Shown piece after piece: positions 1 through 64,000 of a stretch of 64,000 nt of DNA. A program made the position numbers and the translations under genes. This DNA is from Comamonas odontotermitis (GTDB lineage: Bacteria > Pseudomonadota > Gammaproteobacteria > Burkholderiales > Burkholderiaceae_C), in assembly GCF_014207855.1 (NCBI RefSeq), contig NZ_JACHKZ010000002.1:62001-126000 (forward strand). The letters are read 5' to 3'. The notes under the pieces were generated by a model. It was given only the letters and a program-made list of their open reading frames with translations. It was not told where the DNA came from and searched no databases. Numbering within the stretch: position 1 is the first letter of the stretch; every line of letters starts with the position of its first letter.

Positions 1-1194
1 CGCAAGGCCGGTATCGAGCGCGCCACCATCGGTTTCATCAGCTGGGTGGGCTTGGCGTATGCCTTCAAGTGGGTCTGGTCGCCGCTGGTGGACCGCCTGC
101 CCCTGCCGGGCCTGTACCGGCTGCTGGGCCGGCGCCGCAGCTGGCTGCTGCTGGCCCAGTGCATGGTGATCGGCGGCTTGCTGGGCATGGCGTTCACCGA
201 TCCGCAGCAGCACCTGAACACCATGGTGGCCTTTGCCGTTCTGACGGCCTTTGGCTCGGCCACACAGGATATTGCGCTCGACGCCTACCGCATCGAATCG
301 GCCAGCAGCGACAAGCAGGCCGCGCTGGCGGCCACCTACCAGACGGGTTACCGCATTGCCATGATCTGGGCCGGAGCCGGCGTGCTGTGGCTGGTGGCGG
401 CCGCCCTGCAGTCCGGGGCCGGAGACTACCAGCCGCAGGCCTGGCGCATGGCCTACTGCGTGATGGCAGCATCCATGGCCGTGGGATTGCTGACCGTGCT
501 GCTGTCACCCGAGCCGCAGGCCAAGGCCCTGCCTGCCGCGCGCAACGCCCAGGAGTGGCTGCAATCGACCCTGGTGGCGCCGTTTGCCGATTTTCTGCAG
601 CGCTACGGCTGGCATGCGGCGCTGATCCTCGCGCTGATTGCCGTCTACCGCATCTCCGATGTGGTGATGGGCATCATGGCCAATCCTTTCTATGTGGACA
701 TGGGCTACACCGAGGCCGAAGTCGCCTCGGTCAGCAAGGTGTTCGGCGTGATCATGACACTGGCTGGCGCCTTTGTCGGCGGCATCATCAGCATGCGCAT
801 CGGCGTGATGCGGGTGCTGATGCTCGGGGCCGTGCTGTCGGCCGCCAGCAACCTGCTGTTTGCCTGGCTCAGCACGCGCGGCCACGATCTGACGGGGCTG
901 ATCGTCGTGGTTTCGGCCGACAATCTGGCTGGCGGCATTGCGTCGGCGGCGTTCATCGCCTATCTTTCAAGCCTGACCAACGTGAACTATTCGGCCACGC
1001 AATATGCGCTGTTCAGCTCGATGATGGTGCTGCTGCCCAAATGGATCGCCGGTTTCTCCGGGCTGTATGTCGACCATTTCGGCTATGCACAATTCTTTGT
1101 CTCAACCGCGCTTCTGGGCTTGCCGGTGCTCGTGCTGGTGTGGCTTGCCTCGCGCGTGCACGCAGCGCACAGCGCTCCGCCCGAAAAACAATAG
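1..1194 (+). CDS. ampG: AmpG-like muropeptide MFS permease (5' partial)
   Basis: Inner-membrane major facilitator family permease resembling AmpG, which imports anhydro-muropeptides for cell-wall recycling. The reading frame is open from base 1, so the N-terminus lies outside the window and 397 residues are visible. An AmpG-like stretch near the start (TIGFISWVGLAYAFKWVWSP followed by VDRLPLP and LGRRRSW) is the main evidence. About ten hydrophobic segments follow, with a long cytoplasmic loop around visible residues 160-195. The first internal start codon is a GTG at 46, but the upstream codons continue the conserved protein, so this is not the true start. A related AmpG-family importer for another substrate is possible. 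Confidence 0.82.
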   Translation, partial: RKAGIERATIGFISWVGLAYAFKWVWSPLVDRLPLPGLYRLLGRRRSWLLLAQCMVIGGLLGMAFTDPQQHLNTMVAFAVLTAFGSATQDIALDAYRIESASSDKQAALAATYQTGYRIAMIWAGAGVLWLVAAALQSGAGDYQPQAWRMAYCVMAASMAVGLLTVLLSPEPQAKALPAARNAQEWLQSTLVAPFADFLQRYGWHAALILALIAVYRISDVVMGIMANPFYVDMGYTEAEVASVSKVFGVIMTLAGAFVGGIISMRIGVMRVLMLGAVLSAASNLLFAWLSTRGHDLTGLIVVVSADNLAGGIASAAFIAYLSSLTNVNYSATQYALFSSMMVLLPKWIAGFSGLYVDHFGYAQFFVSTALLGLPVLVLVWLASRVHAAHSAPPEKQ

Positions 1195-1304
1195 GAGCTA
1201 CAGAGAGCCGGTTTACCAAACTTTACGGACGGGACAAGCCTGCGCCATGGCGGCGTGCCAGCATGTTCCACTGTTGAAATCCGCGGGCCCGCCCGCCCAC
1301 CACC

Positions 1305-2042
1305 ATGACTGCGATGCATACCCACCAACTGTTGATGATCGAAGATGACGAGCGCCTGGCCAATATGGTGACCGAGTATCTGAACCAGTCGGGCCTGCAA
1401 GTCACGCACATGGCCGATGGCACCAGTGGCCTCCAGGCACTGCAGGAGCCTGCCAGCGGCCAGCCGGCCGATCTGGTCATCCTCGACCTGATGCTGCCCG
1501 ATATCGATGGCCTGGAAGTCTGCCGCCGCATCCGCACCTTGAGCAGCCCCGCCGCGCAGGTCCCCATCCTGATGCTGACCGCCAAGGGAGACCCGATGGA
1601 TCGCGTGATCGGCCTGGAAGTGGGGGCGGACGACTACCTGCCCAAGCCGTTCGAGCCGCGCGAGCTGCTCGCCCGCATCCGCGCCATCCTGCGCCGCCGG
1701 GGCGATGGCGGCCCGGCCTCGGCCCAACCTGCCCAGGTACTGCGCTTTGGCAGCCTGGAGATCGACCGCGATGCACGCACCGTGACCGTGGGCGGCAAAC
1801 CGGCCGACCTCACCAGCTACCAGTTTGACCTGCTCGTCACCCTGGCCGAACGTGCGGGCCGCGTGCTCTCGCGCGACCAGATCATGGAAGCCGTGCGTGG
1901 GCGCGAACTCGAGGCCTTTGACCGCTCCATCGACGTGCACATGGGCCGCATCCGCGCGGCCATCGAAGCCGATGCAAAAAACCCGCGCCGCATCCTCACG
2001 GTACGTGGCGTGGGTTACGTTTTTGCCAAACAACAGGATTGA
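1305..2042 (+). CDS. OmpR/PhoB-family response regulator
   Basis: DNA-binding response regulator of 245 residues. The receiver domain (about 8-125) has the acidic pocket IEDDE at 12-16, the phospho-acceptor D61 in VILDLMLPD and the conserved K94 in LTAKGD. A winged-helix output domain (about 145-240) ends with the typical R-I-L-T-V-R-G-V-G-Y. The ATG at 1305 is followed by another at 1314, so the first three residues are uncertain. It lies 61 bp upstream of a sensor kinase on the same strand and forms a two-component pair with it, most like RstA/RstB or CpxR/CpxA in architecture. The stimulus cannot be read from the sequence. Confidence 0.93.
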   Translation: MTAMHTHQLLMIEDDERLANMVTEYLNQSGLQVTHMADGTSGLQALQEPASGQPADLVILDLMLPDIDGLEVCRRIRTLSSPAAQVPILMLTAKGDPMDRVIGLEVGADDYLPKPFEPRELLARIRAILRRRGDGGPASAQPAQVLRFGSLEIDRDARTVTVGGKPADLTSYQFDLLVTLAERAGRVLSRDQIMEAVRGRELEAFDRSIDVHMGRIRAAIEADAKNPRRILTVRGVGYVFAKQQD

Positions 2043-2103
2043 GCTCCACCATTCATAGCCGTATGCGCGCTCCCAGCGGGCGCCAGAAGCCTTCCCCCTA
2101 GAA

Positions 2104-3359
<1,256 letters not shown>

Positions 3360-3363
<4 letters not shown>

Positions 3364-3779
3364 AAAACCACGCCCGATACCAGTGCCACATTGGCATAGG
3401 GCGTGAACTCGCCCGTGCGCACTACGGCCACAGCCCGGGCAGTCAAGGCCTTGAAATCTTCGTGCGAGATCGATTGCGGCGCAACGGGCAATCGGTCGCC
3501 CTGGCAGGCATACCAGTCAGGCAACGCGCCCTTGGCGCCGTTGCCATCATTGGCAGACAGGCATTCGCTCGCCACCACGGCGCGCTCCACCTGCAGCTCA
3601 CTCAGAACGGCAGCGAGCACCTGCTTGACCGTTGGCACGCCCTGGGCTACCGCCAGATCAATGCGCCGCACGCCGGGCGGCACCGGAAGGCCAGCATCGC
3701 CAATCACCAGCACATCGCCATGGCCCATGCCGGCAATGACCTGGGACAGCTCGATATTGAGCAAGGGGCTGCGCTTCAT
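3360..3779 (-). CDS. rbsD: D-ribose pyranase RbsD
   Basis: Interconverts pyran and furan forms of ribose so that the furanose can be phosphorylated by RbsK. The product is 139 residues, the usual family size. It starts MKRSPLLN and carries the family features GHGDVLVIGDAGLPVP near the N-terminus and TGEFTPYANVAL near the C-terminus. The ATG at 3779 is chosen because it overlaps the rbsK stop (ATGA, translational coupling); the longer open frame to 3890 adds residues that do not look like the family. It is the last gene of the rbs operon and ends inside the stop of the convergent kinase gene. Confidence 0.93.
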
Positions 3780-4765
3780 ACGAGACTCCAACGGGTAGCG
3801 CCGGTCAGAGTTTCGACTTCGGCAAAATAAGGGATGGAAGGCTGCGCACCCGCACGGGTCACGCAAATGCTGGCCGCGCGCATGGCCCATTGGGTGGCAT
3901 CGTTCAGGCCCAGGCCCCGCGCCAGTTGCACGGTGAGTGCGCCCAGAAAGGTATCCCCCGCAGCCGTGGTATCCACCGCCTGCACCTGCGCCGCCTCGTG
4001 CCAGTGGGCAACGCCTGGGATTGCCTCCGTGCCGTCATCATTGGCAATGGTCGCATCACACGCCACGGCGCCAAGGGCGCCAAGCGTCACCACCACCTGC
4101 GCCACGCCACGGCCCTGCAGCTGGCGTGCAGCAGCGGCGGCAGCCTGTGGCGTATCCACCGGCCGGCCGCACAGCTGCGCCGCTTCGCTTTCGTTGACCA
4201 CCAGCAGGTCTACCATCGGCCACCAGTGTTCTGGCAAAGCTTGCATGGGCGATGGGTTGAGAGCCGTTTTGCAGCCCGTCTGGCGCGCCAGGCGTAGCGC
4301 CTGCTCCACCTCGGCCAGCGGTGTCTCCAGCTGCAGCACCACGTAATCTGCACCCTGCAATTGCGCCTGCAGCAGTGCCTGCGGCACCCGCAGCAGCTCA
4401 TTGGCACCCGGCACCACCACGATCTGGTTCTGCGCCGCATCGTCCACGCTGATGACGGCCACACCTGTTCCTGCCAGCGCAGTGCGCTGCACATGCTGCG
4501 CGTGGATATGGTCTGCCACCAGGCCCGCCAGCAGTTGCTCGGCGTAGGCATCTTCGCCCACACAGGACAGCAGCGTCACCGCCGCGCCCTGGCGCGCGCA
4601 GCTGACCGCCTGGTTGCCGCCCTTGCCGCCTGGCACCTGCGTAAGCGAGTGGCCCAGCATGGTTTCACCCGCCCGCGGCATGTGCGGCACGCGCAGCACC
4701 AGATCCATGTTCAGACTGCCGAGCACCACGATGCGCGGCGCCTGGCTCAAAATCGGTGCGCTCAC
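3776..4765 (-). CDS. rbsK: Ribokinase RbsK
   Basis: Phosphorylates D-ribose to ribose 5-phosphate with ATP in the cytoplasm. The PfkB-family sugar kinase of 329 residues has the N-terminal substrate signature GGKGGNQAVSCARQGA and the C-terminal signature DTTAAGDTFLGAL containing the catalytic aspartate of the anion hole. Initiation is a GTG at 4765 overlapping the stop of the upstream regulator by four bases (GTGA), which matches the beginning of the conserved fold (RIVVLGSLNMDLV). Its stop overlaps the rbsD start, so regulator, kinase and pyranase appear translationally coupled. Confidence 0.94.
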   Translation of the reverse strand: MSAPILSQAPRIVVLGSLNMDLVLRVPHMPRAGETMLGHSLTQVPGGKGGNQAVSCARQGAAVTLLSCVGEDAYAEQLLAGLVADHIHAQHVQRTALAGTGVAVISVDDAAQNQIVVVPGANELLRVPQALLQAQLQGADYVVLQLETPLAEVEQALRLARQTGCKTALNPSPMQALPEHWWPMVDLLVVNESEAAQLCGRPVDTPQAAAAAARQLQGRGVAQVVVTLGALGAVACDATIANDDGTEAIPGVAHWHEAAQVQAVDTTAAGDTFLGALTVQLARGLGLNDATQWAMRAASICVTRAGAQPSIPYFAEVETLTGATRWSLV

Positions 4766-5814
4766 ACCATTCCTCCGCCCAAAGTTTGCATTGCACGATG
4801 GCCAGCAGGCTTGCTGCTGGCCCGCTTGACCAAGGCGGGCGCGAGCATCTGCACAGTGGCCGAAGACTGCCGCTGCGCCAGCTTGCCTGCCTGCATATCC
4901 TCCCGCAGCAGCGCCAGCGCCTGGTGCGCCATGGCCTTGACCGGTTGCGCCACCGTGCTGAGCGGCGGCTGCGTGTAGCTGGCCAGTTCGATATCGTCGT
5001 AACCCACCACCGCCACATCCTGCGGCACCTGCAGACCATGTTCATGCACCGCCCGCAGGGCGCCCATGGCCATCAGGTCGTTGCAGGCCAGCACCGCCGT
5101 GGGACGCGCACTGACCGGGCCCTGCAGCAAGGTCTGCATGGCCAGGTAGCCGCCGTTGACGCTGAAATCGGCGTGCACCAGCAAGTCTGTGCCGTGGCCC
5201 ATCCGCTGCAAGGTCTGGCGCCAGCCCTGCACGCGCTGTGCGCTGGAATGCAGGTGCTCGGGCCCGCCAATGCAGGCGATGCGCTGGTGGCCCAGAGCCA
5301 CCAGGTACTCGGTCGCCAGCAAGCCGCCCTGCACATGGTCGGTCTGTACGCAGGGGCGCTCCAGCCCGGCAATCGCGCGGTCGATCAGCACCATCGGAAT
5401 GGCGGTCTGCGCCAGGTGGCGCGACATGGTCTCGTCGTCGCTGGTCGAGGCCACGATGAGGCCATCTACCCGCTTTTGCGACAGCACATCCAGATAAACT
5501 TTCTGGCGGTCGGCGTTGTCATCGGTGTTGCACAGCAAGAGCGCGTAACCGGCTGCAAAGCAGGCGTCTTCCACCGCGCGCACCAGCTCCGCGAAATAGG
5601 GGTTGGAGTTGTTGGGCACCAGCATGCCGATGGTGTGCGTGGCGTTCATCTTGAGGCTACGTGCCACGGCGCTGGGCACATATCCCAGGCTTTGCACCGC
5701 GTCCAGCACCCGCTCCTGCGTACTGGGCAGAACCGCGCGCGTCTTGTTGAGCACATGCGATACCGTGGTGACCGACACCCCCGCAACGCGCGCTACATCC
5801 TTGATACTTGTCAT
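4762..5814 (-). CDS. rbsR: LacI-family ribose operon repressor
   Basis: LacI/GalR-type repressor of about 350 residues. The N-terminal helix-turn-helix is TSIKDVARVAGVSVTTVSHV, and a periplasmic-binding-protein-like effector domain follows (about 60-335). I chose the ATG at 5814, which begins the canonical MTSIKDVA; the frame extends to 5865 but those 17 residues overlap the rbsC 3' end. It sits inside the rbs operon between permease and kinase, 10 bp after rbsC, an order unlike the E. coli rbsDACBKR layout. Its probable target is the perfect palindrome at 9510-9523. Ribose as effector is inferred from context. Confidence 0.9.
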   Translation of the reverse strand: MTSIKDVARVAGVSVTTVSHVLNKTRAVLPSTQERVLDAVQSLGYVPSAVARSLKMNATHTIGMLVPNNSNPYFAELVRAVEDACFAAGYALLLCNTDDNADRQKVYLDVLSQKRVDGLIVASTSDDETMSRHLAQTAIPMVLIDRAIAGLERPCVQTDHVQGGLLATEYLVALGHQRIACIGGPEHLHSSAQRVQGWRQTLQRMGHGTDLLVHADFSVNGGYLAMQTLLQGPVSARPTAVLACNDLMAMGALRAVHEHGLQVPQDVAVVGYDDIELASYTQPPLSTVAQPVKAMAHQALALLREDMQAGKLAQRQSSATVQMLAPALVKRASSKPAGHRAMQTLGGGMV

Positions 5815-5824
5815 CACCGCCCGA

Positions 5825-6826
5825 TCACGCGCGACGCGCCGCACGGCGCTGGCGCACGGTATCAATGATCACCGCCACCACGATCACCACGCCGGTGATG
5901 ATGCGCTTGGCCGGTTCGCTCGCGCCCACCTGGGCCAGGCCCGCTTCAAGCACGGCAATGATGAGCACGCCAAAGAAGGTAGCGATCACCGAGCCGCGGC
6001 CACCCATCAGGCTGGTGCCGCCAATCACCACGGCGGCGATCACCTGCAGCTCCATGCCGGTGCCTGCATTCGGGTCGGCGGCCTCCAGGCGCGCAGACTG
6101 CATCAGGCCCGCCAGGCCCGCGAGCAGGCCGGTGAGCGCGAACACGATGATGCGGATCGGGCGCGGATCGATACCCGCCAGATGCATGGCTTCTTCGTTG
6201 GTACCAATGCCGATCACATAGCGGCCGAACACCGTGCGCGTCAGCACGATCTGGCCAAGAACCACAATCGCCAGCGCGATCAGAAAGGCTGCGGAAACCC
6301 CGTCGACAATGGGTGCGGCCAGGCCGGAGATCGCATCCCCGACATACTGGGTGCGCGAGTCGGTCACCAGATAGGCGCCACCGCGCAGTGCCTCCAGCAT
6401 GCCCAGCGACACGATGAAGCTCGGCAGTCGCCAGGCCACCGACACGGCACCCGTCACGGCGCCGCACAGCAGGCCAGTGATCAGCCCCAGCAGGCCTGCG
6501 GCCCAGGGGCCCAGCCCCCACACCAGAATGGCCTGCGCGGCCACCGCCGCCGACAGCGCCAGCACCGATCCCACCGACAAATCGATGCCCGCCAGGATCA
6601 GCACAAAGGTCATGCCCACCGCCATCACCGCGAGCGCGGGGATTTCATTGGCGATGGTGACAAAGGTTTCCTTGCTCCAGAAATATTCGGAGAGAAAGCT
6701 GAACAGCGCGATCATGCCGACCAGCACCACCAGCAGGCCCACATAGGTGCCCCAGGCCTGCATGAAGCCTGCGGGTGCAGCCGCCGCAGCGGCTCCGCCT
6801 TGCTGCGCGTTGGGTTGTGTTGTCAT
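5825..6826 (-). CDS. rbsC: Ribose ABC transporter permease RbsC
   Basis: Inner-membrane permease of a carbohydrate uptake-2 (CUT2) ABC transporter, 333 residues. Roughly eight to ten hydrophobic segments are visible, with family features such as GIDLSVGSVLALSA, a mid-protein TVFGRYVIGIGTNEEA (cytoplasmic coupling loop) and GTSLMGGRGSV near the C-terminus. It lies between rbsA and the repressor gene and would form the transport channel with RbsA, fed by RbsB. The N-terminal 15 residues are alanine- and glycine-rich and non-conserved. Ribose specificity rests on the linked rbsK, rbsD and rbsB genes. Confidence 0.92.
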   Translation of the reverse strand: MTTQPNAQQGGAAAAAAPAGFMQAWGTYVGLLVVLVGMIALFSFLSEYFWSKETFVTIANEIPALAVMAVGMTFVLILAGIDLSVGSVLALSAAVAAQAILVWGLGPWAAGLLGLITGLLCGAVTGAVSVAWRLPSFIVSLGMLEALRGGAYLVTDSRTQYVGDAISGLAAPIVDGVSAAFLIALAIVVLGQIVLTRTVFGRYVIGIGTNEEAMHLAGIDPRPIRIIVFALTGLLAGLAGLMQSARLEAADPNAGTGMELQVIAAVVIGGTSLMGGRGSVIATFFGVLIIAVLEAGLAQVGASEPAKRIITGVVIVVAVIIDTVRQRRAARRA

Positions 6827-6869
6827 GGCTTCTCGTCCTCGCCTGCTCTAGATCATTCAATGCGGCGGC

Positions 6870-8444
6870 TCACGCCGCCTGGGTTGCACCGGCCGTGCCG
6901 GTATTGCCAAATGCTGCGGCCAGCAGTTGCTGGTCCGTCCACTGGCCACGCTCAAACACGGCCACCAGCTGGCCGTTGTGCATCACGCCAATGCGGTCGC
7001 ACATGGCCATCAGCTCCCGCAGATCGCTCGACACCATCAGCACGGCCTTGCCGTCGTCGCACATGCGATCCACCTCGTGGTAGATATCGGCCCGCGCGCC
7101 CACATCCACGCCGCGAGTGGGCTCGTCAAGCAGCAGCACATCGCAGGGCTGGTGCAACCAGCGGGCAAACACCACCTTCTGCTGGTTGCCGCCACTCAAG
7201 GTGGAAACAGCCTGCTCCGGCCCGCGCGAGCGGATGCGCAGCCGCTCGATGAAGTGCTGCGCCACTGCGCTCTCTTGCGCGCGCTGCAGCCAGCCTGCCC
7301 GCGCCACCTTGCGCATGCCTGCGAGCGTGGTGTTGGCGCGTATGGATTGCGACAGCAGCAGGCCTTGCGACTTGCGGTCTTCCGTCACCAGGCCAATGCC
7401 CGCGCGGATGGCATCGACCGGATTGCGCCAGTTGGGCGTAACGCTTGCAGACGTGCGAACACCTGCCGCACCCGCTGGCCCGGCATGCACGGTGATCTCG
7501 CCCGCATCGGCACGATCGGCACCAAACAGCAGGCGCGCCAGTTCGGTACGGCCCGAGCCCACGAGGCCAGCCAGGCCCATGATCTCGCCCGCATACAGAT
7601 CCAGGCTCACACCGCGCACCAGCCTGCCGCGCTGCATGTTTCTGGCCGACAGGCGCAGCGCGCCGCGCGCACGGCGCGGGCGGCCTTCGTTGTCCTGCAC
7701 GGCGTGGCCCACCATGCGCTCCACCAGCTCGTGCTCCTGCACACCTGCCATGGGGCGCACATCCACCAGCCGGCCATCGCGCAGCACCGCCACACGGTCG
7801 GCAATGCGCTGCAATTCTTCGAGCCGGTGCGACACATAGACCAGCGCCACACCGCGCGCCTTGAGCAGCGCAATCTGCTCGAACAGGTGCTCGGTTTCCT
7901 TGGGCGTGAGCATGGCGGTGGGCTCGTCGAGCACCAGCACGCGCGTGCCGTCCCGCAGATTGCGGGCAATTTCCACCATCTGCTGCTGGCCAATACCCAG
8001 CTGCGACACCGGTGTGTCGGGGTCGATGCCAGTCATGCCAATCTTGGCCAGTTGCTCCACGGCCAGGGCGCGCATGGCGGTGTGATCCAGCCAGCCCATA
8101 TGGTGGGGCAGGCGGCCCAGCAGCAGGTTTTCCGCCACCGACAGGGTCGGGATCAGGCCCAGCTCCTGCATCACCATGCGCACGCCGTGGTGCTCTGCAT
8201 CGCGCCGCGACGCGGGTGCAAAGGGCTGGCCATCGAGCTGCATGCTGCCCTGCGACGGATCGGTCAGACCGCACAGGATCTTGGACAAGGTGCTCTTGCC
8301 CGCCCCGTTCTCGCCGGTCAGCGCTAGCACTTCGCCCGCATGCAGATCCAGGCTCACGCCCTGCAGCACTGTGGTGCCGGAATAGGCTTTGCCAATGTCT
8401 TGCAGGCGAACGCGCGGCGTGCCTGGGTTTTCCATCGCATTCAT
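6870..8444 (-). CDS. rbsA: Ribose ABC transporter ATP-binding protein RbsA
   Basis: Double-cassette ATPase of the ribose importer. The first cassette has Walker A GENGAGKST, a signature-like QLGIGQQQ and Walker B VLVLDEPTA. The second has a degenerate Walker A (GLVGSGRTE), signature LSGGNQQK and Walker B VLLLDEPTRG. This asymmetry is typical of CUT2 transporters. The start is taken as ATG 8444 (MNAMENPG), 26 bp after rbsB; a second ATG at 8435 is equally possible. The longer open frame reaches into rbsB and is unlikely. No strong Shine-Dalgarno sequence is visible before either ATG. Confidence 0.93.
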   Translation of the reverse strand: MNAMENPGTPRVRLQDIGKAYSGTTVLQGVSLDLHAGEVLALTGENGAGKSTLSKILCGLTDPSQGSMQLDGQPFAPASRRDAEHHGVRMVMQELGLIPTLSVAENLLLGRLPHHMGWLDHTAMRALAVEQLAKIGMTGIDPDTPVSQLGIGQQQMVEIARNLRDGTRVLVLDEPTAMLTPKETEHLFEQIALLKARGVALVYVSHRLEELQRIADRVAVLRDGRLVDVRPMAGVQEHELVERMVGHAVQDNEGRPRRARGALRLSARNMQRGRLVRGVSLDLYAGEIMGLAGLVGSGRTELARLLFGADRADAGEITVHAGPAGAAGVRTSASVTPNWRNPVDAIRAGIGLVTEDRKSQGLLLSQSIRANTTLAGMRKVARAGWLQRAQESAVAQHFIERLRIRSRGPEQAVSTLSGGNQQKVVFARWLHQPCDVLLLDEPTRGVDVGARADIYHEVDRMCDDGKAVLMVSSDLRELMAMCDRIGVMHNGQLVAVFERGQWTDQQLLAAAFGNTGTAGATQAA

Positions 8445-8469
8445 GGCCGTTGTACCGTTTGCGCAGCGC

Positions 8470-9420
8470 TTATTTGGTGTCCTTGGTAACCAGCACGACA
8501 TCGGTCTTTACCTCGGTGGGCATGTCGTTCTGCTTTTTCTTCTCGGCCAGGGCCTTCAGTGCAATTTCGATACCGAATACGGCCTGTTTGGCGGCAAACT
8601 GGTCGGCAGTGGCGAGTACACGGCCGTCCTTGAGCATGGGCTTGATGGCGGCGATGTTGTCGTAACCCACCACGTCCACCTTGCCGGTGCGGCCCGAGGC
8701 CTTCACGGCTGCGACCACGCCCAGCGCCATGCTGTCGTTGCCTGCCAAGATGGCCTTGAGGTCGGGGTTTTCGCGCAGCATGCCGGCTGCCACGGTGTTG
8801 CCCTTGTCGATTTCCCACTGGCCGGACTGCACGCTCACCACGTTGATGCCTGCGGCCTTCATCGCGTCCTGAAAGCCCAGCGTGCGCTGCTGTGCGTTGA
8901 AGGTGGTCGACACGCCTTCCACAATCGCCACCTTGTCGCCGGATTTGAGCTGCTTGCCCAGGAAATCACCCACCAGCTTTGCGCCCGCACGGTTGTCGGG
9001 GCCGACGAAGGGCACACTCAGCTCCTTGCTCTTCAAGGCATCGGCGTCCAGCTTGTTGTCGATATTGATCACCAGCACGCCCTTGTCGGCCGCGGCCTTG
9101 AGCGTCGGCACCAGCGCCTTGGAGTCAGCCGGTGCAATCACGATGGCGTTGACGCGCTGCGCCACCATCTGCTCGACCATCTTGATCTGGGCTGCGGTAT
9201 CGGTCTCGTCCTTGATGCCATTGGCCAGCAGGGTGTACTCGGAGGCATGCGCCTTCTGGTGCGCCTTGGCGCCATCTTCCATGGTGCGGAAGAATTCATT
9301 GGCCAGCGACTTCATCACCAGCGCCACCTTGGGCTTGTCAGCTGCAGCAGCGTTATGGGAGAAACCAGCCACGGCAGCCAGGGCCAGCGCAGCAGTCAGG
9401 GTACGGCGGGAAAAGCGCAT
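8470..9420 (-). CDS. rbsB: Periplasmic ribose-binding protein RbsB
   Basis: Periplasmic sugar-binding protein, 316 residues. It has a clear Sec signal (basic MRFSRRT, a hydrophobic core, cleavage expected near NAAAADKP) followed by a type-1 periplasmic-binding fold. It is the first gene of the rbs operon and is preceded by GGAGA 7 bases before the ATG. The upstream region contains a LacI-type palindrome about 90 bp before the start. It delivers ribose to RbsC/RbsA. Specificity for ribose rather than another pentose is inferred from rbsK and rbsD in the same operon. Confidence 0.92.
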   Translation of the reverse strand: MRFSRRTLTAALALAAVAGFSHNAAAADKPKVALVMKSLANEFFRTMEDGAKAHQKAHASEYTLLANGIKDETDTAAQIKMVEQMVAQRVNAIVIAPADSKALVPTLKAAADKGVLVINIDNKLDADALKSKELSVPFVGPDNRAGAKLVGDFLGKQLKSGDKVAIVEGVSTTFNAQQRTLGFQDAMKAAGINVVSVQSGQWEIDKGNTVAAGMLRENPDLKAILAGNDSMALGVVAAVKASGRTGKVDVVGYDNIAAIKPMLKDGRVLATADQFAAKQAVFGIEIALKALAEKKKQNDMPTEVKTDVVLVTKDTK

Positions 9421-9509
9421 GAGAGTCTCCAGAAAAATAGGTATGCAAAACGCGGCGCTGCAAAAGCGGAGCCAAAGCAGTTACTGCGAGAAGCCGCATG
9501 TTTGCATGA

Positions 9510-9523
9510 CGCAAACGTTTGCG
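9510..9523. promoter_or_regulatory. Probable RbsR operator
   Basis: The 14-base sequence CGCAAACGTTTGCG is a perfect palindrome with the central CG typical of LacI/PurR/RbsR operators. It lies in the 253-bp leader before rbsB, about 90 bp upstream of the start codon. No second copy was noticed elsewhere in the window. The link to the operon's own LacI-family regulator is inference. Confidence 0.8.
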
Positions 9524-9673
9524 CACCGGAGTTTACCCCAAGGTTACACCTCGGTTACCAAAATTCATCGGCTCTGTTTTTGATAGCTGCCCGCGCCTGT
9601 CAGTGAAGTGCAGACAGCGTATTGGAGCGCTGAAACAAGCACGTGCCGGCCGCGTGGAATCGCTGCAAAGCCG

Positions 9674-10945
9674 TCATACGCTGCGCTGCGGATGGCGCAC
9701 CATCATCCAGGCATAGAGCAGCATGCCCAGCACCAACGCACCTGCAGCCACGGCCAGCCCATAGGCAAAACCGGTCTGGGTATTGGCAGTGTGGGCAAGC
9801 ATGTAGGCCACCATGGGCGGGCCCACGATCTGCCCCAGGCCATAGGCTGCGGTGAGCAGGCCCGGAAAGCTGCTGATCGCAGCGGGCCATATGCGCCGCG
9901 CCTCCTGCAGCGCAAAGAAGGTGATGGTGGTAAACGGCAGCCCCAGCAAAATGCTGCCCAGCGCAAAACCCACCGGCGTAGGCCATACAAAGCTGATGAC
10001 AATCGATAGCGCCTGAACGCCATAGCCCGCCATCAGCAGCTTGCGCCTGTCCCACCGCATGGGCACATGGGTTGACAGATATGCGCCCAGTGCCACGCCA
10101 CCACCGAACATGGGCCAGAAGAGATCGGGCCAGACAGAGCCTTGCGGCAACGCACCACGGGCAATCACCGGCAGATAAGTCGCAGTAACGATATAGCCCA
10201 GCCCGGCAAAGCTATAGGCTGCGGTGAGCAAGGCACGGTCGAGCGGGCCTTCCGCAGCGGACGCCGCTGCTGCACCCGGCTGCGCGGCGGGCAGTGGCGC
10301 CAGCGCGCCCCGCACCACGGGCAGCACCAGCAGCCAGAAGAGCGCCGCCAGCAGCGCAAACACCAGCCAGCCGCTGACCGCATGCCAGCCCGCCGCCACC
10401 ATGCCGCTGGTGGCCAGGCCTGTCACCAGGATGCCAAGGCCCGGCCCGCAGAACACCAGACCGCCCAGCGCAGGCCTGCCCAGATGCGCCAGCTGCGACA
10501 TGCACCACAAGGTGATATTGAGGAACACCACGGCACTTGCCACACCCGATACAAATCGCAGGCTGGCCCAGGCCCCGGGCCATTGCAGCGCCATGGCGGC
10601 CGTCAGCGCCGCAGTGAAAAACAGCCACCAGCGCACCATGCGCGCAGGGTGCCAGCGCTGCACCACACCCCTGGCCACCCAGGGCAGTGCCATGCACACG
10701 AGCGAGCCGACAAAGTAGCCGATGTAATTGCTCATCGCCAGCCAGCTGCCCTGGGCCAGGGTGACGCTGCCGTCGTGCAGCATCATCGGCAGCAGCGGCG
10801 TGAAGGCAAAGCGCCCCACCCCCATGGCCGATGCCATGGCAATCATGCCGGCAATGGCAACCAGCCAGGGCCGCTGGCTCAGGGCGGGAGTTGCCGATGT
10901 TGGTGGCAAAGACGCGGCAGAAGATGCAGGCGCAGAGATGGACAT
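9674..10945 (-). CDS. YbfB/YjiJ-family MFS transporter
   Basis: Twelve-segment major facilitator protein of 423 residues. The early motif GMIAMASAMGVGRFAFTPLL is characteristic of the YbfB/YjiJ (MFS_4) group, whose substrates are mostly unknown. The N-terminal 25 residues are a low-complexity serine/alanine/proline tail and a basic stretch occurs at about 195-225 between the two halves. It is divergent from a LysR-type regulator gene 73 bp away, and a 13-bp inverted repeat lies between them, so it is probably the regulator's target. Export of a small metabolite or drug is likely but not shown. Confidence 0.85.
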   Translation of the reverse strand: MSISAPASSAASLPPTSATPALSQRPWLVAIAGMIAMASAMGVGRFAFTPLLPMMLHDGSVTLAQGSWLAMSNYIGYFVGSLVCMALPWVARGVVQRWHPARMVRWWLFFTAALTAAMALQWPGAWASLRFVSGVASAVVFLNITLWCMSQLAHLGRPALGGLVFCGPGLGILVTGLATSGMVAAGWHAVSGWLVFALLAALFWLLVLPVVRGALAPLPAAQPGAAAASAAEGPLDRALLTAAYSFAGLGYIVTATYLPVIARGALPQGSVWPDLFWPMFGGGVALGAYLSTHVPMRWDRRKLLMAGYGVQALSIVISFVWPTPVGFALGSILLGLPFTTITFFALQEARRIWPAAISSFPGLLTAAYGLGQIVGPPMVAYMLAHTANTQTGFAYGLAVAAGALVLGMLLYAWMMVRHPQRSV

Positions 10946-10950
10946 GGCTT

Positions 10951-11006
10951 TATCTATCTTTTTTTGAGATTAAATGATAAATTACCATTCCATAAAAAGA
11001 TAGATA
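10951..11006. promoter_or_regulatory. Inverted repeat in the divergent MFS/LysR promoter
   Basis: TATCTATCTTTTT at 10951-10963 is repeated exactly in inverse orientation at 10994-11006 (AAAAAGATAGATA), separated by 30 AT-rich bases. This fills the 73-bp gap between the divergent start codons and is the obvious candidate for LysR-type regulator binding. Confidence 0.6.
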
Positions 11007-11018
11007 TTTTTGCCAGCC

Positions 11019-11897
11019 ATGCTCGACCTTGCCTCGCTCGCCATTTTTCTGCAGGTTGCCGAAAGCGGCAGCATCACGCGCGCCGCGCAGCAGCTGGGCC
11101 GCGCGCAGTCCAACGTGACGACGCGCATCCAGCAGCTGGAAGAATCGCTGGGCGTGCCGCTCTTTGTGCGCGAAGCCCGGCGCATGGTGCTGACCCCCGA
11201 GGGCCTGCGCCTGCAGCGCTATGCGGGGCAGTTGCTGTCGCTGGCCGAGGAAGCCGAGCAGAACCTGCGCGCCGATAAGCCCAGCGGCCGACTGCGCCTG
11301 GGCTCGATGGAAAGCACGGCCGCCGTGCGCCTGCCGCAGCCACTGGCGCAGTTCCATCGCAGCCACCCCGATGTGCAGCTGGTACTGTCTACCGCACCTT
11401 CGCGCCAACTGGTGGAGCAGCTGCTGGACCACGAACTGGACGCTGCCCTGGTGGCCTGGCCAGCCCCGGATCTGGGCGAGCCGCTGCCCCTGACACTGGA
11501 GCCCCTGTACGAAGAGCCGCTGCGCCTGCTGCTGCCCGCTGGCAGCACGGAGCATGACGCGCCCGCCACGCTGGCTGCATTCACCGATGGCTGCACCTAC
11601 CGCCGCATTGGCGAAGACTGGATGCAGCGCACGCGCGGTGCGCCGCCCGCACAGGTGCTGCAGCTGCATTCGTATTACGCCATTTTGGCAAGCGTGGCGG
11701 CTGGCAGCGCCGTGGCCGTGGCGCCGCAGGCGGTGCTCGATCTGCAGCGCGACCCCTTGCCGATCACTACCCTGCCGCTGGCGCCCTGTACCACCATGTT
11801 CATCACCCGCAATGGCTACCGCACACCAGCGGTGCAGCAATTGCTATCTGTTTTGCAGTCTCACCGCGCACCAGATGCGCGCCAGCAACCGTTTTAA
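11019..11897 (+). CDS. LysR-family transcriptional regulator
   Basis: Regulator of 292 residues. The N-terminal winged helix begins MLDLASLAIFLQVAESGSIT and contains the recognition region RAAQQLGRAQSNVTTRIQQL; a periplasmic-binding-like effector domain follows (about 90-285). The ATG at 11019 is preferred over an in-frame TTG at 11010 because the family consensus starts there. It is divergent from the MFS transporter and is followed 18 bp later by a nitronate monooxygenase gene on the same strand, which could be cotranscribed. The effector is unknown. Confidence 0.9.
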   Translation: MLDLASLAIFLQVAESGSITRAAQQLGRAQSNVTTRIQQLEESLGVPLFVREARRMVLTPEGLRLQRYAGQLLSLAEEAEQNLRADKPSGRLRLGSMESTAAVRLPQPLAQFHRSHPDVQLVLSTAPSRQLVEQLLDHELDAALVAWPAPDLGEPLPLTLEPLYEEPLRLLLPAGSTEHDAPATLAAFTDGCTYRRIGEDWMQRTRGAPPAQVLQLHSYYAILASVAAGSAVAVAPQAVLDLQRDPLPITTLPLAPCTTMFITRNGYRTPAVQQLLSVLQSHRAPDARQQPF

Positions 11898-11915
11898 CCC
11901 CCAAAGGATCACGCC

Positions 11916-12968
11916 ATGCCAACTGCTCTGATGCAACAACTGGATCTGCTGCTGCCCGTGGTGCAAGGCCCGATGACCGGGGCCGACAGCGCGGCGCTGG
12001 CGGCAGCCGTGTCTGCGGGCGGAGGGCTGGGTTCGCTCGGCTGCGGCATGCGCTCGCCCCAGGCCATGCGCGAGGCCGCAGCCGCCGTGCGCGCGCACAC
12101 GCAGCGGCCCTTTGCGATGAATTTGTTCGTGCAAGCCACACCCACGCCCGATCCCGCGCAGGTGCAGCGCGCCATGCAACGCCTGGCGCCCCTCTACGCC
12201 CACTTTGGCGCTGAGCCCGCGCTGCCCGCGCAGTGGTGTGAGGATTTTGCGCAGCAGCTGGAGACTTTGATCGAGCTGCGCCCTGCCGTGGCCAGCTTCA
12301 CCTTTGGCATTCTGGAGGCAGCCCAGGTGCAGCGCCTGCATGCCGCAGGCATTGCTGTGTGGGGCACCGCCACCACGGTGGCCGAGGCGCTGGCCTGGCA
12401 AGCCGTGGGCGCCGATGCGGTGATCGCCAGCGGCCTCGAAGCCGGTGGCCACCGCGGCACCTTCCTGGCCGACTACGCCACCTCCATGGTCGCCACACTG
12501 CCGCTCGTGCGCGATTGTGTGCTCCAGCTGCAAGTGCCGGTGATTGCGGCAGGCGGCATCATGGATGGTGCGGGCATTGCCGCTGCGCTGGCGCTGGGCG
12601 CACAGGCCGCGCAAATGGGCACGGCCTTCCTCGTCTGCCCGGAATCGGCCATCAACACCGCGTACCGCACCGCACTGGCTGGTGCCCGGGCAACAGACAC
12701 CGTGACCACGCGCACCATCTCGGGCCGCCCGGCACGCGGCATCCGCAATGCCATGATCAGCACGCTGGAGCCCGACGAGGCCGATATTCCGGCCTACCCG
12801 GTGCAAAACGCGCTGACAGGTGCGCTGCGCAAGCTGGCGGGCACGGCGGGTGATGCGCAATACCTATCGCTTTGGGCCGGGCAAGGTGTGGCGCAGGCAC
12901 GCGCCCTGCCCGCCGCGCAGCTTTTGCAGCATTTGCAAGACGAGTGGCGCACCGCTGGCGGACAATAG
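11916..12968 (+). CDS. Nitronate monooxygenase (NPD family)
   Basis: FMN-dependent enzyme of 350 residues related to nitronate monooxygenase/2-nitropropane dioxygenase, which oxidises alkyl nitronates to carbonyl compounds and nitrite. Visible features are the N-terminal VVQGPMTGADSAALAAAVSAGGG, the flavin-phosphate region ASGLEAGGHRG and VIAAGGIMDGAGIAAALALG, typical of the TIM-barrel fold. An AAAGGA ribosome binding site precedes the ATG. The family also includes enoyl reductase FabK-like members, so the in vivo substrate is open. It follows the LysR gene closely. Confidence 0.88.
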   Translation: MPTALMQQLDLLLPVVQGPMTGADSAALAAAVSAGGGLGSLGCGMRSPQAMREAAAAVRAHTQRPFAMNLFVQATPTPDPAQVQRAMQRLAPLYAHFGAEPALPAQWCEDFAQQLETLIELRPAVASFTFGILEAAQVQRLHAAGIAVWGTATTVAEALAWQAVGADAVIASGLEAGGHRGTFLADYATSMVATLPLVRDCVLQLQVPVIAAGGIMDGAGIAAALALGAQAAQMGTAFLVCPESAINTAYRTALAGARATDTVTTRTISGRPARGIRNAMISTLEPDEADIPAYPVQNALTGALRKLAGTAGDAQYLSLWAGQGVAQARALPAAQLLQHLQDEWRTAGGQ

Positions 12969-12996
12969 ACGCTATCTTTTTTAAAGGATTGCGCCC

Positions 12997-13872
12997 GTGA
13001 GCACTGCTGCCAAACCCATCATCCTGTCCATCCAATCGAACGTGGCCTGGGGCTATGTGGGCAACTCGGCGGCGGTGTTCGCGCTGCAGCGCCTGGGCTT
13101 TGAGGTGTTGCAGGTGCACACGGTGCTGTTCTCCAACCACACGGGCTACGGCCAGTTTCGCGGCCAGATCCTGAGCGCGGAGCATATCCAGAGCATCCTG
13201 ACCGGTCTGCGCGAGCGCGGCGTGCTGCACAAGGTGGGCGCGGTGCTGTCGGGCTACCTGGGCAATGCGGAAACCGGCAGCGTCATCCTTGATGCGGTAG
13301 GTGACATCCGGCACGCCAACCCGCAACTGCGCTACCTGTGCGATCCGGTGATGGGCGACGTCGGGCGCGGCCTGTTCGTGAACCCGGCCATCCCCAATTT
13401 TCTGCGCGACCAGGCCATTCCGTTTGCCAACATCATCACGCCCAATCAGTTTGAGTTCGAGCTGCTGACCGGCGCAAAGCTCGCCAGCATCGGCGAAGCA
13501 GTGGCGGTGGCCCGCCAGTTGCGCGGCCGTGGGCCGGACACCATCATCATCACCAGCCTGGCCACACCCGACATCGCGGCCGACCAGCTTGGCACGCTGG
13601 CCGTCAACGGCACAGGCGCCTGGTTGGTAACCACGCCCCGCATCGACCTGCACCCGCTGCCCAATGGCATGGGCGATGTGTTTGCCGCCACCCTGCTGGG
13701 CCGGCTGGTGGACGGGAAAGCCCTGCCACAGGCCCTGGAGCTGGCAACAGCCACCCTGTATTCGCTGGTCAAGGCCACAGCGCCCGGCTCGCGCGATCTG
13801 CCGCTGGTTGCCGAGCAGATGCAGCTGGTGGAGCCCGCAGCGCACTTTGCGGCGCAGGCGATTGCGCCGTGA
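12997..13872 (+). CDS. pdxY: Pyridoxal kinase PdxY
   Basis: Salvages vitamin B6 by phosphorylating pyridoxal. The protein has 291 residues and a near-consensus N-terminus (ILSIQSNVAWGYVGNSAAVF, then VHTVLFSNHTGYG). A PfkB-like ATP/anion site follows (CDPVMGD near the middle and LPNGMGDVFAATLL near residue 220). The GTG start at 12997 is supported by AAAGGA 10 bases upstream. The family usual length is about 285-290. The gene is 28 bp after the nitronate monooxygenase gene; functional linkage is not apparent. Confidence 0.94.
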   Translation: MSTAAKPIILSIQSNVAWGYVGNSAAVFALQRLGFEVLQVHTVLFSNHTGYGQFRGQILSAEHIQSILTGLRERGVLHKVGAVLSGYLGNAETGSVILDAVGDIRHANPQLRYLCDPVMGDVGRGLFVNPAIPNFLRDQAIPFANIITPNQFEFELLTGAKLASIGEAVAVARQLRGRGPDTIIITSLATPDIAADQLGTLAVNGTGAWLVTTPRIDLHPLPNGMGDVFAATLLGRLVDGKALPQALELATATLYSLVKATAPGSRDLPLVAEQMQLVEPAAHFAAQAIAP

Positions 13873-13897
13873 GGGTTGGGTCGTGAGCGATCAGCCC

Positions 13898-15196
13898 TCA
13901 GGGCTTTTGAGGACGGCACGCCAAAGATAGCGCGCGCTCACGTCCAATCAACGCACCCAGCAGCACCACCAGCATGTACACGTAGAACATGTGCCCGCTG
14001 TTGTGGGCAAAGAAAACCTGGGTCAGTCCAAAACCCATGTAGCACAGCGGAACCATCGTGCCCAGCATACGCAGATAGAGGATTTGGCGATCCATTGGCG
14101 TGCCAGGGCACTGCGCCATGCGCCGCTGCGTAGGCCAGAAGATGGCCAGCGGCACTGCGTAGAAAACCAGAAGCAGCACCACGCCAACGAGCCCCCGCTT
14201 GGCAAACATATCCAGCACCTCGTTGTGCGCGTGGTCGTAGCCCAGCACCGATGCGCTGGCACGGCCCGCTTCCACACGGCGCTCCTTTTCGTTGATATAG
14301 CCCTGCAGACCCCAGCCGGTCAATGGCTTGTCGCGCCCCATCTCCCAGGCCAGTTGCCAGTGCGCCAGACGCTGGCCCACCGAGGTCTGGGCGGCGCCCT
14401 GGTGCTGCGCCTGGTATTGCTCCACCTCGGTCACCGCCGTGTGGTAGCGCAGCGCCATTTCACCACCCTTGACAGCTACCAGGCCGCCAATGCCGATGAC
14501 CGCAGCCACCAGCCCCAGACCCACAGGTTTGCGCAGGCCGCAGCGCCACAGCAGCATCGCACCGATCAGCAGCACCACGGGCAGCACGACCCAGCTGCCG
14601 CGCGTATCCGACAGGATGACCGCCAGCATGCCAAACAGGCTGCACACCAATCCTAGAGCGCGCTGCCAGGCCGCCAGCGACCGCCACAAGAGCAGCACAC
14701 CAAAGCAGCAGCCCAGTGCCAGAATGAGCGCCAGGCCGCTGAACTGGATTGCATTGGTAAAGCCGTTGGCCCGGTGCGCATCGGTCCACCCCGCCTGCCA
14801 GGCAGCCACCAGGCCTGCCCCCAGAGCACCGGCCAGCATGCCCCAGCCCAGCGGACGCACCTTGGGCGCATACAACTGCAAGAAGCCCAGGCCGGCGATG
14901 GCCAGCAGGTATTTGTAGAACTGGTCGTTGCGCGGCTTGAGCGACCAGCCATCAAAACTCAATGACCACAACACGCCCATGACGGCAATCAGGCTGCCAA
15001 GCAGCACGGCCCGCCGGTCCCAGGGCTGGCCCCACCACTGGCGCACAAACACCAGCGCGGCCAGCGCCAGCACTGCAGCCCCGACCGAATAGCCCGAAGG
15101 CACGGACAGCGCCACGCCCGGCACCAGGAAAGCGGCCAGCTGGCTGGCCCGCAAGGCCAGCATGGATGCAGGCGGCACGGCCGCCGCGCGCGTCAT
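13898..15196 (-). CDS. O-antigen ligase / polymerase-like (WaaL family) membrane protein
   Basis: Polytopic inner-membrane protein of 432 residues with about ten to twelve hydrophobic segments and a large periplasmic loop (about 250-325). That loop contains GWGLQGYINEKERR and YDHAHNEVLDMFAKRG, the H-x-x-N-E pattern common to O-antigen ligases and polymerases of the Wzy_C family. The start is ATG 15196, overlapping the upstream glycosyltransferase stop (ATGA); the longer frame to 15304 is inside that gene. It probably attaches or polymerises lipopolysaccharide glycans. Ligase and polymerase cannot be separated from sequence alone. Confidence 0.86.
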   Translation of the reverse strand: MTRAAAVPPASMLALRASQLAAFLVPGVALSVPSGYSVGAAVLALAALVFVRQWWGQPWDRRAVLLGSLIAVMGVLWSLSFDGWSLKPRNDQFYKYLLAIAGLGFLQLYAPKVRPLGWGMLAGALGAGLVAAWQAGWTDAHRANGFTNAIQFSGLALILALGCCFGVLLLWRSLAAWQRALGLVCSLFGMLAVILSDTRGSWVVLPVVLLIGAMLLWRCGLRKPVGLGLVAAVIGIGGLVAVKGGEMALRYHTAVTEVEQYQAQHQGAAQTSVGQRLAHWQLAWEMGRDKPLTGWGLQGYINEKERRVEAGRASASVLGYDHAHNEVLDMFAKRGLVGVVLLLVFYAVPLAIFWPTQRRMAQCPGTPMDRQILYLRMLGTMVPLCYMGFGLTQVFFAHNSGHMFYVYMLVVLLGALIGRERALSLACRPQKP

Positions 15197-16005
15197 CGGC
15201 GTACGTCTCCGCTCAGGTAAGGTCGGTCGTAGGCCAGCGCCACATAGCGGAAAAAGCTCTCCAGCGCGACGAACACGCAGTACAGAAAGCCCGCGCCGCC
15301 GCACAGAAAGCCGAAATGCAGGATATAGAGGCGCAGAAACATCGCCACTGACGAGGCGATGCCCCGCCAGATGCCGCCGCGCGCGCCTTCCTGCGCACGC
15401 TTGGCCGCGCCCAGCATGGCGTACTGGGTGAGCTTTTCCAGGCTGGAATGTACGGTATTGCGCGAATAATGCAGCAGCGGCGTCTTCATCAGATGGCGCG
15501 GCACATCGCCACGCGAGAGCTGCGCTTCCTCGTGCACCACGCCGGTGTATTCGCGCAGCAGCCCGCGCCAGAACAGGCGCTCGACCTTGGCGGTGGAGCG
15601 CAGGTACTTGAGCTCCTTGCCAAAGGCCACCATGCGCCAGCGCACCATCCAGATGGCTTCGGTGCCCGATTGCACGATGGACTGCAGCTCTTGGCGGAAC
15701 GCAGGCGAAATGACTTCATCCGCATCCAGAAAGAAGACATAGTCGCCCGTGGCATGCGCGAGCAGGCGATTGCGCTGCACGGCAAAGCCCTGCCAGTCGT
15801 CATACCGGTAGACCTGGGCTCCCTGCTCGCAGGCGATGGCGGTGGTGCGGTCCGTACTGCCGCTGTCCACCACGATCACCTGGTCTGCAAACGAGGCGCT
15901 GCTGATGCAGGCCTTGATGTTGTCTTCCTCGTTTAGCGTCAGGATGCCAATGGTCAGCGTCAGCTTGCGGGAAGCTGCAGCACCGCCCAATGGAGAGTTC
16001 GTCAC
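15193..16005 (-). CDS. Family 2 glycosyltransferase (lipopolysaccharide core type)
   Basis: GT-A fold enzyme of 270 residues resembling WaaE/KdtX-like core glucosyltransferases. The donor-site start is IGILTLNEEDNIKACI, the nucleotide-sugar aspartate lies in VVDSGSTDRT, and the metal-binding DxD-type motif is in FFLDADEVIS. A hydrophobic C-terminal segment (about 215-245) suggests membrane association. The GTG start at 16005 directly abuts the stop of the upstream zinc-finger gene. It is translationally coupled to the O-antigen ligase gene, supporting a role in lipopolysaccharide core assembly. Confidence 0.9.
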   Translation of the reverse strand: MTNSPLGGAAASRKLTLTIGILTLNEEDNIKACISSASFADQVIVVDSGSTDRTTAIACEQGAQVYRYDDWQGFAVQRNRLLAHATGDYVFFLDADEVISPAFRQELQSIVQSGTEAIWMVRWRMVAFGKELKYLRSTAKVERLFWRGLLREYTGVVHEEAQLSRGDVPRHLMKTPLLHYSRNTVHSSLEKLTQYAMLGAAKRAQEGARGGIWRGIASSVAMFLRLYILHFGFLCGGAGFLYCVFVALESFFRYVALAYDRPYLSGDVRR

Positions 16006-16212
16006 TCAATGGCCGCCGTGGAAGGTTTCACCTGCCTTGAGTCGATACACGGTGCCGCAGTACGGGCACTTGGCTTCGCCGGAATGGCCCACATCCAGAA
16101 AGACGCGGGGATGGCCACTCCACAACTTCATATCCGCCTTGGGATTGGGACAGAACACGCCGCCCTGCGCGTTCAGATCTTTGGCCAGCAACTCAACAAC
16201 TGCCTGCGTCAT
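16006..16212 (-). CDS. CHCC-type zinc-finger protein
   Basis: Small protein of 68 residues with the arrangement C-P-N-P ... HPRVFLDVGHSGEAKCPYCGTVY. This is the C...H...CxxC pattern of the zinc-finger CHCC family (bacterial relatives of the mitochondrial complex I subunit NDUFS6). I start it at ATG 16212 (MTQAVVEL) because the upstream 16 codons look non-coding. It ends immediately before the glycosyltransferase GTG. Its role is not known; it is commonly adjacent to core lipopolysaccharide genes in this group of bacteria, as here. Confidence 0.85.
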   Translation of the reverse strand: MTQAVVELLAKDLNAQGGVFCPNPKADMKLWSGHPRVFLDVGHSGEAKCPYCGTVYRLKAGETFHGGH

Positions 16213-16452
16213 GGTGTTCAAACTTTCCTGTGCTTGCCAGGCGCCCCTTTGCCCTGGCAACGATCAATGATTGTGCGAGACAGGCGGCCCAGTACCAGCC
16301 TCCCGTCGTCATGCTGGGCTGAGATTTTACGTGGACAGCAGCCCGCTTTACACAATATGAGGGATTGCCTACCCCCTGTGATGCCCGCACGAGGGGGCCG
16401 AGCGCCCTGCCGGAGCCACCGGCACGCCGCTTCTGTTACAAATTTCGCGCGC
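16213..16452. other. Intergenic region, nothing assigned
   Basis: A 240-bp gap between the zinc-finger gene and the small membrane-protein gene, both on the minus strand. It must hold the zinc-finger gene's promoter, but I see no convincing -35/-10 pair, structured RNA or conserved open frame. Confidence 0.4.
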
Positions 16453-16884
16453 TCAATCCTGGTTGCCAGGCGCTGCAGCGGGCGGTGTTTCTGGCACCAC
16501 AGGGCGCTCCAGGGTCCATTTGCGAAGCCTGCCACCCATGAATTCACAGGTCACGGTCGACTCCGTGTTATCGCGCCACACAAAGATTTCGGGCTGCTCC
16601 AGGTCCTTGGACTGGCGCAGACCGAGCGAGCGCGTCATCGCCACCACGTGCACCAGCGGCATCTGCGGCTTGAGCTTCGCGTTGAGCATGACCGCACTGG
16701 CCACATAGCCCAGCGGGCGCTCGGACGCGCGCTTCATGATCGTCATCAGCCGGGTGAAATGCAGCATCAGCCACATTACAATGCCGCCGCCGACAGCCAG
16801 CACCCCCATCCATTTGTAATTTTGGTAAGCAGCCCCCAGCAGCACCAGCAAACCAACGGGAATCAGTATGTTTCTCCAGTTCAT
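16453..16884 (-). CDS. Conserved hypothetical membrane protein
   Basis: Protein of 143 residues not assigned to a functional family. The N-terminus has two hydrophobic segments (about 6-18 and 25-43), followed by a soluble C-terminal domain with MTRSLGLRQSKDLEQPEIFV and CEFMGGRLRKWTLERPV, then a proline/alanine-rich tail. ATG 16884 is the only plausible start. Codon usage matches the neighbours, so I regard it as real. It is separated by 240 bp from the lipopolysaccharide genes and may be independently expressed. Confidence 0.7.
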   Translation of the reverse strand: MNWRNILIPVGLLVLLGAAYQNYKWMGVLAVGGGIVMWLMLHFTRLMTIMKRASERPLGYVASAVMLNAKLKPQMPLVHVVAMTRSLGLRQSKDLEQPEIFVWRDNTESTVTCEFMGGRLRKWTLERPVVPETPPAAAPGNQD

Positions 16885-16964
16885 GGGGCGCTATTGTCCA
16901 CTGCCGCGCGCACAGGGCCAACGCCAGGGGCCAAATGGGGGATGAGCGCTACAGGGTGGCGGCC

Positions 16965-16985
16965 CTAAGAACGTGTTTACGATCT
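16965..16985. repeat. Solo copy of a terminal-repeat sequence
   Basis: CTAAGAACGTGTTTACGATCT matches the inverted ends of the small element at 54426-54498, differing at only a couple of positions from each end. Only one end is present here, in the 247-bp gap before marC. The rest of that gap shows no convincing open frame. Confidence 0.65.
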
Positions 16986-17131
16986 AAGTAACGACAGCGG
17001 GCAGTGCAAATTATTTCCACCCACGGGCAACATGCCGCATTCTGGTTTGTCCCTACAACCCGGTATGTGCCTCTGGCGCATGCAGGCTTTGGCTGGCATG
17101 CTTGCGCGCTATATCTTTTTGAACCGATTTC

Positions 17132-17851
17132 ATGTCTCTGAGTTTCGCCATCGCCTTTGCTGCCTTCAGCAAGAGTTTTCTGCTGGTGGTCGCCACCATG
17201 CTGCCCATCCTCAATCCGGTCAGTGTGTCCGCGATCTTTCTGACCCTGACCGAGGGCGCATCGCACGAAACCCGGCGAGCCATTGCCACGCGCATTGCCA
17301 TCAATGTCACCTTACTGATCATCTTCTTCATGCTGGTGGGCTCCTACATGCTGGAAATGTTCGGCCTGTCGATCGACATCGTGCGGCTGGGCGGCGGTCT
17401 TCTGGTGGCGGTGATCGGCTGGAACATGATCAACACCAACTCCTCCGAAGGCCGCACCGAGAAGCTGGCCGAGGCCTTCACCCCCGAGATGGCCCGCCGC
17501 CGCGCCTTCTACCCGCTCACCTTCCCACTCACCTACGGCCCCGGCAGCCTGGCTGCCACCATCACCATCGGTGTCAGCCTGCTGGACCGCAGCTCGCCTG
17601 CGCTCACCGTCGTCAATGTCATCGGCGCCACGGTTGGCAGCATCGTGGTGGGCGTCATCCTGCTGGTGTGCAACCGCTATGCAGACAAGCTGCTCAAGCC
17701 GCTGGGCGAGACTGGCACCATCGTCTTCCTGCGCATCTCGGCTTTCATCCTGCTGTGCCTGGGCATACAGATTGCCTGGAGCGGCCTGGGCAACCTGATC
17801 AGCGACGCCATCGAACACGGCGTAACCGAGGCCTACAAGCTGCGCAGTTGA
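17132..17851 (+). CDS. MarC-family inner-membrane protein
   Basis: Six-segment membrane protein of 239 residues typical of the MarC/UPF0056 family. Visible features include LPILNPVSVSAIFLTLT near the N-terminus, GGGLLVAVIGWNMI in the middle, FYPLTFPLTYGPGSLAATI, and a hydrophobic C-terminus. Despite its name the family is no longer thought to confer multiple antibiotic resistance, and its function is unresolved. The following gene starts 89 bp downstream, with a dispersed repeat between them. Confidence 0.9.
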   Translation: MSLSFAIAFAAFSKSFLLVVATMLPILNPVSVSAIFLTLTEGASHETRRAIATRIAINVTLLIIFFMLVGSYMLEMFGLSIDIVRLGGGLLVAVIGWNMINTNSSEGRTEKLAEAFTPEMARRRAFYPLTFPLTYGPGSLAATITIGVSLLDRSSPALTVVNVIGATVGSIVVGVILLVCNRYADKLLKPLGETGTIVFLRISAFILLCLGIQIAWSGLGNLISDAIEHGVTEAYKLRS

Positions 17852-17870
17852 AACCGCTCCCCACTGTGGC

Positions 17871-17934
17871 TTTGAAGCAATTTCAGCCACCGGCGTTCAT
17901 ACCATGCGCGCAGGCACTTTTATTTTGATAGCAT
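17871..17934 (-). repeat. Dispersed palindromic repeat, copy b (diverged)
   Basis: Read on the minus strand this segment keeps the GATAGC-type border tract (GCTATCAAAATA here), the GCGC half and the trailing GGTGGCTGAAATT-like tail of the repeat family. It ends six bases before the glycosylase ATG. It is the most diverged copy listed. Confidence 0.45.
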
Positions 17935-17940
17935 TCACCC

Positions 17941-18375
17941 ATGCGTCTTTGGTCCTTGCACCCCCGGTACCTTGATCCGCAGGGCCTGGTTGCGCTGTGG
18001 CGCGAGGGCCTGCTCGCACGCCACGTGCTCCATGGCCTCACCAAAGGCTATCGCAACCACCCCCAATTGGACCGGTTCAAAGCCCACGCCACACCCCAGC
18101 TGGCGATCGACGCCTACCTGTGGGCCGTGCAGCAGCAGGCCACCGAACGCGGCTACCGTTTTGACAGCAGCAAGCTCGGCCCCGCCTCTGCGGTAGCGCC
18201 CATTGCCGTTACCAGCGGCCAGATGGCCTACGAATGGGAGCACCTGCTGCGCAAGCTGCAGGCACGCAACCCGGCGCTGTGGGAGCAATGGCGCCATACC
18301 ACCGATCCGCAATGCCACCCGATGCTGCAACCGTGCCCCGGCCCGATCGCCAACTGGGAACGCCCCGAACCATGA
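17941..18375 (+). CDS. Pyrimidine dimer DNA glycosylase family protein
   Basis: Protein of 144 residues matching the pyrimidine-dimer glycosylase/endonuclease V (Pyr_excise) family. It begins MRLWSLHPRYLDPQGLVALW and continues ARHVLHGLTKGYRNHPQL, the conserved N-terminal half with the arginine/histidine set expected at the DNA-lesion site. Family members cut DNA at UV dimers, but most bacterial homologues are untested. It is the first gene of a tightly coupled trio: its TGA overlaps the ATG of the protease gene (ATGA). A dispersed palindromic repeat lies immediately upstream. Confidence 0.85.
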   Translation: MRLWSLHPRYLDPQGLVALWREGLLARHVLHGLTKGYRNHPQLDRFKAHATPQLAIDAYLWAVQQQATERGYRFDSSKLGPASAVAPIAVTSGQMAYEWEHLLRKLQARNPALWEQWRHTTDPQCHPMLQPCPGPIANWERPEP

Positions 18376-19847
18376 CCCCCTTGATCCGAATCAACTGCCT
18401 GGCTGGCGTGCTGGCTGTGCTGCTGGCAGCCCCCGCGGCAGCACAACCACAGGCGGCAGCGGCCGCGCCGCTTGCCAGCACCGTGCCATCTGCCCCTGCC
18501 GGTGGCGACACCCATCCACATACCGCGCCTGCCGACGCAGCAACCACGGCAACCGCGCAGCCCCCCACTCGTGCAGCAGCTACCGTGGCCGATGCACCGC
18601 TGCCGCCGCCCTCGCCCGACGCCCAGCAGGCCTACATGGCTGCGCGCGACAAACTCGTGCAGATCCGCACCCTGAGGCGCCAGACCAACACGCAAAGCAG
18701 CACCGGATCAGGCTTTTTCGTATCGGCTGACGGCCTGCTCATCACCAACTACCATGTGATCAGCCAGCTGGCGCTGGAGCCCGAACGCCACCGGGCCGTG
18801 CTGGTAGCCGTTGATGGCAAGGAAGCGCCGGTACAGCTGCTGGCCGTGGACGCCCTGCACGACCTTGCCCTGCTGCGCGTTGCCAAGGCAGACAAGGACG
18901 GCGATGCTCCCCATCACGGCGCCCTCGCACTGCGGCCCGCCAACAACCCGCTGAACGGCGGCGAGCGCATCTTCTCGCTCGGCAACCCGCTCGACGTGGG
19001 TTTTGCCATCACTGAAGGCACGTACAACGGCCTCGTGCAGCGCAGCTTCTACCCCCGCATCTTCTTTGGCGGCACACTCAACCCCGGCATGAGCGGCGGC
19101 CCCGCCATCGACACCCAGGGCCGCGTGGTGGGCGTGAACGTGGCCAAGCGCCTGGGCGCCGAGCAGGTGAGCTTTCTCGTACCTGTGGAATTTGTGGAGC
19201 AGCTGCTCGCGCGCAGCCGCAGTGCAGAACCCGTCAAAGGCGCGCTGCATGCCGAGCTGACCCGCCAGCTCACCGAACACCAGCAGGCCCTGACCGACCG
19301 ACTGCTGGCGGGCCCGGCACGCACCGAGCGCTACGGCCCTTACCGCGTATCCGTGCCATCGGAGAGCCTGGCCCGCTGCTGGGGCGATGGCCGCGAGCGC
19401 CGCAGCGAATCGCTGTTCGACTTCGAGCGCAGCCAGTGCCGCATTGACAGCGAAGTATTCACCGGCGACGGCGATGTGGGCGGCCTGGGGCTGCGCTACG
19501 AAGCTTATGACGCCCCGCGCCTGAACCCCTGGCAGTTTGCCAACACCTACAGCCAGAGCTTTGCCAACGAACCCATGCGCAAGCGCGGCAACCGCGTGCG
19601 CACCGGCTTTGAATGCCGCGAAGACTTTGTCGCAGGCGACGCCAAATTGCCGCTGCGCGCCGTGGTCTGCATGTCGGCCTACCGCAAGTTCAGTGGCCTG
19701 TACGACCTGACCGTGCTGGCCGTATCAGTGGACCAGCCGCGCCAGGGCGTGCTGGGCAGGCTGAACGTGAGCGCCGTCAGCTTTGACAACGCCCAGCGTC
19801 TGGCCAGCCATTTCCTGCAAGGTTTTTCCAGCGAGAGCGCGCGATGA
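18372..19847 (+). CDS. Secreted trypsin-like serine protease
   Basis: Exported protease of 491 residues. The signal peptide is MTPLIRINCLAGVLAVLLAAP ending near AAAQP, followed by a 60-residue proline/alanine/threonine linker. A trypsin-like domain (about 90-275) has the full triad: H128 in TNYHVI, D164 in ALHDLALL and S241 in NPGMSGGPA. A C-terminal domain of about 210 residues (from 280) is unrecognised and contains several cysteines; no PDZ domain is evident, unlike DegP. The start is fixed by ATGA overlap with the upstream gene, and its own stop overlaps the FHA gene start. Substrate unknown. Confidence 0.88.
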   Translation: MTPLIRINCLAGVLAVLLAAPAAAQPQAAAAAPLASTVPSAPAGGDTHPHTAPADAATTATAQPPTRAAATVADAPLPPPSPDAQQAYMAARDKLVQIRTLRRQTNTQSSTGSGFFVSADGLLITNYHVISQLALEPERHRAVLVAVDGKEAPVQLLAVDALHDLALLRVAKADKDGDAPHHGALALRPANNPLNGGERIFSLGNPLDVGFAITEGTYNGLVQRSFYPRIFFGGTLNPGMSGGPAIDTQGRVVGVNVAKRLGAEQVSFLVPVEFVEQLLARSRSAEPVKGALHAELTRQLTEHQQALTDRLLAGPARTERYGPYRVSVPSESLARCWGDGRERRSESLFDFERSQCRIDSEVFTGDGDVGGLGLRYEAYDAPRLNPWQFANTYSQSFANEPMRKRGNRVRTGFECREDFVAGDAKLPLRAVVCMSAYRKFSGLYDLTVLAVSVDQPRQGVLGRLNVSAVSFDNAQRLASHFLQGFSSESAR

Positions 19848-20941
19848 GCGAACACGATTACCCCGAGCTGACCGAAGTCGCGCCCGACACCGAAATGGCA
19901 GCCCTGGATGCCGCAGTCCCCGCACAGCCCGCCGCTGTGCCACCCGAAGGCGCGGTGCTGGAGCTGGTGGAACGCGGCCATCGCCTGGCGCTTGCGCTGC
20001 CGGTGTTTGCCTGGCCCTGCGCCATTGGCCGCGCGGCCACAGCCGACCTGGTGCTGACCGACATCAGCATCGCGCCCGAGCATGTGCGTCTGCATCGCAG
20101 CGGCGACGGCCAGTACGAAATCGAAGTGCTCGACAGCATCAACGGCATCTGGCTGGGCAAGCGCCACTACAGCGCGGGCGAGCGTTGCACATGGACGCCG
20201 GGCACCCGGCTCATTCTGGGCCGCGGCGTGCAACTGGCGCTGCGCACCACAGCACAGCCATTGGCACCCACACAGCGCTGGCGGCCCTTCTCGCGCGCAC
20301 AAGGCCTGCTCACAGCCTTTGCGCTGGTGGCGCTTGCGCTGCTCGCGGCGCTGGAGACCTGGCTGGGCGCCACTGAGACCGGAACCATGGCGCGTCAGCT
20401 GCCATCCATGCTGCTGTGGCTGTTTGGTGGCCTGCTGGTGTGGTCCCTTCTCTGGTCGCTGATGGGCAAGCTGTTCACGGGTGCCACCGCGTTCTGGCGC
20501 CATGTCTGCATCGCCTCGGTCGGCATGGTGACCACGGCGTTGGTGGGCAAGCTGCTGTCAGCCAGCGCGTTTGCACTGTCGATACCACTGCTGTCGCGGT
20601 TTGACTCCAGCGTGGCCATCGCCCTGCTGGTGGTCGTGCTGTGGTTCCACCTGCGCGCGGCAACCCAGGTGGGCAGCCGCACGCTCGCCATCGCCATGCT
20701 GAGCCTGCTGGTGCTGGGCGTCGGCGCCAAGCTGGGCCTGCAATGGCAATCGCAGAAGCGCCTGGGTGACGGGCTGTACATGTCCAACCTCTTGCCCCCG
20801 CAATGGCGCATGGCGCCCACCGTACCGGTGGACCGCTTCGTGCAGGACACGGACGCCATCCGCCAGCAGCTGCAGACCCGCAGCCAGCTGGAAAAGGACG
20901 AAGACGAAGATGGCGCGGAGGAAGACAGCGGCCTCGACTGA
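19844..20941 (+). CDS. FHA-domain membrane protein
   Basis: Protein of 365 residues. A forkhead-associated domain (about 38-130), which binds phosphothreonine, contains CAIGRAATADLVLTD, APEHVRLHR and DSINGIWLGKR, giving the usual G-R, S/H and N-G pattern. About five transmembrane segments follow (150-320), then an acidic C-terminus (DEDEDGAEEDSG). Its ATG overlaps the protease stop, so both are made together. The arrangement suggests a membrane scaffold that senses phosphorylation and works with the exported protease, but this is inference; no kinase gene is nearby. Confidence 0.87.
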   Translation: MSEHDYPELTEVAPDTEMAALDAAVPAQPAAVPPEGAVLELVERGHRLALALPVFAWPCAIGRAATADLVLTDISIAPEHVRLHRSGDGQYEIEVLDSINGIWLGKRHYSAGERCTWTPGTRLILGRGVQLALRTTAQPLAPTQRWRPFSRAQGLLTAFALVALALLAALETWLGATETGTMARQLPSMLLWLFGGLLVWSLLWSLMGKLFTGATAFWRHVCIASVGMVTTALVGKLLSASAFALSIPLLSRFDSSVAIALLVVVLWFHLRAATQVGSRTLAIAMLSLLVLGVGAKLGLQWQSQKRLGDGLYMSNLLPPQWRMAPTVPVDRFVQDTDAIRQQLQTRSQLEKDEDEDGAEEDSGLD

Positions 20942-21025
20942 GGCGCACTGCCTGCGCACCCCACGCGACAGACAGCAGCGCCATGCATGGCTACGATGGT
21001 CCCACCATTTGCCAAAGGGATTGCC

Positions 21026-22030
21026 ATGCACTACCGCCAACTCGGCACCAGCCCGCTTCAGGTCTCAGCCCTGTGCCTGGGCACCATGATGTTTGCCGAC
21101 CAGACCGATGCGCAGGAGGCCGCAGCCATCGTGGCCGATGCGCGCGAGCGCGGCGTCAACTTCATCGATACGGCCGACGTCTACAGCAAGGGCGCCTCCG
21201 AAAGCATGGTGGGCCGCCTGCTGCAAGGCCAGCGCGATGACTGGGTACTGGCCACCAAACTGGGCAACACCATGGGTGATAAGCCCAACCAGGGCTACTA
21301 CTCGCGCGCCTGGATGCTGCGCGAAGTAGAGACCAGCCTGCAGCGCCTGCAGACCGACCGCATCGACATCCTCTACCTGCACCGTGACCGCGCCGGGCTG
21401 AATCTGGAAGAGCCCTTGTACGCCCTCAAACACCTGATCGACAGCGGCAAGATTCTCTACTGGGGCATCTCCAACTTCCGCGGCTGGCGCATTGCAGAGG
21501 CCGTGTTCATCGCCCGCCAGATCGGCCTGCCGCCGCCCGTGGTGTGCCAACCGTATTACAACCTGCTCAACCGCATGCCCGAGACCGACATCCTGCCCGC
21601 CTGCCAGCATTTCGGCATCGGCGTCGTGCCCTTCAGCCCGATTGCGCGCGGCGTGCTCAGCGGCAAGTACCAGCCGGGCATGGAGCCGCCCAAGGACAGC
21701 CGTGCCGGCCGCAACGATACGCGCATCATGCAGACCGAGTTCCGCCCCGAATCCCTGCTTATTGCGCAGCAGGTGCAGCAGCACGCCCAGCAGCAAGGCA
21801 TCAGCGCCGCACAGTTTGCCACCGCCTGGGTGCTGGCACACCAGGCCATCAGCGCCGTCATCGCCGGCCCGCGTACCCTGCAGCAGTGGCAGGACTACCT
21901 GCCCGCGCTGGACTACCAGGTAACCGTGGAGGACGAGCGCCTCATCAACGGGCTGGTCAGCCCAGGCCACCCATCAACGCCCGGGTACAACGATCCGGCC
22001 CATCTGTGGCCGCAGGGGAGGTTGGCGTAG
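21026..22030 (+). CDS. Aldo/keto reductase
   Basis: NADPH-dependent oxidoreductase of 334 residues. It begins MHYRQLGTSPLQVSALCLGT and shows the family elements FIDTADVYSKGASE (catalytic D and Y), the lysine in LATKLGN, the DILYLHRDR histidine region, and SPIARGVLSG. The ATG at 21026 has AAAGGGA upstream; an earlier in-frame ATG at 20987 would add 13 residues unlike the family. The substrate is not determinable; members of this group reduce diverse aldehydes and ketones. A strong hairpin follows the stop. Confidence 0.9.
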   Translation: MHYRQLGTSPLQVSALCLGTMMFADQTDAQEAAAIVADARERGVNFIDTADVYSKGASESMVGRLLQGQRDDWVLATKLGNTMGDKPNQGYYSRAWMLREVETSLQRLQTDRIDILYLHRDRAGLNLEEPLYALKHLIDSGKILYWGISNFRGWRIAEAVFIARQIGLPPPVVCQPYYNLLNRMPETDILPACQHFGIGVVPFSPIARGVLSGKYQPGMEPPKDSRAGRNDTRIMQTEFRPESLLIAQQVQQHAQQQGISAAQFATAWVLAHQAISAVIAGPRTLQQWQDYLPALDYQVTVEDERLINGLVSPGHPSTPGYNDPAHLWPQGRLA

Positions 22031-22052
22031 GAGCGGTCTGTTTGACAGCAAA

Positions 22053-22075
22053 TGGCGTTTGTCCAACAAACGCCA
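22053..22075. terminator. Bidirectional hairpin between convergent genes
   Basis: TGGCGTTTGT and ACAAACGCCA form a perfect 10-bp stem with a CCA loop, 22 bp after the aldo/keto reductase stop and 6 bp from the end of the convergent dioxygenase gene. T-rich flanks are weak, so it is a probable rather than certain terminator. Confidence 0.65.
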
Positions 22076-22081
22076 GCCTGT

Positions 22082-22774
22082 TTATACCCAACCCGTTGTT
22101 GCAGCCCAGTCCAGTCCATAAGGCAGATGCGCAGGGCCAAACAGGAAATGCAGTACACGCCGACGGCTGCTGCCCGTGGCTTTGGACGAGGCATGCAGCA
22201 GCAGGGGCCGCATTACCAGTGCCGCCCCCACAGCAACGGGGCATGACACTTCGCCCCGTTCATTGCGAACCTCCGCTGCGCGCACACCATCCATGACACC
22301 CATGTCGTGCGAGCCGGGCACCACACGCAAGGGGCCATCATCTGCACCACAATCGTCCAGATGTAGGCGCACTGCCACCAGTTGCTCCAGCACCTGCAGT
22401 GGAGGCTGCACAAAATGCATCTCTTCCTTGACCGACCAGCCCGTAAGCGCAGGGTGCTCGACCCGCTCTCGCACCGCAATCCCCAGATCCTGGTGCAATG
22501 CAACCAGCCAGTTGGTGTCTCGGGATTTTTCAAAATAGGTGCATTGCACGGCGACATGGCTTTCGGGAATCAGTGCAGCCAAATCACCCGCCTTGCGTAA
22601 TTTAGCGGCCAACTGCCTGCACCACGGCAAAGACAGCAGATGGCGTGACCCAGGCCCATTGCCCGACCAACCCTGAACTTCTGCCAGCGCAGCAACACAT
22701 TCCTCCGTGCCCAGCACATCAGGCACAGTTACAAAGCCGTCGCGCCCAAATGCGGCTGTCAGGTCTGTTTGCAC
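22082..22774 (-). CDS. Phytanoyl-CoA dioxygenase (PhyH) family protein
   Basis: Fe(II)/2-oxoglutarate-dependent oxygenase-like protein of 230 residues. The iron-binding H-x-D occurs in LVALHQDLG and the distal histidine in MRPLLLHASSKATG, followed by an arginine-rich SSRRRVLHF suited to bind 2-oxoglutarate. GPLRVVPGSHDMG is typical of the family. It starts with GTG at 22774, three bases after the radA stop, so it is probably cotranscribed with radA. The substrate is unknown; family members hydroxylate lipids, amino acids and natural products. Confidence 0.85.
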   Translation of the reverse strand: MQTDLTAAFGRDGFVTVPDVLGTEECVAALAEVQGWSGNGPGSRHLLSLPWCRQLAAKLRKAGDLAALIPESHVAVQCTYFEKSRDTNWLVALHQDLGIAVRERVEHPALTGWSVKEEMHFVQPPLQVLEQLVAVRLHLDDCGADDGPLRVVPGSHDMGVMDGVRAAEVRNERGEVSCPVAVGAALVMRPLLLHASSKATGSSRRRVLHFLFGPAHLPYGLDWAATTGWV

Positions 22775-22777
22775 GCC

Positions 22778-24163
22778 CTACTCCAGTCCCCGCACAATCT
22801 GCATTGCGTCATCCACCCGCTCCACCGCATGGATGGTTAGCCCCTCTATCGGCTTCTTGGGTGCGTTGGCCTTGGGGACGACCGCGACGGTAAAGCCCAG
22901 CTTGGCAGCTTCCTTCAGGCGCTCCTGCCCGCGCGTGGCGGGGCGCACCTCGCCCGCGAGGCCCACTTCACCGAATGCAATGAATCCCTTGGGCAGTGCC
23001 TTGCCGCGCAGGCTGCTGGTAATGGCCAGCATGACGGCCAGGTCAGCCGCGGGCTCGCCAATGCGCACGCCGCCAACGGCGTTGACGAAGACGTCCTGAT
23101 CGGCGCAGGCCACGCCTGCATGGCGGTTGAGCACGGCCAGCAGCATGGCGAGGCGGTCGCGGTCCAGGCCCACCGAGAGGCGGCGCGGGCTGGGGCCGCC
23201 CGCGTCGACCAGGGCCTGAATCTCGACCAGCAGCGGGCGCGAGCCTTCCAGGGTCACCAGCACACAGCTGCCCGGCACCGGATCGCTGTGGTGCGACAGG
23301 AAAATGGCACTTGGGTTGGAGACGCCCTTGAGGCCCTTTTCCGTCATCGCAAACACGCCGATCTCGTTGACGGCGCCAAAGCGGTTCTTGATGGCGCGCA
23401 CGAGGCGGAAGCTGCTGTGCGTATCGCCTTCGAAATACAGCACGGTGTCCACCATGTGCTCCAGCACGCGCGGGCCCGCCAGCGCGCCTTCCTTGGTCAC
23501 ATGGCCTACCAGGATGACGGCAATACCCGTGCTCTTGGCCATGCGCGTGAGGTGCGCCGCGCATTCGCGCACCTGGGCCACCGAGCCCGGCGCCGAGCTG
23601 AGCTGGTCGGAATACATGGTCTGGATCGAGTCGATCACCACCACGGCAGGCTGCGTGCTCTCGCAAGTAGCCAGAATCTTTTCCAGCTGGATTTCGGACA
23701 GCACATTGACCTGGCTGTTGTCGAGCCCCAGGCGGCGTGAGCGCAGCGCCACCTGCGAGCCACTCTCCTCGCCCGTCACATACAGCGCGGGCAAACCCTC
23801 ACGCTGCAACGCATCCACCGCCTGCAGCAGCAAGGTGGATTTGCCGATGCCCGGATCACCGCCGATCAGCACCACGCCGCCCTCGACAATGCCGCCGCCC
23901 AGCACCCGATCCAGTTCGCTGATGCCGCTGGGCGTGCGCGCCACATCCGTGGCCTCGATCGCCGACAGGGGCGTGACCGCCTGCGCCTGGCCCGCATAAC
24001 CGGTGCGCCCGGTCTGGCTCAGGCGGTTCTTTCCGCCACCGGCAGGCTCGGCCGCCGTCTCCACCAAGCTGTTCCATGCGCCGCAGCTGGGGCACTTGCC
24101 CAGCCAGCGCGGGCTCGTGCCGCCGCATTCATTGCAGGTATAAATCGATTTGTCTTTGGCCAT
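22778..24163 (-). CDS. radA: DNA repair protein RadA
   Basis: Recombination ATPase/helicase of 461 residues that promotes branch migration during homologous recombination. The N-terminal four-cysteine zinc finger is YTCNECGGTSPRWLGKCPSC. The RecA-like core has Walker A GGDPGIGKST and Walker B VVVIDSIQT, and the RadA-specific KNRFG motif is present. A C-terminal Lon-like substrate domain contains the DVFVNAVGGVRIGEPAADLA region. The length is normal. The PhyH gene follows directly on the same strand. Confidence 0.96.
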   Translation of the reverse strand: MAKDKSIYTCNECGGTSPRWLGKCPSCGAWNSLVETAAEPAGGGKNRLSQTGRTGYAGQAQAVTPLSAIEATDVARTPSGISELDRVLGGGIVEGGVVLIGGDPGIGKSTLLLQAVDALQREGLPALYVTGEESGSQVALRSRRLGLDNSQVNVLSEIQLEKILATCESTQPAVVVIDSIQTMYSDQLSSAPGSVAQVRECAAHLTRMAKSTGIAVILVGHVTKEGALAGPRVLEHMVDTVLYFEGDTHSSFRLVRAIKNRFGAVNEIGVFAMTEKGLKGVSNPSAIFLSHHSDPVPGSCVLVTLEGSRPLLVEIQALVDAGGPSPRRLSVGLDRDRLAMLLAVLNRHAGVACADQDVFVNAVGGVRIGEPAADLAVMLAITSSLRGKALPKGFIAFGEVGLAGEVRPATRGQERLKEAAKLGFTVAVVPKANAPKKPIEGLTIHAVERVDDAMQIVRGLE

Positions 24164-24249
24164 GTCACCGCGATTGCTGATACTGCTGCCAATGGTATAC
24201 GCGCCGATGGACCGGCAAGCGACACCCTGGTTTGCTGCCGTGGTTTAGT

Positions 24250-24310
24250 ATCAAAACCATAGCTGATGGCGCTTGATGGACAGGCGCCAACCACCGATTT
24301 TTATCCAAGG
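24250..24310 (+). repeat. Dispersed palindromic repeat, copy c
   Basis: Carries the core GCGCTTGATGGACAGGCGC preceded by ATAGCTGATG and followed by CAACCACCGATTT. It is nearly identical to the copy at 59766-59819 read on the other strand, and lies between radA and the glutathione S-transferase gene, ending at the latter's ribosome binding site. Confidence 0.75.
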
Positions 24311-24318
24311 AGATTGTG

Positions 24319-24939
24319 ATGAGCACCCCTCTGACCCTGTACTACGCCCCTGGCACCTGTGCCCAGGCCGTGTTGATTGCGCTGCACGAAGCCGGTGCCA
24401 ACTTTGAAGCCAAACGACTGAACATGGCCGAGGCCGAGCAGCGCAGCGCCGCCTATCTGGCCATCAACCCCAAGGGCCGCGTGCCTGCGCTGCGCACGCC
24501 GCAAGGTGTGCTGTCAGAAACCCTGGCACTGCTCCTGTACGTTGCGCAAACCCACCCCCAGGCCAAGTTGGCGCCGCTGGACGACCCCTACCGCCTGGCG
24601 CACATGCAGGAATTCAACAGCTTTCTCGCCTCGACCGTGCATATCAACCACGCCCACCGCCCCCGCGCAGCACGCTGGGCGGACGACGAGGCCGCCCACA
24701 AAGCCATGCAGGCCAAGGTACCGCAGAACATGCGTGATGCCTTCACCATCATCGAGCAGCACTACCTGGGCGACCAGCCCTGGGTGCTGGGTGACCAGTA
24801 CTCCGTCGCCGACCCCTACCTGTTCACCATGGCCGGGTGGCTCAAGAGCGACGGCGTCGACATCCAGGAGTTTCCGCGCGTGGCCGCGCATTTCGAGCGC
24901 GTCAAGGCCCGGCCTGCGGTGCAACGGGCGCTGGCCTGA
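24319..24939 (+). CDS. Glutathione S-transferase
   Basis: Cytosolic GST of 206 residues. The thioredoxin-fold N-terminus begins MSTPLTLYYAPGTCAQAV, where the cysteine (C14) is placed as in beta-class bacterial GSTs; the conserved cis-proline region KGRVPAL and SETLALLLY follow. The helical C-terminal domain holds GDQYSVADPYLF. ATG 24319 has AAGGAG 7 bases upstream, deciding against the GTG just before it. A role in detoxification or redox balance is likely; no linked pathway is visible. Confidence 0.92.
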   Translation: MSTPLTLYYAPGTCAQAVLIALHEAGANFEAKRLNMAEAEQRSAAYLAINPKGRVPALRTPQGVLSETLALLLYVAQTHPQAKLAPLDDPYRLAHMQEFNSFLASTVHINHAHRPRAARWADDEAAHKAMQAKVPQNMRDAFTIIEQHYLGDQPWVLGDQYSVADPYLFTMAGWLKSDGVDIQEFPRVAAHFERVKARPAVQRALA

Positions 24940-25046
24940 GCCGCATGACCGGGGGGGGCGAATAAATGCTATTAAAAATGAAGCATTCAGCACTTTTTCA
25001 TTGAACTCCACAGCCCATTTCATTCAATCTGCTGAATAGGTGGCGC

Positions 25047-25883
25047 TCAGTACGGCTGTCGCTGCGCTGCAGGCGCCTCCCAACCTGTTCCTGCCCAATC
25101 GTGCTGTGCGGCTTCGCGCTGGTAGAAGCGGGCCAGCGCCTGCCCGCCGGCCGCGCTGGTCGCATGCCCAGCAACGGCTGCGCCATACACGGCGGCATAG
25201 GCCAGCGGCGCAGGCAGATCGCCAATGATGCGGGTGCCAGCGGACTGCTGCAGTTCGCTGCGCAATTGCAGGCCCAGCTCCGCATCGCCTCGTGCCACCA
25301 ATTGCGCCACCTGGGGGCCGAACACCTTGATGCTCTTGGACAACACGGTATCTGCCATGCCGAGTTGGGGCAACAGCTGTTGTTCAATGAAAGCGCTGCC
25401 CTCTGACGAAGGATAGGCCACCGTCCTGGCCGATTGCAGCAAGGCGCGCACATCCTGCTCGCTCTGCAATGGAGGCGCCGCGCGGCCCGCCTGCACGGCA
25501 GCAGCCAGCGGCGTCTGCACCACGGGCACGATGCTGCCTCGGCGCAGCAGGCTCTGTGCCTGCAACTGCTCCAGCACCGCAACCGGAGCCACCACCACAT
25601 CCACCGATGCGCCTTCCTGCAGATACGGTGCCACGGCCAGCGCAATGGCTGGAATGGTGCCGTAACCCGCCTCGGTCTGAATCTGCGTGGGAATGATGAG
25701 CCGCCCCGCAAGCGCCCGGTGCACATCGGCAAACCCCTGGATCATCAGCACCTTGACAGGCAGGCTGGCCAGCGCCTCGTCATCGGGCGCTCGCTGAAAG
25801 TCGGGCACATCAGAAGCACAGCCCGCCAGCGCAGCAGCGGCCAGACAAAGCAGAAGAGAGCGGCGTCGGGGCATGGATGGCAT
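25047..25883 (-). CDS. Substrate-binding lipoprotein, molybdate-binding-like
   Basis: Putative lipoprotein of 278 residues. A lipobox LAAAALAGC lies about 17-27 residues from the start, then a domain resembling the type-2 periplasmic binding fold of ModA-like proteins (VDVVVAPVAVLEQL, VVQTPLAAAVQAG, YPSSEGSAFIEQQLLPQLG). Start codons at 25883 and 25874 are both possible; neither has a clear ribosome binding site. No permease or ATPase gene is adjacent, so it is an orphan binding protein or has a different role. The ligand is not assignable. Confidence 0.72.
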   Translation of the reverse strand: MPSMPRRRSLLLCLAAAALAGCASDVPDFQRAPDDEALASLPVKVLMIQGFADVHRALAGRLIIPTQIQTEAGYGTIPAIALAVAPYLQEGASVDVVVAPVAVLEQLQAQSLLRRGSIVPVVQTPLAAAVQAGRAAPPLQSEQDVRALLQSARTVAYPSSEGSAFIEQQLLPQLGMADTVLSKSIKVFGPQVAQLVARGDAELGLQLRSELQQSAGTRIIGDLPAPLAYAAVYGAAVAGHATSAAGGQALARFYQREAAQHDWAGTGWEAPAAQRQPY

Positions 25884-25991
25884 GCGCTGATTATGGGCGG
25901 CCTGTAAGGCGAGTCGAAAAATGGGGCTTGGCGAACCCGAGTAGCGTTCACACGCACCCCAAAACCCCAAGCCTCCGCAGCCAAGCGCCGA

Positions 25992-27611
25992 TCAGTTGAC
26001 CTTCAACGCCCGCCAGTCAATATAGTTATCCGCCCGCGTCGGAATCTGCACTTTCTTGGCCGTGGCCCAGGGCGTGATCAGGTTGAACAGCGGAATGTGC
26101 GAGATGGCCTTGTGTTCGTTGAGGAGCACCTTTTCGATCAGCTGGTTGCGCAGCTTCAGATCGGTTTCGGTCTTGACCCGCTCAATCATCGCGTCCTGCT
26201 GCGGGTTGGATGCACGGCCCAGGTTGAAGTTGCCGTCGCCGCCACCGCCTGGCGAGCGGATCAGCGCCTGCAGGCTGTAGTAGGCATCAAACGTGGGTAC
26301 GGACCAGCCCAGCAGGTAGACGCTGGCCTCGTAGCGCTGGATCATCGGGAAATAGGTGGCAAACGGCTGCGTGCGCAGCTTGGCTTTGACACCCACCTTT
26401 GCCCATTGCGCGCTGACGGCCTGGCACAGCGCCTCGTCGCTCGGGTAGCGGCCTGCCGGGCAGGAGAATTCCACCTCGAACCCATCGGGGTAGCCCGCTT
26501 GCGCCAGCAGCTTCTTCGATGCTTCCGGGTCGAACGGCAGGCGCTTGTCGACCTGCGGCGTCCAGCCGTTCACGTGGTGGGCGATCAAGGTGCCGGTGGG
26601 CTGTGCGAGGCCCCGCATCACCACGCGCTGGATGGTGCCCATGTCAATCGCCTGGTAGAGCGCCTGGCGCACACGCACATCCTTGAACGGGTTCTTGCCC
26701 TTGACGCTGGAATGCTCCAGCTCATCGCGGTATTGGTCCATCCCCAGGAACATCGTGCGGTCCGCCGCCGATTCGAGCACCTGCAGATTGGGCGCCTGCT
26801 TGATGCGCTGCAGATCGTTCATGCTCGGGTCGATGATGAAATCGACTTCGCCCGACAGCAGGGCGGCGGTGCGCGTGGCATCCGATTTGATGGGCGTGTA
26901 CACCGCCTCGGTCACATTGGTGGGGTACTTGCCCTTGCCCCACCAGTGGGGGTTGGCCTTGAGCACCAGACGCGAATCGGGCGACCACGAATCGAGCACC
27001 AGAGGCCCAGTGCCCAGCGCGTGGCGGTGGGCATAGTTCTCATCCTTGGCCTTGATGTCCTTGGGCACGGTGGAGTTGTTTTTCTCGGCCCAGGGCTTGC
27101 TCATGATGCGCAGTTCGGTCAACTGATTCACCAGCACCGGGTTGGGAACGTCCGAGAAGATATCGACGGTGGTCGGGTTCACCACTTCCACGCGGTCAAT
27201 GCCCTGCGTGTAGACCACAAAGCCCGAGGTTTTGGCCTTGGCGCGCTCCAGCGAGAACTTCACATCATCGGCCGTCAGTGGCGATCCGTCGCTGAAGGTG
27301 ACGCCATCGCGCAAGGTAACGCGCAGCTGCTTGGGGTTGATGCGCTCCCATTTGGCCGCCAGCGATGGCTCGGGCTTTTGGGTCTGGCTGTTGTATTCGA
27401 CCAGGGCCTCGTACACCGCACGGTGCACCGAATTGTTGACGCCGACATTCTGCGCATGGATGTCCCAGGACGACAGATCGGCAGAGCGCGTCCAGCGGAA
27501 GGTGGACGCCTGGGTGGGCAGCGCCATGGCCGCAAGTGCTCCGGCTACCGCCAGTGCCGATGCCGCCCGGGTCAGGGCTGATTGGCGCTGCAAGAATGTG
27601 GTGGGATACAT
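25992..27611 (-). CDS. ABC transporter solute-binding protein (SBP family 5)
   Basis: Periplasmic binding protein of 539 residues in the dipeptide/oligopeptide/nickel group. It has a signal peptide (basic QRQSALTRAASALAV, cleavage near PTQASTF), then SDGSPLTADDVKFSLERAK and FKDVRVRQALYQAIDMG, both typical of family 5. ATG 27611 is preferred to 27632 because AAGGAA is 7 bases upstream. No permease or ATP-binding genes flank it, so it is an orphan component that may share a transporter encoded elsewhere. Peptides are the likely, unproven ligand. Confidence 0.9.
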   Translation of the reverse strand: MYPTTFLQRQSALTRAASALAVAGALAAMALPTQASTFRWTRSADLSSWDIHAQNVGVNNSVHRAVYEALVEYNSQTQKPEPSLAAKWERINPKQLRVTLRDGVTFSDGSPLTADDVKFSLERAKAKTSGFVVYTQGIDRVEVVNPTTVDIFSDVPNPVLVNQLTELRIMSKPWAEKNNSTVPKDIKAKDENYAHRHALGTGPLVLDSWSPDSRLVLKANPHWWGKGKYPTNVTEAVYTPIKSDATRTAALLSGEVDFIIDPSMNDLQRIKQAPNLQVLESAADRTMFLGMDQYRDELEHSSVKGKNPFKDVRVRQALYQAIDMGTIQRVVMRGLAQPTGTLIAHHVNGWTPQVDKRLPFDPEASKKLLAQAGYPDGFEVEFSCPAGRYPSDEALCQAVSAQWAKVGVKAKLRTQPFATYFPMIQRYEASVYLLGWSVPTFDAYYSLQALIRSPGGGGDGNFNLGRASNPQQDAMIERVKTETDLKLRNQLIEKVLLNEHKAISHIPLFNLITPWATAKKVQIPTRADNYIDWRALKVN

Positions 27612-27732
27612 CACAGATTCCTTCTTATTCATACCAAAACCAAACGCGTAAAAACCAAACCCGTACTATGGCAGCGAAACCGCTGGTTACCAACAAACCT
27701 TTGGTTGTATCCATATGAACGACGCCAGCCTG

Positions 27733-28578
27733 TCAATGCGAACCCCGGACATGAGCGACCACCTCGCGCAAGGTGTCAGCCTCAGGCACCCACCAGTCGG
27801 CCAGCGCGCCCACGGCCACGGCGCACACCAAAGCGCCCAGCAGCGGTTTCCAGGTCAATCTCACGGCAGAGGCGAGCCAGCCCGCGCGCTCCACACGCAC
27901 CAGCGCTCGCGCAGCCATCATCGAAAAAGCCAGCTCCACCGCCACGGTCAGCAGCACATCCACCCCAAAATACAGCCACAGCAGAGCACCGAGGCCAAAA
28001 AAGGCCAGCACCAGGCCCGCAAAGACGGCAAGGATCGGCACGATCACAATGCCTTCATCGCCTCCGCCGATATCGCCAATGTCCACGCTGTCGACCCATG
28101 AGCCGCTGCCGCCCTGGGGCACATCTGCTGCGCCGCTCCAGTTGCCCGACGCGCCTCCTCCGCCAAAATCGCCGCCACCACCGGCCTGCACATCGGACGG
28201 GCCATGGTGGTGGTGCAGATCGGGAAACCCATCGAGAACATCTGCGCCATCTGCCGAAGACTCTTCACGCCTGCGCTCGTACGCATTGCGCACCAGATAG
28301 GCCGCCCACAACCGCAGCACCGCCAGGTACACGGCATAACCCACGCCCAGGCTGACGGCATAGCGCACCGCCATCGATTCCACCCCCGCCTTCAGCATGG
28401 CGGCGGTGACCAGCCACATGACCAGCAGTACCAGCAAGCCCATGCACAGACCGTGCATGCGCAACCAGTGTTTTTGCTGCAAGGCAGCGGCCATGCGCTG
28501 GGGCTGCATGCGCAGCGCCCACCAGCTCGAATAACGCTGGGCATTTTTACCAGGGCGGCGTTTGGGTGGTGGGGGCAA
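27733..28578 (-). CDS. Hypothetical membrane protein with glycine-rich linker
   Basis: Unrecognised protein of up to 281 residues. Hydrophobic segments lie at about 42-62, 68-95, 175-205 and 235-260. Between the second and third is a soluble, low-complexity stretch with a histidine run and glycine-rich segments (GGGGDFGGGGASG). The start is uncertain: the open frame begins with TTG at 28578 and the next ATG is at codon 24. It is downstream of the peptide synthetase/PPTase pair on the same strand (60 bp gap), so cotranscription is possible. No function proposed. Confidence 0.6.
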   Translation of the reverse strand: MPPPPKRRPGKNAQRYSSWWALRMQPQRMAAALQQKHWLRMHGLCMGLLVLLVMWLVTAAMLKAGVESMAVRYAVSLGVGYAVYLAVLRLWAAYLVRNAYERRREESSADGADVLDGFPDLHHHHGPSDVQAGGGGDFGGGGASGNWSGAADVPQGGSGSWVDSVDIGDIGGGDEGIVIVPILAVFAGLVLAFFGLGALLWLYFGVDVLLTVAVELAFSMMAARALVRVERAGWLASAVRLTWKPLLGALVCAVAVGALADWWVPEADTLREVVAHVRGSH

Positions 28579-28638
28579 GGTTGGGGGCGAGAGTGAGGAC
28601 GCCCGCAGTGTAGCAGCGCCGCGGCCCGCCTCAGCCGC

Positions 28639-29256
28639 TCAAGAATGCCAGGCCAAGGCCGCTGCAGCAGTGCCCCAAGCAGCAGGCCAGGCCAGCGGCA
28701 CGCAATGCATGTTGGCATCCCAGTCGGCAGGCCGGGCATCTGCCTCTGAAAGCTGCAGGCCAGCGCATTTGAGCCGCGCCTCCAGCTGCGCCCACTGTGC
28801 AGCAAAGGCAGCACGCAAGCCCGCACCCTGCAGCGGCGACAGCGCTTGCGCGGCAGGCCCGATGAATTGCCGCTCTACAGCGTGCCATTCGGCGTCATCG
28901 CCATCGGCGGGAATCGCCTGGACATCCACGCCCACAGCAGCTCGATCCGACCATGCCCACAGTGCAGACGCACCAGCATAGGCGACCGAAAGGTGAATGC
29001 GAGCGTGCGTTTGGCCGCCCAGCGACAGCACCGGAGCCTGGCCGGGCACGCGCTGCACAGACAACTGCCGCGCATCGCACTGCAGCACCTCCGCCAACGC
29101 ACTGCAAATGGACTGATGCACTGCATGGCGCAGGCTTTCCCGCAAGGCTGCTGGCGACCCCGCAGCGGGCGCCAGGCAAACCGCATACACCTGCAGCCCC
29201 CCTTGGCAGGCAGCAGGCAGTGCCACTGCCTGCTGCACCACGTTCAGGACCGCCAT
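28639..29256 (-). CDS. 4'-phosphopantetheinyl transferase superfamily protein
   Basis: Sfp-like enzyme of 205 residues that would load phosphopantetheine from CoA onto carrier domains. The magnesium-binding motif is AVGVDVQAI, and the second conserved element is FAAQWAQLEARLKC, where the usual W-x-x-K-E-A reads W-A-Q-L-E-A, so one lysine is replaced while the glutamate is kept. The start ATG lies 13 bases inside the end of the synthetase gene, implying coupled expression. Its obvious partner is the carrier domain of the adjacent Pls/PosA-type enzyme. Confidence 0.8.
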   Translation of the reverse strand: MAVLNVVQQAVALPAACQGGLQVYAVCLAPAAGSPAALRESLRHAVHQSICSALAEVLQCDARQLSVQRVPGQAPVLSLGGQTHARIHLSVAYAGASALWAWSDRAAVGVDVQAIPADGDDAEWHAVERQFIGPAAQALSPLQGAGLRAAFAAQWAQLEARLKCAGLQLSEADARPADWDANMHCVPLAWPAAWGTAAAALAWHS

Positions 29257-32200
29257 GGCGCCGCAGGAGCGCCGTGCCAGCGGGTGCCTGCTGGCAGGTT
29301 TTCGCCCTTCATCACCAGGGTCATGGGTCCCAGCTGCACGCCATCGCCCACCTGGGCGCTGTACAGCACGGTGCAGCGCGCGCCAATCGTCACACGCTCG
29401 CCGATGATCACATGGTCAATCTTCATCACCCGGTCCTCAAACAGATGGGTCTGCGGGCACGCAAGCGCGTTTAGCTCGCTGTGCGCACCCACGGTCACGC
29501 AATCGTGCTCGGTGATATCGGTCGTATCCAGATAGGCGCTCATGGCAATCTTGCTGCCCATGGCATTCATGGCCAGATTGAGCAAGGGTGTGCCGCGCAG
29601 GTAGCGCAGGAAGTTGGGGATGGCGATACCTTCGTACATGCTGGTGGCCGCTTCGGACAACCAGACAAAGGGCGTCCACATCGGCACCGCCTTTTTGCTG
29701 TAGCGCCCTACCAGCAGCCATTTGAACAGGGCCACCGCAAGAAAAGCCCCCAGGCCAAACACGATGCCGGCCATTGCAAGGTCTACCACCACCGCGCCCC
29801 AGCGGCCTGCAGATGCGAGCGGCATGGCATCGAGCACGATGGCATAGCCCGCAGCAATCACCAGGGCGTGCGGCGCGCCAATGCGGAAGGCCTCGACGAG
29901 GCCCCGCCCCAGAATGCGCTTGCGCGACGGTGCAAAGGTCAGGTGATCGGGGTAGCCCTGCACCACTTCGCGGGCGGGCAGGTTCATCGCGGGCGAGCCG
30001 ATCCAGGTCTGACCGTCCTGCATGTCGGCATTGCGCGGCACGGCCGACATCACGCCGATCAGCACGCCTTCAGGGATGGTGGAGCCATCGGGCACATAGG
30101 CGCCGTTGCCAATGAAGCTGCGGCGCGACACCACCGTGGGCTGCACCGTCATGTAGCCGCCATCGATGCGCTCATCACCCAGCATCACCGCGTCGGCTAC
30201 AAAGCACTCATCCCCCAAGGTCAGCATGTCGGGCACCACGCCCAGAGCGGTGGACAGCTCTGTGCGCTTGCCCACCTTGGCGCCCAGCATGCGGTACCAG
30301 GTGGCTGAATACACGGTGGCATAGATGCCGTGGAGGGTTCCCAGGCTGGCCTCCTGGATCTGGTTGGTGAGCCATTTGCCCAGGTAGCGCTTGCTGTGCA
30401 CCGACCAGGTGCCCGGCCGCAGCCGGGGCAGCAGCAGGTAGCGGATCAGCGCGGCCACCAGCATGGTGCAGACCACCAGCACCAGGCTGGCGGGCAGCGC
30501 CAATACGAAGAACTTGAAAAACCGCAGGATGAAAGCGCCCAGTGCATCCACCGTGCCATCTTCGATCAAGGGGCGTACCGAGATCGAGTCCACATCCAGC
30601 CAGTCGATCAGCAGGAAGGTGGGGAACACCGGCATGAAGAACAGCGTGGCAATCAGCAAACCACCCATGGCAAATACCAGCATCTCCCAGCTGCGCCAGG
30701 CCGCGCTGGGCGAGATGCGTTCGGGCATGGCCGTTTCGTCAAAGGCGGACACATGCTGCGCTGGCGAGCCAGCCCACACGGTGCGCGCAGGCTGCGCCTC
30801 GCCATCGGCCAGGGTGGATTGCCCTTCCAGATGGGCCCACTCACCCAGACGGGTATTGCCTTCCAGCACCACATAAGAGCCGATACAGGCGTTGGCGCCG
30901 ATGTCGATGCGGCCCAGCAGCAGCCAGCCGCCTTCGACGCGGGCGTTTTCCAGGTTGACAGCGTTGCCCACGCTGGCGCCGTCGCCAATGGCCAGCAGAT
31001 CAGGCGCACGCACGGTGATCGAACCCAGCACCACCTCCTTGCCCACCTTGGCGCCCAGCGCGCGCAGCCATAGCGGGAAGAGCGACGAGCCGGTGATCAT
31101 CGCCACCGGCACCGCCTCCACCAGCCGGTCGGCAAACCACCAGCGGAAGTACGTCAGCCCCCACAGTGGATAGCGCCCCGCCTTGAGCCGGCCAGCCACC
31201 AGCCATTTGCCCGCCCAGGCCACGGCAAACTCCAGCACCGTGGCAATGGCAAACGCCAGCACCGAGATGGCAATGGCAAACGAGACTGAGTCGTTTTCGT
31301 CGCCGGTGAAGAAGTGGTAAGTGAAGAACGGCGCGAGCCATTGCGCCATTTTGATCAGTACCAGAAACGGTATTGCCGCCGCTTGTGCCGCGCCGCAGCG
31401 CCAACGCCGCAGTGCGGAGTGCGTGCGAAACGGCCGCTCGGCTGCAGGCGCGCTCTCATCTGCCATTGCGGACTGCAAGGCGTCCGCGATGCGGCCAATC
31501 TGGCGCTGCTGGTAGATGGTGCTGACCGTGGCCTGGGCAAAACGCGGATCGGCCCGCAGCTGCGAGGTCAGCCGCGCCGCAAACAGGGAGTGGCCGCCCA
31601 GATCGCTGAAAAAATCCAGCGTCCGGCGCACCGGCTGACCAGGAAACAGCTTGGCGAGCGCAGCAAACAGCACTTCTTCCGCAGGCGTTTGCGCGGTGTC
31701 GGAATCGGTGCTGTCCACAGCCACTGCCAACTCCATCGCCTTGAGCGCCTTACGGTCGATCTTGCCGGAGGTCAGCCGTGGCACCTCTGCCAGTGGCTCG
31801 AAGCGCGCAGGCACCATGTAGGGCGGCAGGCGCTCGGCCAGGGCATTGCGCAAGGCGGTGTGTGTGGGCGGCGCCGTGGTGCCGGGTACATCCGTGGGCA
31901 CATAGAAGGCGACAAGCTGGTCCATGCCATCGTCACGGCGCAGCAGCACCGCCGTGGTGCCCACGCCCGGCTGCTGCGCCAGCACGGCTTCGATCTCGCC
32001 CAGCTCCACGCGAAAGCCCCGGATCTTGACCTGGTCGTCGGCCCGGCCCAGGCATTGCATCTGGCCGTGTTCGTCGATGCGCGCCAGATCACCCGTGCGG
32101 TACAGGCGCGTGTCGTGGGGGCCGGCAGGCCAGGGGTTGTCCAGAAACTTCTCGGCCGTCAGCTCCGGGCGGCCCAGGTAACCGGCAGCCACGCCGGGGC

Positions 32201-33323
32201 CGGTGATACATAGCTCGCCCGTCTCGCCCGCTGGCAGGCCCACCAGGGTGGGCGCCGTGCCTGCGGGAAAACTGTCCGCATCGATCACCTGCACCACCAC
32301 CATGCTGTAGTTGGGCAGGGGCGTACCAATGGTGACGGGCTCGCCCGCCTTCAGCTCGGCCAGGCTCGCCGACACGGTGGCTTCAGTCGGCCCATAGGTG
32401 TTGAACATCTGGCGCGGCGCCCCGGTGCCAGACTGCGCCCAGCGCGCAACCAGCGCCTCGGGGCACATTTCGCCGCCCAGATTGATGATGCGCAGGTTGG
32501 GCACATCATGCGCAAACAATGCCAGCAGCGTAGGCACGGCATGCAATACCGTCACCTGCTGCTCGATCAGCGCCCGGGGCAGGGCTTCGGGGTCGCCCGC
32601 AATCTCGCGTGGCGCAATCCACAAGGTCGCGCCCACCAGGTAGCTGATCCAGATTTCCTCGAACGACATGTCAAACGCCACTGAGAAGCCCTGGTAGACC
32701 TTGTCGCCCAGACGCACTCCCAGGCGTGTGTTTTCGCTGCGCAGAAAATGGCAGATGCTGCCCTGCGTGATGGCAATGCCCTTGGGCTTGCCCGTCGATC
32801 CGCTGGTGTAGATGACATAGGCGGGGTCGCCTGGCTGCGCATTGCTGCGGCGGCGCAGCACGGTGCCGCCCGGCAACGGCGCCAGCAGTTGCGCGTCATC
32901 CAGCATCAAGGCCAAAACACCTGCTTGCGCAAGTGCATCGCGCGGTGCCTGCTCTGCAATCAACAACGCCTTGGCCTGCGCGTCGTCCAGGCAGGTGGCA
33001 ATGCGCTCGGGCGGGGTTTCACTGTCGAACGGCAGCCAGGCAGCCCCGGTCTTGGCGATGGCCAACTGCAGGGTCAGCAGCGCAATGCCGCGCGGCAGCC
33101 ACAGGCCCACCATGTCGCCAGGGCCGATACCCGCCTCGATCAGGCGGTGCGCGGCGCGGCTGGCGTCAGCATCGAGCTGCGCATAGCTCAGCTGCTGGCC
33201 GCCAGCAATCAGCGCCGTGGTTTCCGGATGGGCATAGGCGGTGGCTTCAAACAGGTCGGCCAGTACTTCGTGGCGCAACAGATCGGGCCGCTCGGGCCCA
33301 CGCAAAACAACGGTCTCGGACAT
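29244..33323 (-). CDS. Pls/PosA-family membrane-bound non-ribosomal peptide synthetase
   Basis: Single-module synthetase of 1359 residues. The adenylation domain (about 25-530) has YTSGSTGKPKG near 172, FNTYGPTEATVS near 311, YRTGDL near 409 and the catalytic-lysine end LTSGKIDRKAL near 520. A carrier domain follows with the attachment serine in LGGHSLFAA (about 575). The rest has six hydrophobic segments in three pairs, each followed by a hexapeptide-repeat left-handed beta-helix-like soluble region (about 750-855, 1020-1110, 1260-1359). This A-T-(TM2-C)x3 order is that of epsilon-polylysine synthetase. There is no condensation or thioesterase domain. The ATG at 33323 begins MSETVVLRG; upstream codons look non-coding. 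The monomer is unknown. Confidence 0.92.
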   Translation of the reverse strand: MSETVVLRGPERPDLLRHEVLADLFEATAYAHPETTALIAGGQQLSYAQLDADASRAAHRLIEAGIGPGDMVGLWLPRGIALLTLQLAIAKTGAAWLPFDSETPPERIATCLDDAQAKALLIAEQAPRDALAQAGVLALMLDDAQLLAPLPGGTVLRRRSNAQPGDPAYVIYTSGSTGKPKGIAITQGSICHFLRSENTRLGVRLGDKVYQGFSVAFDMSFEEIWISYLVGATLWIAPREIAGDPEALPRALIEQQVTVLHAVPTLLALFAHDVPNLRIINLGGEMCPEALVARWAQSGTGAPRQMFNTYGPTEATVSASLAELKAGEPVTIGTPLPNYSMVVVQVIDADSFPAGTAPTLVGLPAGETGELCITGPGVAAGYLGRPELTAEKFLDNPWPAGPHDTRLYRTGDLARIDEHGQMQCLGRADDQVKIRGFRVELGEIEAVLAQQPGVGTTAVLLRRDDGMDQLVAFYVPTDVPGTTAPPTHTALRNALAERLPPYMVPARFEPLAEVPRLTSGKIDRKALKAMELAVAVDSTDSDTAQTPAEEVLFAALAKLFPGQPVRRTLDFFSDLGGHSLFAARLTSQLRADPRFAQATVSTIYQQRQIGRIADALQSAMADESAPAAERPFRTHSALRRWRCGAAQAAAIPFLVLIKMAQWLAPFFTYHFFTGDENDSVSFAIAISVLAFAIATVLEFAVAWAGKWLVAGRLKAGRYPLWGLTYFRWWFADRLVEAVPVAMITGSSLFPLWLRALGAKVGKEVVLGSITVRAPDLLAIGDGASVGNAVNLENARVEGGWLLLGRIDIGANACIGSYVVLEGNTRLGEWAHLEGQSTLADGEAQPARTVWAGSPAQHVSAFDETAMPERISPSAAWRSWEMLVFAMGGLLIATLFFMPVFPTFLLIDWLDVDSISVRPLIEDGTVDALGAFILRFFKFFVLALPASLVLVVCTMLVAALIRYLLLPRLRPGTWSVHSKRYLGKWLTNQIQEASLGTLHGIYATVYSATWYRMLGAKVGKRTELSTALGVVPDMLTLGDECFVADAVMLGDERIDGGYMTVQPTVVSRRSFIGNGAYVPDGSTIPEGVLIGVMSAVPRNADMQDGQTWIGSPAMNLPAREVVQGYPDHLTFAPSRKRILGRGLVEAFRIGAPHALVIAAGYAIVLDAMPLASAGRWGAVVVDLAMAGIVFGLGAFLAVALFKWLLVGRYSKKAVPMWTPFVWLSEAATSMYEGIAIPNFLRYLRGTPLLNLAMNAMGSKIAMSAYLDTTDITEHDCVTVGAHSELNALACPQTHLFEDRVMKIDHVIIGERVTIGARCTVLYSAQVGDGVQLGPMTLVMKGENLPAGTRWHGAPAAPWRS

Positions 33324-33551
33324 GAATGCAATGCCAGGCGCTTGCACAGGCGCAACAGCGCGCCTTCGTGGTTTGCAAGAACGCCCAAGAATGGGGCATT
33401 GCGCATTATGGGACGACAGCAGAGCACCTGGCCTTGAAGCAGCCTTCCGATCACAGATTGCTTGCAATGCTGAGGATTTGGCGCAACGCTGATTCCACGC
33501 CATTGGGCAGGCTTTAAGCGCTGTTTAATACGCGCCACGGCCCAGGGGCAA

Positions 33552-33579
33552 AGATTAGCAAAGCCAGGCCCGCTTCCAA
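33552..33579 (-). promoter_or_regulatory. Candidate promoter for the synthetase gene
   Basis: On the minus strand TTGGAA (33579-33574) and TAATCT (33557-33552) are separated by 16 bases, about 230 bp before the synthetase ATG. The rest of the 325-bp gap (33324-33648) shows no credible gene. Weak evidence based on consensus match only. Confidence 0.3.
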
Positions 33580-33648
33580 GAGAAAAACTACTGGCACTCA
33601 CTGATAGCGGCGCCCGCAACTTTATGGCACGGCTTGCTTTGGACCGTC

Positions 33649-34752
33649 TTAGCGACTGTCGACCACCATCGGCACGCGCGGGGCCACCGCACACATAAGC
33701 TCATAGCCCACGGTACCTGCCGCCTGTGCCACTTCGTCGATGGGCAGCACGGCCCCATTCGATGCCCGGCCCCACATCGTGACCTCGCTGCCAAAACCGG
33801 CACCTGCAATGCCCGTCAGGTCAACGGTGATCATGTCCATGCTGACGCGGCCCACCAGGCGCGAGCGCTGGCCATTCACCAGCACTGGCGTGCCGGTGCC
33901 GCAGTGGCGCGGATAGCCGTCTGCATAGCCGCAGGCGACAACGCCGATGCGCATGGGCTGCTCGGCAGTGAAGCGCGAACCATAGCCCACGGTGTCGCCC
34001 GGCTGCAGGTTCTGCACGCCGATCACCTTGGCCGACAGCGTCATCGCAGGCTGCAGACCCCAGTCATCCGCGGTCTTTTCGGGATAGTCCGGCGCGCCGC
34101 CATACAGCAAAATGCCGCCGCGCACCCAGTCGCCGCGTGCCTGGGCGGGCATATCGGGGTAGCGCAGCATGGCGGCGCTGTTGCAGATGGAGCGCTCACC
34201 GGGCAGATCGCGGGTGGTTTCCTCAAACACGGCAAGCTGGGGGCCGATGCCCTTGGCGGAATCGGCATCGCTGAAATGGGTCATGAACGAGATCTCGTCC
34301 ACCTGCGGCAGCGCATTGAGGCGCGCCCAGGCCGAGCGGTAGCGCTCGGGCGTGAAGCCCAGCCGGTTCATGCCCGAGTTCATCTTGAGGAAAACGCGGT
34401 GCGGCTGCTGCGTCTTGTGAGCGGCCAGCCAGTCGATCTGCTGGTCGCAGTGCACGGCATGCCACAGGTTCAGGCGCGAGCACAGTTCCAGATCGCGCGC
34501 GTCAAAAACGCCTTCGAGCAGCAGGATGGGCCCGCGCCAGCCCAGATTGCGGATACGTTCAGCCTCCGAAGGCTCCAGAAGCGCAAAACCGTCGGCGGCG
34601 CGCATGCCCTCAAACACGTTTTCAATACCATGGCCGTAAGCGTTCGCTTTCACCACGCACCATAATTTGGCGTCATGTGCGGCCTGTCTGGCACGCGCCA
34701 GGTTATGTTGCACAGCAGCAGTATGAATGGTGGCTAGAATGGGACGCGGCAT
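33649..34752 (-). CDS. alr: Alanine racemase
   Basis: PLP enzyme of 367 residues interconverting L- and D-alanine for peptidoglycan. The N-terminal barrel carries the PLP lysine K35 in VVKANAYGHG, and the second catalytic residue, a tyrosine, lies in VGYGSRF near 258. Length matches Alr/DadX. It is expressed away from lplT with a 349-bp gap. A dadA dehydrogenase gene, which would suggest the catabolic DadX form, is not in the window, so the biosynthetic role is more likely. The start ATG 34752 begins MPRPILATI, as in other members. Confidence 0.94.
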   Translation of the reverse strand: MPRPILATIHTAAVQHNLARARQAAHDAKLWCVVKANAYGHGIENVFEGMRAADGFALLEPSEAERIRNLGWRGPILLLEGVFDARDLELCSRLNLWHAVHCDQQIDWLAAHKTQQPHRVFLKMNSGMNRLGFTPERYRSAWARLNALPQVDEISFMTHFSDADSAKGIGPQLAVFEETTRDLPGERSICNSAAMLRYPDMPAQARGDWVRGGILLYGGAPDYPEKTADDWGLQPAMTLSAKVIGVQNLQPGDTVGYGSRFTAEQPMRIGVVACGYADGYPRHCGTGTPVLVNGQRSRLVGRVSMDMITVDLTGIAGAGFGSEVTMWGRASNGAVLPIDEVAQAAGTVGYELMCAVAPRVPMVVDSR

Positions 34753-35101
34753 GGAGAAGACTCACAACAAGACAATGGAAAACCTCAGGGTCGTTGTCAC
34801 CGGTACCCTGCAGCGGCGCGAAGAGATCGTCTACGCGCTCTGAGAGCCGCTGACACAAGCCAGCAGATCGCAGATTTGCGGTTGGAACGAGGCGCCGGCC
34901 ACAGGCAGTACAAATGTACGACAGGGCCAGGCGTCCCCGACATAGCAACGACGTACAAGGGTTGTGGTAGCGGATCTAAGTGAAAACGCCTTGATATTCT
35001 GGCACCTTGCCGGCCACCCTGCGTGCTATAACCACGCCTGCTTGCCCGCAGCTTGCATATATTTCTCGCGCCATTAGCCCACCTTATCTTTCTCCTATCG
35101 A
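34753..35101. other. Divergent intergenic region alr/lplT
   Basis: A 349-bp gap between divergent genes that must contain both promoters. No convincing open frame, repeat or structured RNA was recognised. A TATAAC at about 35020 is a possible -10 element for lplT but lacks a well-spaced -35 partner. Confidence 0.4.
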
Positions 35102-36406
35102 ATGAAGCGCGGTTTCTACACCATCATGTCGGCGCAGTTTTTCAGCTCGCTGGCCGACAATGCACTGTTCGTGGCGGCGGTTGACCTGTTGATCAATGCC
35201 GGCGCTCCCGAGTGGCAACGCGCCGCTCTGGTGCCCATGTTTGCCCTGTTCTACGTGGTGCTGGCTCCTTTTGTGGGTGCGTTTGCCGATGCGTACCCCA
35301 AGGGCAAGGTCATGTTCGTCAGCAACGCCATCAAGGTGGTGGGGTGCTTTCTGATGCTGTTCGGCTCCCACCCGCTGATGGCCTATGCCGTGGTGGGCCT
35401 GGGAGCGGCCGCTTACTCTCCTGCCAAATACGGCATCCTGACCGAGCTGCTGCCCCCCAGCCAGCTGGTGCGCGCCAATGGCTGGATCGAGGGGCTGACG
35501 ATCACCTCCATCATTCTGGGCGTGCTGCTGGGCGGGCAACTGGTGGGGGTCACGGTGTCTGGCTGGCTGCTGTCGTTCGATCTGCCGCTGATCGATACCC
35601 CCATCGACACGCCGTCAGAAGCTGCCATCTGCGTGATTGGCCTGCTGTACGCCATTGCAGCCTGGTTCAACACCCGCATTCCCCGCACCAACACCGAGTT
35701 GGTGCCACTGCGCCAGGATGCCTCGCGCAGTATGGCGTCCAACATCATGGACCTGCTGCCGGACTTCTGGCAGTGCAACGGCCGCCTGTGGAGGGACAAG
35801 CTCGGCCAGATCTCGCTCGCCACCACCACCTTGTTCTGGGGCGTTTCGGGCAACCTGCGCTATATCGTGCTGGCCTGGAGCGCCGTGGCCCTGGGCTACA
35901 GCACCACCAAGGCGTCGGCGCTGGTGGGGGTTGTCGCCATCGGCACGGCCGTCGGCGCGGTGCTCGCATCGATGCGCATGAAACTCGATGGCGCCACCAA
36001 GGTCATTCCGCTGGGCATCGCCATGGGGCTGCTGGTGGTGTGCATGAACTTCATCCACAGCATCTGGCTGGCTGTGCCCTTCCTCATCGTACTGGGTGGC
36101 CTGGGCGGCTTCCTCGTGGTTCCGATGAATGCCTTGCTCCAGCACCGCGGGCACAACCTGATGGGCTCGGGCCGTTCGATTGCCGTGCAGAACTTCAACG
36201 AGCAGGCCTGCATCCTGGCGCTGGGTGTGGTCTACAGCCTGTTCACCAAGCTGGGCCTGTCGGCCTATGGCGCAATCACCTGCTTTGGCCTGCTGGTAGC
36301 GGGCATCATGTGGCTGATCGGCCGGTGGCACCGGCATAATTGCAAGCAGCACACGCAAGAAGTCGAGCGGCTGCTCGATATCGCCCGCAATGACAACTGT
36401 CACTAG
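35102..36406 (+). CDS. lplT: Lysophospholipid transporter LplT
   Basis: MFS-type inner-membrane flippase of 434 residues that brings lysophospholipids to the cytoplasmic face for reacylation. It begins MKRGFYTIMSAQFFSSLADN and continues with ALFVAAVDLL, FVGAFADAYPKGKVMFVSNAIK and AAYSPAKYGILTELLP, all typical of LplT. About twelve transmembrane segments are visible. The acyltransferase Aas, often linked in other genomes, is not present in the window. Divergent from alr. Confidence 0.92.
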   Translation: MKRGFYTIMSAQFFSSLADNALFVAAVDLLINAGAPEWQRAALVPMFALFYVVLAPFVGAFADAYPKGKVMFVSNAIKVVGCFLMLFGSHPLMAYAVVGLGAAAYSPAKYGILTELLPPSQLVRANGWIEGLTITSIILGVLLGGQLVGVTVSGWLLSFDLPLIDTPIDTPSEAAICVIGLLYAIAAWFNTRIPRTNTELVPLRQDASRSMASNIMDLLPDFWQCNGRLWRDKLGQISLATTTLFWGVSGNLRYIVLAWSAVALGYSTTKASALVGVVAIGTAVGAVLASMRMKLDGATKVIPLGIAMGLLVVCMNFIHSIWLAVPFLIVLGGLGGFLVVPMNALLQHRGHNLMGSGRSIAVQNFNEQACILALGVVYSLFTKLGLSAYGAITCFGLLVAGIMWLIGRWHRHNCKQHTQEVERLLDIARNDNCH

Positions 36407-36472
36407 CAGGCGGCAAACGGCAGGCCACAAGCATTGCTTTGCACTGCCATACCGTGGCCACGGGCCATTCAT

Positions 36473-36530
36473 TACTACAAATATATAGCTAACAGCGCTT
36501 GACAGACGGGCGCAAGCACCGTTTTTCATG
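36473..36530 (+). repeat. Dispersed palindromic repeat, copy e
   Basis: Contains TATAGCTAACAGCGCTTGAC then AGACGGGCGCAAGCACCG, a diverged copy of the family, ending at the ATG of the DMT transporter gene. Confidence 0.6.
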
Positions 36531-37409
36531 CAAACCGCGCTGCCCTTCCTCGCCCTGATGACCAATGCCCTGATCTGGGGCACGATCTGGTGGCCCTTCC
36601 GCCAGTTGCAGGCGCTGGGTGTGCACCCGGTGCTGGGCACGGCGCTGGTGTATCTCATTCTGTTCTGCGGCCTGCTGCTGCTCAAGCCCCATGCGGCAGG
36701 CATTGCGCGGCGCCACCCCTTGCTGCTGCTGCTCGCCTTCACCTCGGGCACCACCAATGTGCTGTTCAACTGGGCAGCCACCACGGGCGATGTGGTGCGC
36801 GTGGTGCTGCTGTTCTATCTGATGCCCGCCTGGTCGGTCCTGCTGGCCTGGTACTTTCTGGGCGAAAGGCCCACCAGATACTCCATCCTGCGCCTCGTGC
36901 TCGCCTTCAGCGGCGTGCTGATCGTGATGATTCCGCCCGGCGCCACCTGGGCGAGCCTGACGGCCAACCTCTCACTGCCCGACCTGCTGGCCATTGCGGG
37001 CGGCTTTACGTTTGCCGGAACCAATGTCGTCCTGCGCAGCCAGTACAAGGTGCCGGGCGAGGCGCGCATGCTTGCCATGTTCTTTGGCGGCGTGATTGCC
37101 GCCGGGCTGATGTCGCTCCTGGGCATCTACCTGGGCCGCATTCCCCATCTGCCTGCGCTGCAATGGGGCTGGCCACTGATGGTGCTGGTGGTGGCCGTGC
37201 TCATCATGCTCAGCAACTGGACGCTGCAATACGGCGCTTCACGCCTCGCCGCCACCACGGCGGCCGTGGTGATGCTGTCCGAAGTGGTGTTTGCCAGCGC
37301 ATCGAACGTACTGATCGAAGGCACCGTGCTCTCGGGCCGCCTGCTGCTGGGCGGCGCGCTGGTGCTGTCGGCATCGCTGATTGCAGCCATTGAATCCAAG
37401 CTGCCGTAA
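36528..37409 (+). CDS. DMT-superfamily (EamA) transporter
   Basis: Ten-segment drug/metabolite transporter of 293 residues made of two EamA repeats (about 5-135 and 150-288). Typical features are LIWGTIWWPFRQLQALG near the N-terminus, WAATTGDVVRVVLLFYLMPAWSVL in the first repeat, and LSNWTLQYGASRLAATTAAVVMLSEVVFA in the second. A dispersed repeat overlaps the region just before its ATG. Glutathione peroxidase follows 9 bp later, so the two are probably cotranscribed. The substrate is not assignable. Confidence 0.87.
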   Translation: MQTALPFLALMTNALIWGTIWWPFRQLQALGVHPVLGTALVYLILFCGLLLLKPHAAGIARRHPLLLLLAFTSGTTNVLFNWAATTGDVVRVVLLFYLMPAWSVLLAWYFLGERPTRYSILRLVLAFSGVLIVMIPPGATWASLTANLSLPDLLAIAGGFTFAGTNVVLRSQYKVPGEARMLAMFFGGVIAAGLMSLLGIYLGRIPHLPALQWGWPLMVLVVAVLIMLSNWTLQYGASRLAATTAAVVMLSEVVFASASNVLIEGTVLSGRLLLGGALVLSASLIAAIESKLP

Positions 37410-37418
37410 CATGCAGGC

Positions 37419-37913
37419 ATGACCAACACCCACTCCGTCAAAGATTTTGTTCTGCATGACGCCAGCGCGCAGCCCGTGCCGCTGTCGCGCTACCAAAACC
37501 AGGTCTTGCTGGTCGTCAACACCGCCACGGCCTGCGGCTTCACGCCGCAGCTGGCGGGGCTGGAGGCACTGCAGCAGCAATACGGTTCCCAGGGCTTGCA
37601 GGTGCTGGGCGTGCCGTGCAACCAGTTTGGCGCGCAGGCGCCGGGCAGCAATGCCGAGATTGCGCAGTTTTGCGAGGCCCGCTTTGCAACCAGCTTTCCC
37701 AGCCTGGCCAAGGTGGAAGTGAATGGCCCGCACACCGATGCGCTGTTTGCCTGGCTCAAGGCCCAGGCACCGGGGGTGCTGGGTGGCCGCATTCTATGGA
37801 ACTTCACCAAGTTTCTGGTGGGGCGCGATGGCCGCACGGTACAACGCTTTGCACCGATGACCAAACCCGCCAGGCTGCAGGCGGCGATTGAACGGGCGCT
37901 GTCAGCCCGCTGA
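37419..37913 (+). CDS. Glutathione peroxidase family protein
   Basis: Thiol peroxidase of 164 residues. The peroxidatic cysteine lies in VNTATACGFTPQLAGLEAL, where the usual N-V-A-S-x-C-G reads N-T-A-T-A-C-G. The glutamine region PCNQFGAQAPGSNAEI and the catalytic tryptophan/asparagine in ILWNFTKFLVG are present. As in most bacterial members it probably reduces hydroperoxides with thioredoxin rather than glutathione; that is family knowledge, not visible here. It starts 9 bp after the DMT transporter stop. Confidence 0.92.
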   Translation: MTNTHSVKDFVLHDASAQPVPLSRYQNQVLLVVNTATACGFTPQLAGLEALQQQYGSQGLQVLGVPCNQFGAQAPGSNAEIAQFCEARFATSFPSLAKVEVNGPHTDALFAWLKAQAPGVLGGRILWNFTKFLVGRDGRTVQRFAPMTKPARLQAAIERALSAR

Positions 37914-37916
37914 GAC

Positions 37917-37944
37917 AAAACACAAGGCGCGAGAGCGCCTTGTG
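37917..37944 (-). terminator. Intrinsic terminator
   Basis: CACAAGGCGC (37921-37930) pairs perfectly with GCGCCTTGTG (37935-37944) around a GAGA loop. On the minus strand the stem is followed by TTTT, terminating the small membrane-protein gene. It also sits 8 bp after the glutathione peroxidase stop and may act on both strands. Confidence 0.75.
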
Positions 37945-37952
37945 ACTGGCTT

Positions 37953-38066
37953 TTATTCCAGAATCACCGATTCCAGGCCTGCCGCGATGCTGACGAGGCC
38001 GGCGATCACGCACACCGCGCCCCAGAACTTGCGCAGCCAACGGCGACGAGAGGGGTTGGGGGACAT
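37953..38066 (-). CDS. Small membrane protein, 37 residues
   Basis: Short gene supported by a near-ideal ribosome binding site (GGAGAA, 5 bases before the ATG) and an intrinsic terminator 9 bp after the stop. The product starts MSPNPSRRRWLRKFWG, a strongly basic N-terminus, followed by one hydrophobic segment AVCVIAGLVSIAAGLESVIL: a single-span membrane peptide with the N-terminus predicted inside. No family is recognised. A larger in-frame frame to 38153 lacks a good ribosome binding site. Confidence 0.6.
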   Translation of the reverse strand: MSPNPSRRRWLRKFWGAVCVIAGLVSIAAGLESVILE

Positions 38067-38119
38067 AGGCTTCTCCTGGTTCCTGCCAGTGTACGCAGCG
38101 GCGGCCACTGCATCAAGCG

Positions 38120-38190
38120 TGTTTTTGATATGAAAATAGCTGCTGGCACTCATTGGCAGAGCGCCAGCAGCTATTATTTTAAGAGCAATA
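38120..38190. repeat. Dispersed palindromic repeat, copy f, with 13-bp stem
   Basis: AATAGCTGCTGGC (38135-38147) and GCCAGCAGCTATT (38163-38175) form a perfect 13-bp stem enclosing the family core CATTGGCAGAGCG. It lies 45 bp downstream of proQ on the minus strand and probably serves as its terminator. Confidence 0.75.
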
Positions 38191-38219
38191 GACGGTTTGC
38201 CGCCTATTTTGCGTGCTGT

Positions 38220-39311
38220 TTATTCCGCAGCAGCTTCGCCGTCTTCTGCGGGCTCGGCGGCCACAGGAGCTGCCGGGGCTGCAGCAGGCGCCGCAGCAAT
38301 CGCCTTGATCTGGGCAGCGCGTTGCAGGTGGCGCTCGGCAGCGGCCGGGTGCATGCCGTACATGTCGGCAAACTCGGCCACGCTCTTGCCGCTGGCAGCG
38401 TGGGCGGTGGCCAGAGCCTCTGCCTTGGCGTCGAACTCGGCCACTTCCTGCATGGCAGCGCCAAGCAGAGCCTGGGTGGCTTCGTCCTTCACCTGCACAC
38501 GCTCCAGGAAGGCGTCGCGCGACAGGTTGGAGGCGATGTAGGCCATGCCCATGCGGCGACGCAGCTTGACTTGCAGATCTTCACCGTCACGCGGCTTGCG
38601 GCGGCGGAAAGCCTCGACCAGCGCGTGGAACACGTGCTCTGGCGCCATGGCTTCCACCACATTGCCTTGCAGATCATGGCGCGGCTGGCCCATGGCCACG
38701 GCGTTCAGGTAGCGCGTGGAGCGCGTGTGCAGGCCCAGCGCCACCTTCAGCTCGTTCTTGTCGAAAGCCTCGGGGTGGGCAGCCATCAAATCCTGGAAGA
38801 TGCCACGCTTGAGCGGCAGCGGCTGCTCGCCAAAAAGCGCCGGGTACATGCCAGTCAGCTTTTCGACCACCGGGTGGCGTGGACGGGGAGGCGCCTTGGG
38901 TGCCGCAGGAGCCGCATCGCGGCGTGGGCCCCGGGGGCCCTGGCCTGCACCATCGCGGCGGGCACCGTTGCCGGGCTTGTTGCTGCGGCGTGGCTGCTCA
39001 GGGCGTTGGCCGGTGCGCGCGGGGCGCTCGCCTGCGGCACGGTCCTGGCGAGCTGCGGGCGCGGCAGCTTCGGCCTCTGCAGGCGCTTCGGCCACTTCGA
39101 GAGCATGGCCCTTGGTGGCAGCGCGCAGCGCATCGGCCATGGCCGAGTTGAGCAGTTGCTTGCCGCCTGCGGGTCGGTCGGCACGCGGCTCGCGGCGCTC
39201 CTGCTTGCGCTGGCCCTGGTGACGCGTATCACCGCCCGCTGCGGGCGCCGCCGGAGCTGCTTGCGCCGGTGCGGTGGCATCAGAAGTGGTGTTGGAGGTC
39301 GGTTCGGTCAT
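38220..39311 (-). CDS. ProQ/FinO-family RNA chaperone
   Basis: RNA-binding protein of 363 residues. A long, disordered N-terminal extension (about 1-140) rich in alanine, arginine, proline and glutamine precedes the ProQ/FinO domain (about 145-255). That domain contains HPVVEKLTGMYPALFGEQ, PLKRGIFQDLMAAHP and LKVALGLHTRSTRYLNAV. A C-terminal alanine/glutamate-rich tail ends the protein. The family binds structured small RNAs and mRNA 3' ends. The extension is longer than in E. coli ProQ, as often in betaproteobacteria. Confidence 0.9.
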   Translation of the reverse strand: MTEPTSNTTSDATAPAQAAPAAPAAGGDTRHQGQRKQERREPRADRPAGGKQLLNSAMADALRAATKGHALEVAEAPAEAEAAAPAARQDRAAGERPARTGQRPEQPRRSNKPGNGARRDGAGQGPRGPRRDAAPAAPKAPPRPRHPVVEKLTGMYPALFGEQPLPLKRGIFQDLMAAHPEAFDKNELKVALGLHTRSTRYLNAVAMGQPRHDLQGNVVEAMAPEHVFHALVEAFRRRKPRDGEDLQVKLRRRMGMAYIASNLSRDAFLERVQVKDEATQALLGAAMQEVAEFDAKAEALATAHAASGKSVAEFADMYGMHPAAAERHLQRAAQIKAIAAAPAAAPAAPVAAEPAEDGEAAAE

Positions 39312-39365
39312 ATCAACAGGGCTTGCACAGAAAAAAGTGCAGACCCGCCATCAGCGGCTGCACCG

Positions 39366-39394
39366 GTATAAAGCAAAACGCCTCGGTCACCCAA
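39366..39394 (-). promoter_or_regulatory. Candidate sigma-70 promoter of the proQ-family gene
   Basis: On the minus strand TTGGGT (39394-39389) and TTATAC (39371-39366) are 17 bases apart, 55 bp before the start codon. Consensus match only. Confidence 0.4.
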
Positions 39395-39493
39395 GGCAAG
39401 GCTGCAAGTATAACGAATCACCATTGTCACCAAGTAAGCAGCTGCAAACTTGTGAGGGGTTTGTGGCGACCCGCCAGCGGGCCGTTCACCTCG

Positions 39494-40273
39494 TCAATAT
39501 GTGCCCGGGTACTCTCCGCCGTCAATCAGCCAGCTCTGGCCGGTGATGTATCCGGTGTGGGCGGATGCGAGGTAGGCGATCAGCGCGCCCACCTCGTCAG
39601 GCCTGCCAAAGCGGCCTGCGGGGTTGCCGGCTTCGCGGCTTCTGCGCACCTCGTCCGCTGGCTTTCCGCTCTGCCGGGCGAGCTTGTCGATATGGCGTGC
39701 CTGGGCGTCGGTGTCGAATGCACCGGGCAGCACATTGTTGATGGTGACGTTGTGGCGCACCGTCTGCCGCGCCAGGCCCGCCACAAACCCCACCAGGCCC
39801 GAGCGCGCGCCGTTGGACAGGCCCAGCTCCGCATGCGCCACCTTCACGCTGCGCGAGACGATGTTGATGATGCGGCCATAGCAGCGCTCCTGCATGCCGT
39901 CGACCACGCGGCGGATCATGTCGATGGGGCCGACCATCATCATGTCCAGCGCCTCATGCCAGGTCTGCTGCGTCCATTCACGAAAATCTCCGGGCGGGTA
40001 GCCGTCGGAGTTGTTCACCAGGATATCGGGTTGCGGGCAGGCGGCCAGCGCTGCTTCACGCCCGGCGTTGCTGGTGATGTCTGCCACCACGCAGCGCACG
40101 GTGCGGCCGCAATCCTGCGACAGCGCCTGCGCAGCCTCCTGCAAGGTGGCCTCGGTGCGCGCAGCGATCACCACATTCGCGCCCTCCAGCGCAAGGCGGC
40201 GCGCCGCTGCATAGCCCATGCCCTTGCTGCCACCCCATACCAGTGCGGATTTGCCGTTCAGCTCCAGATCCAT
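39494..40273 (-). CDS. SDR-family oxidoreductase, atypical active site
   Basis: Rossmann-fold dehydrogenase/reductase of 259 residues. The cofactor loop is VWGGSKGMGYAAARRLA and the substrate-side region LVNNSDGYPPG. Where classical members have Y-x-x-x-K it reads ELGLSNGARSG, so the catalytic tyrosine and lysine are not at the usual place; a subgroup with L-S-N-x-x-R is known but poorly characterised. It is the last gene of the leftward operon that starts with the di-iron protein, 2 bp after the reductase gene. It probably oxidises or reduces an intermediate of that pathway. Confidence 0.86.
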   Translation of the reverse strand: MDLELNGKSALVWGGSKGMGYAAARRLALEGANVVIAARTEATLQEAAQALSQDCGRTVRCVVADITSNAGREAALAACPQPDILVNNSDGYPPGDFREWTQQTWHEALDMMMVGPIDMIRRVVDGMQERCYGRIINIVSRSVKVAHAELGLSNGARSGLVGFVAGLARQTVRHNVTINNVLPGAFDTDAQARHIDKLARQSGKPADEVRRSREAGNPAGRFGRPDEVGALIAYLASAHTGYITGQSWLIDGGEYPGTY

Positions 40274-40275
40274 GC

Positions 40276-41307
40276 TTACTCCTCGTTCATTTCAGCTACC
40301 GTGGCCGCTTCGTTCTGGAAGATGAAGCTGTCGCTGTATATCTTGTCCATGGCCGCCCCCGACAGCGCCACCACGGCCTTGGCGTCAGCAATCATATGGG
40401 GCGATCCGCACAGGTAGATCGAATGCTCGGACAGGTCGTCAAAATCCTCGGCAATCGCATCCTGCACATAGCCCCGGCGGCCCGTCCAGCGGTCCGAGGC
40501 CCGCGAGAGCACAGGTACAAACCTGAACTCGTACAGACGGCCCGCCCAGGCCTCGATTTCATCCAGCAGGTACAGATCGGCTTCGCAGCGCATGCCCCAG
40601 TAAAAGTGGATCGGCGGGCAGTCCTCATCGTCCAGCAACGACTCCAGGATCGCCTTGATCGGCGCAAAGCCGGTGCCGGTGGCGGCAAATACCATGGGCT
40701 GGTAGTCGCTCGCGTGGTAGCAGAAAGTGCCGTGCGGCAGCTCCACATCGAACACATCGCCGGGCTGGGCGCTGGCCAGCACGCCTTCGGTAAAGCGGCC
40801 GCCCGCAATCTTGCGGACCTGCAAGGTGACGCGGTTGCCCTGCGGCGGTGAGGCCATCGAAAAGCTGCGGTGCTCGCCATCGGCCAGGCAGATGTTGAGG
40901 TACTGGCCAGCCGCATACTGCACACCATGGCCTTCGGGAAGGTCGAGCGCCAGGTGGTAGATATCGGGCGTGTGCATGCGCAGATCGGCCACCGTGGCGC
41001 GCAGCACGGTAGGCGGCGAGCAGGCCGGGCCCGTTTCCACGCTGATGACCAGATCCGACTGCGCACGCGCCTGGCAGGCCAGCGCATAGCCCTGCGCGTG
41101 CTCTTCCTCCGCCATGGCCAGCGGCAATTCGCCGTCGGCATAGGTAAAGCGGCCCTCTTCCACCTTCATGCGGCAGGTGCCGCAGCCGCCAAAAGTGCAG
41201 TCGTGCGGCAGGTTCACGCCCTGGCGCGTGGCGGCGTCCAGCACCGATTCGTCCGCGCCCACCTCAAACGATTGCTGCGTCTGCAGCCACAGTACGTGGT
41301 AGTTCAT
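40276..41307 (-). CDS. Ferredoxin-fused flavin reductase
   Basis: Electron-transfer protein of 343 residues with three domains. An N-terminal [2Fe-2S] ferredoxin (about 1-90) has cysteines in CTFGGCGTCRM and ALACQA. An FAD domain (about 95-195) contains HRSFSMASPP, and an NAD(P)H domain (about 200-320) contains ATGTGFAPIKAILESLL and YLCGSPHMI. The architecture is that of reductases of multi-component oxygenases (CDP-6-deoxyglucoseen-reductase-like). ATG 41307 begins MNYHVLWL; the frame extends 9 codons upstream. It lies in the same operon as the di-iron protein and could reduce it directly or through the two nearby ferredoxins. Confidence 0.9.
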   Translation of the reverse strand: MNYHVLWLQTQQSFEVGADESVLDAATRQGVNLPHDCTFGGCGTCRMKVEEGRFTYADGELPLAMAEEEHAQGYALACQARAQSDLVISVETGPACSPPTVLRATVADLRMHTPDIYHLALDLPEGHGVQYAAGQYLNICLADGEHRSFSMASPPQGNRVTLQVRKIAGGRFTEGVLASAQPGDVFDVELPHGTFCYHASDYQPMVFAATGTGFAPIKAILESLLDDEDCPPIHFYWGMRCEADLYLLDEIEAWAGRLYEFRFVPVLSRASDRWTGRRGYVQDAIAEDFDDLSEHSIYLCGSPHMIADAKAVVALSGAAMDKIYSDSFIFQNEAATVAEMNEE

Positions 41308-41329
41308 TGCACACCCCGCGCTCCATTGG

Positions 41330-41384
41330 TTCAATATGGCTCTGGCGCCCCATTGGCAAGCGCCATTAGCTCACTTTTTGATAT
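41330..41384 (-). repeat. Dispersed palindromic repeat, copy g
   Basis: Contains GGCTCTGGCGCCCCATTGGC and AAGCGCCATTAGCTCA, aligning with copies at 38120 and 24250. It fills the gap between the GlcG/HbpS gene and the reductase gene and supplies the former's stop codon. Confidence 0.6.
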
Positions 41385-41847
41385 CGGCCTGCACCACCAC
41401 GTCGGCAGCGGCGCCCAGGTGCTCGCGCAGCGCCTGCAAGGCCGCCACGCCGCATGCCGTGTCCTGCTCGCCGTTGCCGCCCGACAGGCCCACGCCACCG
41501 ATCACTTCGCCATTGACGACGATGGGGTAGCCCCCGACAAAGACCGCAAACTTGCCTTCAAAGCTCCACTGAATGCCGAAGGCTTCGTTGCCCGGCAGGG
41601 CGGGGCCGTTGGGCGCCGTGTTGAACAGGTGCGTCGAGCGTTTGTGGCCTGCGGCGGTGAAGGCCTTGTTCCATGCAATCTGGGGGCCGGTGACGCGGGC
41701 GCCGTCCATGCGTTCGAGCACCAGCGGAAAGCCGCCTTCATCGGTGATGCAGACGGACTCGGGCACGCCGATCTCCTGGGCCTTGGCCAAGGCGGCGCGA
41801 GCCATCACGCGGGCTTCTTCCAGTTCGAGTTTCAGTGCGGATTTCAT
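41371..41847 (-). CDS. GlcG/HbpS-family protein
   Basis: Protein of 158 residues of the GlcG/HbpS family, some of which bind haem or tetrapyrroles, while GlcG occurs in glycolate operons without known function. Family signs are MARAALAKAQEIGVPESVCI, DEGGFPLVLERMDGA, the AWNKAFTAAGHKRST helix and GGYPIVVNGEVIGGVGLSGG. AAGGAG is well placed before ATG 41847. It sits between the aldehyde dehydrogenase and reductase genes of the leftward operon. Such proteins often accompany oxidative catabolic genes. Confidence 0.88.
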   Translation of the reverse strand: MKSALKLELEEARVMARAALAKAQEIGVPESVCITDEGGFPLVLERMDGARVTGPQIAWNKAFTAAGHKRSTHLFNTAPNGPALPGNEAFGIQWSFEGKFAVFVGGYPIVVNGEVIGGVGLSGGNGEQDTACGVAALQALREHLGAAADVVVQADIKK

Positions 41848-41884
41848 AAATCTTCTCCTTTGCTGGGTATGCGCTATATGCGGC

Positions 41885-43342
41885 TCAGATGCCGCGGTAC
41901 ACCGTCTTGATCTGGGTGAAGAACTCCAGCCCGGCGCGGCCCGACTCGCGGAAGGTGGAGGTGCTGGAGTTCTTCAGCCCGCCAAAGGGCGCATTCACCA
42001 GGTTGCCGGTGGTGGTGCGGTTGATCTTGACGGTGCCGGACTGGATCTCGTTCGTGAACACGTGCATATAGCGCGGGTTGTTCGTCACGATGCTGGCCGA
42101 CAGGCCATATTCGGTGTCATTGGCCGTGGCCAGGGCATCGTCGAAATCGGCCACCTCGACGATGGCCAGCACCGGGCCGAAGATTTCTTCCTGGGCGATG
42201 CGCATGCTGTTCTTCACATCGGTGAACACGGCGGGTGAGACGTAGTAGCCATGCTCGAACGCCGGGCCCGTCAGGCGCTCGCCGCCGCACAGCAGGCGTG
42301 CCTCGCCCTTGCCGATGGCGATGTACCTGAGCACGGTCTGCAACTGCTTTTCGGTCGCCAGCGGCCCCAGGTCCATGCCCGACTCCATGCCGTCACCGAT
42401 CTTGAGCGCCGCCACGCGGGCGAGCAGCTTTTCGGTAAAAGCCGCTTTGACGCTGGGCACCACCAGAATGCGGCTGGTGCCGGTGCAGGCCTGGCCGGTG
42501 AGCGAGAAGCCGCCCTTGACCGCCAGATCAACGGCCAGATCCAGATCGGCGTCTTCCATCACGAGCAGCGGGTTCTTGCCACCCAGCTCCATCTGCAGGC
42601 GGGTCGTCAGGTGCACGGTGCGGTGGATTTGCGCGCCCGCCGTGGTCGAGCCGGTGAACGAGATCGCACGGATATTGCTGGAATTGGTGATGACCGGCCC
42701 CACCTCGCCAGCGCGCCCGGTAACGCAGTTGACCACGCCCGCAGGAATGCCCGCCTTCTCCAGCGCTTCCACCAGGCGGATGCCCGAGAGCGGCGCATCG
42801 GACGAGGGCTTGAACACCACCGTGTTGCCGGTGATCAGCGCCGGAGCCAGCTTGCGCGCAGGAATCGAGGCGGGAAAGTTCCATGGCGAGATGACGGTGA
42901 CCACGCCCAGCGGCTCGCGGTGGCTGAACACATGCATGTTCGGGTCATCCTGCGGGTAGGTCTCGCCGCCGTAGGTCTGGCCTTCGGTGGCGTAGAAGCG
43001 GAAGGTCTGCGCGCTGCGCAGAAACTCGTCCTTGGCCTGGGCAAACTGCTTGCCTTCCTCGCGCGTCAGATCCTTGGCAAACTGCACGGCGTTCTGCTCC
43101 AGGTAGGCCGCCGCGTCGTTAAGGATCTTGGCGCGCTTGCCAATCGGCGTCCTGCGCCAGCCGTCAAAGGCCTTTTGCGCAGCCTGTACGGCCGCTTCGG
43201 CGTCGGCCGGGCCCGATGCCTGAAAGCGGCCGACCACATCACGGGTATCGGCAGGGTTGAGGTTGTCAAAGGTGCTGCCCAGAAGGCAAGGCACCCAGGC
43301 GCCGTCGATGTAGTTCAAAAACGTGTGGACTGTGTCAGCCAT
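41885..43342 (-). CDS. Aldehyde dehydrogenase (semialdehyde dehydrogenase-like)
   Basis: NAD(P)+-dependent dehydrogenase of 485 residues. The cofactor loop is FTGSTTAGAQIHR, the general base glutamate is in LQMELGGKNPLLV, and the catalytic cysteine is in GFSLTGQACTGTSRIL; the C-terminal EEIFGPVLAI is conserved. It resembles alpha-ketoglutaric semialdehyde dehydrogenases of the sugar-acid and amino-acid pathways. The reading frame is open far upstream, but MADTVHTFLNYIDGAW at 43342 is the family start. It follows the di-iron protein gene by 178 bp. The substrate is probably an aldehyde released in this pathway. Confidence 0.92.
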   Translation of the reverse strand: MADTVHTFLNYIDGAWVPCLLGSTFDNLNPADTRDVVGRFQASGPADAEAAVQAAQKAFDGWRRTPIGKRAKILNDAAAYLEQNAVQFAKDLTREEGKQFAQAKDEFLRSAQTFRFYATEGQTYGGETYPQDDPNMHVFSHREPLGVVTVISPWNFPASIPARKLAPALITGNTVVFKPSSDAPLSGIRLVEALEKAGIPAGVVNCVTGRAGEVGPVITNSSNIRAISFTGSTTAGAQIHRTVHLTTRLQMELGGKNPLLVMEDADLDLAVDLAVKGGFSLTGQACTGTSRILVVPSVKAAFTEKLLARVAALKIGDGMESGMDLGPLATEKQLQTVLRYIAIGKGEARLLCGGERLTGPAFEHGYYVSPAVFTDVKNSMRIAQEEIFGPVLAIVEVADFDDALATANDTEYGLSASIVTNNPRYMHVFTNEIQSGTVKINRTTTGNLVNAPFGGLKNSSTSTFRESGRAGLEFFTQIKTVYRGI

Positions 43343-43520
43343 GGTGGTTGTTTTTGTGTGATGTGGAGAAGTGGGCCACTGCAGGCAGCGGGCTGAAGAT
43401 CGTGGAGTTGGGGCCTCGACCGGCCGATGGCCGGGGGTGCATGCCGTCTCTCCATCCGCCGAGCATGCGCAGGCTCTGCGCGACCGGCAGGGTGGCAGCC
43501 AGATGGAGAGAGAAGCGGAA

Positions 43521-44258
43521 TCAGGCGGCCAGCAGCTCTTCTGCAGGAATCTGCAGATCCTTGGCCACGTAGTCGTGGTAGAGCGCCGTGGTGTAGAGCA
43601 GGCGCATCTGGGCGCCGATTTCGCAGATGCGCAGGCACTTGGCTTGCAGCTCTGGCGTATTGGCGTGCTCCAGCACGATCTGGTAGCCGCGCTCGCCATG
43701 GATTTCGTCCGAGACGATGTGCAGGTCGAAGAACTCGACATCCTCGTCGGAGAAGCCGTATTTCTCGCGCAGCGTCGGGGTCTGCTTGCGGTAGATCGAC
43801 GGCACCTGCGATTCGAGGCCGACCACGAGGCCCGCCACCGCCACCACGGGGTCTTCGCGCATCGCCACGGCATAGCACCACGACTGCAGGCCTCGGGTGG
43901 TGGGAGACATATTGTCGGGGTTGACCACGCGCTCGCGGGTGGTGCCGCAGGCCTCGGCAAAGCGGATCAGCAGATCGGTGTGGCGGTCGCCACCGATTTC
44001 CTCTTCATACATGTTGGCCAGCAGAAAGTCCTTGGCCTCGGTCATGTGGTCTGGCGTGCGGGCGTAGAGGTAGCCCAGGTAATCGGCGAACGGGCCGACG
44101 TAGTGGTAATGGTTCTCGGCCCAGCGAGCCAGATGCTCACGGCTCAGGCGACCGGTGGCCCAGGCCACGCTGAAAGGGGCCTTGTTGGCGCTCTTGCCCT
44201 TGATGGCGTTTTCCAGTGCGGCGCGGAATTCGTCGCGGTTCAGCAGTTTGTTCGTCAT
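43521..44258 (-). CDS. Haem-oxygenase-like di-iron oxygenase family protein
   Basis: Helical protein of 245 residues of the haem-oxygenase-like (PqqC/TenA/CADD) fold. All six ligands of the di-iron form can be read: E86 and H93 (E-x6-H in EEIGGDRH), E149 in VGLES, and H180, D184 and H187 in LHIVSDEIHGERG. This pattern matches CADD, UndA and BesC type oxidases, which cleave or hydroxylate amines, amino acids and fatty acids, and not metal-free TenA. AGAGGA precedes the ATG. It is the first gene of the leftward operon and is divergent from a ferredoxin gene. The substrate is unknown. Confidence 0.85.
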   Translation of the reverse strand: MTNKLLNRDEFRAALENAIKGKSANKAPFSVAWATGRLSREHLARWAENHYHYVGPFADYLGYLYARTPDHMTEAKDFLLANMYEEEIGGDRHTDLLIRFAEACGTTRERVVNPDNMSPTTRGLQSWCYAVAMREDPVVAVAGLVVGLESQVPSIYRKQTPTLREKYGFSDEDVEFFDLHIVSDEIHGERGYQIVLEHANTPELQAKCLRICEIGAQMRLLYTTALYHDYVAKDLQIPAEELLAA

Positions 44259-44319
44259 GGCGAGTCCTCTGTGGATGGTGGGTACGTCGCTGAATCAAAC
44301 CGAGCCAAGCGACGGAGTT

Positions 44320-44348
44320 AGAATACTGTATACAACATACCAGGTCAA
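44320..44348 (-). promoter_or_regulatory. Promoter and operator of the leftward di-iron operon
   Basis: On the minus strand TTGACC (44348-44343) and TATTCT (44325-44320) are exactly 17 bases apart. The spacer and -10 contain TTGTATACAGTATTC, matching the operator element at 44523 and 48785. Binding there would block RNA polymerase. The remainder of the 304-bp divergent gap shows no gene. Confidence 0.65.
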
Positions 44349-44522
44349 CCATTTCCAGAAATTTCTCACCCCGGTAGTTTCCCTGACTGGCACAGCCAAT
44401 TCACCCCGATCACCTCACTGGAATTCTGTATTTCTCCTCTGCAGAATGAAAAACAGACACTCCAGCAGAATGCTCGCGCCAATGCGCTCCTCACGTTATC
44501 CCTATTGCTCAAAATTTCTTAT

Positions 44523-44539
44523 TTGTATACAGTATACGT
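44523..44539 (+). promoter_or_regulatory. Operator at the rightward ferredoxin operon
   Basis: TTGTATACAGTATACGT is a near-palindromic element with half-sites GTATAC/GTATAC, 24 bp before the ferredoxin ATG. A TTGCTC at 44505 with a TACAGT 17 bases later is a plausible promoter overlapped by it. Probable target of the GntR regulator at 47311-47964. Confidence 0.65.
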
Positions 44540-44562
44540 AATAGAACTACCGAGGATGTTCC

Positions 44563-44886
44563 ATGCCCCTGATCACGTTTCACAAGAACGGCCAGACCTT
44601 CCAGGACGAGGTCAAGGCCGGCTCCAACCTGGTGGTGCGCGCAGGCATCAAGCAGTACCCGTACCCGCATCTGACCTACCAGTGCGGCATGGGCAAGTGC
44701 GCCACCTGCGCCTGCAGGATCATTGCGGGCGCTGAAAACCTGCCGCCTCCCAACTGGAAAGAGAAAAAGCAGCTGGGCGACCGCCTGGACCAGGGCTACC
44801 GCCTGGCCTGCCAGCTGTGGCTGGAACATGACCTGGAGCTGGAGCAGATCCCGCTGGCCGCCGCTCCTGCCGTATCTGCCGCCTGA
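44563..44886 (+). CDS. [2Fe-2S] ferredoxin 1
   Basis: Plant-type ferredoxin of 107 residues. Cluster cysteines are in YQCGMGKCATCACR (C-x4-C-x2-C) and, distally, RLACQLW. A tail of about 20 residues rich in leucine, glutamate and alanine extends beyond the fold. GAGGAT is placed 6 bases before the ATG. It is the first gene of the rightward operon and divergent from the di-iron protein, for which it is a likely electron donor together with the ferredoxin-fused reductase. An additional cysteine follows the third ligand (CATCAC). Confidence 0.9.
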   Translation: MPLITFHKNGQTFQDEVKAGSNLVVRAGIKQYPYPHLTYQCGMGKCATCACRIIAGAENLPPPNWKEKKQLGDRLDQGYRLACQLWLEHDLELEQIPLAAAPAVSAA

Positions 44887-44903
44887 CCCGAGGAGCCCGC
44901 ACC

Positions 44904-45224
44904 ATGTTTGTCATCCTCACCAGCAAGCCCGGCCAATACCGCACCGTGCCGAGCGCCGACATTGAACTGCTGGAAGCCTGGAACTACCAGTTTTATGGCC
45001 GCGTGCTGGCCCAATTCGTGCTCGGCAGGCTCCTGCGCGAGACCAAGGTGCAGGTGATTGAAGAGGATGCCTCGGGCACCGTCAACGCCGTGCCTTCCAA
45101 GTTTCTGGAACGTTTTGACACGCTTGCACAGGCGCACGCCGAGTTGCAGCACCTGTGCAACTTTGGCTCGCTCGACGCCCAGCTGATCTCCGTCCCCCTG
45201 CCGCAAGCCGCAGCTTCTGCCTGA
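44904..45224 (+). CDS. Unknown 106-residue protein between two ferredoxins
   Basis: Soluble protein with no family I recognise. It begins MFVILTSKPGQYRTVPSAD, has an aromatic patch EAWNYQFYGRVLAQFVLGRL, a central VQVIEEDASGTVNAVPSKFL and a helical DTLAQAHAELQHLCNFGS, then an alanine-rich end. It contains a single cysteine, so it does not carry an iron-sulfur cluster on its own. Position 17 bp after ferredoxin 1 and 16 bp before ferredoxin 2 makes it a likely accessory or coupling subunit of the electron-transfer chain. Confidence 0.8.
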   Translation: MFVILTSKPGQYRTVPSADIELLEAWNYQFYGRVLAQFVLGRLLRETKVQVIEEDASGTVNAVPSKFLERFDTLAQAHAELQHLCNFGSLDAQLISVPLPQAAASA

Positions 45225-45240
45225 CTGCCGGAATCCACAC

Positions 45241-45531
45241 ATGCCCACCATCACCTTCGTCACCAACGACAACAAGGCCGTCGAGGCCCCGGACAACAGC
45301 AACCTGCTGCGTGTATCGCTGCGCGAAAAAGGCGGCATCCCCTTCAAATGCGGCGGCGGCCTGTGCGGCACCTGCAAGTGCAGGATCGTCGAAGGCCTGG
45401 CCAACACCGACGCCGTCAAGCCCAAGGAGCGCAAGCACTTCACTGAAGAGCAGTTCGCCCAAGGCCACCGGCTGGCCTGCCAGACCTTTGTGAATGGCGA
45501 CATCAGCGTGAGCTGGCAGTTGCCCGCATGA
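45241..45531 (+). CDS. [2Fe-2S] ferredoxin 2
   Basis: Plant-type ferredoxin of 96 residues with cluster cysteines in FKCGGGLCGTCKCR and RLACQTF. It is only moderately similar to ferredoxin 1, so the two are probably not a recent duplication. Its stop overlaps the start of the TauE/SafE permease gene (ATGA). Having two distinct ferredoxins in one operon suggests either two electron-accepting enzymes or a relay. Confidence 0.9.
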   Translation: MPTITFVTNDNKAVEAPDNSNLLRVSLREKGGIPFKCGGGLCGTCKCRIVEGLANTDAVKPKERKHFTEEQFAQGHRLACQTFVNGDISVSWQLPA

Positions 45532-46274
45532 TGGCCTGGGCAAGCTTTCCCGACCCGCTGAGTGCAGGCCGCTACCTGGCCATGGGTCTGATGGTGCTGA
45601 CTGGCGCCGCCATGCAGGGCGTGGGCGGCCTGGGCTACGCCATGTTCTGCGCGCCGCTGGCTGCCATCTTCTTTCCAGAGCTGGTACCCGGCCCGCTGCT
45701 GGCCGTGGGCGCGCCGCTCGCCCTTCTGGCCTATCTGCGCGAGCGCGATGCGCTCAACGGCCATGTGGCGGCTGCCACGCTGGCAGGCCGCGTCATCGGT
45801 ACCTTTGCGGCAACGGGCCTGTTGGTGTATTTCAGCGCCAGCGCGCTCTCCATCTTGTTTGCTGTTCTTATTTTGATAGCTGTCACCCTCAGCACCATCG
45901 GCTGGCGGGTACAACCCACGACGGCCAACCTGTCGATTGCCGGAGTGGCCAGCGGCATCATGGGCACGATCACCGCAGCCGGTGGCCCGCCGTTTGCCAT
46001 TGCCATGCAGCACCTGGCGCCGCCCACCATGCGCTCCACGCTGGGTGTGGTGTTTTTTGCGGGCACCATCGTCTCGATCATGGCTCTCGCCTGGGTCGGC
46101 AAGATGGGCGCGCAGGAGTGGTGGTACTTTGCCGTGCTGCTGCCGTGGATGCTGGTGGGTTTTTTCGCATCCAACCGGCTGGCGCGCCATGTCTCCAGAA
46201 CCGCCATCCGCCAGTGGCTGCTGGGCACGGCGGCGGTGAGCGCCTGCGTCATTTTGCTCAAGATCTGGCTCTAG
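45528..46274 (+). CDS. TauE/SafE-family membrane permease
   Basis: Membrane protein of 248 residues with about seven to eight hydrophobic segments, typical of the TauE/SafE (sulfite exporter) family. Early AAMQGVGGLGYAMFCAPLAA and the second-repeat ASGIMGTITAAGGPPFAIAMQ are characteristic. It is translationally coupled to ferredoxin 2. Members export sulfite, sulfoacetate or organic anions; here it might export a product of the pathway, but the substrate is not readable. Confidence 0.87.
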   Translation: MMAWASFPDPLSAGRYLAMGLMVLTGAAMQGVGGLGYAMFCAPLAAIFFPELVPGPLLAVGAPLALLAYLRERDALNGHVAAATLAGRVIGTFAATGLLVYFSASALSILFAVLILIAVTLSTIGWRVQPTTANLSIAGVASGIMGTITAAGGPPFAIAMQHLAPPTMRSTLGVVFFAGTIVSIMALAWVGKMGAQEWWYFAVLLPWMLVGFFASNRLARHVSRTAIRQWLLGTAAVSACVILLKIWL

Positions 46275-46335
46275 AAACGTGCTTCCAGGTGCCTGCCTCC
46301 CCTTCTTCCCCTCCCCACTCTGCACAACACACCCC

Positions 46336-47265
46336 ATGCTGCACATTACCGACGCCATGGTGGACACGCTGGTGTCCGCCGATGAAGCCCTTACCGCCAT
46401 GCGCACCGCCTTTACCGCCTTTGGCAAAGGCGAGGCCGCGATGCAGGCGCGCGAGCGCACCGATGCCGGAGGCGTCAAGCTCTCCACCCTGGGGGCGGTG
46501 ATTCCCTCGCTGGGCGTGACCGGCGCCAAGGTCTACACCACGATCGCCGGCCAGTTCAACTTTGTGATCCTGCTGTTCTCCACCGACACCGGCGCACCCC
46601 TCGCCACGATGGAGGCCAATGCCATCACCCGCCTGCGCACGGCTGCAACCACGGTGCTGGCGGCCGAACACCTGGCCCCCGCCCAGCCGCAGCAGTTGTT
46701 TCTGTGCGGGGCCGGTGTGCAGGGCGTAGCCCATGCCCAGCAGCTGGTGCGCCACCTGGGCCTGCAGCGCATAGCGGTGTTCGACCCTTACGCAGCAGAC
46801 GACCTGGCCGCGCGCCTGGCGCACCTCACCGGCGCCCAGGTCACCCGCGTGCACGATACCGAGGGCGTGGCCGATGCCGAGATCGTCGTCACCGCCTCGC
46901 GCTCCAAAGACCCGCTGTTTGCCGGGGAGCGCATCGCAGAAGGCGCCTTTGTGGCGGCGATTGGCTCCAGCCTGCCGCATACGCGCGAACTCGACGATGC
47001 CGCCCTGGCGCGCGCGTCGCAGATCGCCGTGGAGTGGAAAAAGCAGGCGCTGACCGAGGCGGGCGACCTGGTGCTGGCAGACCCGGCGCTGCAGGTGGCT
47101 GGCAAAGTGGTGGAGCTGGGCGATATCGTCTGCGGCAAGCATGCCAGCCTGGGCGGCGGTGCGGGCATTCGCCTCTACAAGGCTGTGGGCGTGGGTCTGG
47201 AAGACATCGCGCTGGCCGGCCTCGCCTACCAAAACCATCAGAACTATCAAAAAAAGAGCGCCTAG
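46336..47265 (+). CDS. Ornithine cyclodeaminase / mu-crystallin family protein
   Basis: NAD(P)-dependent enzyme of 309 residues. The Rossmann motif is FLCGAGVQGVAHAQQL, and the N-terminal part holds KVYTTIAGQFNFVILLFSTDTG and AITRLRTAATTVLAAEHLA. The family includes ornithine cyclodeaminase, alanine dehydrogenase, ketimine reductase and delta1-pyrroline-2-carboxylate reductase; the specific reaction cannot be assigned. ATG 46336 begins MLHITDAMVD. It ends the rightward operon. Its last codons contain the transcription terminator of the convergent GntR gene. Confidence 0.88.
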   Translation: MLHITDAMVDTLVSADEALTAMRTAFTAFGKGEAAMQARERTDAGGVKLSTLGAVIPSLGVTGAKVYTTIAGQFNFVILLFSTDTGAPLATMEANAITRLRTAATTVLAAEHLAPAQPQQLFLCGAGVQGVAHAQQLVRHLGLQRIAVFDPYAADDLAARLAHLTGAQVTRVHDTEGVADAEIVVTASRSKDPLFAGERIAEGAFVAAIGSSLPHTRELDDAALARASQIAVEWKKQALTEAGDLVLADPALQVAGKVVELGDIVCGKHASLGGGAGIRLYKAVGVGLEDIALAGLAYQNHQNYQKKSA

Positions 47266-47273
47266 CGCGCTCT
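47249..47273 (-). terminator. Intrinsic terminator of the GntR gene
   Basis: AGAGCGC (47255-47261) pairs with GCGCTCT (47267-47273) over a five-base loop; on the minus strand the stem is followed by seven T. It lies inside the end of the ornithine cyclodeaminase-like coding region, including its stop codon. Confidence 0.7.
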
Positions 47274-47310
47274 GGGTGGGCAATAGCGCCCTATTTCTCT
47301 AAAAAAGCGC

Positions 47311-47964
47311 TCAGGGCTCGATGCCAGCCGCGTTGTAGATATGGCGCGCTGCCAGCAGGCCCGCCAGCTCGGGATCGCCCTTGATCACGGCGCGCAGGAT
47401 AGCGGCATGCTCTTCCCAGTTCTGCGGCGCACGCTCGCGGCTGCGCGGGGCAAACAGCACGGCGGTGCGGTCGCGCAGGGACAGCATCACCTCTTGCAAT
47501 ACCGAATTGGCCGCCACCTTGCCCAGCGCGGAGTGAAACTTCTGGTTCAGTGTGGCCAGCACCTCGTCGTCGCCGGAATGGGCGTTTTTCACGCCTTCGG
47601 CGAGCAGGGCCTCCAGCTCCGCAATCTGCTGGGGGTCGTGGCGCTTGGCGGCCAGGCGCGCATTGAGCGCTTCCAGCGTGGCGCGCACCTCGACCAGTTC
47701 ACGCAGCAGATCGCCATGGAATTGGGCCACCGAAGCACCCCGGCGCGGCTCGATGATCACCAGGCCGCTGGAGGCCAGCTGGCGCAGCGCTTCGCGCACG
47801 GGCATGCGCGATACCGCAAATTCCTCAGACAGGCGCTCCTCCACCAGGCGCTCGCCCGAGGCCAGCTCGCCCGACATGATCTTTTCGCGCAGCGCTTCCA
47901 CCAGCTGCTGCGTCAGCGGCGAGTGGTTGAGTCCTGTTTTTTTGTCTCCGGTGGCAATGGGCAT
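47311..47964 (-). CDS. GntR/FadR (FCD)-family transcriptional regulator
   Basis: Regulator of 217 residues. The winged helix-turn-helix has LTQQLVEALREKIMSGEL and RLVEERLSEEFAVSRMPVREAL. The helical FCD effector domain (about 85-215) shows LRELVEVRATLEALNARLAA and the metal/ligand histidines in NQKFHSAL and EEHAAIL. I take ATG 47964 because the HTH then starts at the usual distance; the frame is open further upstream and no start has a strong ribosome binding site. It lies inside the di-iron gene region and is the natural reader of the repeated TTGTATACAGTATAC sites. Confidence 0.88.
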   Translation of the reverse strand: MPIATGDKKTGLNHSPLTQQLVEALREKIMSGELASGERLVEERLSEEFAVSRMPVREALRQLASSGLVIIEPRRGASVAQFHGDLLRELVEVRATLEALNARLAAKRHDPQQIAELEALLAEGVKNAHSGDDEVLATLNQKFHSALGKVAANSVLQEVMLSLRDRTAVLFAPRSRERAPQNWEEHAAILRAVIKGDPELAGLLAARHIYNAAGIEP

Positions 47965-48236
47965 GAAAGTCGGTCCGATCGATACGTGGTATTCCCGAGC
48001 CCCCGCCAGCCCTGGTAGGGCAGGCAGGTGTGCATCCGCCATGGCAGGCCGATGGCAGCAGCACGGCGCACGCACCCGGCACGATACACCGGCAGCGCGC
48101 CACCGCCGAGGCTGAGGCCGCGCATCAGTTTACATGCCCGGGCGGCACTCTACCTGTTCTGGATACAACTCAACCGCCTCGTTTTGACGAAGATTCAGAA
48201 ATCTCGCGCGATGTTCTGCTCCCTGCATTCGCCGGA

Positions 48237-48464
48237 TCAGCGTGCAGAACGGCGGATTTCAGCGAACGAGCGGGTGTCCTGCATGGCCTGTGCCCACAGG
48301 CGTTCGGCAGGGATTTCGGCCAGGCGCTTGGCCTGCCAGTTGACGAAAGCGGTCTCGATGCGCGAGAGCACTGATAGCGATGCAGGCAGCGCTGGCTGCA
48401 CCACAGCGGTCAGCTGTTGCATGGCGGCTTCGCGGGAGGTGATGGGAAGAGATGCGGATTTCAT
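48237..48464 (-). CDS. Hypothetical 75-residue protein
   Basis: Small protein with no recognised family. It starts MKSASLPITSREAAMQQL and is predicted to be almost fully helical, with an ALPASLSVLSRIETAFVNWQ core and a basic C-terminus. The start at 48464 lies just downstream of an operator-like sequence at 48500-48522, hinting that it belongs to the same regulon. Codon usage is compatible with coding. The alternative ATG at 48509 overlaps that site and is less likely. Confidence 0.55.
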   Translation of the reverse strand: MKSASLPITSREAAMQQLTAVVQPALPASLSVLSRIETAFVNWQAKRLAEIPAERLWAQAMQDTRSFAEIRRSAR

Positions 48465-48835
48465 AGCTCGGTGCCCTTGTGTTCCTGGTGTTAACCCTAG
48501 TGTATCCAATGTACGAATACAAGAACAACGGCCACGGCAATAACCCCACCCTATCCATGCTTGCGGGCACGAAGATTCATCGCATTGTTTTTAAAGAAAT
48601 TTCTCAATTGATTTCTTTCAATGGCACCGCAAAGCATGGCACAGGCATGACTTTAGGCGAGGTGGATCATTGTGCAAATCATCCATTTTTGTATACGAAG
48701 CATGCGATAGATTGCATTTAAACCCGGGTTAATTAGATGATGCAGTGCAGCATATCTGGTATTCCCTGATGATTTTTTGCTTTTTTGTATTTAGTATACA
48801 AATTGGCTGTTAAATCATACCAAGGAGTAGCCACG
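48465..48835. other. AT-rich divergent control region
   Basis: A 371-bp gap, clearly richer in A and T than its surroundings. It holds two operator-like half-conserved sites (TTGTATTCGTAC-type at 48500-48522 on the minus strand and TTGTATACGAAGCAT at 48689-48703) besides the strong site at 48785-48801. An 80-codon open frame (48479-48721) does not look coding. Confidence 0.5.
48785..48801 (+). promoter_or_regulatory. Operator upstream of the permease/gamma-glutamyltransferase unit
   Basis: TTGTATTTAGTATACAA is a near palindrome aligning position by position with TTGTATACAGTATACGT at 44523. It lies 34 bp before the permease ATG. Probable GntR-regulator binding site. Confidence 0.65.
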
Positions 48836-50374
48836 ATGGATCCGTCAGTTTCAATCGGTGCCGCGCACTGGGCCTATCTGGCCGGGGTGCTGGTCATCAC
48901 TCTCACCATGGCCTTCCGCGCAAACGTGGTGGTGCCTTCGCTGATTGCCACCATCGTGGTGGCCTTTGCCTGGAGCGGCAGTGCCATCACCGGCATTGGT
49001 AGCATTTTCAGTGCCAGCATGGTTGCAGCCAAAGAGCTGTTCAACATCTTCCTGATCATTGCGCTGATGACGGCGCTGCTCAACTCCCTCAAGGACCTGG
49101 GCTCCGACATCCGCATGGTCAAACCGTTTCGTGCAGTCATGAAAAACGGCCACACGGCCTATTTCATCCTGGCACTGGTTACCTACCTGATTTCGCTGTT
49201 CTTCTGGCCCACACCTGCCGTGCCGCTGGTGGCCGCCGTGCTGCTGCCCGCTGCCATTGCCGCGGGCCTGCCGCCGATAGCGGGAGCCATGGCCATCGCC
49301 ATTGCCGGCCAGGGCATGGCGCTGTCGTCCGACTATGTGATCGGCGTGGCGCCAGGCATCAGCGCCAAGGCTGCTGGCGGCATCAGCGCGGTTGCGGTGG
49401 GCGACAAGGCGCTGCTGCTGTCCTGGGTGGTGGGCATGATTGCCCTCTTCCTGTCGTACTTCAAGATCCGCAAATACATCGTGCCGGGCAACAACGCCTT
49501 GCTGGAGCGCTGGGAGCTCAACCCCATCGGCATCAATGCGCAAGTGGAAGGCGGCGGCACCTTCAACAAGGCCGAGATCGCCCAGGGCACGGCGCACGAC
49601 GCCGATCTGGGCACCAATTCGGAGCTGGAAGCAGCCCTCAAGAAGACCAAAAGCACCGAGGGCGCCTCCAAGCTGTTTGCGGTCGTCACGCCGCTGGCGT
49701 TTCTGATCGTCATTCTGGTCATGCTCGGCCCCAAGTTCATCCAGGGTGCGCCCGACTTGAAAGGCGGCGATGCGGCCATGCTGATCGGCGGCGTGGCGGC
49801 CTTGCTGATGATCTGGGCCACCACGGCACGTAACGGTTTTCGCAAAATGCTCGACACCGCCGCCGACCACATCACCGACGGCTTCGTCTTTGCCTTCAAG
49901 GCCATGGGCGCAGTGCTGCCGATTGCCGGCTTCTTCTTCATCGGATCACATGAGACCGCAGGCCCCATCCTGGGCATTGCGCCCGGTCAGCCGGTGCCAG
50001 ACCTGCTGTTCGAGCTGGTGAAGGCGAGCCAGCACCTGATTCCCGACAGCCAGTTGCTGGTGTCGTTTGGTGTGCTGATCATGGGCATGATCACCGGAAT
50101 CGACGGCTCCGGCTTTGCGGGCCTGCCGCTGACCGGCACCCTGTCCGGCGCGCTGGGCCCGGCCTCGGGCATGGATGTCTCGGCCCTCGCAGCCCTGGGC
50201 CAGATGGGCGCGGTATGGACCGGTGGAGGCACCTTGATCGCCTGGTCGTCACTGATCGCCGTGGCCGGGTTTGCGCGGGTCAATGTGCTGGAGCTGGCCC
50301 GCGCCCTGCTCATCCCGGTGGTGCTGGGCCTGATTGCCTCCGTGTTCACCGCCGTGGCGCTCTGGGGCGCCTGA
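48836..50374 (+). CDS. Polytopic permease of unknown substrate
   Basis: Inner-membrane transporter of 512 residues with about eleven to twelve hydrophobic segments and a soluble insertion at about 215-275 (NPIGINAQVEGGGTFNKAEI to LKKTKSTEGASK). Its layout resembles the ion-transporter superfamily (NhaC, DcuC and GntP-like carriers), with paired glycine-rich re-entrant regions such as GISAKAAGGISAVAVG and GLPLTGTLSGALGPASG, but I cannot assign a family. ATG 48836 is fixed by AAGGAG 8 bases upstream; the longer frame runs over the operator. It probably imports the substrate of the pathway. Confidence 0.75.
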   Translation: MDPSVSIGAAHWAYLAGVLVITLTMAFRANVVVPSLIATIVVAFAWSGSAITGIGSIFSASMVAAKELFNIFLIIALMTALLNSLKDLGSDIRMVKPFRAVMKNGHTAYFILALVTYLISLFFWPTPAVPLVAAVLLPAAIAAGLPPIAGAMAIAIAGQGMALSSDYVIGVAPGISAKAAGGISAVAVGDKALLLSWVVGMIALFLSYFKIRKYIVPGNNALLERWELNPIGINAQVEGGGTFNKAEIAQGTAHDADLGTNSELEAALKKTKSTEGASKLFAVVTPLAFLIVILVMLGPKFIQGAPDLKGGDAAMLIGGVAALLMIWATTARNGFRKMLDTAADHITDGFVFAFKAMGAVLPIAGFFFIGSHETAGPILGIAPGQPVPDLLFELVKASQHLIPDSQLLVSFGVLIMGMITGIDGSGFAGLPLTGTLSGALGPASGMDVSALAALGQMGAVWTGGGTLIAWSSLIAVAGFARVNVLELARALLIPVVLGLIASVFTAVALWGA

Positions 50375-50375
50375 G

Positions 50376-51848
50376 ATGGTGGACGAACCATTGCTGGGCG
50401 TAGTTGGCAGCAGTGCCATGGTGGCAACCGGCCATCCGCTCGCCGCACAGGCCGCGCAGGCCCAGTTGCTGGCGGGCGGATCGGCGGTGGATGCCGCCAT
50501 TGCCGCCGACGCGGTGCTCGGCGTGGTCGAGCCCATGGCCACCGGCGTGGGCGGCGACTTGCTTGCCATGCTGGTGCCCCCTGGCCAGTCACCCACCAGC
50601 TACAACGGCACGGGCCGCGCGCCGCTCGGCCTGACTGCGGCAATGATCGAGGCCCTGCCCGGCCGGAAGATTCCCGAGCGCCATCCGCTCTCCGTCACCA
50701 CGCCCGGCGCCGTGCAGGGCTGGTGGGATCTGCACCAGCGCTATGGCAAGCGCCCCTGGGCCAGCCTGTTCGATGCAGCGGTGGATGCGGCGCGCCATGG
50801 CTTTGCGGTGGCGCCCGTGGCCGCACGCGAGTGGGCCCTGTTTCAGCAGGTGATCGCCAGGGACCCCGCCAGCGCCGCACTCTACCGCGCGCAGCACCCG
50901 CCCCGGGCCGGTGAGCGTTTTGACAACCCTGCACTGGCCCGGTTGCTGGGTGAGATTGCCGCGCAGGGGCCCAGCGCCTTCTATGAGGGGCACATTCCCC
51001 AGGCCGCCGAGCGCACCATGCAGCGCCACGGCGGCGTGCTGGCTGCTGCCGATTTTGCGGCGCACCATGGCCACTTCTGCACTCCGGTCAGCGCCGATTT
51101 CTGCGGCGCCCAGGTGCACGAATGCCCGCCCAACACCCATGGCGTGGCCGTGCTCCATGCCCTGCAAGCCCTGGAGAGCCAGCCACCACAGGCCGACCAG
51201 CCTGAAGACGCCGTGCGCATGGTGCAGGCCATGGAAGCGGCCATGGAATATGCCAAACAGACCGTGGCCGACCCGGCGGGCAACACCGTCTGTACCACCG
51301 TGGTCGATGGCGACGGCTTTGCCATCACCTTGATGAGCAGCATCTTCAAACGCTTTGGCTCCGGCCTTGCCGTGGCCGAAGGCGGCTTTGTGCTGCAAAA
51401 CCGGGGCCATGGCTTTGCGCAGCCCGGCCACATCAACGGACCTGCGCCCGGCAAGCGCCCCTACCACACGGTGGTGCCGGGCGCAGTGACCCGCAACGGC
51501 CAGTTCCTCGCCGTCATTGGCGTGGTGGGCGGTGCCATGCAGCCGCAGGGCCAGGTGCAACTGCTCACCCGCATGCTGGCAGGTGGCGAAGCCCCGCAGG
51601 CTGCGCTGAACCGGCCACGCTGGCGACTGGAGGGGCAGCGTGTGCTGGCCGTGGAGGCAGGCACGCCAGATGAAGTCACCGCAGCCCTGCGCGCAGCGGG
51701 CTACCGCGAGCCGGGCAACGAGGGCGAGCTGGGCGGGCGCAGCGATTTTGGCGGCGCGCAGTGCATCCTGCGCCTGCAAGACGGGCGGCTTTGCGGTGCC
51801 TCCGATCCGCGCAAGGACGGCATGGCCCTGGCCGTTGACCGGCAGTAG
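50376..51848 (+). CDS. Gamma-glutamyltransferase family protein
   Basis: Ntn-hydrolase of 490 residues, somewhat short for the family (about 530-580). The N-terminal part has GSAVDAAIAADAVLGVVEPMATGVGG. The autoprocessing/nucleophile region reads GNTVCTTVVDGDGFAI: the threonine is kept but the usual T-T-H is T-V-C. No signal peptide is visible, so it is probably cytoplasmic, unlike periplasmic GGT. It begins 1 bp after the permease stop and likely acts on the imported compound, releasing glutamate or another acyl group. Related cephalosporin-acylase-like enzymes are an alternative. Confidence 0.85.
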   Translation: MVDEPLLGVVGSSAMVATGHPLAAQAAQAQLLAGGSAVDAAIAADAVLGVVEPMATGVGGDLLAMLVPPGQSPTSYNGTGRAPLGLTAAMIEALPGRKIPERHPLSVTTPGAVQGWWDLHQRYGKRPWASLFDAAVDAARHGFAVAPVAAREWALFQQVIARDPASAALYRAQHPPRAGERFDNPALARLLGEIAAQGPSAFYEGHIPQAAERTMQRHGGVLAAADFAAHHGHFCTPVSADFCGAQVHECPPNTHGVAVLHALQALESQPPQADQPEDAVRMVQAMEAAMEYAKQTVADPAGNTVCTTVVDGDGFAITLMSSIFKRFGSGLAVAEGGFVLQNRGHGFAQPGHINGPAPGKRPYHTVVPGAVTRNGQFLAVIGVVGGAMQPQGQVQLLTRMLAGGEAPQAALNRPRWRLEGQRVLAVEAGTPDEVTAALRAAGYREPGNEGELGGRSDFGGAQCILRLQDGRLCGASDPRKDGMALAVDRQ

Positions 51849-51901
51849 CGCACCGGGCGCTTGCGCCGCGCCGGGTTGGCGATGGCAGGTACGGTTATTG
51901 G

Positions 51902-53170
51902 TTAGCCAGCGGCCTGCGCCGCCTTCAGCGCATCGTCGATCACCTCGATCCAGTGGCGCACCGGCACCTCGGTGCCCGCCTGCAGATGGGTGATGCAGCC
52001 GATGTTGGCCGACAGAATGGCTGCGGGTGGTGTCTCCTGGCTGCAGGCTTCGTTCAGGGTATTGATCTTGCGATCACGAAGCTGGTGCGAAATTTCGGGC
52101 TGCAGCAGCGAGTAGGTGCCCGCCGAGCCGCAGCACAGGTGAGATTCGACGCGCGAGACGCGAATATCAAAACCCAGGGCCCGCAGGCTGGATTCGACAC
52201 CGCCGCGCAGCTTCTGGCCGTGCTGCAGCGTGCAGGGCGGGTGGTAGGCCAGCGGGGCATCGGGCACCTGCAGCCTGCCCTGGAAGCGCTGCTCCAGCTC
52301 TGGCAGCATGGCGGGCAGCAGCTCGCTCAGGTCGCGCGCCAGCGCGCTGATGGTGGCAGCACGCTCGGCGTATTCCTTGTCATGGCGCAGCAGATAGCCG
52401 TAATCCTTGACCATGACACCGCAGCCCGAGGCCGTACTGATGATGGCTTCGATCTGCTTTTTGGCGACCCAGGGCCACCAGGCGTCGATATTGGCGCGCG
52501 CCTGCTCCAGCGCGCCCTGCGGGTCGCTCAGGTGCTGCTGCACCGCGCCGCAGCATTTGGCAGCGGGTGTCACCAGCGTCTGGATGCCAACGGCATCGAG
52601 CACGCGCGCGGTGGCGGCATTGATGTTGGGCAACATGGCAGGCTGCACGCAACCGGCCAGCATCATCACCTTGCGGTCGTGCTCGCGCGACGGCCAGCGG
52701 CCCGCGCTCGGCGCCTTGGGCAGCTTGTCCTTCAAGCCGCCGGGCAGCAGGGGCTTGGCGATGCGGCCCAGCGCCACTGCAGCGCCAAAGGCCTTCGAGG
52801 TCATGCCTGTGCGCAACGCCCAGCGGGCGGCGCGTTCGCCCAGCGGGCGCTCCACTTTGTCATCGACGATGTGGCGGCCGATGTCCAGCAGCTTTCCGTA
52901 TTGAACGCCGCTGGGGCAGGTGGATTCGCAGTTGCGGCAGGTCAGGCACCTGTCCAGGTGCTCCTGCGTCTTGCGGGTGGGCTCCTGGCCTTCGAGCACC
53001 TGCTTGATCAGGTAGATGCGGCCACGCGGGCCGTCCAGCTCGTCGCCCAGTAATTGGTAGGTGGGGCAGGTGGCGGTGCAGAAGCCGCAGTGCACGCACT
53101 TGCGCAGGATGGCTTCGGCCTCCTGGCCTTCGGGCGTGTTCTTGAACTCGGGGGCTAATTGGGTTTGCAT
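51902..53170 (-). CDS. glcF: Glycolate oxidase iron-sulfur subunit GlcF
   Basis: Subunit of 422 residues with two [4Fe-4S] ferredoxin motifs, CVHCGFCTATCPTYQ (about 25-40) and CLTCRNCESTCPSG (about 75-90). Two CCG domains follow, with AAKCCGAVQQH and HLCCGSAGTYSL. It passes electrons from the flavin subunits to the membrane quinone pool during oxidation of glycolate or D-lactate. It lies downstream of glcE with a 27-bp gap on the same strand, but the catalytic GlcD gene is not adjacent. Confidence 0.93.
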   Translation of the reverse strand: MQTQLAPEFKNTPEGQEAEAILRKCVHCGFCTATCPTYQLLGDELDGPRGRIYLIKQVLEGQEPTRKTQEHLDRCLTCRNCESTCPSGVQYGKLLDIGRHIVDDKVERPLGERAARWALRTGMTSKAFGAAVALGRIAKPLLPGGLKDKLPKAPSAGRWPSREHDRKVMMLAGCVQPAMLPNINAATARVLDAVGIQTLVTPAAKCCGAVQQHLSDPQGALEQARANIDAWWPWVAKKQIEAIISTASGCGVMVKDYGYLLRHDKEYAERAATISALARDLSELLPAMLPELEQRFQGRLQVPDAPLAYHPPCTLQHGQKLRGGVESSLRALGFDIRVSRVESHLCCGSAGTYSLLQPEISHQLRDRKINTLNEACSQETPPAAILSANIGCITHLQAGTEVPVRHWIEVIDDALKAAQAAG

Positions 53171-53197
53171 GGTGCAGGGGTACCTGGATTAGCGGAT

Positions 53198-54358
53198 TCA
53201 GCTGATGGCCCAGTCGCCCAGGCGGCCGGGGTTGAAGATGCCGTTCGGATCAAACGCCTGCTTGAGCCGCTGCTGCACCTGGCGCAGCGCCGGGGACGTG
53301 GGCGTGTAGCCAAAATCGTCGGACGACGCCCAGCGCACGGCCTCGCCGGGCCGAAAGCACACCGCGCTGCCGCCCACGCTGGCTGCCATGGCGTGCAAGG
53401 CAGCGGCATGCTGCATGGGTGCCTGCACCCAGCGCAGCGCACCGCCCCACTCCATCAGCGGTTGAATGGTCTGTTCGGTGCAGGGCAGCGCCGGTGTGGT
53501 GGCCGGAACCGACAGCCGCCACAGCGCGTGGTCGGCTTCCATCTGCGTGAACCAGGGCAGCTGCTGCTCGCGGCAGGCCAGCCAGGCGCCATCGGCCTGG
53601 GCGTGGTCGAGCATGGTGCCGCCCATGTGGCTGAGCGCGGCCTCGACGGCGGCCATGGCGCCGCGCAGGCGCACCAGCAGGTGGCCGCTGTCGCTGCTGC
53701 CGTCCGACTGCCACAGGCTGGCGTTGATCGGCAACGGCTGTGCACGCCAGCCCGCCAGCATGTCGATGGCCTGCTGCTGGCTGCATTCGTAATACAAGGT
53801 GGCCTGGGCCCGCTGCATGGGCAGCACCTTGATGCTGATGTCGGTGAGCAGACCCAGCGTGCCCCAGGCGCCCGCCATGAGGCGCGATACGTCGTAGCCC
53901 GCTACGTTCTTCATCACCTGACCGCCAAAGGTGAGGTGTTCGCCCACGCCGTTGATCATGGACAGGCCGAGGATGTAGTCGCGCACGGCACCGGCCGACA
54001 CGCGCGCAGGCCCCGACAGGCCTGCCGCCACCATGCCGCCCACTGTAGCCTGGGTGACACCGGCACCCAGGTGCGGGGGCTCGAACGCGAGGCATTGGCC
54101 GCGCTCGGCCAGCACCTGCTCCAGCTGGGCCAGCGGCGTGCCGCTGCGCACGGTGACGACCAGCTCGCTCGGCTCGTAGCTGACGATGCCGCTATAGCTG
54201 CGCGTATCCAGCAGCTCGCCGCCCAGGCGAACGCCGTAAAAATCCTTGCTGCCGCCCCCACGTATGCGCAGCGGCGCCTTGTGGGCATGGGCAGATCGAA
54301 CGCGCTCCTGCCAGTCGAGCACGGTGGGGTGATGAGAGGCAGCCACAGCTTGGTCCAT
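53198..54358 (-). CDS. glcE: Glycolate oxidase FAD-binding subunit GlcE
   Basis: Protein of 386 residues. The PCMH-type FAD domain has LRIRGGGSKDFYG near the N-terminus and GVTQATVGGMVAAGLSGPAR in the middle. The C-terminal half is shorter than in GlcD and matches the GlcE subunit. It is normally cotranscribed with glcD upstream; here the sequence upstream is a small inverted-repeat element and an SMP-30 gene, so GlcD must come from another locus if the complex works. No start other than ATG 54358 is better. Confidence 0.9.
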   Translation of the reverse strand: MDQAVAASHHPTVLDWQERVRSAHAHKAPLRIRGGGSKDFYGVRLGGELLDTRSYSGIVSYEPSELVVTVRSGTPLAQLEQVLAERGQCLAFEPPHLGAGVTQATVGGMVAAGLSGPARVSAGAVRDYILGLSMINGVGEHLTFGGQVMKNVAGYDVSRLMAGAWGTLGLLTDISIKVLPMQRAQATLYYECSQQQAIDMLAGWRAQPLPINASLWQSDGSSDSGHLLVRLRGAMAAVEAALSHMGGTMLDHAQADGAWLACREQQLPWFTQMEADHALWRLSVPATTPALPCTEQTIQPLMEWGGALRWVQAPMQHAAALHAMAASVGGSAVCFRPGEAVRWASSDDFGYTPTSPALRQVQQRLKQAFDPNGIFNPGRLGDWAIS

Positions 54359-54425
54359 GGCCCGATGGTAGCCGCAGTTGCAAGGGCTGTCGCCCGCTCA
54401 AGAAAGCGCTGCGGCGAAAATGGGC

Positions 54426-54498
54426 CTAAGAACGTGTGTACGAACTCCTCCCGATTGCACTCCAACGCGGCTGCGTAGAGATCGTAAACACGTTCTAA
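54426..54498. mobile_element. 73-bp element with terminal inverted repeats (MITE-like)
   Basis: The left end CTAAGAACGTGTGTACGA and the inverse of the right end (TAGAACGTGTTTACGATCTC) match at about 18 of 20 positions. The short interior has no open frame. The right end overlaps the stop codon of the SMP-30 gene. One end of the same sequence recurs at 16965-16985. The size suggests a non-autonomous remnant mobilised in trans; no transposase is in the window. Confidence 0.6.
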
Positions 54499-55442
54499 AA
54501 ACCGTGCTCCAGCTCGCGCCAAGGCTGTGCAGGCAGCCCGGCCACGCCCACGCGCATGGCAAACACGCAGCCCGACAGCGGCAGCTGGGCCAGCTCCTGC
54601 GGACTGCGACCATGGCGCGCCGAGGTCAGGTACAAGGTGCGGCCGTCACTGCCGCCAAAGCAGGGCATGGTGGGGCAGAGCATGGGCGTGGTGTGGCTGG
54701 CCAGAATGTCGCCGCGCGGCGATATCTGCAGCACACGCCCGCCTTCGTACATGGCGCACCAGTAGTTGCCGTCCACATCCACCGCAGCGCCGTCAGGCCG
54801 CCCACCGTAGCCGGGTTCGCCCGGCGTCCAGCCTTCGGGCTTGCCGTCGAACTGGATGAAGACCTCCCCCGCGCCTTGCGGATTGCCATTCACGTCGCAG
54901 GCATAGCGCCTGACGGTGTGCGTGGGCGTATCGGCCCAGTACATGGTGCGCCGGTCGGGCGACCAGGCCAGGCCATTGGCATTGGAAACACCGCCCAGCA
55001 CCTTGCGCACCATTGTGGTGCCACCGCTGGCATCCACGCAGTACAGCGCCCCCACCGGCTGGCGCGGGCCGCTGGCAGGCTCGTGGATGGTGCCTACCCA
55101 CAGGCGGCCTTGGGCATCGCAGCGGCCATCATTGCCGCGCTCGGTGGCCGGGTCGATCGGCAAGCGGGCCATGTCGTGCAGGGTGCCGCCCCAGTCCGTG
55201 GCGCGGCAGATGCGGTCACGCAGCACCACGATCCAGCCGTCGAGCGCGCCGCCGCTGCGGGCCGGGGCAATGCAGCCGGGCTCGGCGGGCATGTCCCAGC
55301 GGTCCAGGTAGCCCGACCCGGGCATGGTGCGCCACAGTTTTCTACCCGCCACATCCACGCCATACAGCACACCACCACTGGCCTGCCAGAAAGGAGATTC
55401 TCCCAACGCAAACGGCTGGCTGATCACGGTATGCCAGATCAT
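54495..55442 (-). CDS. SMP-30/gluconolactonase family protein
   Basis: Six-bladed beta-propeller hydrolase of 315 residues. Features are LGESPFWQASGGVLYGVD at the N-terminus, NGLAWSPDRRTMYWADTPTH (metal-binding N and D region) and GRPDGAAVDVDGNYWCA. It probably hydrolyses a sugar-acid lactone. AAGGAA precedes the ATG. The stop codon lies in the inverted end of the adjacent 73-bp element, so the last residues may differ from the ancestral protein. Lrp-type regulator gene 66 bp upstream on the same strand; functional connection unproven. Confidence 0.88.
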   Translation of the reverse strand: MIWHTVISQPFALGESPFWQASGGVLYGVDVAGRKLWRTMPGSGYLDRWDMPAEPGCIAPARSGGALDGWIVVLRDRICRATDWGGTLHDMARLPIDPATERGNDGRCDAQGRLWVGTIHEPASGPRQPVGALYCVDASGGTTMVRKVLGGVSNANGLAWSPDRRTMYWADTPTHTVRRYACDVNGNPQGAGEVFIQFDGKPEGWTPGEPGYGGRPDGAAVDVDGNYWCAMYEGGRVLQISPRGDILASHTTPMLCPTMPCFGGSDGRTLYLTSARHGRSPQELAQLPLSGCVFAMRVGVAGLPAQPWRELEHGF

Positions 55443-55508
55443 GGCTTTCCTTCTGAAAAAACGAGAAACATGGGCCTGCCTTGCATTTTCTGTGCCACCG
55501 GGCCAGGC

Positions 55509-55985
55509 TCACGGAATATAGGACAGCGGCAGCGCCGTGGTGAACTTGAGCTCCTCCATCGCAAAGCTGGAAGACACGTCAAACAGTTGGGTGTCGGCAA
55601 TCAGCCGCTTGTAGACCTTGTCATAGGCTGCAATGTCAGGCACCACCACGCGCAGCAGGTAATCCACATCGCCGCTCATGCGGTAGAACTCGACCACCTC
55701 GGGAATGGCCTGCACCGCGCCCCGAAAGCGTTCGAACCACTCCTGGCTGTGCGTGCTGGTGCGCACCGCCACGAAAACGGTGACGCCCACGTTCACCTTG
55801 TCACGATCCACCAGCACCACCTGGCGCTTGATGACACCGGCCTCCTTGAGCCGCTGTACGCGGCGCCAGCATGGCGTGGCCGACAGGCCGACTTGGGCCG
55901 CCAGATCGGCGACCTGGATCTCGGCGTCAGCCTGCAGCAGCTCCAGCAGCTTGCGGTCAATGGAATCCAGTTTTATTTTTTGCAT
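55509..55985 (-). CDS. Lrp/AsnC-family regulator
   Basis: Feast/famine regulator of 158 residues. The helix-turn-helix contains DRKLLELLQADAEIQVADLA and VGLSATPCWRRVQRLKEAGV; the RAM effector domain (about 70-150) includes VVEFYRMSGDVDYLLRVVVPD. It is divergent from the cysteine-desulfurase fusion gene, with a 19-bp palindrome in between that lies against its own start codon, suggesting autoregulation. The DecR/CuyR subgroup of this family senses cysteine and controls cysteine breakdown, which fits the neighbour, but this assignment is inference. Confidence 0.9.
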   Translation of the reverse strand: MQKIKLDSIDRKLLELLQADAEIQVADLAAQVGLSATPCWRRVQRLKEAGVIKRQVVLVDRDKVNVGVTVFVAVRTSTHSQEWFERFRGAVQAIPEVVEFYRMSGDVDYLLRVVVPDIAAYDKVYKRLIADTQLFDVSSSFAMEELKFTTALPLSYIP

Positions 55986-55989
55986 AATT

Positions 55990-56008
55990 TTTGGAATCTA
56001 ATTCCAAA
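55990..56008. promoter_or_regulatory. Lrp-type operator palindrome
   Basis: TTTGGAAT, a CTA centre and ATTCCAAA form a perfect inverted repeat of 8+3+8 bases, 4 bp from the lrp-type start codon and 63 bp from the divergent fusion gene start. Position and form fit a binding site for the adjacent Lrp-type regulator. Confidence 0.7.
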
Positions 56009-56071
56009 TATAGTGCCACAAACAGCTGAATTCGCATACGTATGCCCTGGTCTGGGCTCGACAATTTGCGT

Positions 56072-58336
56072 ATGGAAATCTACCTCGACGCCAACGCCAC
56101 CACCCCCGTGCTCCCACAGGCCCGCGCCGCCGCCATGGCCGTGATGGGCGATGCCTATGGCAACCCCAGCAGCATCCACGGCAGCGGACTCAAGGCCCGC
56201 GCACTGCTGGACGAAGTGCGCGCTGCCGCACGCCGCGTGCTGGGTGTACCCACCGGACAGCTGCTGTTTACCAGCGGCGCCACGGAGGGCATTCAGACCG
56301 CCGTGCTGTCTGCGCTGACCGCGCTGCGCCAACGCAAGGATGCTGGCGACACAGCCACGCCGCAATTGCTGTACGGCGCCACCGAACACAAGGCCGTACC
56401 CGAGGCACTCAAGCATTGGAATGCAGTGCTGGGCCTGCACCTGCCAATCCAGGCCATCCCGGTTGGCACGGATGGACGCCATGATCTGGACTGGCTGCGC
56501 GCGCAAGCGCCCACCGCAGGCCTGGTCTGCACCATGGCAGCCAACAACGAGACGGGCGTGGTGAGCGACCTGGAGGGTATCGCCAGTGCGCTGCGTGGCA
56601 ACCCCGCGCTGTGGCTGGTGGATGGTGTGCAGGCGCTGGGCAAGCTGGCACTCAGGCCCCTGGAGCGCGGCATCGACTATGCCCCCTTCTCCGGCCACAA
56701 GCTCTATGCGCCCAAGGGCGTGGGCATGCTCTATGTGCGTGAAGGCGCTCCATTTACCCCGCTGCTGGCTGGCGGTGGTCAGGAAGGCGCGCTGCGCGCA
56801 GGCACCGAGAACATGGCAGGCATCGCAGCGCTGGGCGCAGTGCTGCAAGCTCTGGAAGACGGCGCCACCTTTGCCGATGCCGCTGCGCTGACCGATCACC
56901 GCAGCAGGCTGGCGTCGGCTCTGCAGGATGCGTTTGCTGGCCTGGTGTTCAACGCACCACCCGCGCTGTGCCTGCCCACCACCCTGAATTTTGCGGTGCC
57001 GGGGCTCAGCTCCAAATTGCTGCTCGACCTGTTCGATGCCGCAGGCCTGCGCGTGAGTGGGGGCTCGGCCTGCAGCGCATCCAAGGCGCAGCCCAGCTAT
57101 GTGCTTGAGGCCATGGGCCTGCCCGCATGGCAGACCGCCGCCGCCGTGCGCATGTCCTTCGGCGCAGCAGACTCCACCGCGATGATCGACGAAGCCTGCG
57201 CCCGCATCCGCGCCTGCGGCGCTGTACTGCGCGCCAATTGCCTGGTGGAAGCCCCCCAGGCCACCGAACATGGCGCTGCCCCACTGCTCACGCGCTTTGT
57301 CGTCGATGGCGCCTGCTGTTACCTGGTGGCCGACGCCACCAGCCAGCGTTGTGTGGTGATCGATCCGCTGCCCGAGCTGGTGGACCGCCTCGCGCAATGG
57401 GTGCGCTGCCGGGAATTCACGGTCGCTGCCATTGTCGACACCCACAGCCACGGCGACCACCAATCCTCCGCACCCGAGCTGCGCGCCGCCCTGCCGCGCC
57501 AGTTGCAGGCGGAAGGCGCCACAGACGCGCTGGGCTGGCCCGAGGGCGCTGCCCAGATCGCCCTGGGCGTCCACCGCCTCACACGGCTGGCGCTGCCGGG
57601 GCACACAGCCGATTCCACCGCGTACCTGCTGCATGAGAGCGATACGCTGCGCCTTGCCTTCGTGGGCGATACCGTGATGCCCGGCGCCTTGGGCCGCAGC
57701 GACTTTGCCCAGAGCGAGCCACTCGCCTATGCAGGCTCGCTGCGCATGCTGGAGCAGGCCGTTGGCCCGCACACGCTGCTGCTGCCCGGGCACGACTACG
57801 AAGATCGGTTCGCCTGCACGCTGGGCGTGGAATGCATGGCCCAACCCCTGCTGGCCGGCGTGCTGCAGGGCCGGCTTGATGCTGCAGCCTTTGCTGCCGC
57901 CAAGGAGGCGCTGGAGCGCGACCTGGCGCCAACCGCGTACCAGACCATGGCCTGCGGCGCCCGCGTGGATGCATGCACGCAGTCGATGCATGTCGAGCTG
58001 CCGATGGAGCAGGCCCAGGCATTGCGACAGGCAGGCACCCCGCCGTTGCTGGTCGATGTGCGCGAGCCTTACGAGCAGCAGCTGGGTTGCGCCCCTGGGT
58101 TGGAAGGGGACGACCGCGCCCAGGCAGTGCCGCTGTCTGGCCTGCTCAATGCGCTGCCCCAGTGGCTGGCGCTGCCTGCCGAGACGCCGGTGGTGTTCTA
58201 CTGCCGCAGCGGCAACCGCAGTGCCCAGGCCGCCCGCGCGCTGCGGCGCCTGGGGCACCACCAGGCCTTCAGCCTGGCAGGCGGCCTGGCCCTGTGGCCC
58301 GAGCCTGCAAACGCAGCTGCTGCCGCAACGAAGTAA
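56072..58336 (+). CDS. Cysteine desulfurase / metallo-beta-lactamase / rhodanese fusion
   Basis: Three-domain protein of 754 residues. Residues 1-385 are an IscS/NifS-like cysteine desulfurase beginning MEIYLDANATTPVLP, with PLP lysine K210 (SGHKLYAPKG) and persulfide cysteine C334 (GGSACSASK). Residues about 400-600 are an ETHE1-like metallo-beta-lactamase, with metal ligands H458, H460, D462, H463 (THSHGDH), H511, D533 and H574. Residues about 650-750 are a rhodanese with C711 in FYCRSGNRS. It would take sulfur from cysteine, oxidise glutathione persulfide to sulfite and transfer sulfane sulfur in one polypeptide. The first ATG, at 56042, adds 10 residues unlike the family. Confidence 0.9.
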   Translation: MEIYLDANATTPVLPQARAAAMAVMGDAYGNPSSIHGSGLKARALLDEVRAAARRVLGVPTGQLLFTSGATEGIQTAVLSALTALRQRKDAGDTATPQLLYGATEHKAVPEALKHWNAVLGLHLPIQAIPVGTDGRHDLDWLRAQAPTAGLVCTMAANNETGVVSDLEGIASALRGNPALWLVDGVQALGKLALRPLERGIDYAPFSGHKLYAPKGVGMLYVREGAPFTPLLAGGGQEGALRAGTENMAGIAALGAVLQALEDGATFADAAALTDHRSRLASALQDAFAGLVFNAPPALCLPTTLNFAVPGLSSKLLLDLFDAAGLRVSGGSACSASKAQPSYVLEAMGLPAWQTAAAVRMSFGAADSTAMIDEACARIRACGAVLRANCLVEAPQATEHGAAPLLTRFVVDGACCYLVADATSQRCVVIDPLPELVDRLAQWVRCREFTVAAIVDTHSHGDHQSSAPELRAALPRQLQAEGATDALGWPEGAAQIALGVHRLTRLALPGHTADSTAYLLHESDTLRLAFVGDTVMPGALGRSDFAQSEPLAYAGSLRMLEQAVGPHTLLLPGHDYEDRFACTLGVECMAQPLLAGVLQGRLDAAAFAAAKEALERDLAPTAYQTMACGARVDACTQSMHVELPMEQAQALRQAGTPPLLVDVREPYEQQLGCAPGLEGDDRAQAVPLSGLLNALPQWLALPAETPVVFYCRSGNRSAQAARALRRLGHHQAFSLAGGLALWPEPANAAAAATK

Positions 58337-58388
58337 ACGCCTTCCGCAGCACTGTGCCGCGCACAGCTGCAGCGCCAGCAGCGCAGGC

Positions 58389-58425
58389 AAAAAAAGGCCG
58401 GCCGGGCTCTTCACCCGTCCGGCCT
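58389..58425 (-). terminator. Intrinsic terminator of the glnK-amtB operon
   Basis: AGGCCGG (58395-58401 read inversely) pairs with CCGGCCT (58419-58425), extended by CCC/GGG inside. On the minus strand it is followed by seven T. It lies 22 bp after the amtB stop. Confidence 0.8.
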
Positions 58426-58446
58426 CCCAAGGAGTATGTGGAACGA

Positions 58447-59745
58447 TCAGCGGCTGTAGGCCACCTCGCCGTGCGTGCTGATGTCCAGGCCTTCGCGCTC
58501 GGCCTCTTCCGACACCCGCAACCCGATGGTGTACTTGCAGATGGCAAACGACACTGCGGCCACCACACCAGACCATGCCAGGGTCATCAGCACGCTCTTG
58601 ACCTGCACCCACACCTGGTGGACCATGTTGTAGCCTTCCGGCTCCACGCCACCCAGGCTGGATGCACAGAACACACCCGTCAGGATCGCACCCAGAATAC
58701 CGCCCACGCCGTGCACGCCGAACACGTCGCAGGTGTCATCGGCCTTGAGCATGCGCTTGAGGCCTGACACGCCCCACAGGCACAGCGGCCCGGCGATGAC
58801 GCCCATGATGATCGAGCCCATGGGGCCCACCAGGCCCGCAGCGGGCGTGATGCAGACCAGCCCGGCCACAGCGCCCGATGCGGCGCCCAGCATCGAGGCC
58901 TTGCCCTTGTGCAGTGCTTCGGCGGCAATCCAGCCCATTGCTGCAGCACCCGTGGCCAGAATGGTGTTGATGAACGCCAGGCCGGCAATGCCGTTGGCGG
59001 CGCCCGCCGAGCCCGCATTGAAGCCGAACCAGCCCACCCACAGCAGCGATGCGCCCACCATGGTCAAGGTCAGGCTGTGCGGCGCCAGCGCTTCGCGGCC
59101 AAAGCCGATGCGCTTGCCCACCATGTACGAGCCCACCAGGCCAGCGACGGCCGCATTGATGTGCACCACGGTGCCGCCAGCAAAATCGAGCGCGCCGTCC
59201 TTGGCCAGCAGGCCACCGCCCCACACCATGTGGGCCATGGGGATGTAGCTGAAGGTGAACCACAGCACCGAGAACAGAAGGACCGCAGAGAACTTGATGC
59301 GCTCGGCAAATGCGCCCACGATCAGCGCCACGGTGATGGCCGCAAAGGTGGACTGGAACGAGACGAACACGAACTCAGGAATGGTTGCCAGCGCCGTCGA
59401 CAAGGTGTCGGGCTTGATGCCGGCAAGGAAGGCCTTGTCGAAACCGCCGAAGAAGTTGCCTTCTCCCGCAAAGGCGAGCGAGTAGCCATACACCGCCCAC
59501 AGCACCGTGATCAGCGAAAAGATCACGAACACCTGTGCCAGCACCGACAGCATGTTCTTGCTGCGCACCAGCCCGCCGTAGAACAGCGCCAGGCCCGGTA
59601 TCACCATCAGGATCACCAGCACGGTGGATGTCAGCATCCACGCCGTATCGCCGCTGTTGAGTGCAGGCGCCGCATCGGCTGCCATGGCGCTGCCAGCTGC
59701 AACCGCCGCTGCCGCTGCCCCTGCCAGAGAAAGTAGTCGTCGCAT
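58447..59745 (-). CDS. amtB: Ammonium transporter AmtB
   Basis: Ammonium channel of 432 residues. It has a cleavable N-terminal signal (MRRLLSLAGAAAAAVAAG) and eleven transmembrane segments. The early family pattern MVIPGLALFYGGLVRSKN is clear, as are the two pore histidines in VVHINAAVAGLVG and FGVHGVGGILG. I start at ATG 59745 because AAAGGTG lies 6-12 bases upstream; the GTG nine bases earlier abuts that site. It is regulated by GlnK, encoded 66 bp upstream on the same strand, and ends before a strong terminator. Confidence 0.95.
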   Translation of the reverse strand: MRRLLSLAGAAAAAVAAGSAMAADAAPALNSGDTAWMLTSTVLVILMVIPGLALFYGGLVRSKNMLSVLAQVFVIFSLITVLWAVYGYSLAFAGEGNFFGGFDKAFLAGIKPDTLSTALATIPEFVFVSFQSTFAAITVALIVGAFAERIKFSAVLLFSVLWFTFSYIPMAHMVWGGGLLAKDGALDFAGGTVVHINAAVAGLVGSYMVGKRIGFGREALAPHSLTLTMVGASLLWVGWFGFNAGSAGAANGIAGLAFINTILATGAAAMGWIAAEALHKGKASMLGAASGAVAGLVCITPAAGLVGPMGSIIMGVIAGPLCLWGVSGLKRMLKADDTCDVFGVHGVGGILGAILTGVFCASSLGGVEPEGYNMVHQVWVQVKSVLMTLAWSGVVAAVSFAICKYTIGLRVSEEAEREGLDISTHGEVAYSR

Positions 59746-59765
59746 GTTATTCACACCTTTTAGAT

Positions 59766-60167
<402 letters not shown>

Positions 60168-60190
60168 TCATGCGCTGCAGCGGTGCAGCA

Positions 60191-60928
60191 TCAAAACGTC
60201 TTGGCCAGGCTGACAATCGCGCGGCCCTTGTTCACAAACCCGAAATCGCCGGTCTTGTTGGCACCTACCCAGGCGGCGCTGAGCGACAGGCCGTCTCCCA
60301 GGTCATAGCTGCCGCCCACGCTGTAATCCAGGTAGTTGGGCACGCCCAGATCCTTGATATCGCTGGAAAACCGCGTGTAGCCCACAGACACCTTCAGCGT
60401 CGTCTTGGGCGCCACTTCCTGCGCAAACGCCACATTCAGGTAGCCGGTGTTGCGGCCTTTCATCGATCCATCGATCTTGTTGCCCGCCCAGCCGAAGTAA
60501 TCCTTCGACACGGTGTGCGAGTACTTCACCGTCACCGGGCCATAGGTTCCCGCGCCGTACAGCTCTGTCGTGTTGCCGGTGGTATTGCCGGGGTACACAT
60601 AGGTCAGCAGACCCACATCCCAATCCACATCGGCTGCCTTGAACTTGTAGCCACCGTAGAAGTCCATTTCCACCCGGTTGCCGTCCAGCCATTGCACGGT
60701 CGAATTCCAGTTGCCTACGTAGAAGCCGGATTCGCCGAACGTGTAATCCACCCCTCCCTGCAGCGCCGGCTTGACCCAGCGGGCGCTCGATGTCTTTTGA
60801 TCCTGCCCACGGAACTTGTAGTTGGTCGTCAGACCCACATTGGCCGTCAGCTGCGCGCTGGCTGCCACCGGCAGCACCACGCACACCGCCCCGATCCATA
60901 CCGCCCAACCCCGCTTGCTTTTCGCCAT
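60191..60928 (-). CDS. TorF-family putative outer-membrane porin
   Basis: Beta-barrel protein of 245 residues. The signal peptide is MAKSKRGWAVWIGAVCVVLP with cleavage near ASAQLTANVG. The rest alternates aromatic and polar residues as in small porins (TTNYKFRGQDQ, DFYGGYKFKAADVDWDVGLL, YTFGESGFYVGNW) and ends in a terminal phenylalanine (AIVSLAKTF), the usual outer-membrane insertion signal. AAGGAG is 7 bases before ATG 60928, deciding against two upstream ATGs. First gene of the nitrogen-controlled operon; it may admit ammonium or nitrogen compounds. Confidence 0.85.
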   Translation of the reverse strand: MAKSKRGWAVWIGAVCVVLPVAASAQLTANVGLTTNYKFRGQDQKTSSARWVKPALQGGVDYTFGESGFYVGNWNSTVQWLDGNRVEMDFYGGYKFKAADVDWDVGLLTYVYPGNTTGNTTELYGAGTYGPVTVKYSHTVSKDYFGWAGNKIDGSMKGRNTGYLNVAFAQEVAPKTTLKVSVGYTRFSSDIKDLGVPNYLDYSVGGSYDLGDGLSLSAAWVGANKTGDFGFVNKGRAIVSLAKTF

Positions 60929-60968
60929 TGCCGCACTCCTTGTTGGTGATCTCATATGGGCGAAGCAA

Positions 60969-60984
60969 TGCACAGAGCGTGCCA
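60969..60984 (-). promoter_or_regulatory. Sigma-54 promoter of the porin-glnK-amtB operon
   Basis: On the minus strand TGGCACGCTCTGTGCA matches the -24/-12 consensus TGGCAC-N5-TTGCA with one mismatch and correct spacing, about 40 bp before the porin ATG. Confidence 0.75.
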
Positions 60985-61189
60985 GCCTCAAAGTTCATCC
61001 CTCTCTGGTGCTGATCCGAAAAGCCCTGCGCGCTATGGTTTTTGAAGACGCAGTACCTCTGGTCAGGCAGGCGGCAGCAGCCTGTCTCACCCGGGCGACG
61101 CATCCTTGCCTCCTGGCGGCTGCCGCTTGCCCGAAATAGCGGCTTTCGCCATGCTCCAAGCAGCCCTGCCCGCTCCAAAGGCAGGTGAT

Positions 61190-61206
61190 CGCACCACTTT
61201 GGTGCA
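61190..61206. promoter_or_regulatory. NtrC-type enhancer box
   Basis: CGCACCACTTTGGTGCA matches the NtrC consensus TGCACCAnnnTGGTGCA at all but the first position. It lies about 210 bp upstream of the sigma-54 promoter and 15 bp before the divergent comM gene. Confidence 0.7.
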
Positions 61207-61220
61207 TAAGGATGATCCCC

Positions 61221-62759
61221 ATGAGTCTCGCCGTGGTGCACAGCCGTGCACTGGTGGGTTTGACCGCCCACCCTGTCTCTGTCGAAGTGCATCTGGCCAA
61301 TGGCCTGCCCAGCTTCACGCTGGTGGGCCTGGCAGACGTGGAAGTGAAGGAAGCCCGCGAGCGCGTGCGCTCGGCCCTGCAGAACAGTGGGCTGGAGTTT
61401 CCCCATAACAAGCGCATCACGGTCAACCTCGCCCCCGCCGATCTGCCCAAGGAATCGGGGCGGTTCGATCTGGCGATTGCCGTCGGCATCCTCGCAGCCA
61501 CAGGCGTGATCGATGCCAGCCAGCTCGCACATTACGAATTTGCTGGCGAGCTGTCGCTGTCAGGCGCGCTGCGCCCGGTGCGCGGAGCTCTTGCCGCCAG
61601 CATGGACCTGCACCAGCGTGGCCAGCAGGTGCGCCAGGTGCTGCCGCCGGGCAGCGCCGAAGAAGCCGCCCTGGTACCTGACGCCGAGGTCTACCGCGCT
61701 GAACACCTGCTCGATGTGGTGCAGCACTTTGCCCCCGCTGGCGCCAGCACGGAAGACGCCGCACGCAGCCAGTGGAGCCGGGTGCCCCCGCAGACCCAGC
61801 GGCCCGATGAAGATGGCTTGGACATGCGCGACGTCAAAGGCCAGGCGGCCTGCAAGCGCGCCCTAGAGATTGCAGCAAGCGGTGGACACAATGTGCTGAT
61901 GCTCGGGTCTCCCGGCGCGGGCAAATCCATGCTGGCCCAGCGCTTTGCCGGACTGCTGCCACCGCTGCAGGTGGCCCAAGCCCTGGAAAACGCTGCCCTG
62001 CACAGCCTGGTGGGCCGTTTTGATGCACGCCATTGGGGCCAGCGCACCACACTGGCGCCGCACCACACCGCCAGCGCCGTGGCCCTGGTGGGCGGAGGCA
62101 GCCCGCCCAAGCCCGGCGCCATCTCACTCGCGCACCACGGCATCCTGTTCCTGGACGAGTTTCCGGAGTTTCCGCGCGCCGCGCTCGAAGCGCTGCGCGA
62201 GCCGCTGGAGACGGGCCACATCACCATTGCCCGTGCTGCACAGCAGGCCAGCTTTCCCGCCCGGTTCACGCTGATTGCCGCGATGAACCCCTGCCCCTGC
62301 GGTTTTCGCGGCTCACGCCAGCGCGCCTGCCGCTGCACGCCCGATCAGGTCAGCCGCTACCAATCCCGCATCAGCGGCCCTCTGCTTGACCGCATTGACC
62401 TGCATATCGAGGTGACCCCGCTGCCAGCGGACGAGCTGCTGACAGCCCCGCCCGGTGAGCCCTCGGCCACTATCCGCGAGCGGGTGGCCGCTGCCCGCGC
62501 CATGGCGCTTGCGCGGCAGGGCACGCCCAACCAGCAACTGCAGGGCCAGGCGCTCGATACACACGCCCAGGCCGAACCCGCCGCACTGCAACTGCTGCAG
62601 AACGCGGCAGCCAAGCTTGGCTGGTCGGCACGCGGCGTGCACCGCGCGCTGCGCGTGGCCCGCTCGATTGCCGACCTGGCGCAATCCAAGGCGGTCACTC
62701 CTGCCCATGTGGCCGAAGCCATTCAGTACCGGCGCGCCCTGCTCGGCGCGGCCGGATGA
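61221..62759 (+). CDS. comM: YifB/ComM-family Mg-chelatase-like AAA+ ATPase
   Basis: ATPase of 512 residues related to ComM, a branch-migration helicase needed for natural transformation in several bacteria. The N-terminal Lon-like domain begins MSLAVVHSRALVGLTAHPV, with HLANGLPSFTLVGLADVEVKEA. The AAA+ core has Walker A GSPGAGKSM and Walker B ILFLDEFPEF, and a cysteine-rich NPCPCGFRG ... RACRCTPDQ zinc-like insert. ATG 61221 has AAGGAT upstream. An NtrC-type box for the neighbouring operon overlaps its leader. Confidence 0.92.
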   Translation: MSLAVVHSRALVGLTAHPVSVEVHLANGLPSFTLVGLADVEVKEARERVRSALQNSGLEFPHNKRITVNLAPADLPKESGRFDLAIAVGILAATGVIDASQLAHYEFAGELSLSGALRPVRGALAASMDLHQRGQQVRQVLPPGSAEEAALVPDAEVYRAEHLLDVVQHFAPAGASTEDAARSQWSRVPPQTQRPDEDGLDMRDVKGQAACKRALEIAASGGHNVLMLGSPGAGKSMLAQRFAGLLPPLQVAQALENAALHSLVGRFDARHWGQRTTLAPHHTASAVALVGGGSPPKPGAISLAHHGILFLDEFPEFPRAALEALREPLETGHITIARAAQQASFPARFTLIAAMNPCPCGFRGSRQRACRCTPDQVSRYQSRISGPLLDRIDLHIEVTPLPADELLTAPPGEPSATIRERVAAARAMALARQGTPNQQLQGQALDTHAQAEPAALQLLQNAAAKLGWSARGVHRALRVARSIADLAQSKAVTPAHVAEAIQYRRALLGAAG

Positions 62760-62836
62760 CGGCGCCACAGAATAGGAGCGGCAGGCGAGAGAGCTGAGCG
62801 AAGCCCGGCGCACCGCATCAGGGTGCGCTGGCGCAG

Positions 62837-64000
62837 TTACAACCCCAGCTTCTGCGCGACGTAATCCGCGTCCTTGTCACCCCGCCCCGACAGGTTGACG
62901 AGAATGTTGACATCCTTGCCCAGCGTGGGTGCGACGCGCATGGCCCAGGCCACCGCGTGGGAGCTTTCCAGTGCAGGAATGATGCCTTCGACGCGCGAGA
63001 GCGTCATGAAGGCATTGAGGCACGCCTGGTCATCCACCGCCTGGTAGTCGACACGGCCGATGTCCTTGAGGTAGCTGTGCTGCGGCCCCACGCCCGGGTA
63101 ATCCAGCCCCGAGGCAATGCTGTGCACGGCGGCAGGCGAGCCGTCGGCATTCTCCAGCACATAGCACTTCATGCCATGGATCTCGCCGGGCTTGCCCACC
63201 GACAGGGTGGCAGCATGCTTGCCGGGCTTGTCCACACCTTCGCCGGCGGGCTCCACACCGACAAGCTTCACGCCCACATCATTGAGGAACGCCGTGAAGA
63301 TGCCCATGGCGTTGGAGCCACCGCCCACGCAGGCTGTCACGTAGTCAGGTAGCCTGCCGTGCCTCGCCTGAAACTGCTCGCGCGCCTCGCGGCCGACAAT
63401 CGACTGGAAATCGCGCACCATCTTGGGAAAGGGGTGCGGGCCGACGACCGAGCCAATCGCATACAGAAAGTTGGTCGGGTCTTTCAGATACTCTTCAAAC
63501 GCGCTGTCCACCGCGTCCTTCAAGGTGGCCTGCCCGCGCGTCACCGCCACCAGCTTGCAGCCCAGAATGCGCATCTTGGTGACGTTGGGGTGTTCTTTTT
63601 CGATATCGACCTGGCCCATGTGGATTTCGCATGGAATGCCGACCAGCGCACAGGCCGTGGCCAGCGCCACACCATGCTGGCCCGCGCCGGTTTCGGCAAT
63701 CACCTTGGTCTTGCCCATGAACTTGGCCAGCAGCGCCTCGCCCAGGCAATGGTTGATCTTGTGGGCGCCGGTGTGGTTGAGGTCTTCGCGCTTCAAGTGA
63801 ATCTGCGCGCCGCCCAGCTGCTCGGACAGGCGCCGGGCGTGGAAGATGGGGCTGGGCCGACCCACGTAATCCTGAAACAGGTGCTGCAGCTCATCCTGAA
63901 AATCCTGGCGCTGCACGATCTGGTCGTAGGCCTGGGAGATATCGTCCATCGCCTGCTTCAGATGCGGCGGCACCAGCTGGCCGCCGTAGTCGCCAAAAAA
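62837..64000 (-). CDS. trpB: Tryptophan synthase beta chain (partial, stand-alone type)
   Basis: PLP enzyme joining indole and serine. The gene runs off the right edge: codons are in frame from base 64000 ([19 protein letters not shown]), so the start lies outside and 387 residues are visible. The PLP lysine is in [16 protein letters not shown] and the catalytic glutamate in [11 protein letters not shown]; the phosphate loop is [10 protein letters not shown]. The region [14 protein letters not shown] and the GGQLVPPHL start differ from classical TrpB1. No trpA follows: the next gene is convergent comM, so this is probably a stand-alone TrpB. Confidence 0.9.

What the first reader, a model, noticed from the sequence alone, without database searches (positions are those of the whole stretch)
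39494..51848. Uncharacterised di-iron oxygenase system with its own electron-transfer chain
A haem-oxygenase-like protein with a complete di-iron ligand set (E86, H93, E149, H180, D184, H187) is encoded divergently from two ferredoxins and in one operon with a ferredoxin-fused flavin reductase, aldehyde dehydrogenase, GlcG/HbpS protein and SDR. The opposite arm adds a TauE/SafE permease and an ornithine cyclodeaminase homologue; a GntR regulator, permease and gamma-glutamyltransferase follow. I know no named pathway with this set. The gene roles suggest uptake of an amine, amino acid or gamma-glutamyl compound, oxidative cleavage giving an aldehyde, and oxidation of that aldehyde; this route is inference.
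Basis: partly seen in the sequence, partly recalled or inferred. Interest (0 to 1): 0.85.

Follow-up and report, generated by a model that had tools for sequence, protein, structure and literature searches.

The report
Multi-part haem-oxygenase-fold di-iron oxygenase regulon
A widely shared bacterial gene set appears to encode a di-iron, oxygen-using enzyme with its own electron supply chain, importers and clean-up enzymes for breaking down a still unknown small nitrogen compound, a use we did not find described for this enzyme family.

Summary
A haem-oxygenase-like protein (HDO) with six invariant di-iron ligands (E86 H93 E149 H180 D184 H187) sits beside two ferredoxins, a ferredoxin-fused reductase, ALDH, GlcG/DUF336 and a permease. 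In the best 80 of 467 HDO-bearing loci: GntR 80, Fd1/Fd2/GlcG 79 each, ALDH 76, permease 74, FNR 67, TauE 56, OCD 41, SDR 17, GGT 6.

New here. (1) A 106-aa protein of no known family between the ferredoxins; Fd1-h106-Fd2 is collinear in 79 of 79 loci. (2) An operator, TGTATACnGTATACA, at three promoters in the window; a site lies upstream of HDO in 78 of 80 loci and of the permease in 60 of 74, against 3 of 554 background genes. (3) The operator leads to amide-hydrolase genes and to a trans ABC-importer/isochorismatase-like-hydrolase operon in this genome; that hydrolase occurs in 4 of 300 Burkholderiales genomes, all HDO-positive.

Corrections. The 'gamma-glutamyltransferase' is nearest to cephalosporin-acylase-type proteins. 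CADD's sacrificed Tyr and Lys are replaced.

Best reading: a catabolic, aldehyde-forming multicomponent HDO oxygenase. Substrate and reaction are unknown. In the passages I read, HDOs are biosynthetic, with one dedicated redox partner (MboB) and no effector.

The parts
43521..44258 (-). HDO: haem-oxygenase-like di-iron protein, 245 aa, predicted terminal oxygenase
   Evidence: PF14518 E 4.4e-38; ligands E86 H93 E149 H180 D184 H187 invariant in 26 rows; 83-95% identity over the 80 loci that were picked by it
41885..43363 (-). Aldehyde dehydrogenase, nearest to alpha-ketoglutaric-semialdehyde dehydrogenases but below their cut-off
   Evidence: PF00171 E 4e-162; NF042993 549 bits vs cut-off 770; 76 of 80 loci; next to GlcG on the same strand in 76 of 76
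41371..41847 (-). GlcG/HbpS-like (DUF336) protein, possible aldehyde sensor or scavenger
   Evidence: PF03928; relatives EfgA and NahX in the PDB; EfgA residues K57, S114, D121 align with identical residues (chain numbers shifted by 20, counted by hand); 79 of 80 loci
40276..41334 (-). Fused [2Fe-2S] ferredoxin-FAD-NAD reductase, presumed electron entry
   Evidence: Fer2 + FAD_binding_6 + NAD_binding_1, BenC-like; 67 of 80 loci
39494..40273 (-). SDR dehydrogenase, lineage-specific
   Evidence: PF13561; 17 of 80 loci: 11 at 60% identity or more, 6 under 30%
44563..44886 (+). Fd1, [2Fe-2S] ferredoxin
   Evidence: PF00111; C41, C46, C49, C83 invariant in 14 rows; 79 of 80 loci
44904..45224 (+). 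h106, small protein of no known family, candidate effector or docking protein
   Evidence: no Pfam/NCBIfam hit; 79 of 80 loci; AF2 pLDDT 89, no Foldseek PDB match at E <= 0.001; in 6 of 300 genomes, all with HDO
45241..45531 (+). Fd2, second [2Fe-2S] ferredoxin
   Evidence: PF00111; C37, C42, C45, C80 invariant in 13 rows; 79 of 80 loci
45528..46274 (+). TauE/SafE-family permease, direction of transport unknown
   Evidence: PF01925; 56 of 80 loci; operator within 300 bp upstream in 32 of 56, mostly in an intergenic region shared with the divergent permease (43 of 52)
46279..47265 (+). Ornithine-cyclodeaminase/mu-crystallin family protein, probable imine reductase (accessory)
   Evidence: PF02423; 41 of 80 loci
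47311..48075 (-). GntR/FCD regulator, presumed to bind the operator
   Evidence: PF00392 + PF07729; a homologue in 80 of 80 loci, 43-92% identity
48836..50374 (+). Permease, no Pfam family, IT-superfamily-like fold (carboxylate carriers); ATG start read by eye behind a ribosome site
   Evidence: no Pfam/NCBIfam hit; Foldseek MleN 5e-6, TRAP SiaQM, NaCT, ArsB; 74 of 80 loci; operator upstream in 60 of 74
50376..51848 (+). GGT-fold Ntn-hydrolase (probable amidohydrolase, not a typical gamma-glutamyltransferase); start by eye, 2 bases after the permease stop
   Evidence: PF01019; nearest PDB 2nlz 'cephalosporin acylase', 2i3o 'GGT related'; TIGR00066 271.6 bits vs cut-off 357.85
44320..44334 (.). 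operator, HDO promoter
   Evidence: 2 mismatches; 0.21 matches expected per window
44524..44538 (.). operator, Fd1 promoter
   Evidence: 1 mismatch
48786..48800 (.). operator, permease promoter
   Evidence: 2 mismatches

Best explanation
The locus encodes a multicomponent, haem-oxygenase-fold di-iron oxygenase and the catabolic regulon built round it. Inferred steps: (1) a small nitrogen-containing carboxylate or amide enters by the IT-type permease (and in this genome also by an NMT1/SsuA-type ABC importer encoded at G000:C13). (2) NAD(P)H electrons pass through the ferredoxin-fused FAD reductase to Fd1 and/or Fd2 and reduce the di-iron centre of the HDO; h106 couples or gates this, as effector proteins do in other di-iron oxygenases. 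(3) With O2 the HDO forms an aldehyde, directly or by hydroxylation followed by collapse; DUF336/GlcG binds or signals the aldehyde and ALDH oxidises it. (4) Amide hydrolases (GGT-fold here, isochorismatase-like in trans, amidase-signature in Cupriavidus and Paraburkholderia) free nitrogen before or after the oxygenase. (5) A GntR/FCD protein represses the units through TGTATACnGTATACA. Shown by computation: gene set, ligand residues, FeS cysteines, conserved linkage, shared operator, trans operon. Inferred: electron route, role of h106, aldehyde as product, order of steps, identity of the operator-binding protein. Unknown: the substrate.
For: HDO ligands invariant in 26 rows. FeS cysteines invariant in Fd1 and Fd2. 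Gene set kept in the 80 loci examined, from alpha- and betaproteobacteria by record title; Fd1-h106-Fd2 collinear 79 of 79, ALDH-GlcG adjacent 76 of 76. h106 in 6 of 300 Burkholderiales genomes, all among the 7 with HDO orthologues; hypergeometric 7e-12. Operator: GTATAC 23-fold enriched upstream of HDO/Fd1/permease; of 24 palindromes of equal composition the next with more than 20 upstream copies is AGATCT at 4.5-fold. Site within 300 bp upstream: HDO 78/80, permease 60/74, amidase 13/21, NMT1 gene 6/6, background 3/554. Trans operon NMT1-ATPase-permease-hydrolase in the own genome with an operator site; its hydrolase in 4 of 300 genomes, all HDO-positive, 1e-7, or 3 of 3 and 8e-6 without the 44%-identical one. 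Importers and hydrolases under one operator speak for catabolism. A catabolic three-component di-iron oxygenase with Fd, reductase, ALDH and permease has a precedent in AibH1H2GF (PMC7782822, passages).
Against: No enzyme of the set was assayed and no substrate is known. FNR is missing from 13 of 80 loci within the stretch held: 11 alphaproteobacterial ones, one short contig, one MAG; another reductase must serve there. In G180 the HDO (80% identity) has no detected h106, so h106 is not strictly needed. ALDH is missing from 4 of 80 loci, one a short contig. Fd1 has an operator within 300 bp in only 14 of 79 loci, GntR in 5 of 80, the GGT-type gene in 0 of 6, SDR in 0 of 12 (several of these lie inside operons). 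45 of 80 loci showed none of the five hydrolase families searched. Three of the 7 HDO-positive genomes (G098, G158, G175) lack the trans hydrolase at the cut-off used; the G180 hydrolase is 44% identical, beside a Rieske-oxygenase-like gene, without ABC genes or operator. The 80 loci are the closest of 467 and are related, so the counts are not independent.
Confidence: 0.68

Rival explanations
1. Oxygenolytic desulfonation: the HDO cleaves a C-S bond of a small (perhaps N-acylated) sulfonate, giving an aldehyde for ALDH and sulfite that TauE exports; the NMT1/SsuA-type importer brings the sulfonate.
For: TauE/SafE gene in 56 of 80 loci, with an operator upstream in 32 of 56; importer matches SsuA_fam and TauC-like models; aldehyde plus sulfite is the product pair of known sulfonate oxygenases (recalled).
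Against: The importer matches are below the curated cut-offs and this ABC class carries many substrates; TauE matches no NCBIfam model; 24 of 80 loci lack TauE; the TauE operator is mostly the one shared with the divergent permease. No sulfite-oxidising gene was noticed by eye; none was searched for.
Confidence: 0.15
2. The HDO is a biosynthetic enzyme as in characterised HDOs, and the ferredoxins support iterative desaturation or N-oxygenation of an amino acid or peptide (MboA/MboB type).
For: HDOs in the review are biosynthetic and act mostly on amino or fatty acids (PMC13108848); MboA needs a dedicated FeS-flavin reductase (PMC13185094, passages).
Against: Importers and amide hydrolases share the operator; ALDH is nearly constant. 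No peptide ligase or NRPS gene was noticed by eye in the core neighbourhoods read; none was searched for.
Confidence: 0.12
3. A CADD-type self-sacrificing 4-aminobenzoate synthase or a PqqC/TenA-like protein; the neighbours are incidental.
For: Nearest solved structures are 4-aminobenzoate synthases (E 1.7e-19) and PqqC.
Against: CADD Tyr27 and Lys152 align with invariant Ser30 and Gln159; scores 97.8 vs cut-off 200 (CADD) and 49.4 vs 240 (PqqC); the neighbours are not incidental.
Confidence: 0.03

Closest known systems
HDO superfamily (UndA, BesC, SznF, HrmI, PolF, MboA; review PMC13108848)
   Same: PF14518/HO-like sequence, 3-His/3-carboxylate ligand set in the same order and spacing as CADD.
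   Different: Lies in a catabolic-looking regulon with two ferredoxins, fused reductase and a small partner protein. The review says that the HDOs studied need no protein effector.
MboA-MboB (mangotoxin, PMC13185094)
   Same: An HDO with a dedicated flavin/[2Fe-2S] reductase.
   Different: Biosynthetic peptide acetylenase; one reductase; no separate ferredoxins or h106-like protein in the passages read.
DtpC of Acinetobacter baumannii (PMC13232832)
   Same: An HDO-domain protein tied to a role other than a known biosynthesis (desiccation tolerance).
   Different: No catabolic role or redox partner in the passages read; its reaction is unknown and its authors keep biosynthesis open.
AibH1H2GF aminoisobutyrate monooxygenase (PMC7782822)
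   Same: Works alike in plan: non-classical di-iron hydroxylase + ferredoxin + reductase in a catabolic cluster with ALDH and permease.
   Different: Hydroxylase has the amidohydrolase TIM-barrel fold and a Rieske ferredoxin; unrelated terminal oxygenase.
Bacterial multicomponent monooxygenases (sMMO, T4MO)
   Same: Reductase, ferredoxin and small accessory protein next to a di-iron oxygenase.
   Different: Different hydroxylase fold; Rieske ferredoxin in T4MO; the h106 model had no PDB match at E <= 0.001.
CADD / NePabS 4-aminobenzoate synthase
   Same: Closest HDO sequences with solved structure; same six ligands.
   Different: Sacrificed Tyr27 and Lys152 are Ser and Gln here.
EfgA / HbpS / PduO-C (DUF336)
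   Same: GlcG-like protein with EfgA's formaldehyde-site residues K57, S114, D121.
   Different: Only distantly related; [quoted passage not shown]

Membership tests
HDO superfamily | HO-like fold by sequence | tested here: met
   PF14518 E 4.4e-38; PDB relatives CADD and PqqC
HDO superfamily | 3-His/3-carboxylate di-metal ligands | tested here: met
   E86 H93 E149 H180 D184 H187 invariant in 26 rows, aligned with CADD
HDO superfamily | binds two metals and reacts with O2 | not testable with these tools
   needs protein
CADD-type 4-aminobenzoate synthase | sacrificed Tyr27 and partner Lys152 (residue numbers recalled; alignment) | tested here: not met
   Ser30 and Gln159, both invariant
CADD-type 4-aminobenzoate synthase | NCBIfam TIGR04305 cut-off 200 | tested here: not met
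   97.8 bits
PqqC | NCBIfam TIGR02111 cut-off 240 | tested here: not met
   49.4 bits
TenA/thiaminase II | thiaminase active-site residues | not tested
   only the shared Pfam PF03070 was seen (38.1 bits, cut-off 22)
Bacterial multicomponent monooxygenase | ferritin-like hydroxylase | tested here: not met
   HO-like family instead
Bacterial multicomponent monooxygenase | small effector protein | tested here: inconclusive
   h106 conserved but no structural match and no binding test
Canonical gamma-glutamyltransferase | TIGR00066 cut-off 357.85 | tested here: not met
   271.6 bits
Canonical gamma-glutamyltransferase | gamma-glutamyl-binding motif behind the catalytic Thr (motif recalled) | tested here: inconclusive
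   QNRGHGF stands there, with QNRG as in 2nlz and 2i3o; no alignment with a typical GGT was printed
EfgA formaldehyde sensor | K57, S114, D121 | tested here: met
   aligned with identical residues, but shared by the wider family
EfgA formaldehyde sensor | membership of the EfgA clade; formaldehyde binding | not tested
   no tree was built, no assay possible

The most novel reading that the evidence does not exclude
A new architecture of multicomponent di-iron oxygenase: a haem-oxygenase-fold hydroxylase served by two distinct [2Fe-2S] ferredoxins and gated by a dedicated effector (h106) of unknown fold, working in catabolism of an amide-type nitrogen compound. As far as the papers read go, it would be the first HDO with a protein effector and the first with a catabolic role.
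Probability: 0.4. Interest if true: 0.85.

Novelty: new variant of a known kind. Interest (0 to 1): 0.7.

Why it matters
HDOs are a large enzyme family, with more than 10,000 predicted members but about a dozen characterised (PMC13108848, section 4), and the characterised ones are described as biosynthetic. This locus points to a conserved catabolic branch with a full electron chain in alpha- and betaproteobacteria. The defined regulon makes the substrate findable: the operator names two importers and several amide-hydrolase families, so growth tests and induction can be aimed. It would also test whether HDO chemistry can be gated by a partner protein.

Tried and rejected
Substrate leads that failed: homarine/trigonelline-type pathways (recalled leads; searches listed no paper with this gene set); alpha-ketoglutaric semialdehyde as ALDH substrate (549 bits vs cut-off 770, so not claimed; one search returned nothing because I set the E limit at 1e-100); gamma-glutamyl compounds. 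Searches with h106 gave no relative. The permease gave nothing by sequence; only its model did. No paper describing this cluster appeared in ten searches; the library holds open-licence papers only and no supplements could be read.

Considered and set aside: recent horizontal transfer as the reason for the high HDO identity. In 11 compared loci HDO pS (0.40-0.71) is in the range of the seven other genes compared, while dN is 0.03-0.12 for HDO against 0.24-0.57 for h106, so strong constraint fits better. No tree was built.

Rows dropped before counts: the h106 alignment went from 29 rows asked to 25 to 20; Fd1 from 17 to 14 and Fd2 from 17 to 13, because tblastn ends ran into stop codons. In one search hydrolase and NMT1 matches under 45% identity were left out (amidase 22 loci, 21). 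One search stopped with an error at its eighth locus, so 7 of 10 were printed; one search printed no genes for L077 (gene finder tuned to high GC). Gene names in relatives that rest on reading translations by eye are leads only. AGATCT, 4.5-fold enriched upstream, was not followed.
Full report
What was checked. The window lies at G000:C2:62001-126000 of a 4.5-Mb genome. Its closest named HDO relatives are Comamonas strains (94-95% identity), so the host is probably Comamonas or near it. Between the ferredoxins lies one more gene, 44904-45224, called h106 here, without any Pfam or NCBIfam match.

The oxygenase. The 245-aa protein matches PF14518 (E 4.4e-38). In an alignment of the window protein with 25 relatives (84-95% identical to it) E86, H93, E149, H180, D184 and H187 never vary. 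Against the CADD sequence of known structure these six align with its metal ligands, while CADD's Tyr27 and Lys152 fall on invariant Ser30 and Gln159 (the CADD residue numbers are recalled and were placed by counting in the printed alignment). Curated models for CADD and PqqC score far below cut-off. It is therefore an HDO by sequence but no 4-aminobenzoate synthase of the CADD kind and no PqqC. In 11 compared loci and 8 genes, HDO has dN 0.03-0.12 and h106 0.24-0.57 at comparable synonymous difference: the oxygenase is the most constrained part, GlcG coming next.

Conservation of the set. A scan of genome contigs (one genome for each of 84,980 species) found 467 stretches encoding relatives, of which the best 80 were kept. 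In those 80, all picked for their HDO: GntR 80, Fd1 79, h106 79, Fd2 79, GlcG 79, ALDH 76, permease 74, FNR 67, TauE 56, OCD 41, SDR 17, GGT 6. Some absences are short contigs (L024, L048). Gene order differs between Comamonas, Cupriavidus, Achromobacter, Variovorax and Bradyrhizobium, yet Fd1-h106-Fd2 is collinear in 79 of 79 loci and ALDH-GlcG adjacent in 76 of 76; HDO itself lies within 800 bp of Fd1 in 53 of 79. In 300 Burkholderiales genomes 11 have an HDO match at E <= 1e-20; in 7 it is an orthologue (80% identity or more), in 4 only a 30-33% relative. h106 is in 6 of the same 300, all among the 7 (hypergeometric 7e-12). G180 has the HDO without detected h106. In 369 genomes drawn from the class, h106 was found only in the own genome; in 398 from the phylum, HDO was found in 5, one of them (G434) a distant one. 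The 80 loci are the closest relatives and not phylogenetically independent.

Electron chain. FNR carries Fer2, FAD and NAD domains and resembles BenC-type reductases. Fd1 and Fd2 keep all four cluster cysteines. The route NAD(P)H-FNR-ferredoxin-HDO is inference. h106 folds with confidence (pLDDT 89) as strands with one helix, with no PDB match at E <= 0.001; its role as effector or docking protein is inference from the constant linkage.

Operator and regulon. GTATAC occurs six times in the window, five of them in the two promoter regions of this cluster. Over the 80 loci GTATAC has 233 copies in 75,792 bases upstream of HDO, Fd1 and permease and 197 in the other 1,493,888, 23-fold enriched; of 23 other palindromes of the same composition the next with more than 20 upstream copies is AGATCT at 4.5-fold. 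TGTATACnGTATACA with up to 3 mismatches gives 4 matches in the window against 0.21 expected, 0 of 100 shuffles reaching 4. In the genome 9 places have at most 2 mismatches, 3 of them here; at 3 mismatches the total, 46 against 35 for the control pattern, is near background, so only the better sites mean anything. In the 80 loci a site (3 mismatches or fewer) lies within 300 bp upstream of HDO in 78 of 80, permease 60 of 74, TauE 32 of 56, amidase 13 of 21, NMT1 gene 6 of 6, ALDH 18 of 76, Fd1 14 of 79, OCD 6 of 40, GntR 5 of 80, h106 1 of 79, and 0 for GlcG (79), FNR (67), Fd2 (79), GGT (6), SDR (12) and the isochorismatase-like gene (6), which lie inside operons as a rule; of other genes 3 of 554. 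TauE is divergent from the permease with close starts in 43 of 52 loci, so most of its sites are the permease's. That the neighbouring GntR/FCD protein binds the operator is inference.

Amide hydrolases. In Cupriavidus and Paraburkholderia an amidase (NCBIfam PRK06170, 725 and 617 bits for the two tested, cut-off 503) is present in 21 loci; in Variovorax, Caldimonas and Candidimonas (6 loci) an NMT1/SsuA-type ABC importer with an isochorismatase-like hydrolase (PF00857; RutB-like, 86 and 82 bits vs cut-off 378). Counting five hydrolase families, 35 of 80 loci hold one, one of them a weak match at the edge (L023); 45 hold none. In the window's own genome five of the six other operator sites with at most 2 mismatches were looked at: one, on contig 13, stands before an operon of the same importer and hydrolase (62-71% identity), about 130 bases before the start that homology suggests; the other four showed nothing that I recognised, judged by eye. 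The sixth (C30) was not looked at. The hydrolase occurs at E <= 1e-50 in 4 of 300 genomes, all four among the 7 with HDO (1e-7); three HDO genomes lack it. In two Achromobacter-like genomes (G138, G237) it is again in a trans ABC operon with a GTATAC 83 and 137 bases before the first gene but no full site; in G180 it is only 44% identical, without ABC genes or GTATAC. The window's 'gamma-glutamyltransferase' scores below the curated cut-off, is nearest to 2nlz and 2i3o, and carries QNRGHGF with the QNRG of both. These hydrolase families include enzymes for primary amides (recalled); the common step is probably amide hydrolysis.

Transport and aldehyde. The permease has no sequence family. Its model (pLDDT 81) matches MleN, TRAP SiaQM, NaCT, INDY and ArsB (best E 5e-6, TM about 0.5), so a carboxylate-type carrier is likely. 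GlcG is related to EfgA, a formaldehyde sensor, and keeps its three binding residues (PMC8153426, passages); the paper itself says these are largely conserved in DUF336 homologues. With ALDH in 76 of 80 loci this makes an aldehyde product likely, not shown.

Comparison with print. Read: section 4 and passages of PMC13108848; passages of PMC13185094, PMC8153426, PMC7782822 and PMC13232832; all other papers only as search listings. The review describes HDOs in natural-product biosynthesis, states that those studied do not need a protein effector, and cites one redox partner, MboB; the MboA paper says MboAB may be the first characterised dedicated HDO-redox partner pair. One HDO-domain protein, DtpC, is tied to desiccation tolerance, its reaction unknown. 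AibH1H2GF works on a like plan with an unrelated fold. No paper on this cluster appeared in ten searches, listed in Tried and rejected; most subscription papers are not in the library.

Verdict. A real, conserved and regulated system; a new variant of the HDO kind, most likely a catabolic multicomponent oxygenase. The substrate is not known and no step has been assayed.

Noticed in passing
G000:C13:31780-35231 (L115:1281-4732): Trans operon of NMT1 binding protein, ATPase, permease and isochorismatase-like hydrolase with an operator site at C13:35231; part of the regulon outside the window.
   Followed up: yes
L102:9269-10063 (G434): A more distant HDO (44% identity) beside a short Rieske-domain protein (PF00355) and a GntR 53% identical to the window's: possibly another HDO with its own FeS partner.
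   Followed up: partly
L019:5894-10726: Cupriavidus basilensis KF708 carries two HDO copies and two permease copies in one locus.
   Followed up: no
L104:9514-10200 (G180): Second HDO paralogue, 33% identical, with no gene like the window's ferredoxins called nearby.
   Followed up: no
window 46279-47265: The OCD protein is very close (E 1.9e-92) to the solved structure 3hdj, 'probable ornithine cyclodeaminase'.
   Followed up: no
window 51902-54358: GlcF- and GlcE-like genes (by eye; glycolate oxidase type) follow the GGT-type gene; kept in only 3 of 80 loci, all Comamonas, so probably unrelated.
   Followed up: partly
L103:1639-16129: One relative (G569) has a DUF1028 protein, another GGT-family protein and genes that look like an oligopeptide ABC transporter beside the core set.
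   Followed up: partly
80 loci, upstream of HDO/Fd1/permease: AGATCT is 4.5-fold enriched there (45 copies, 45 loci), possibly a second site or a coding-sequence effect.
   Followed up: no
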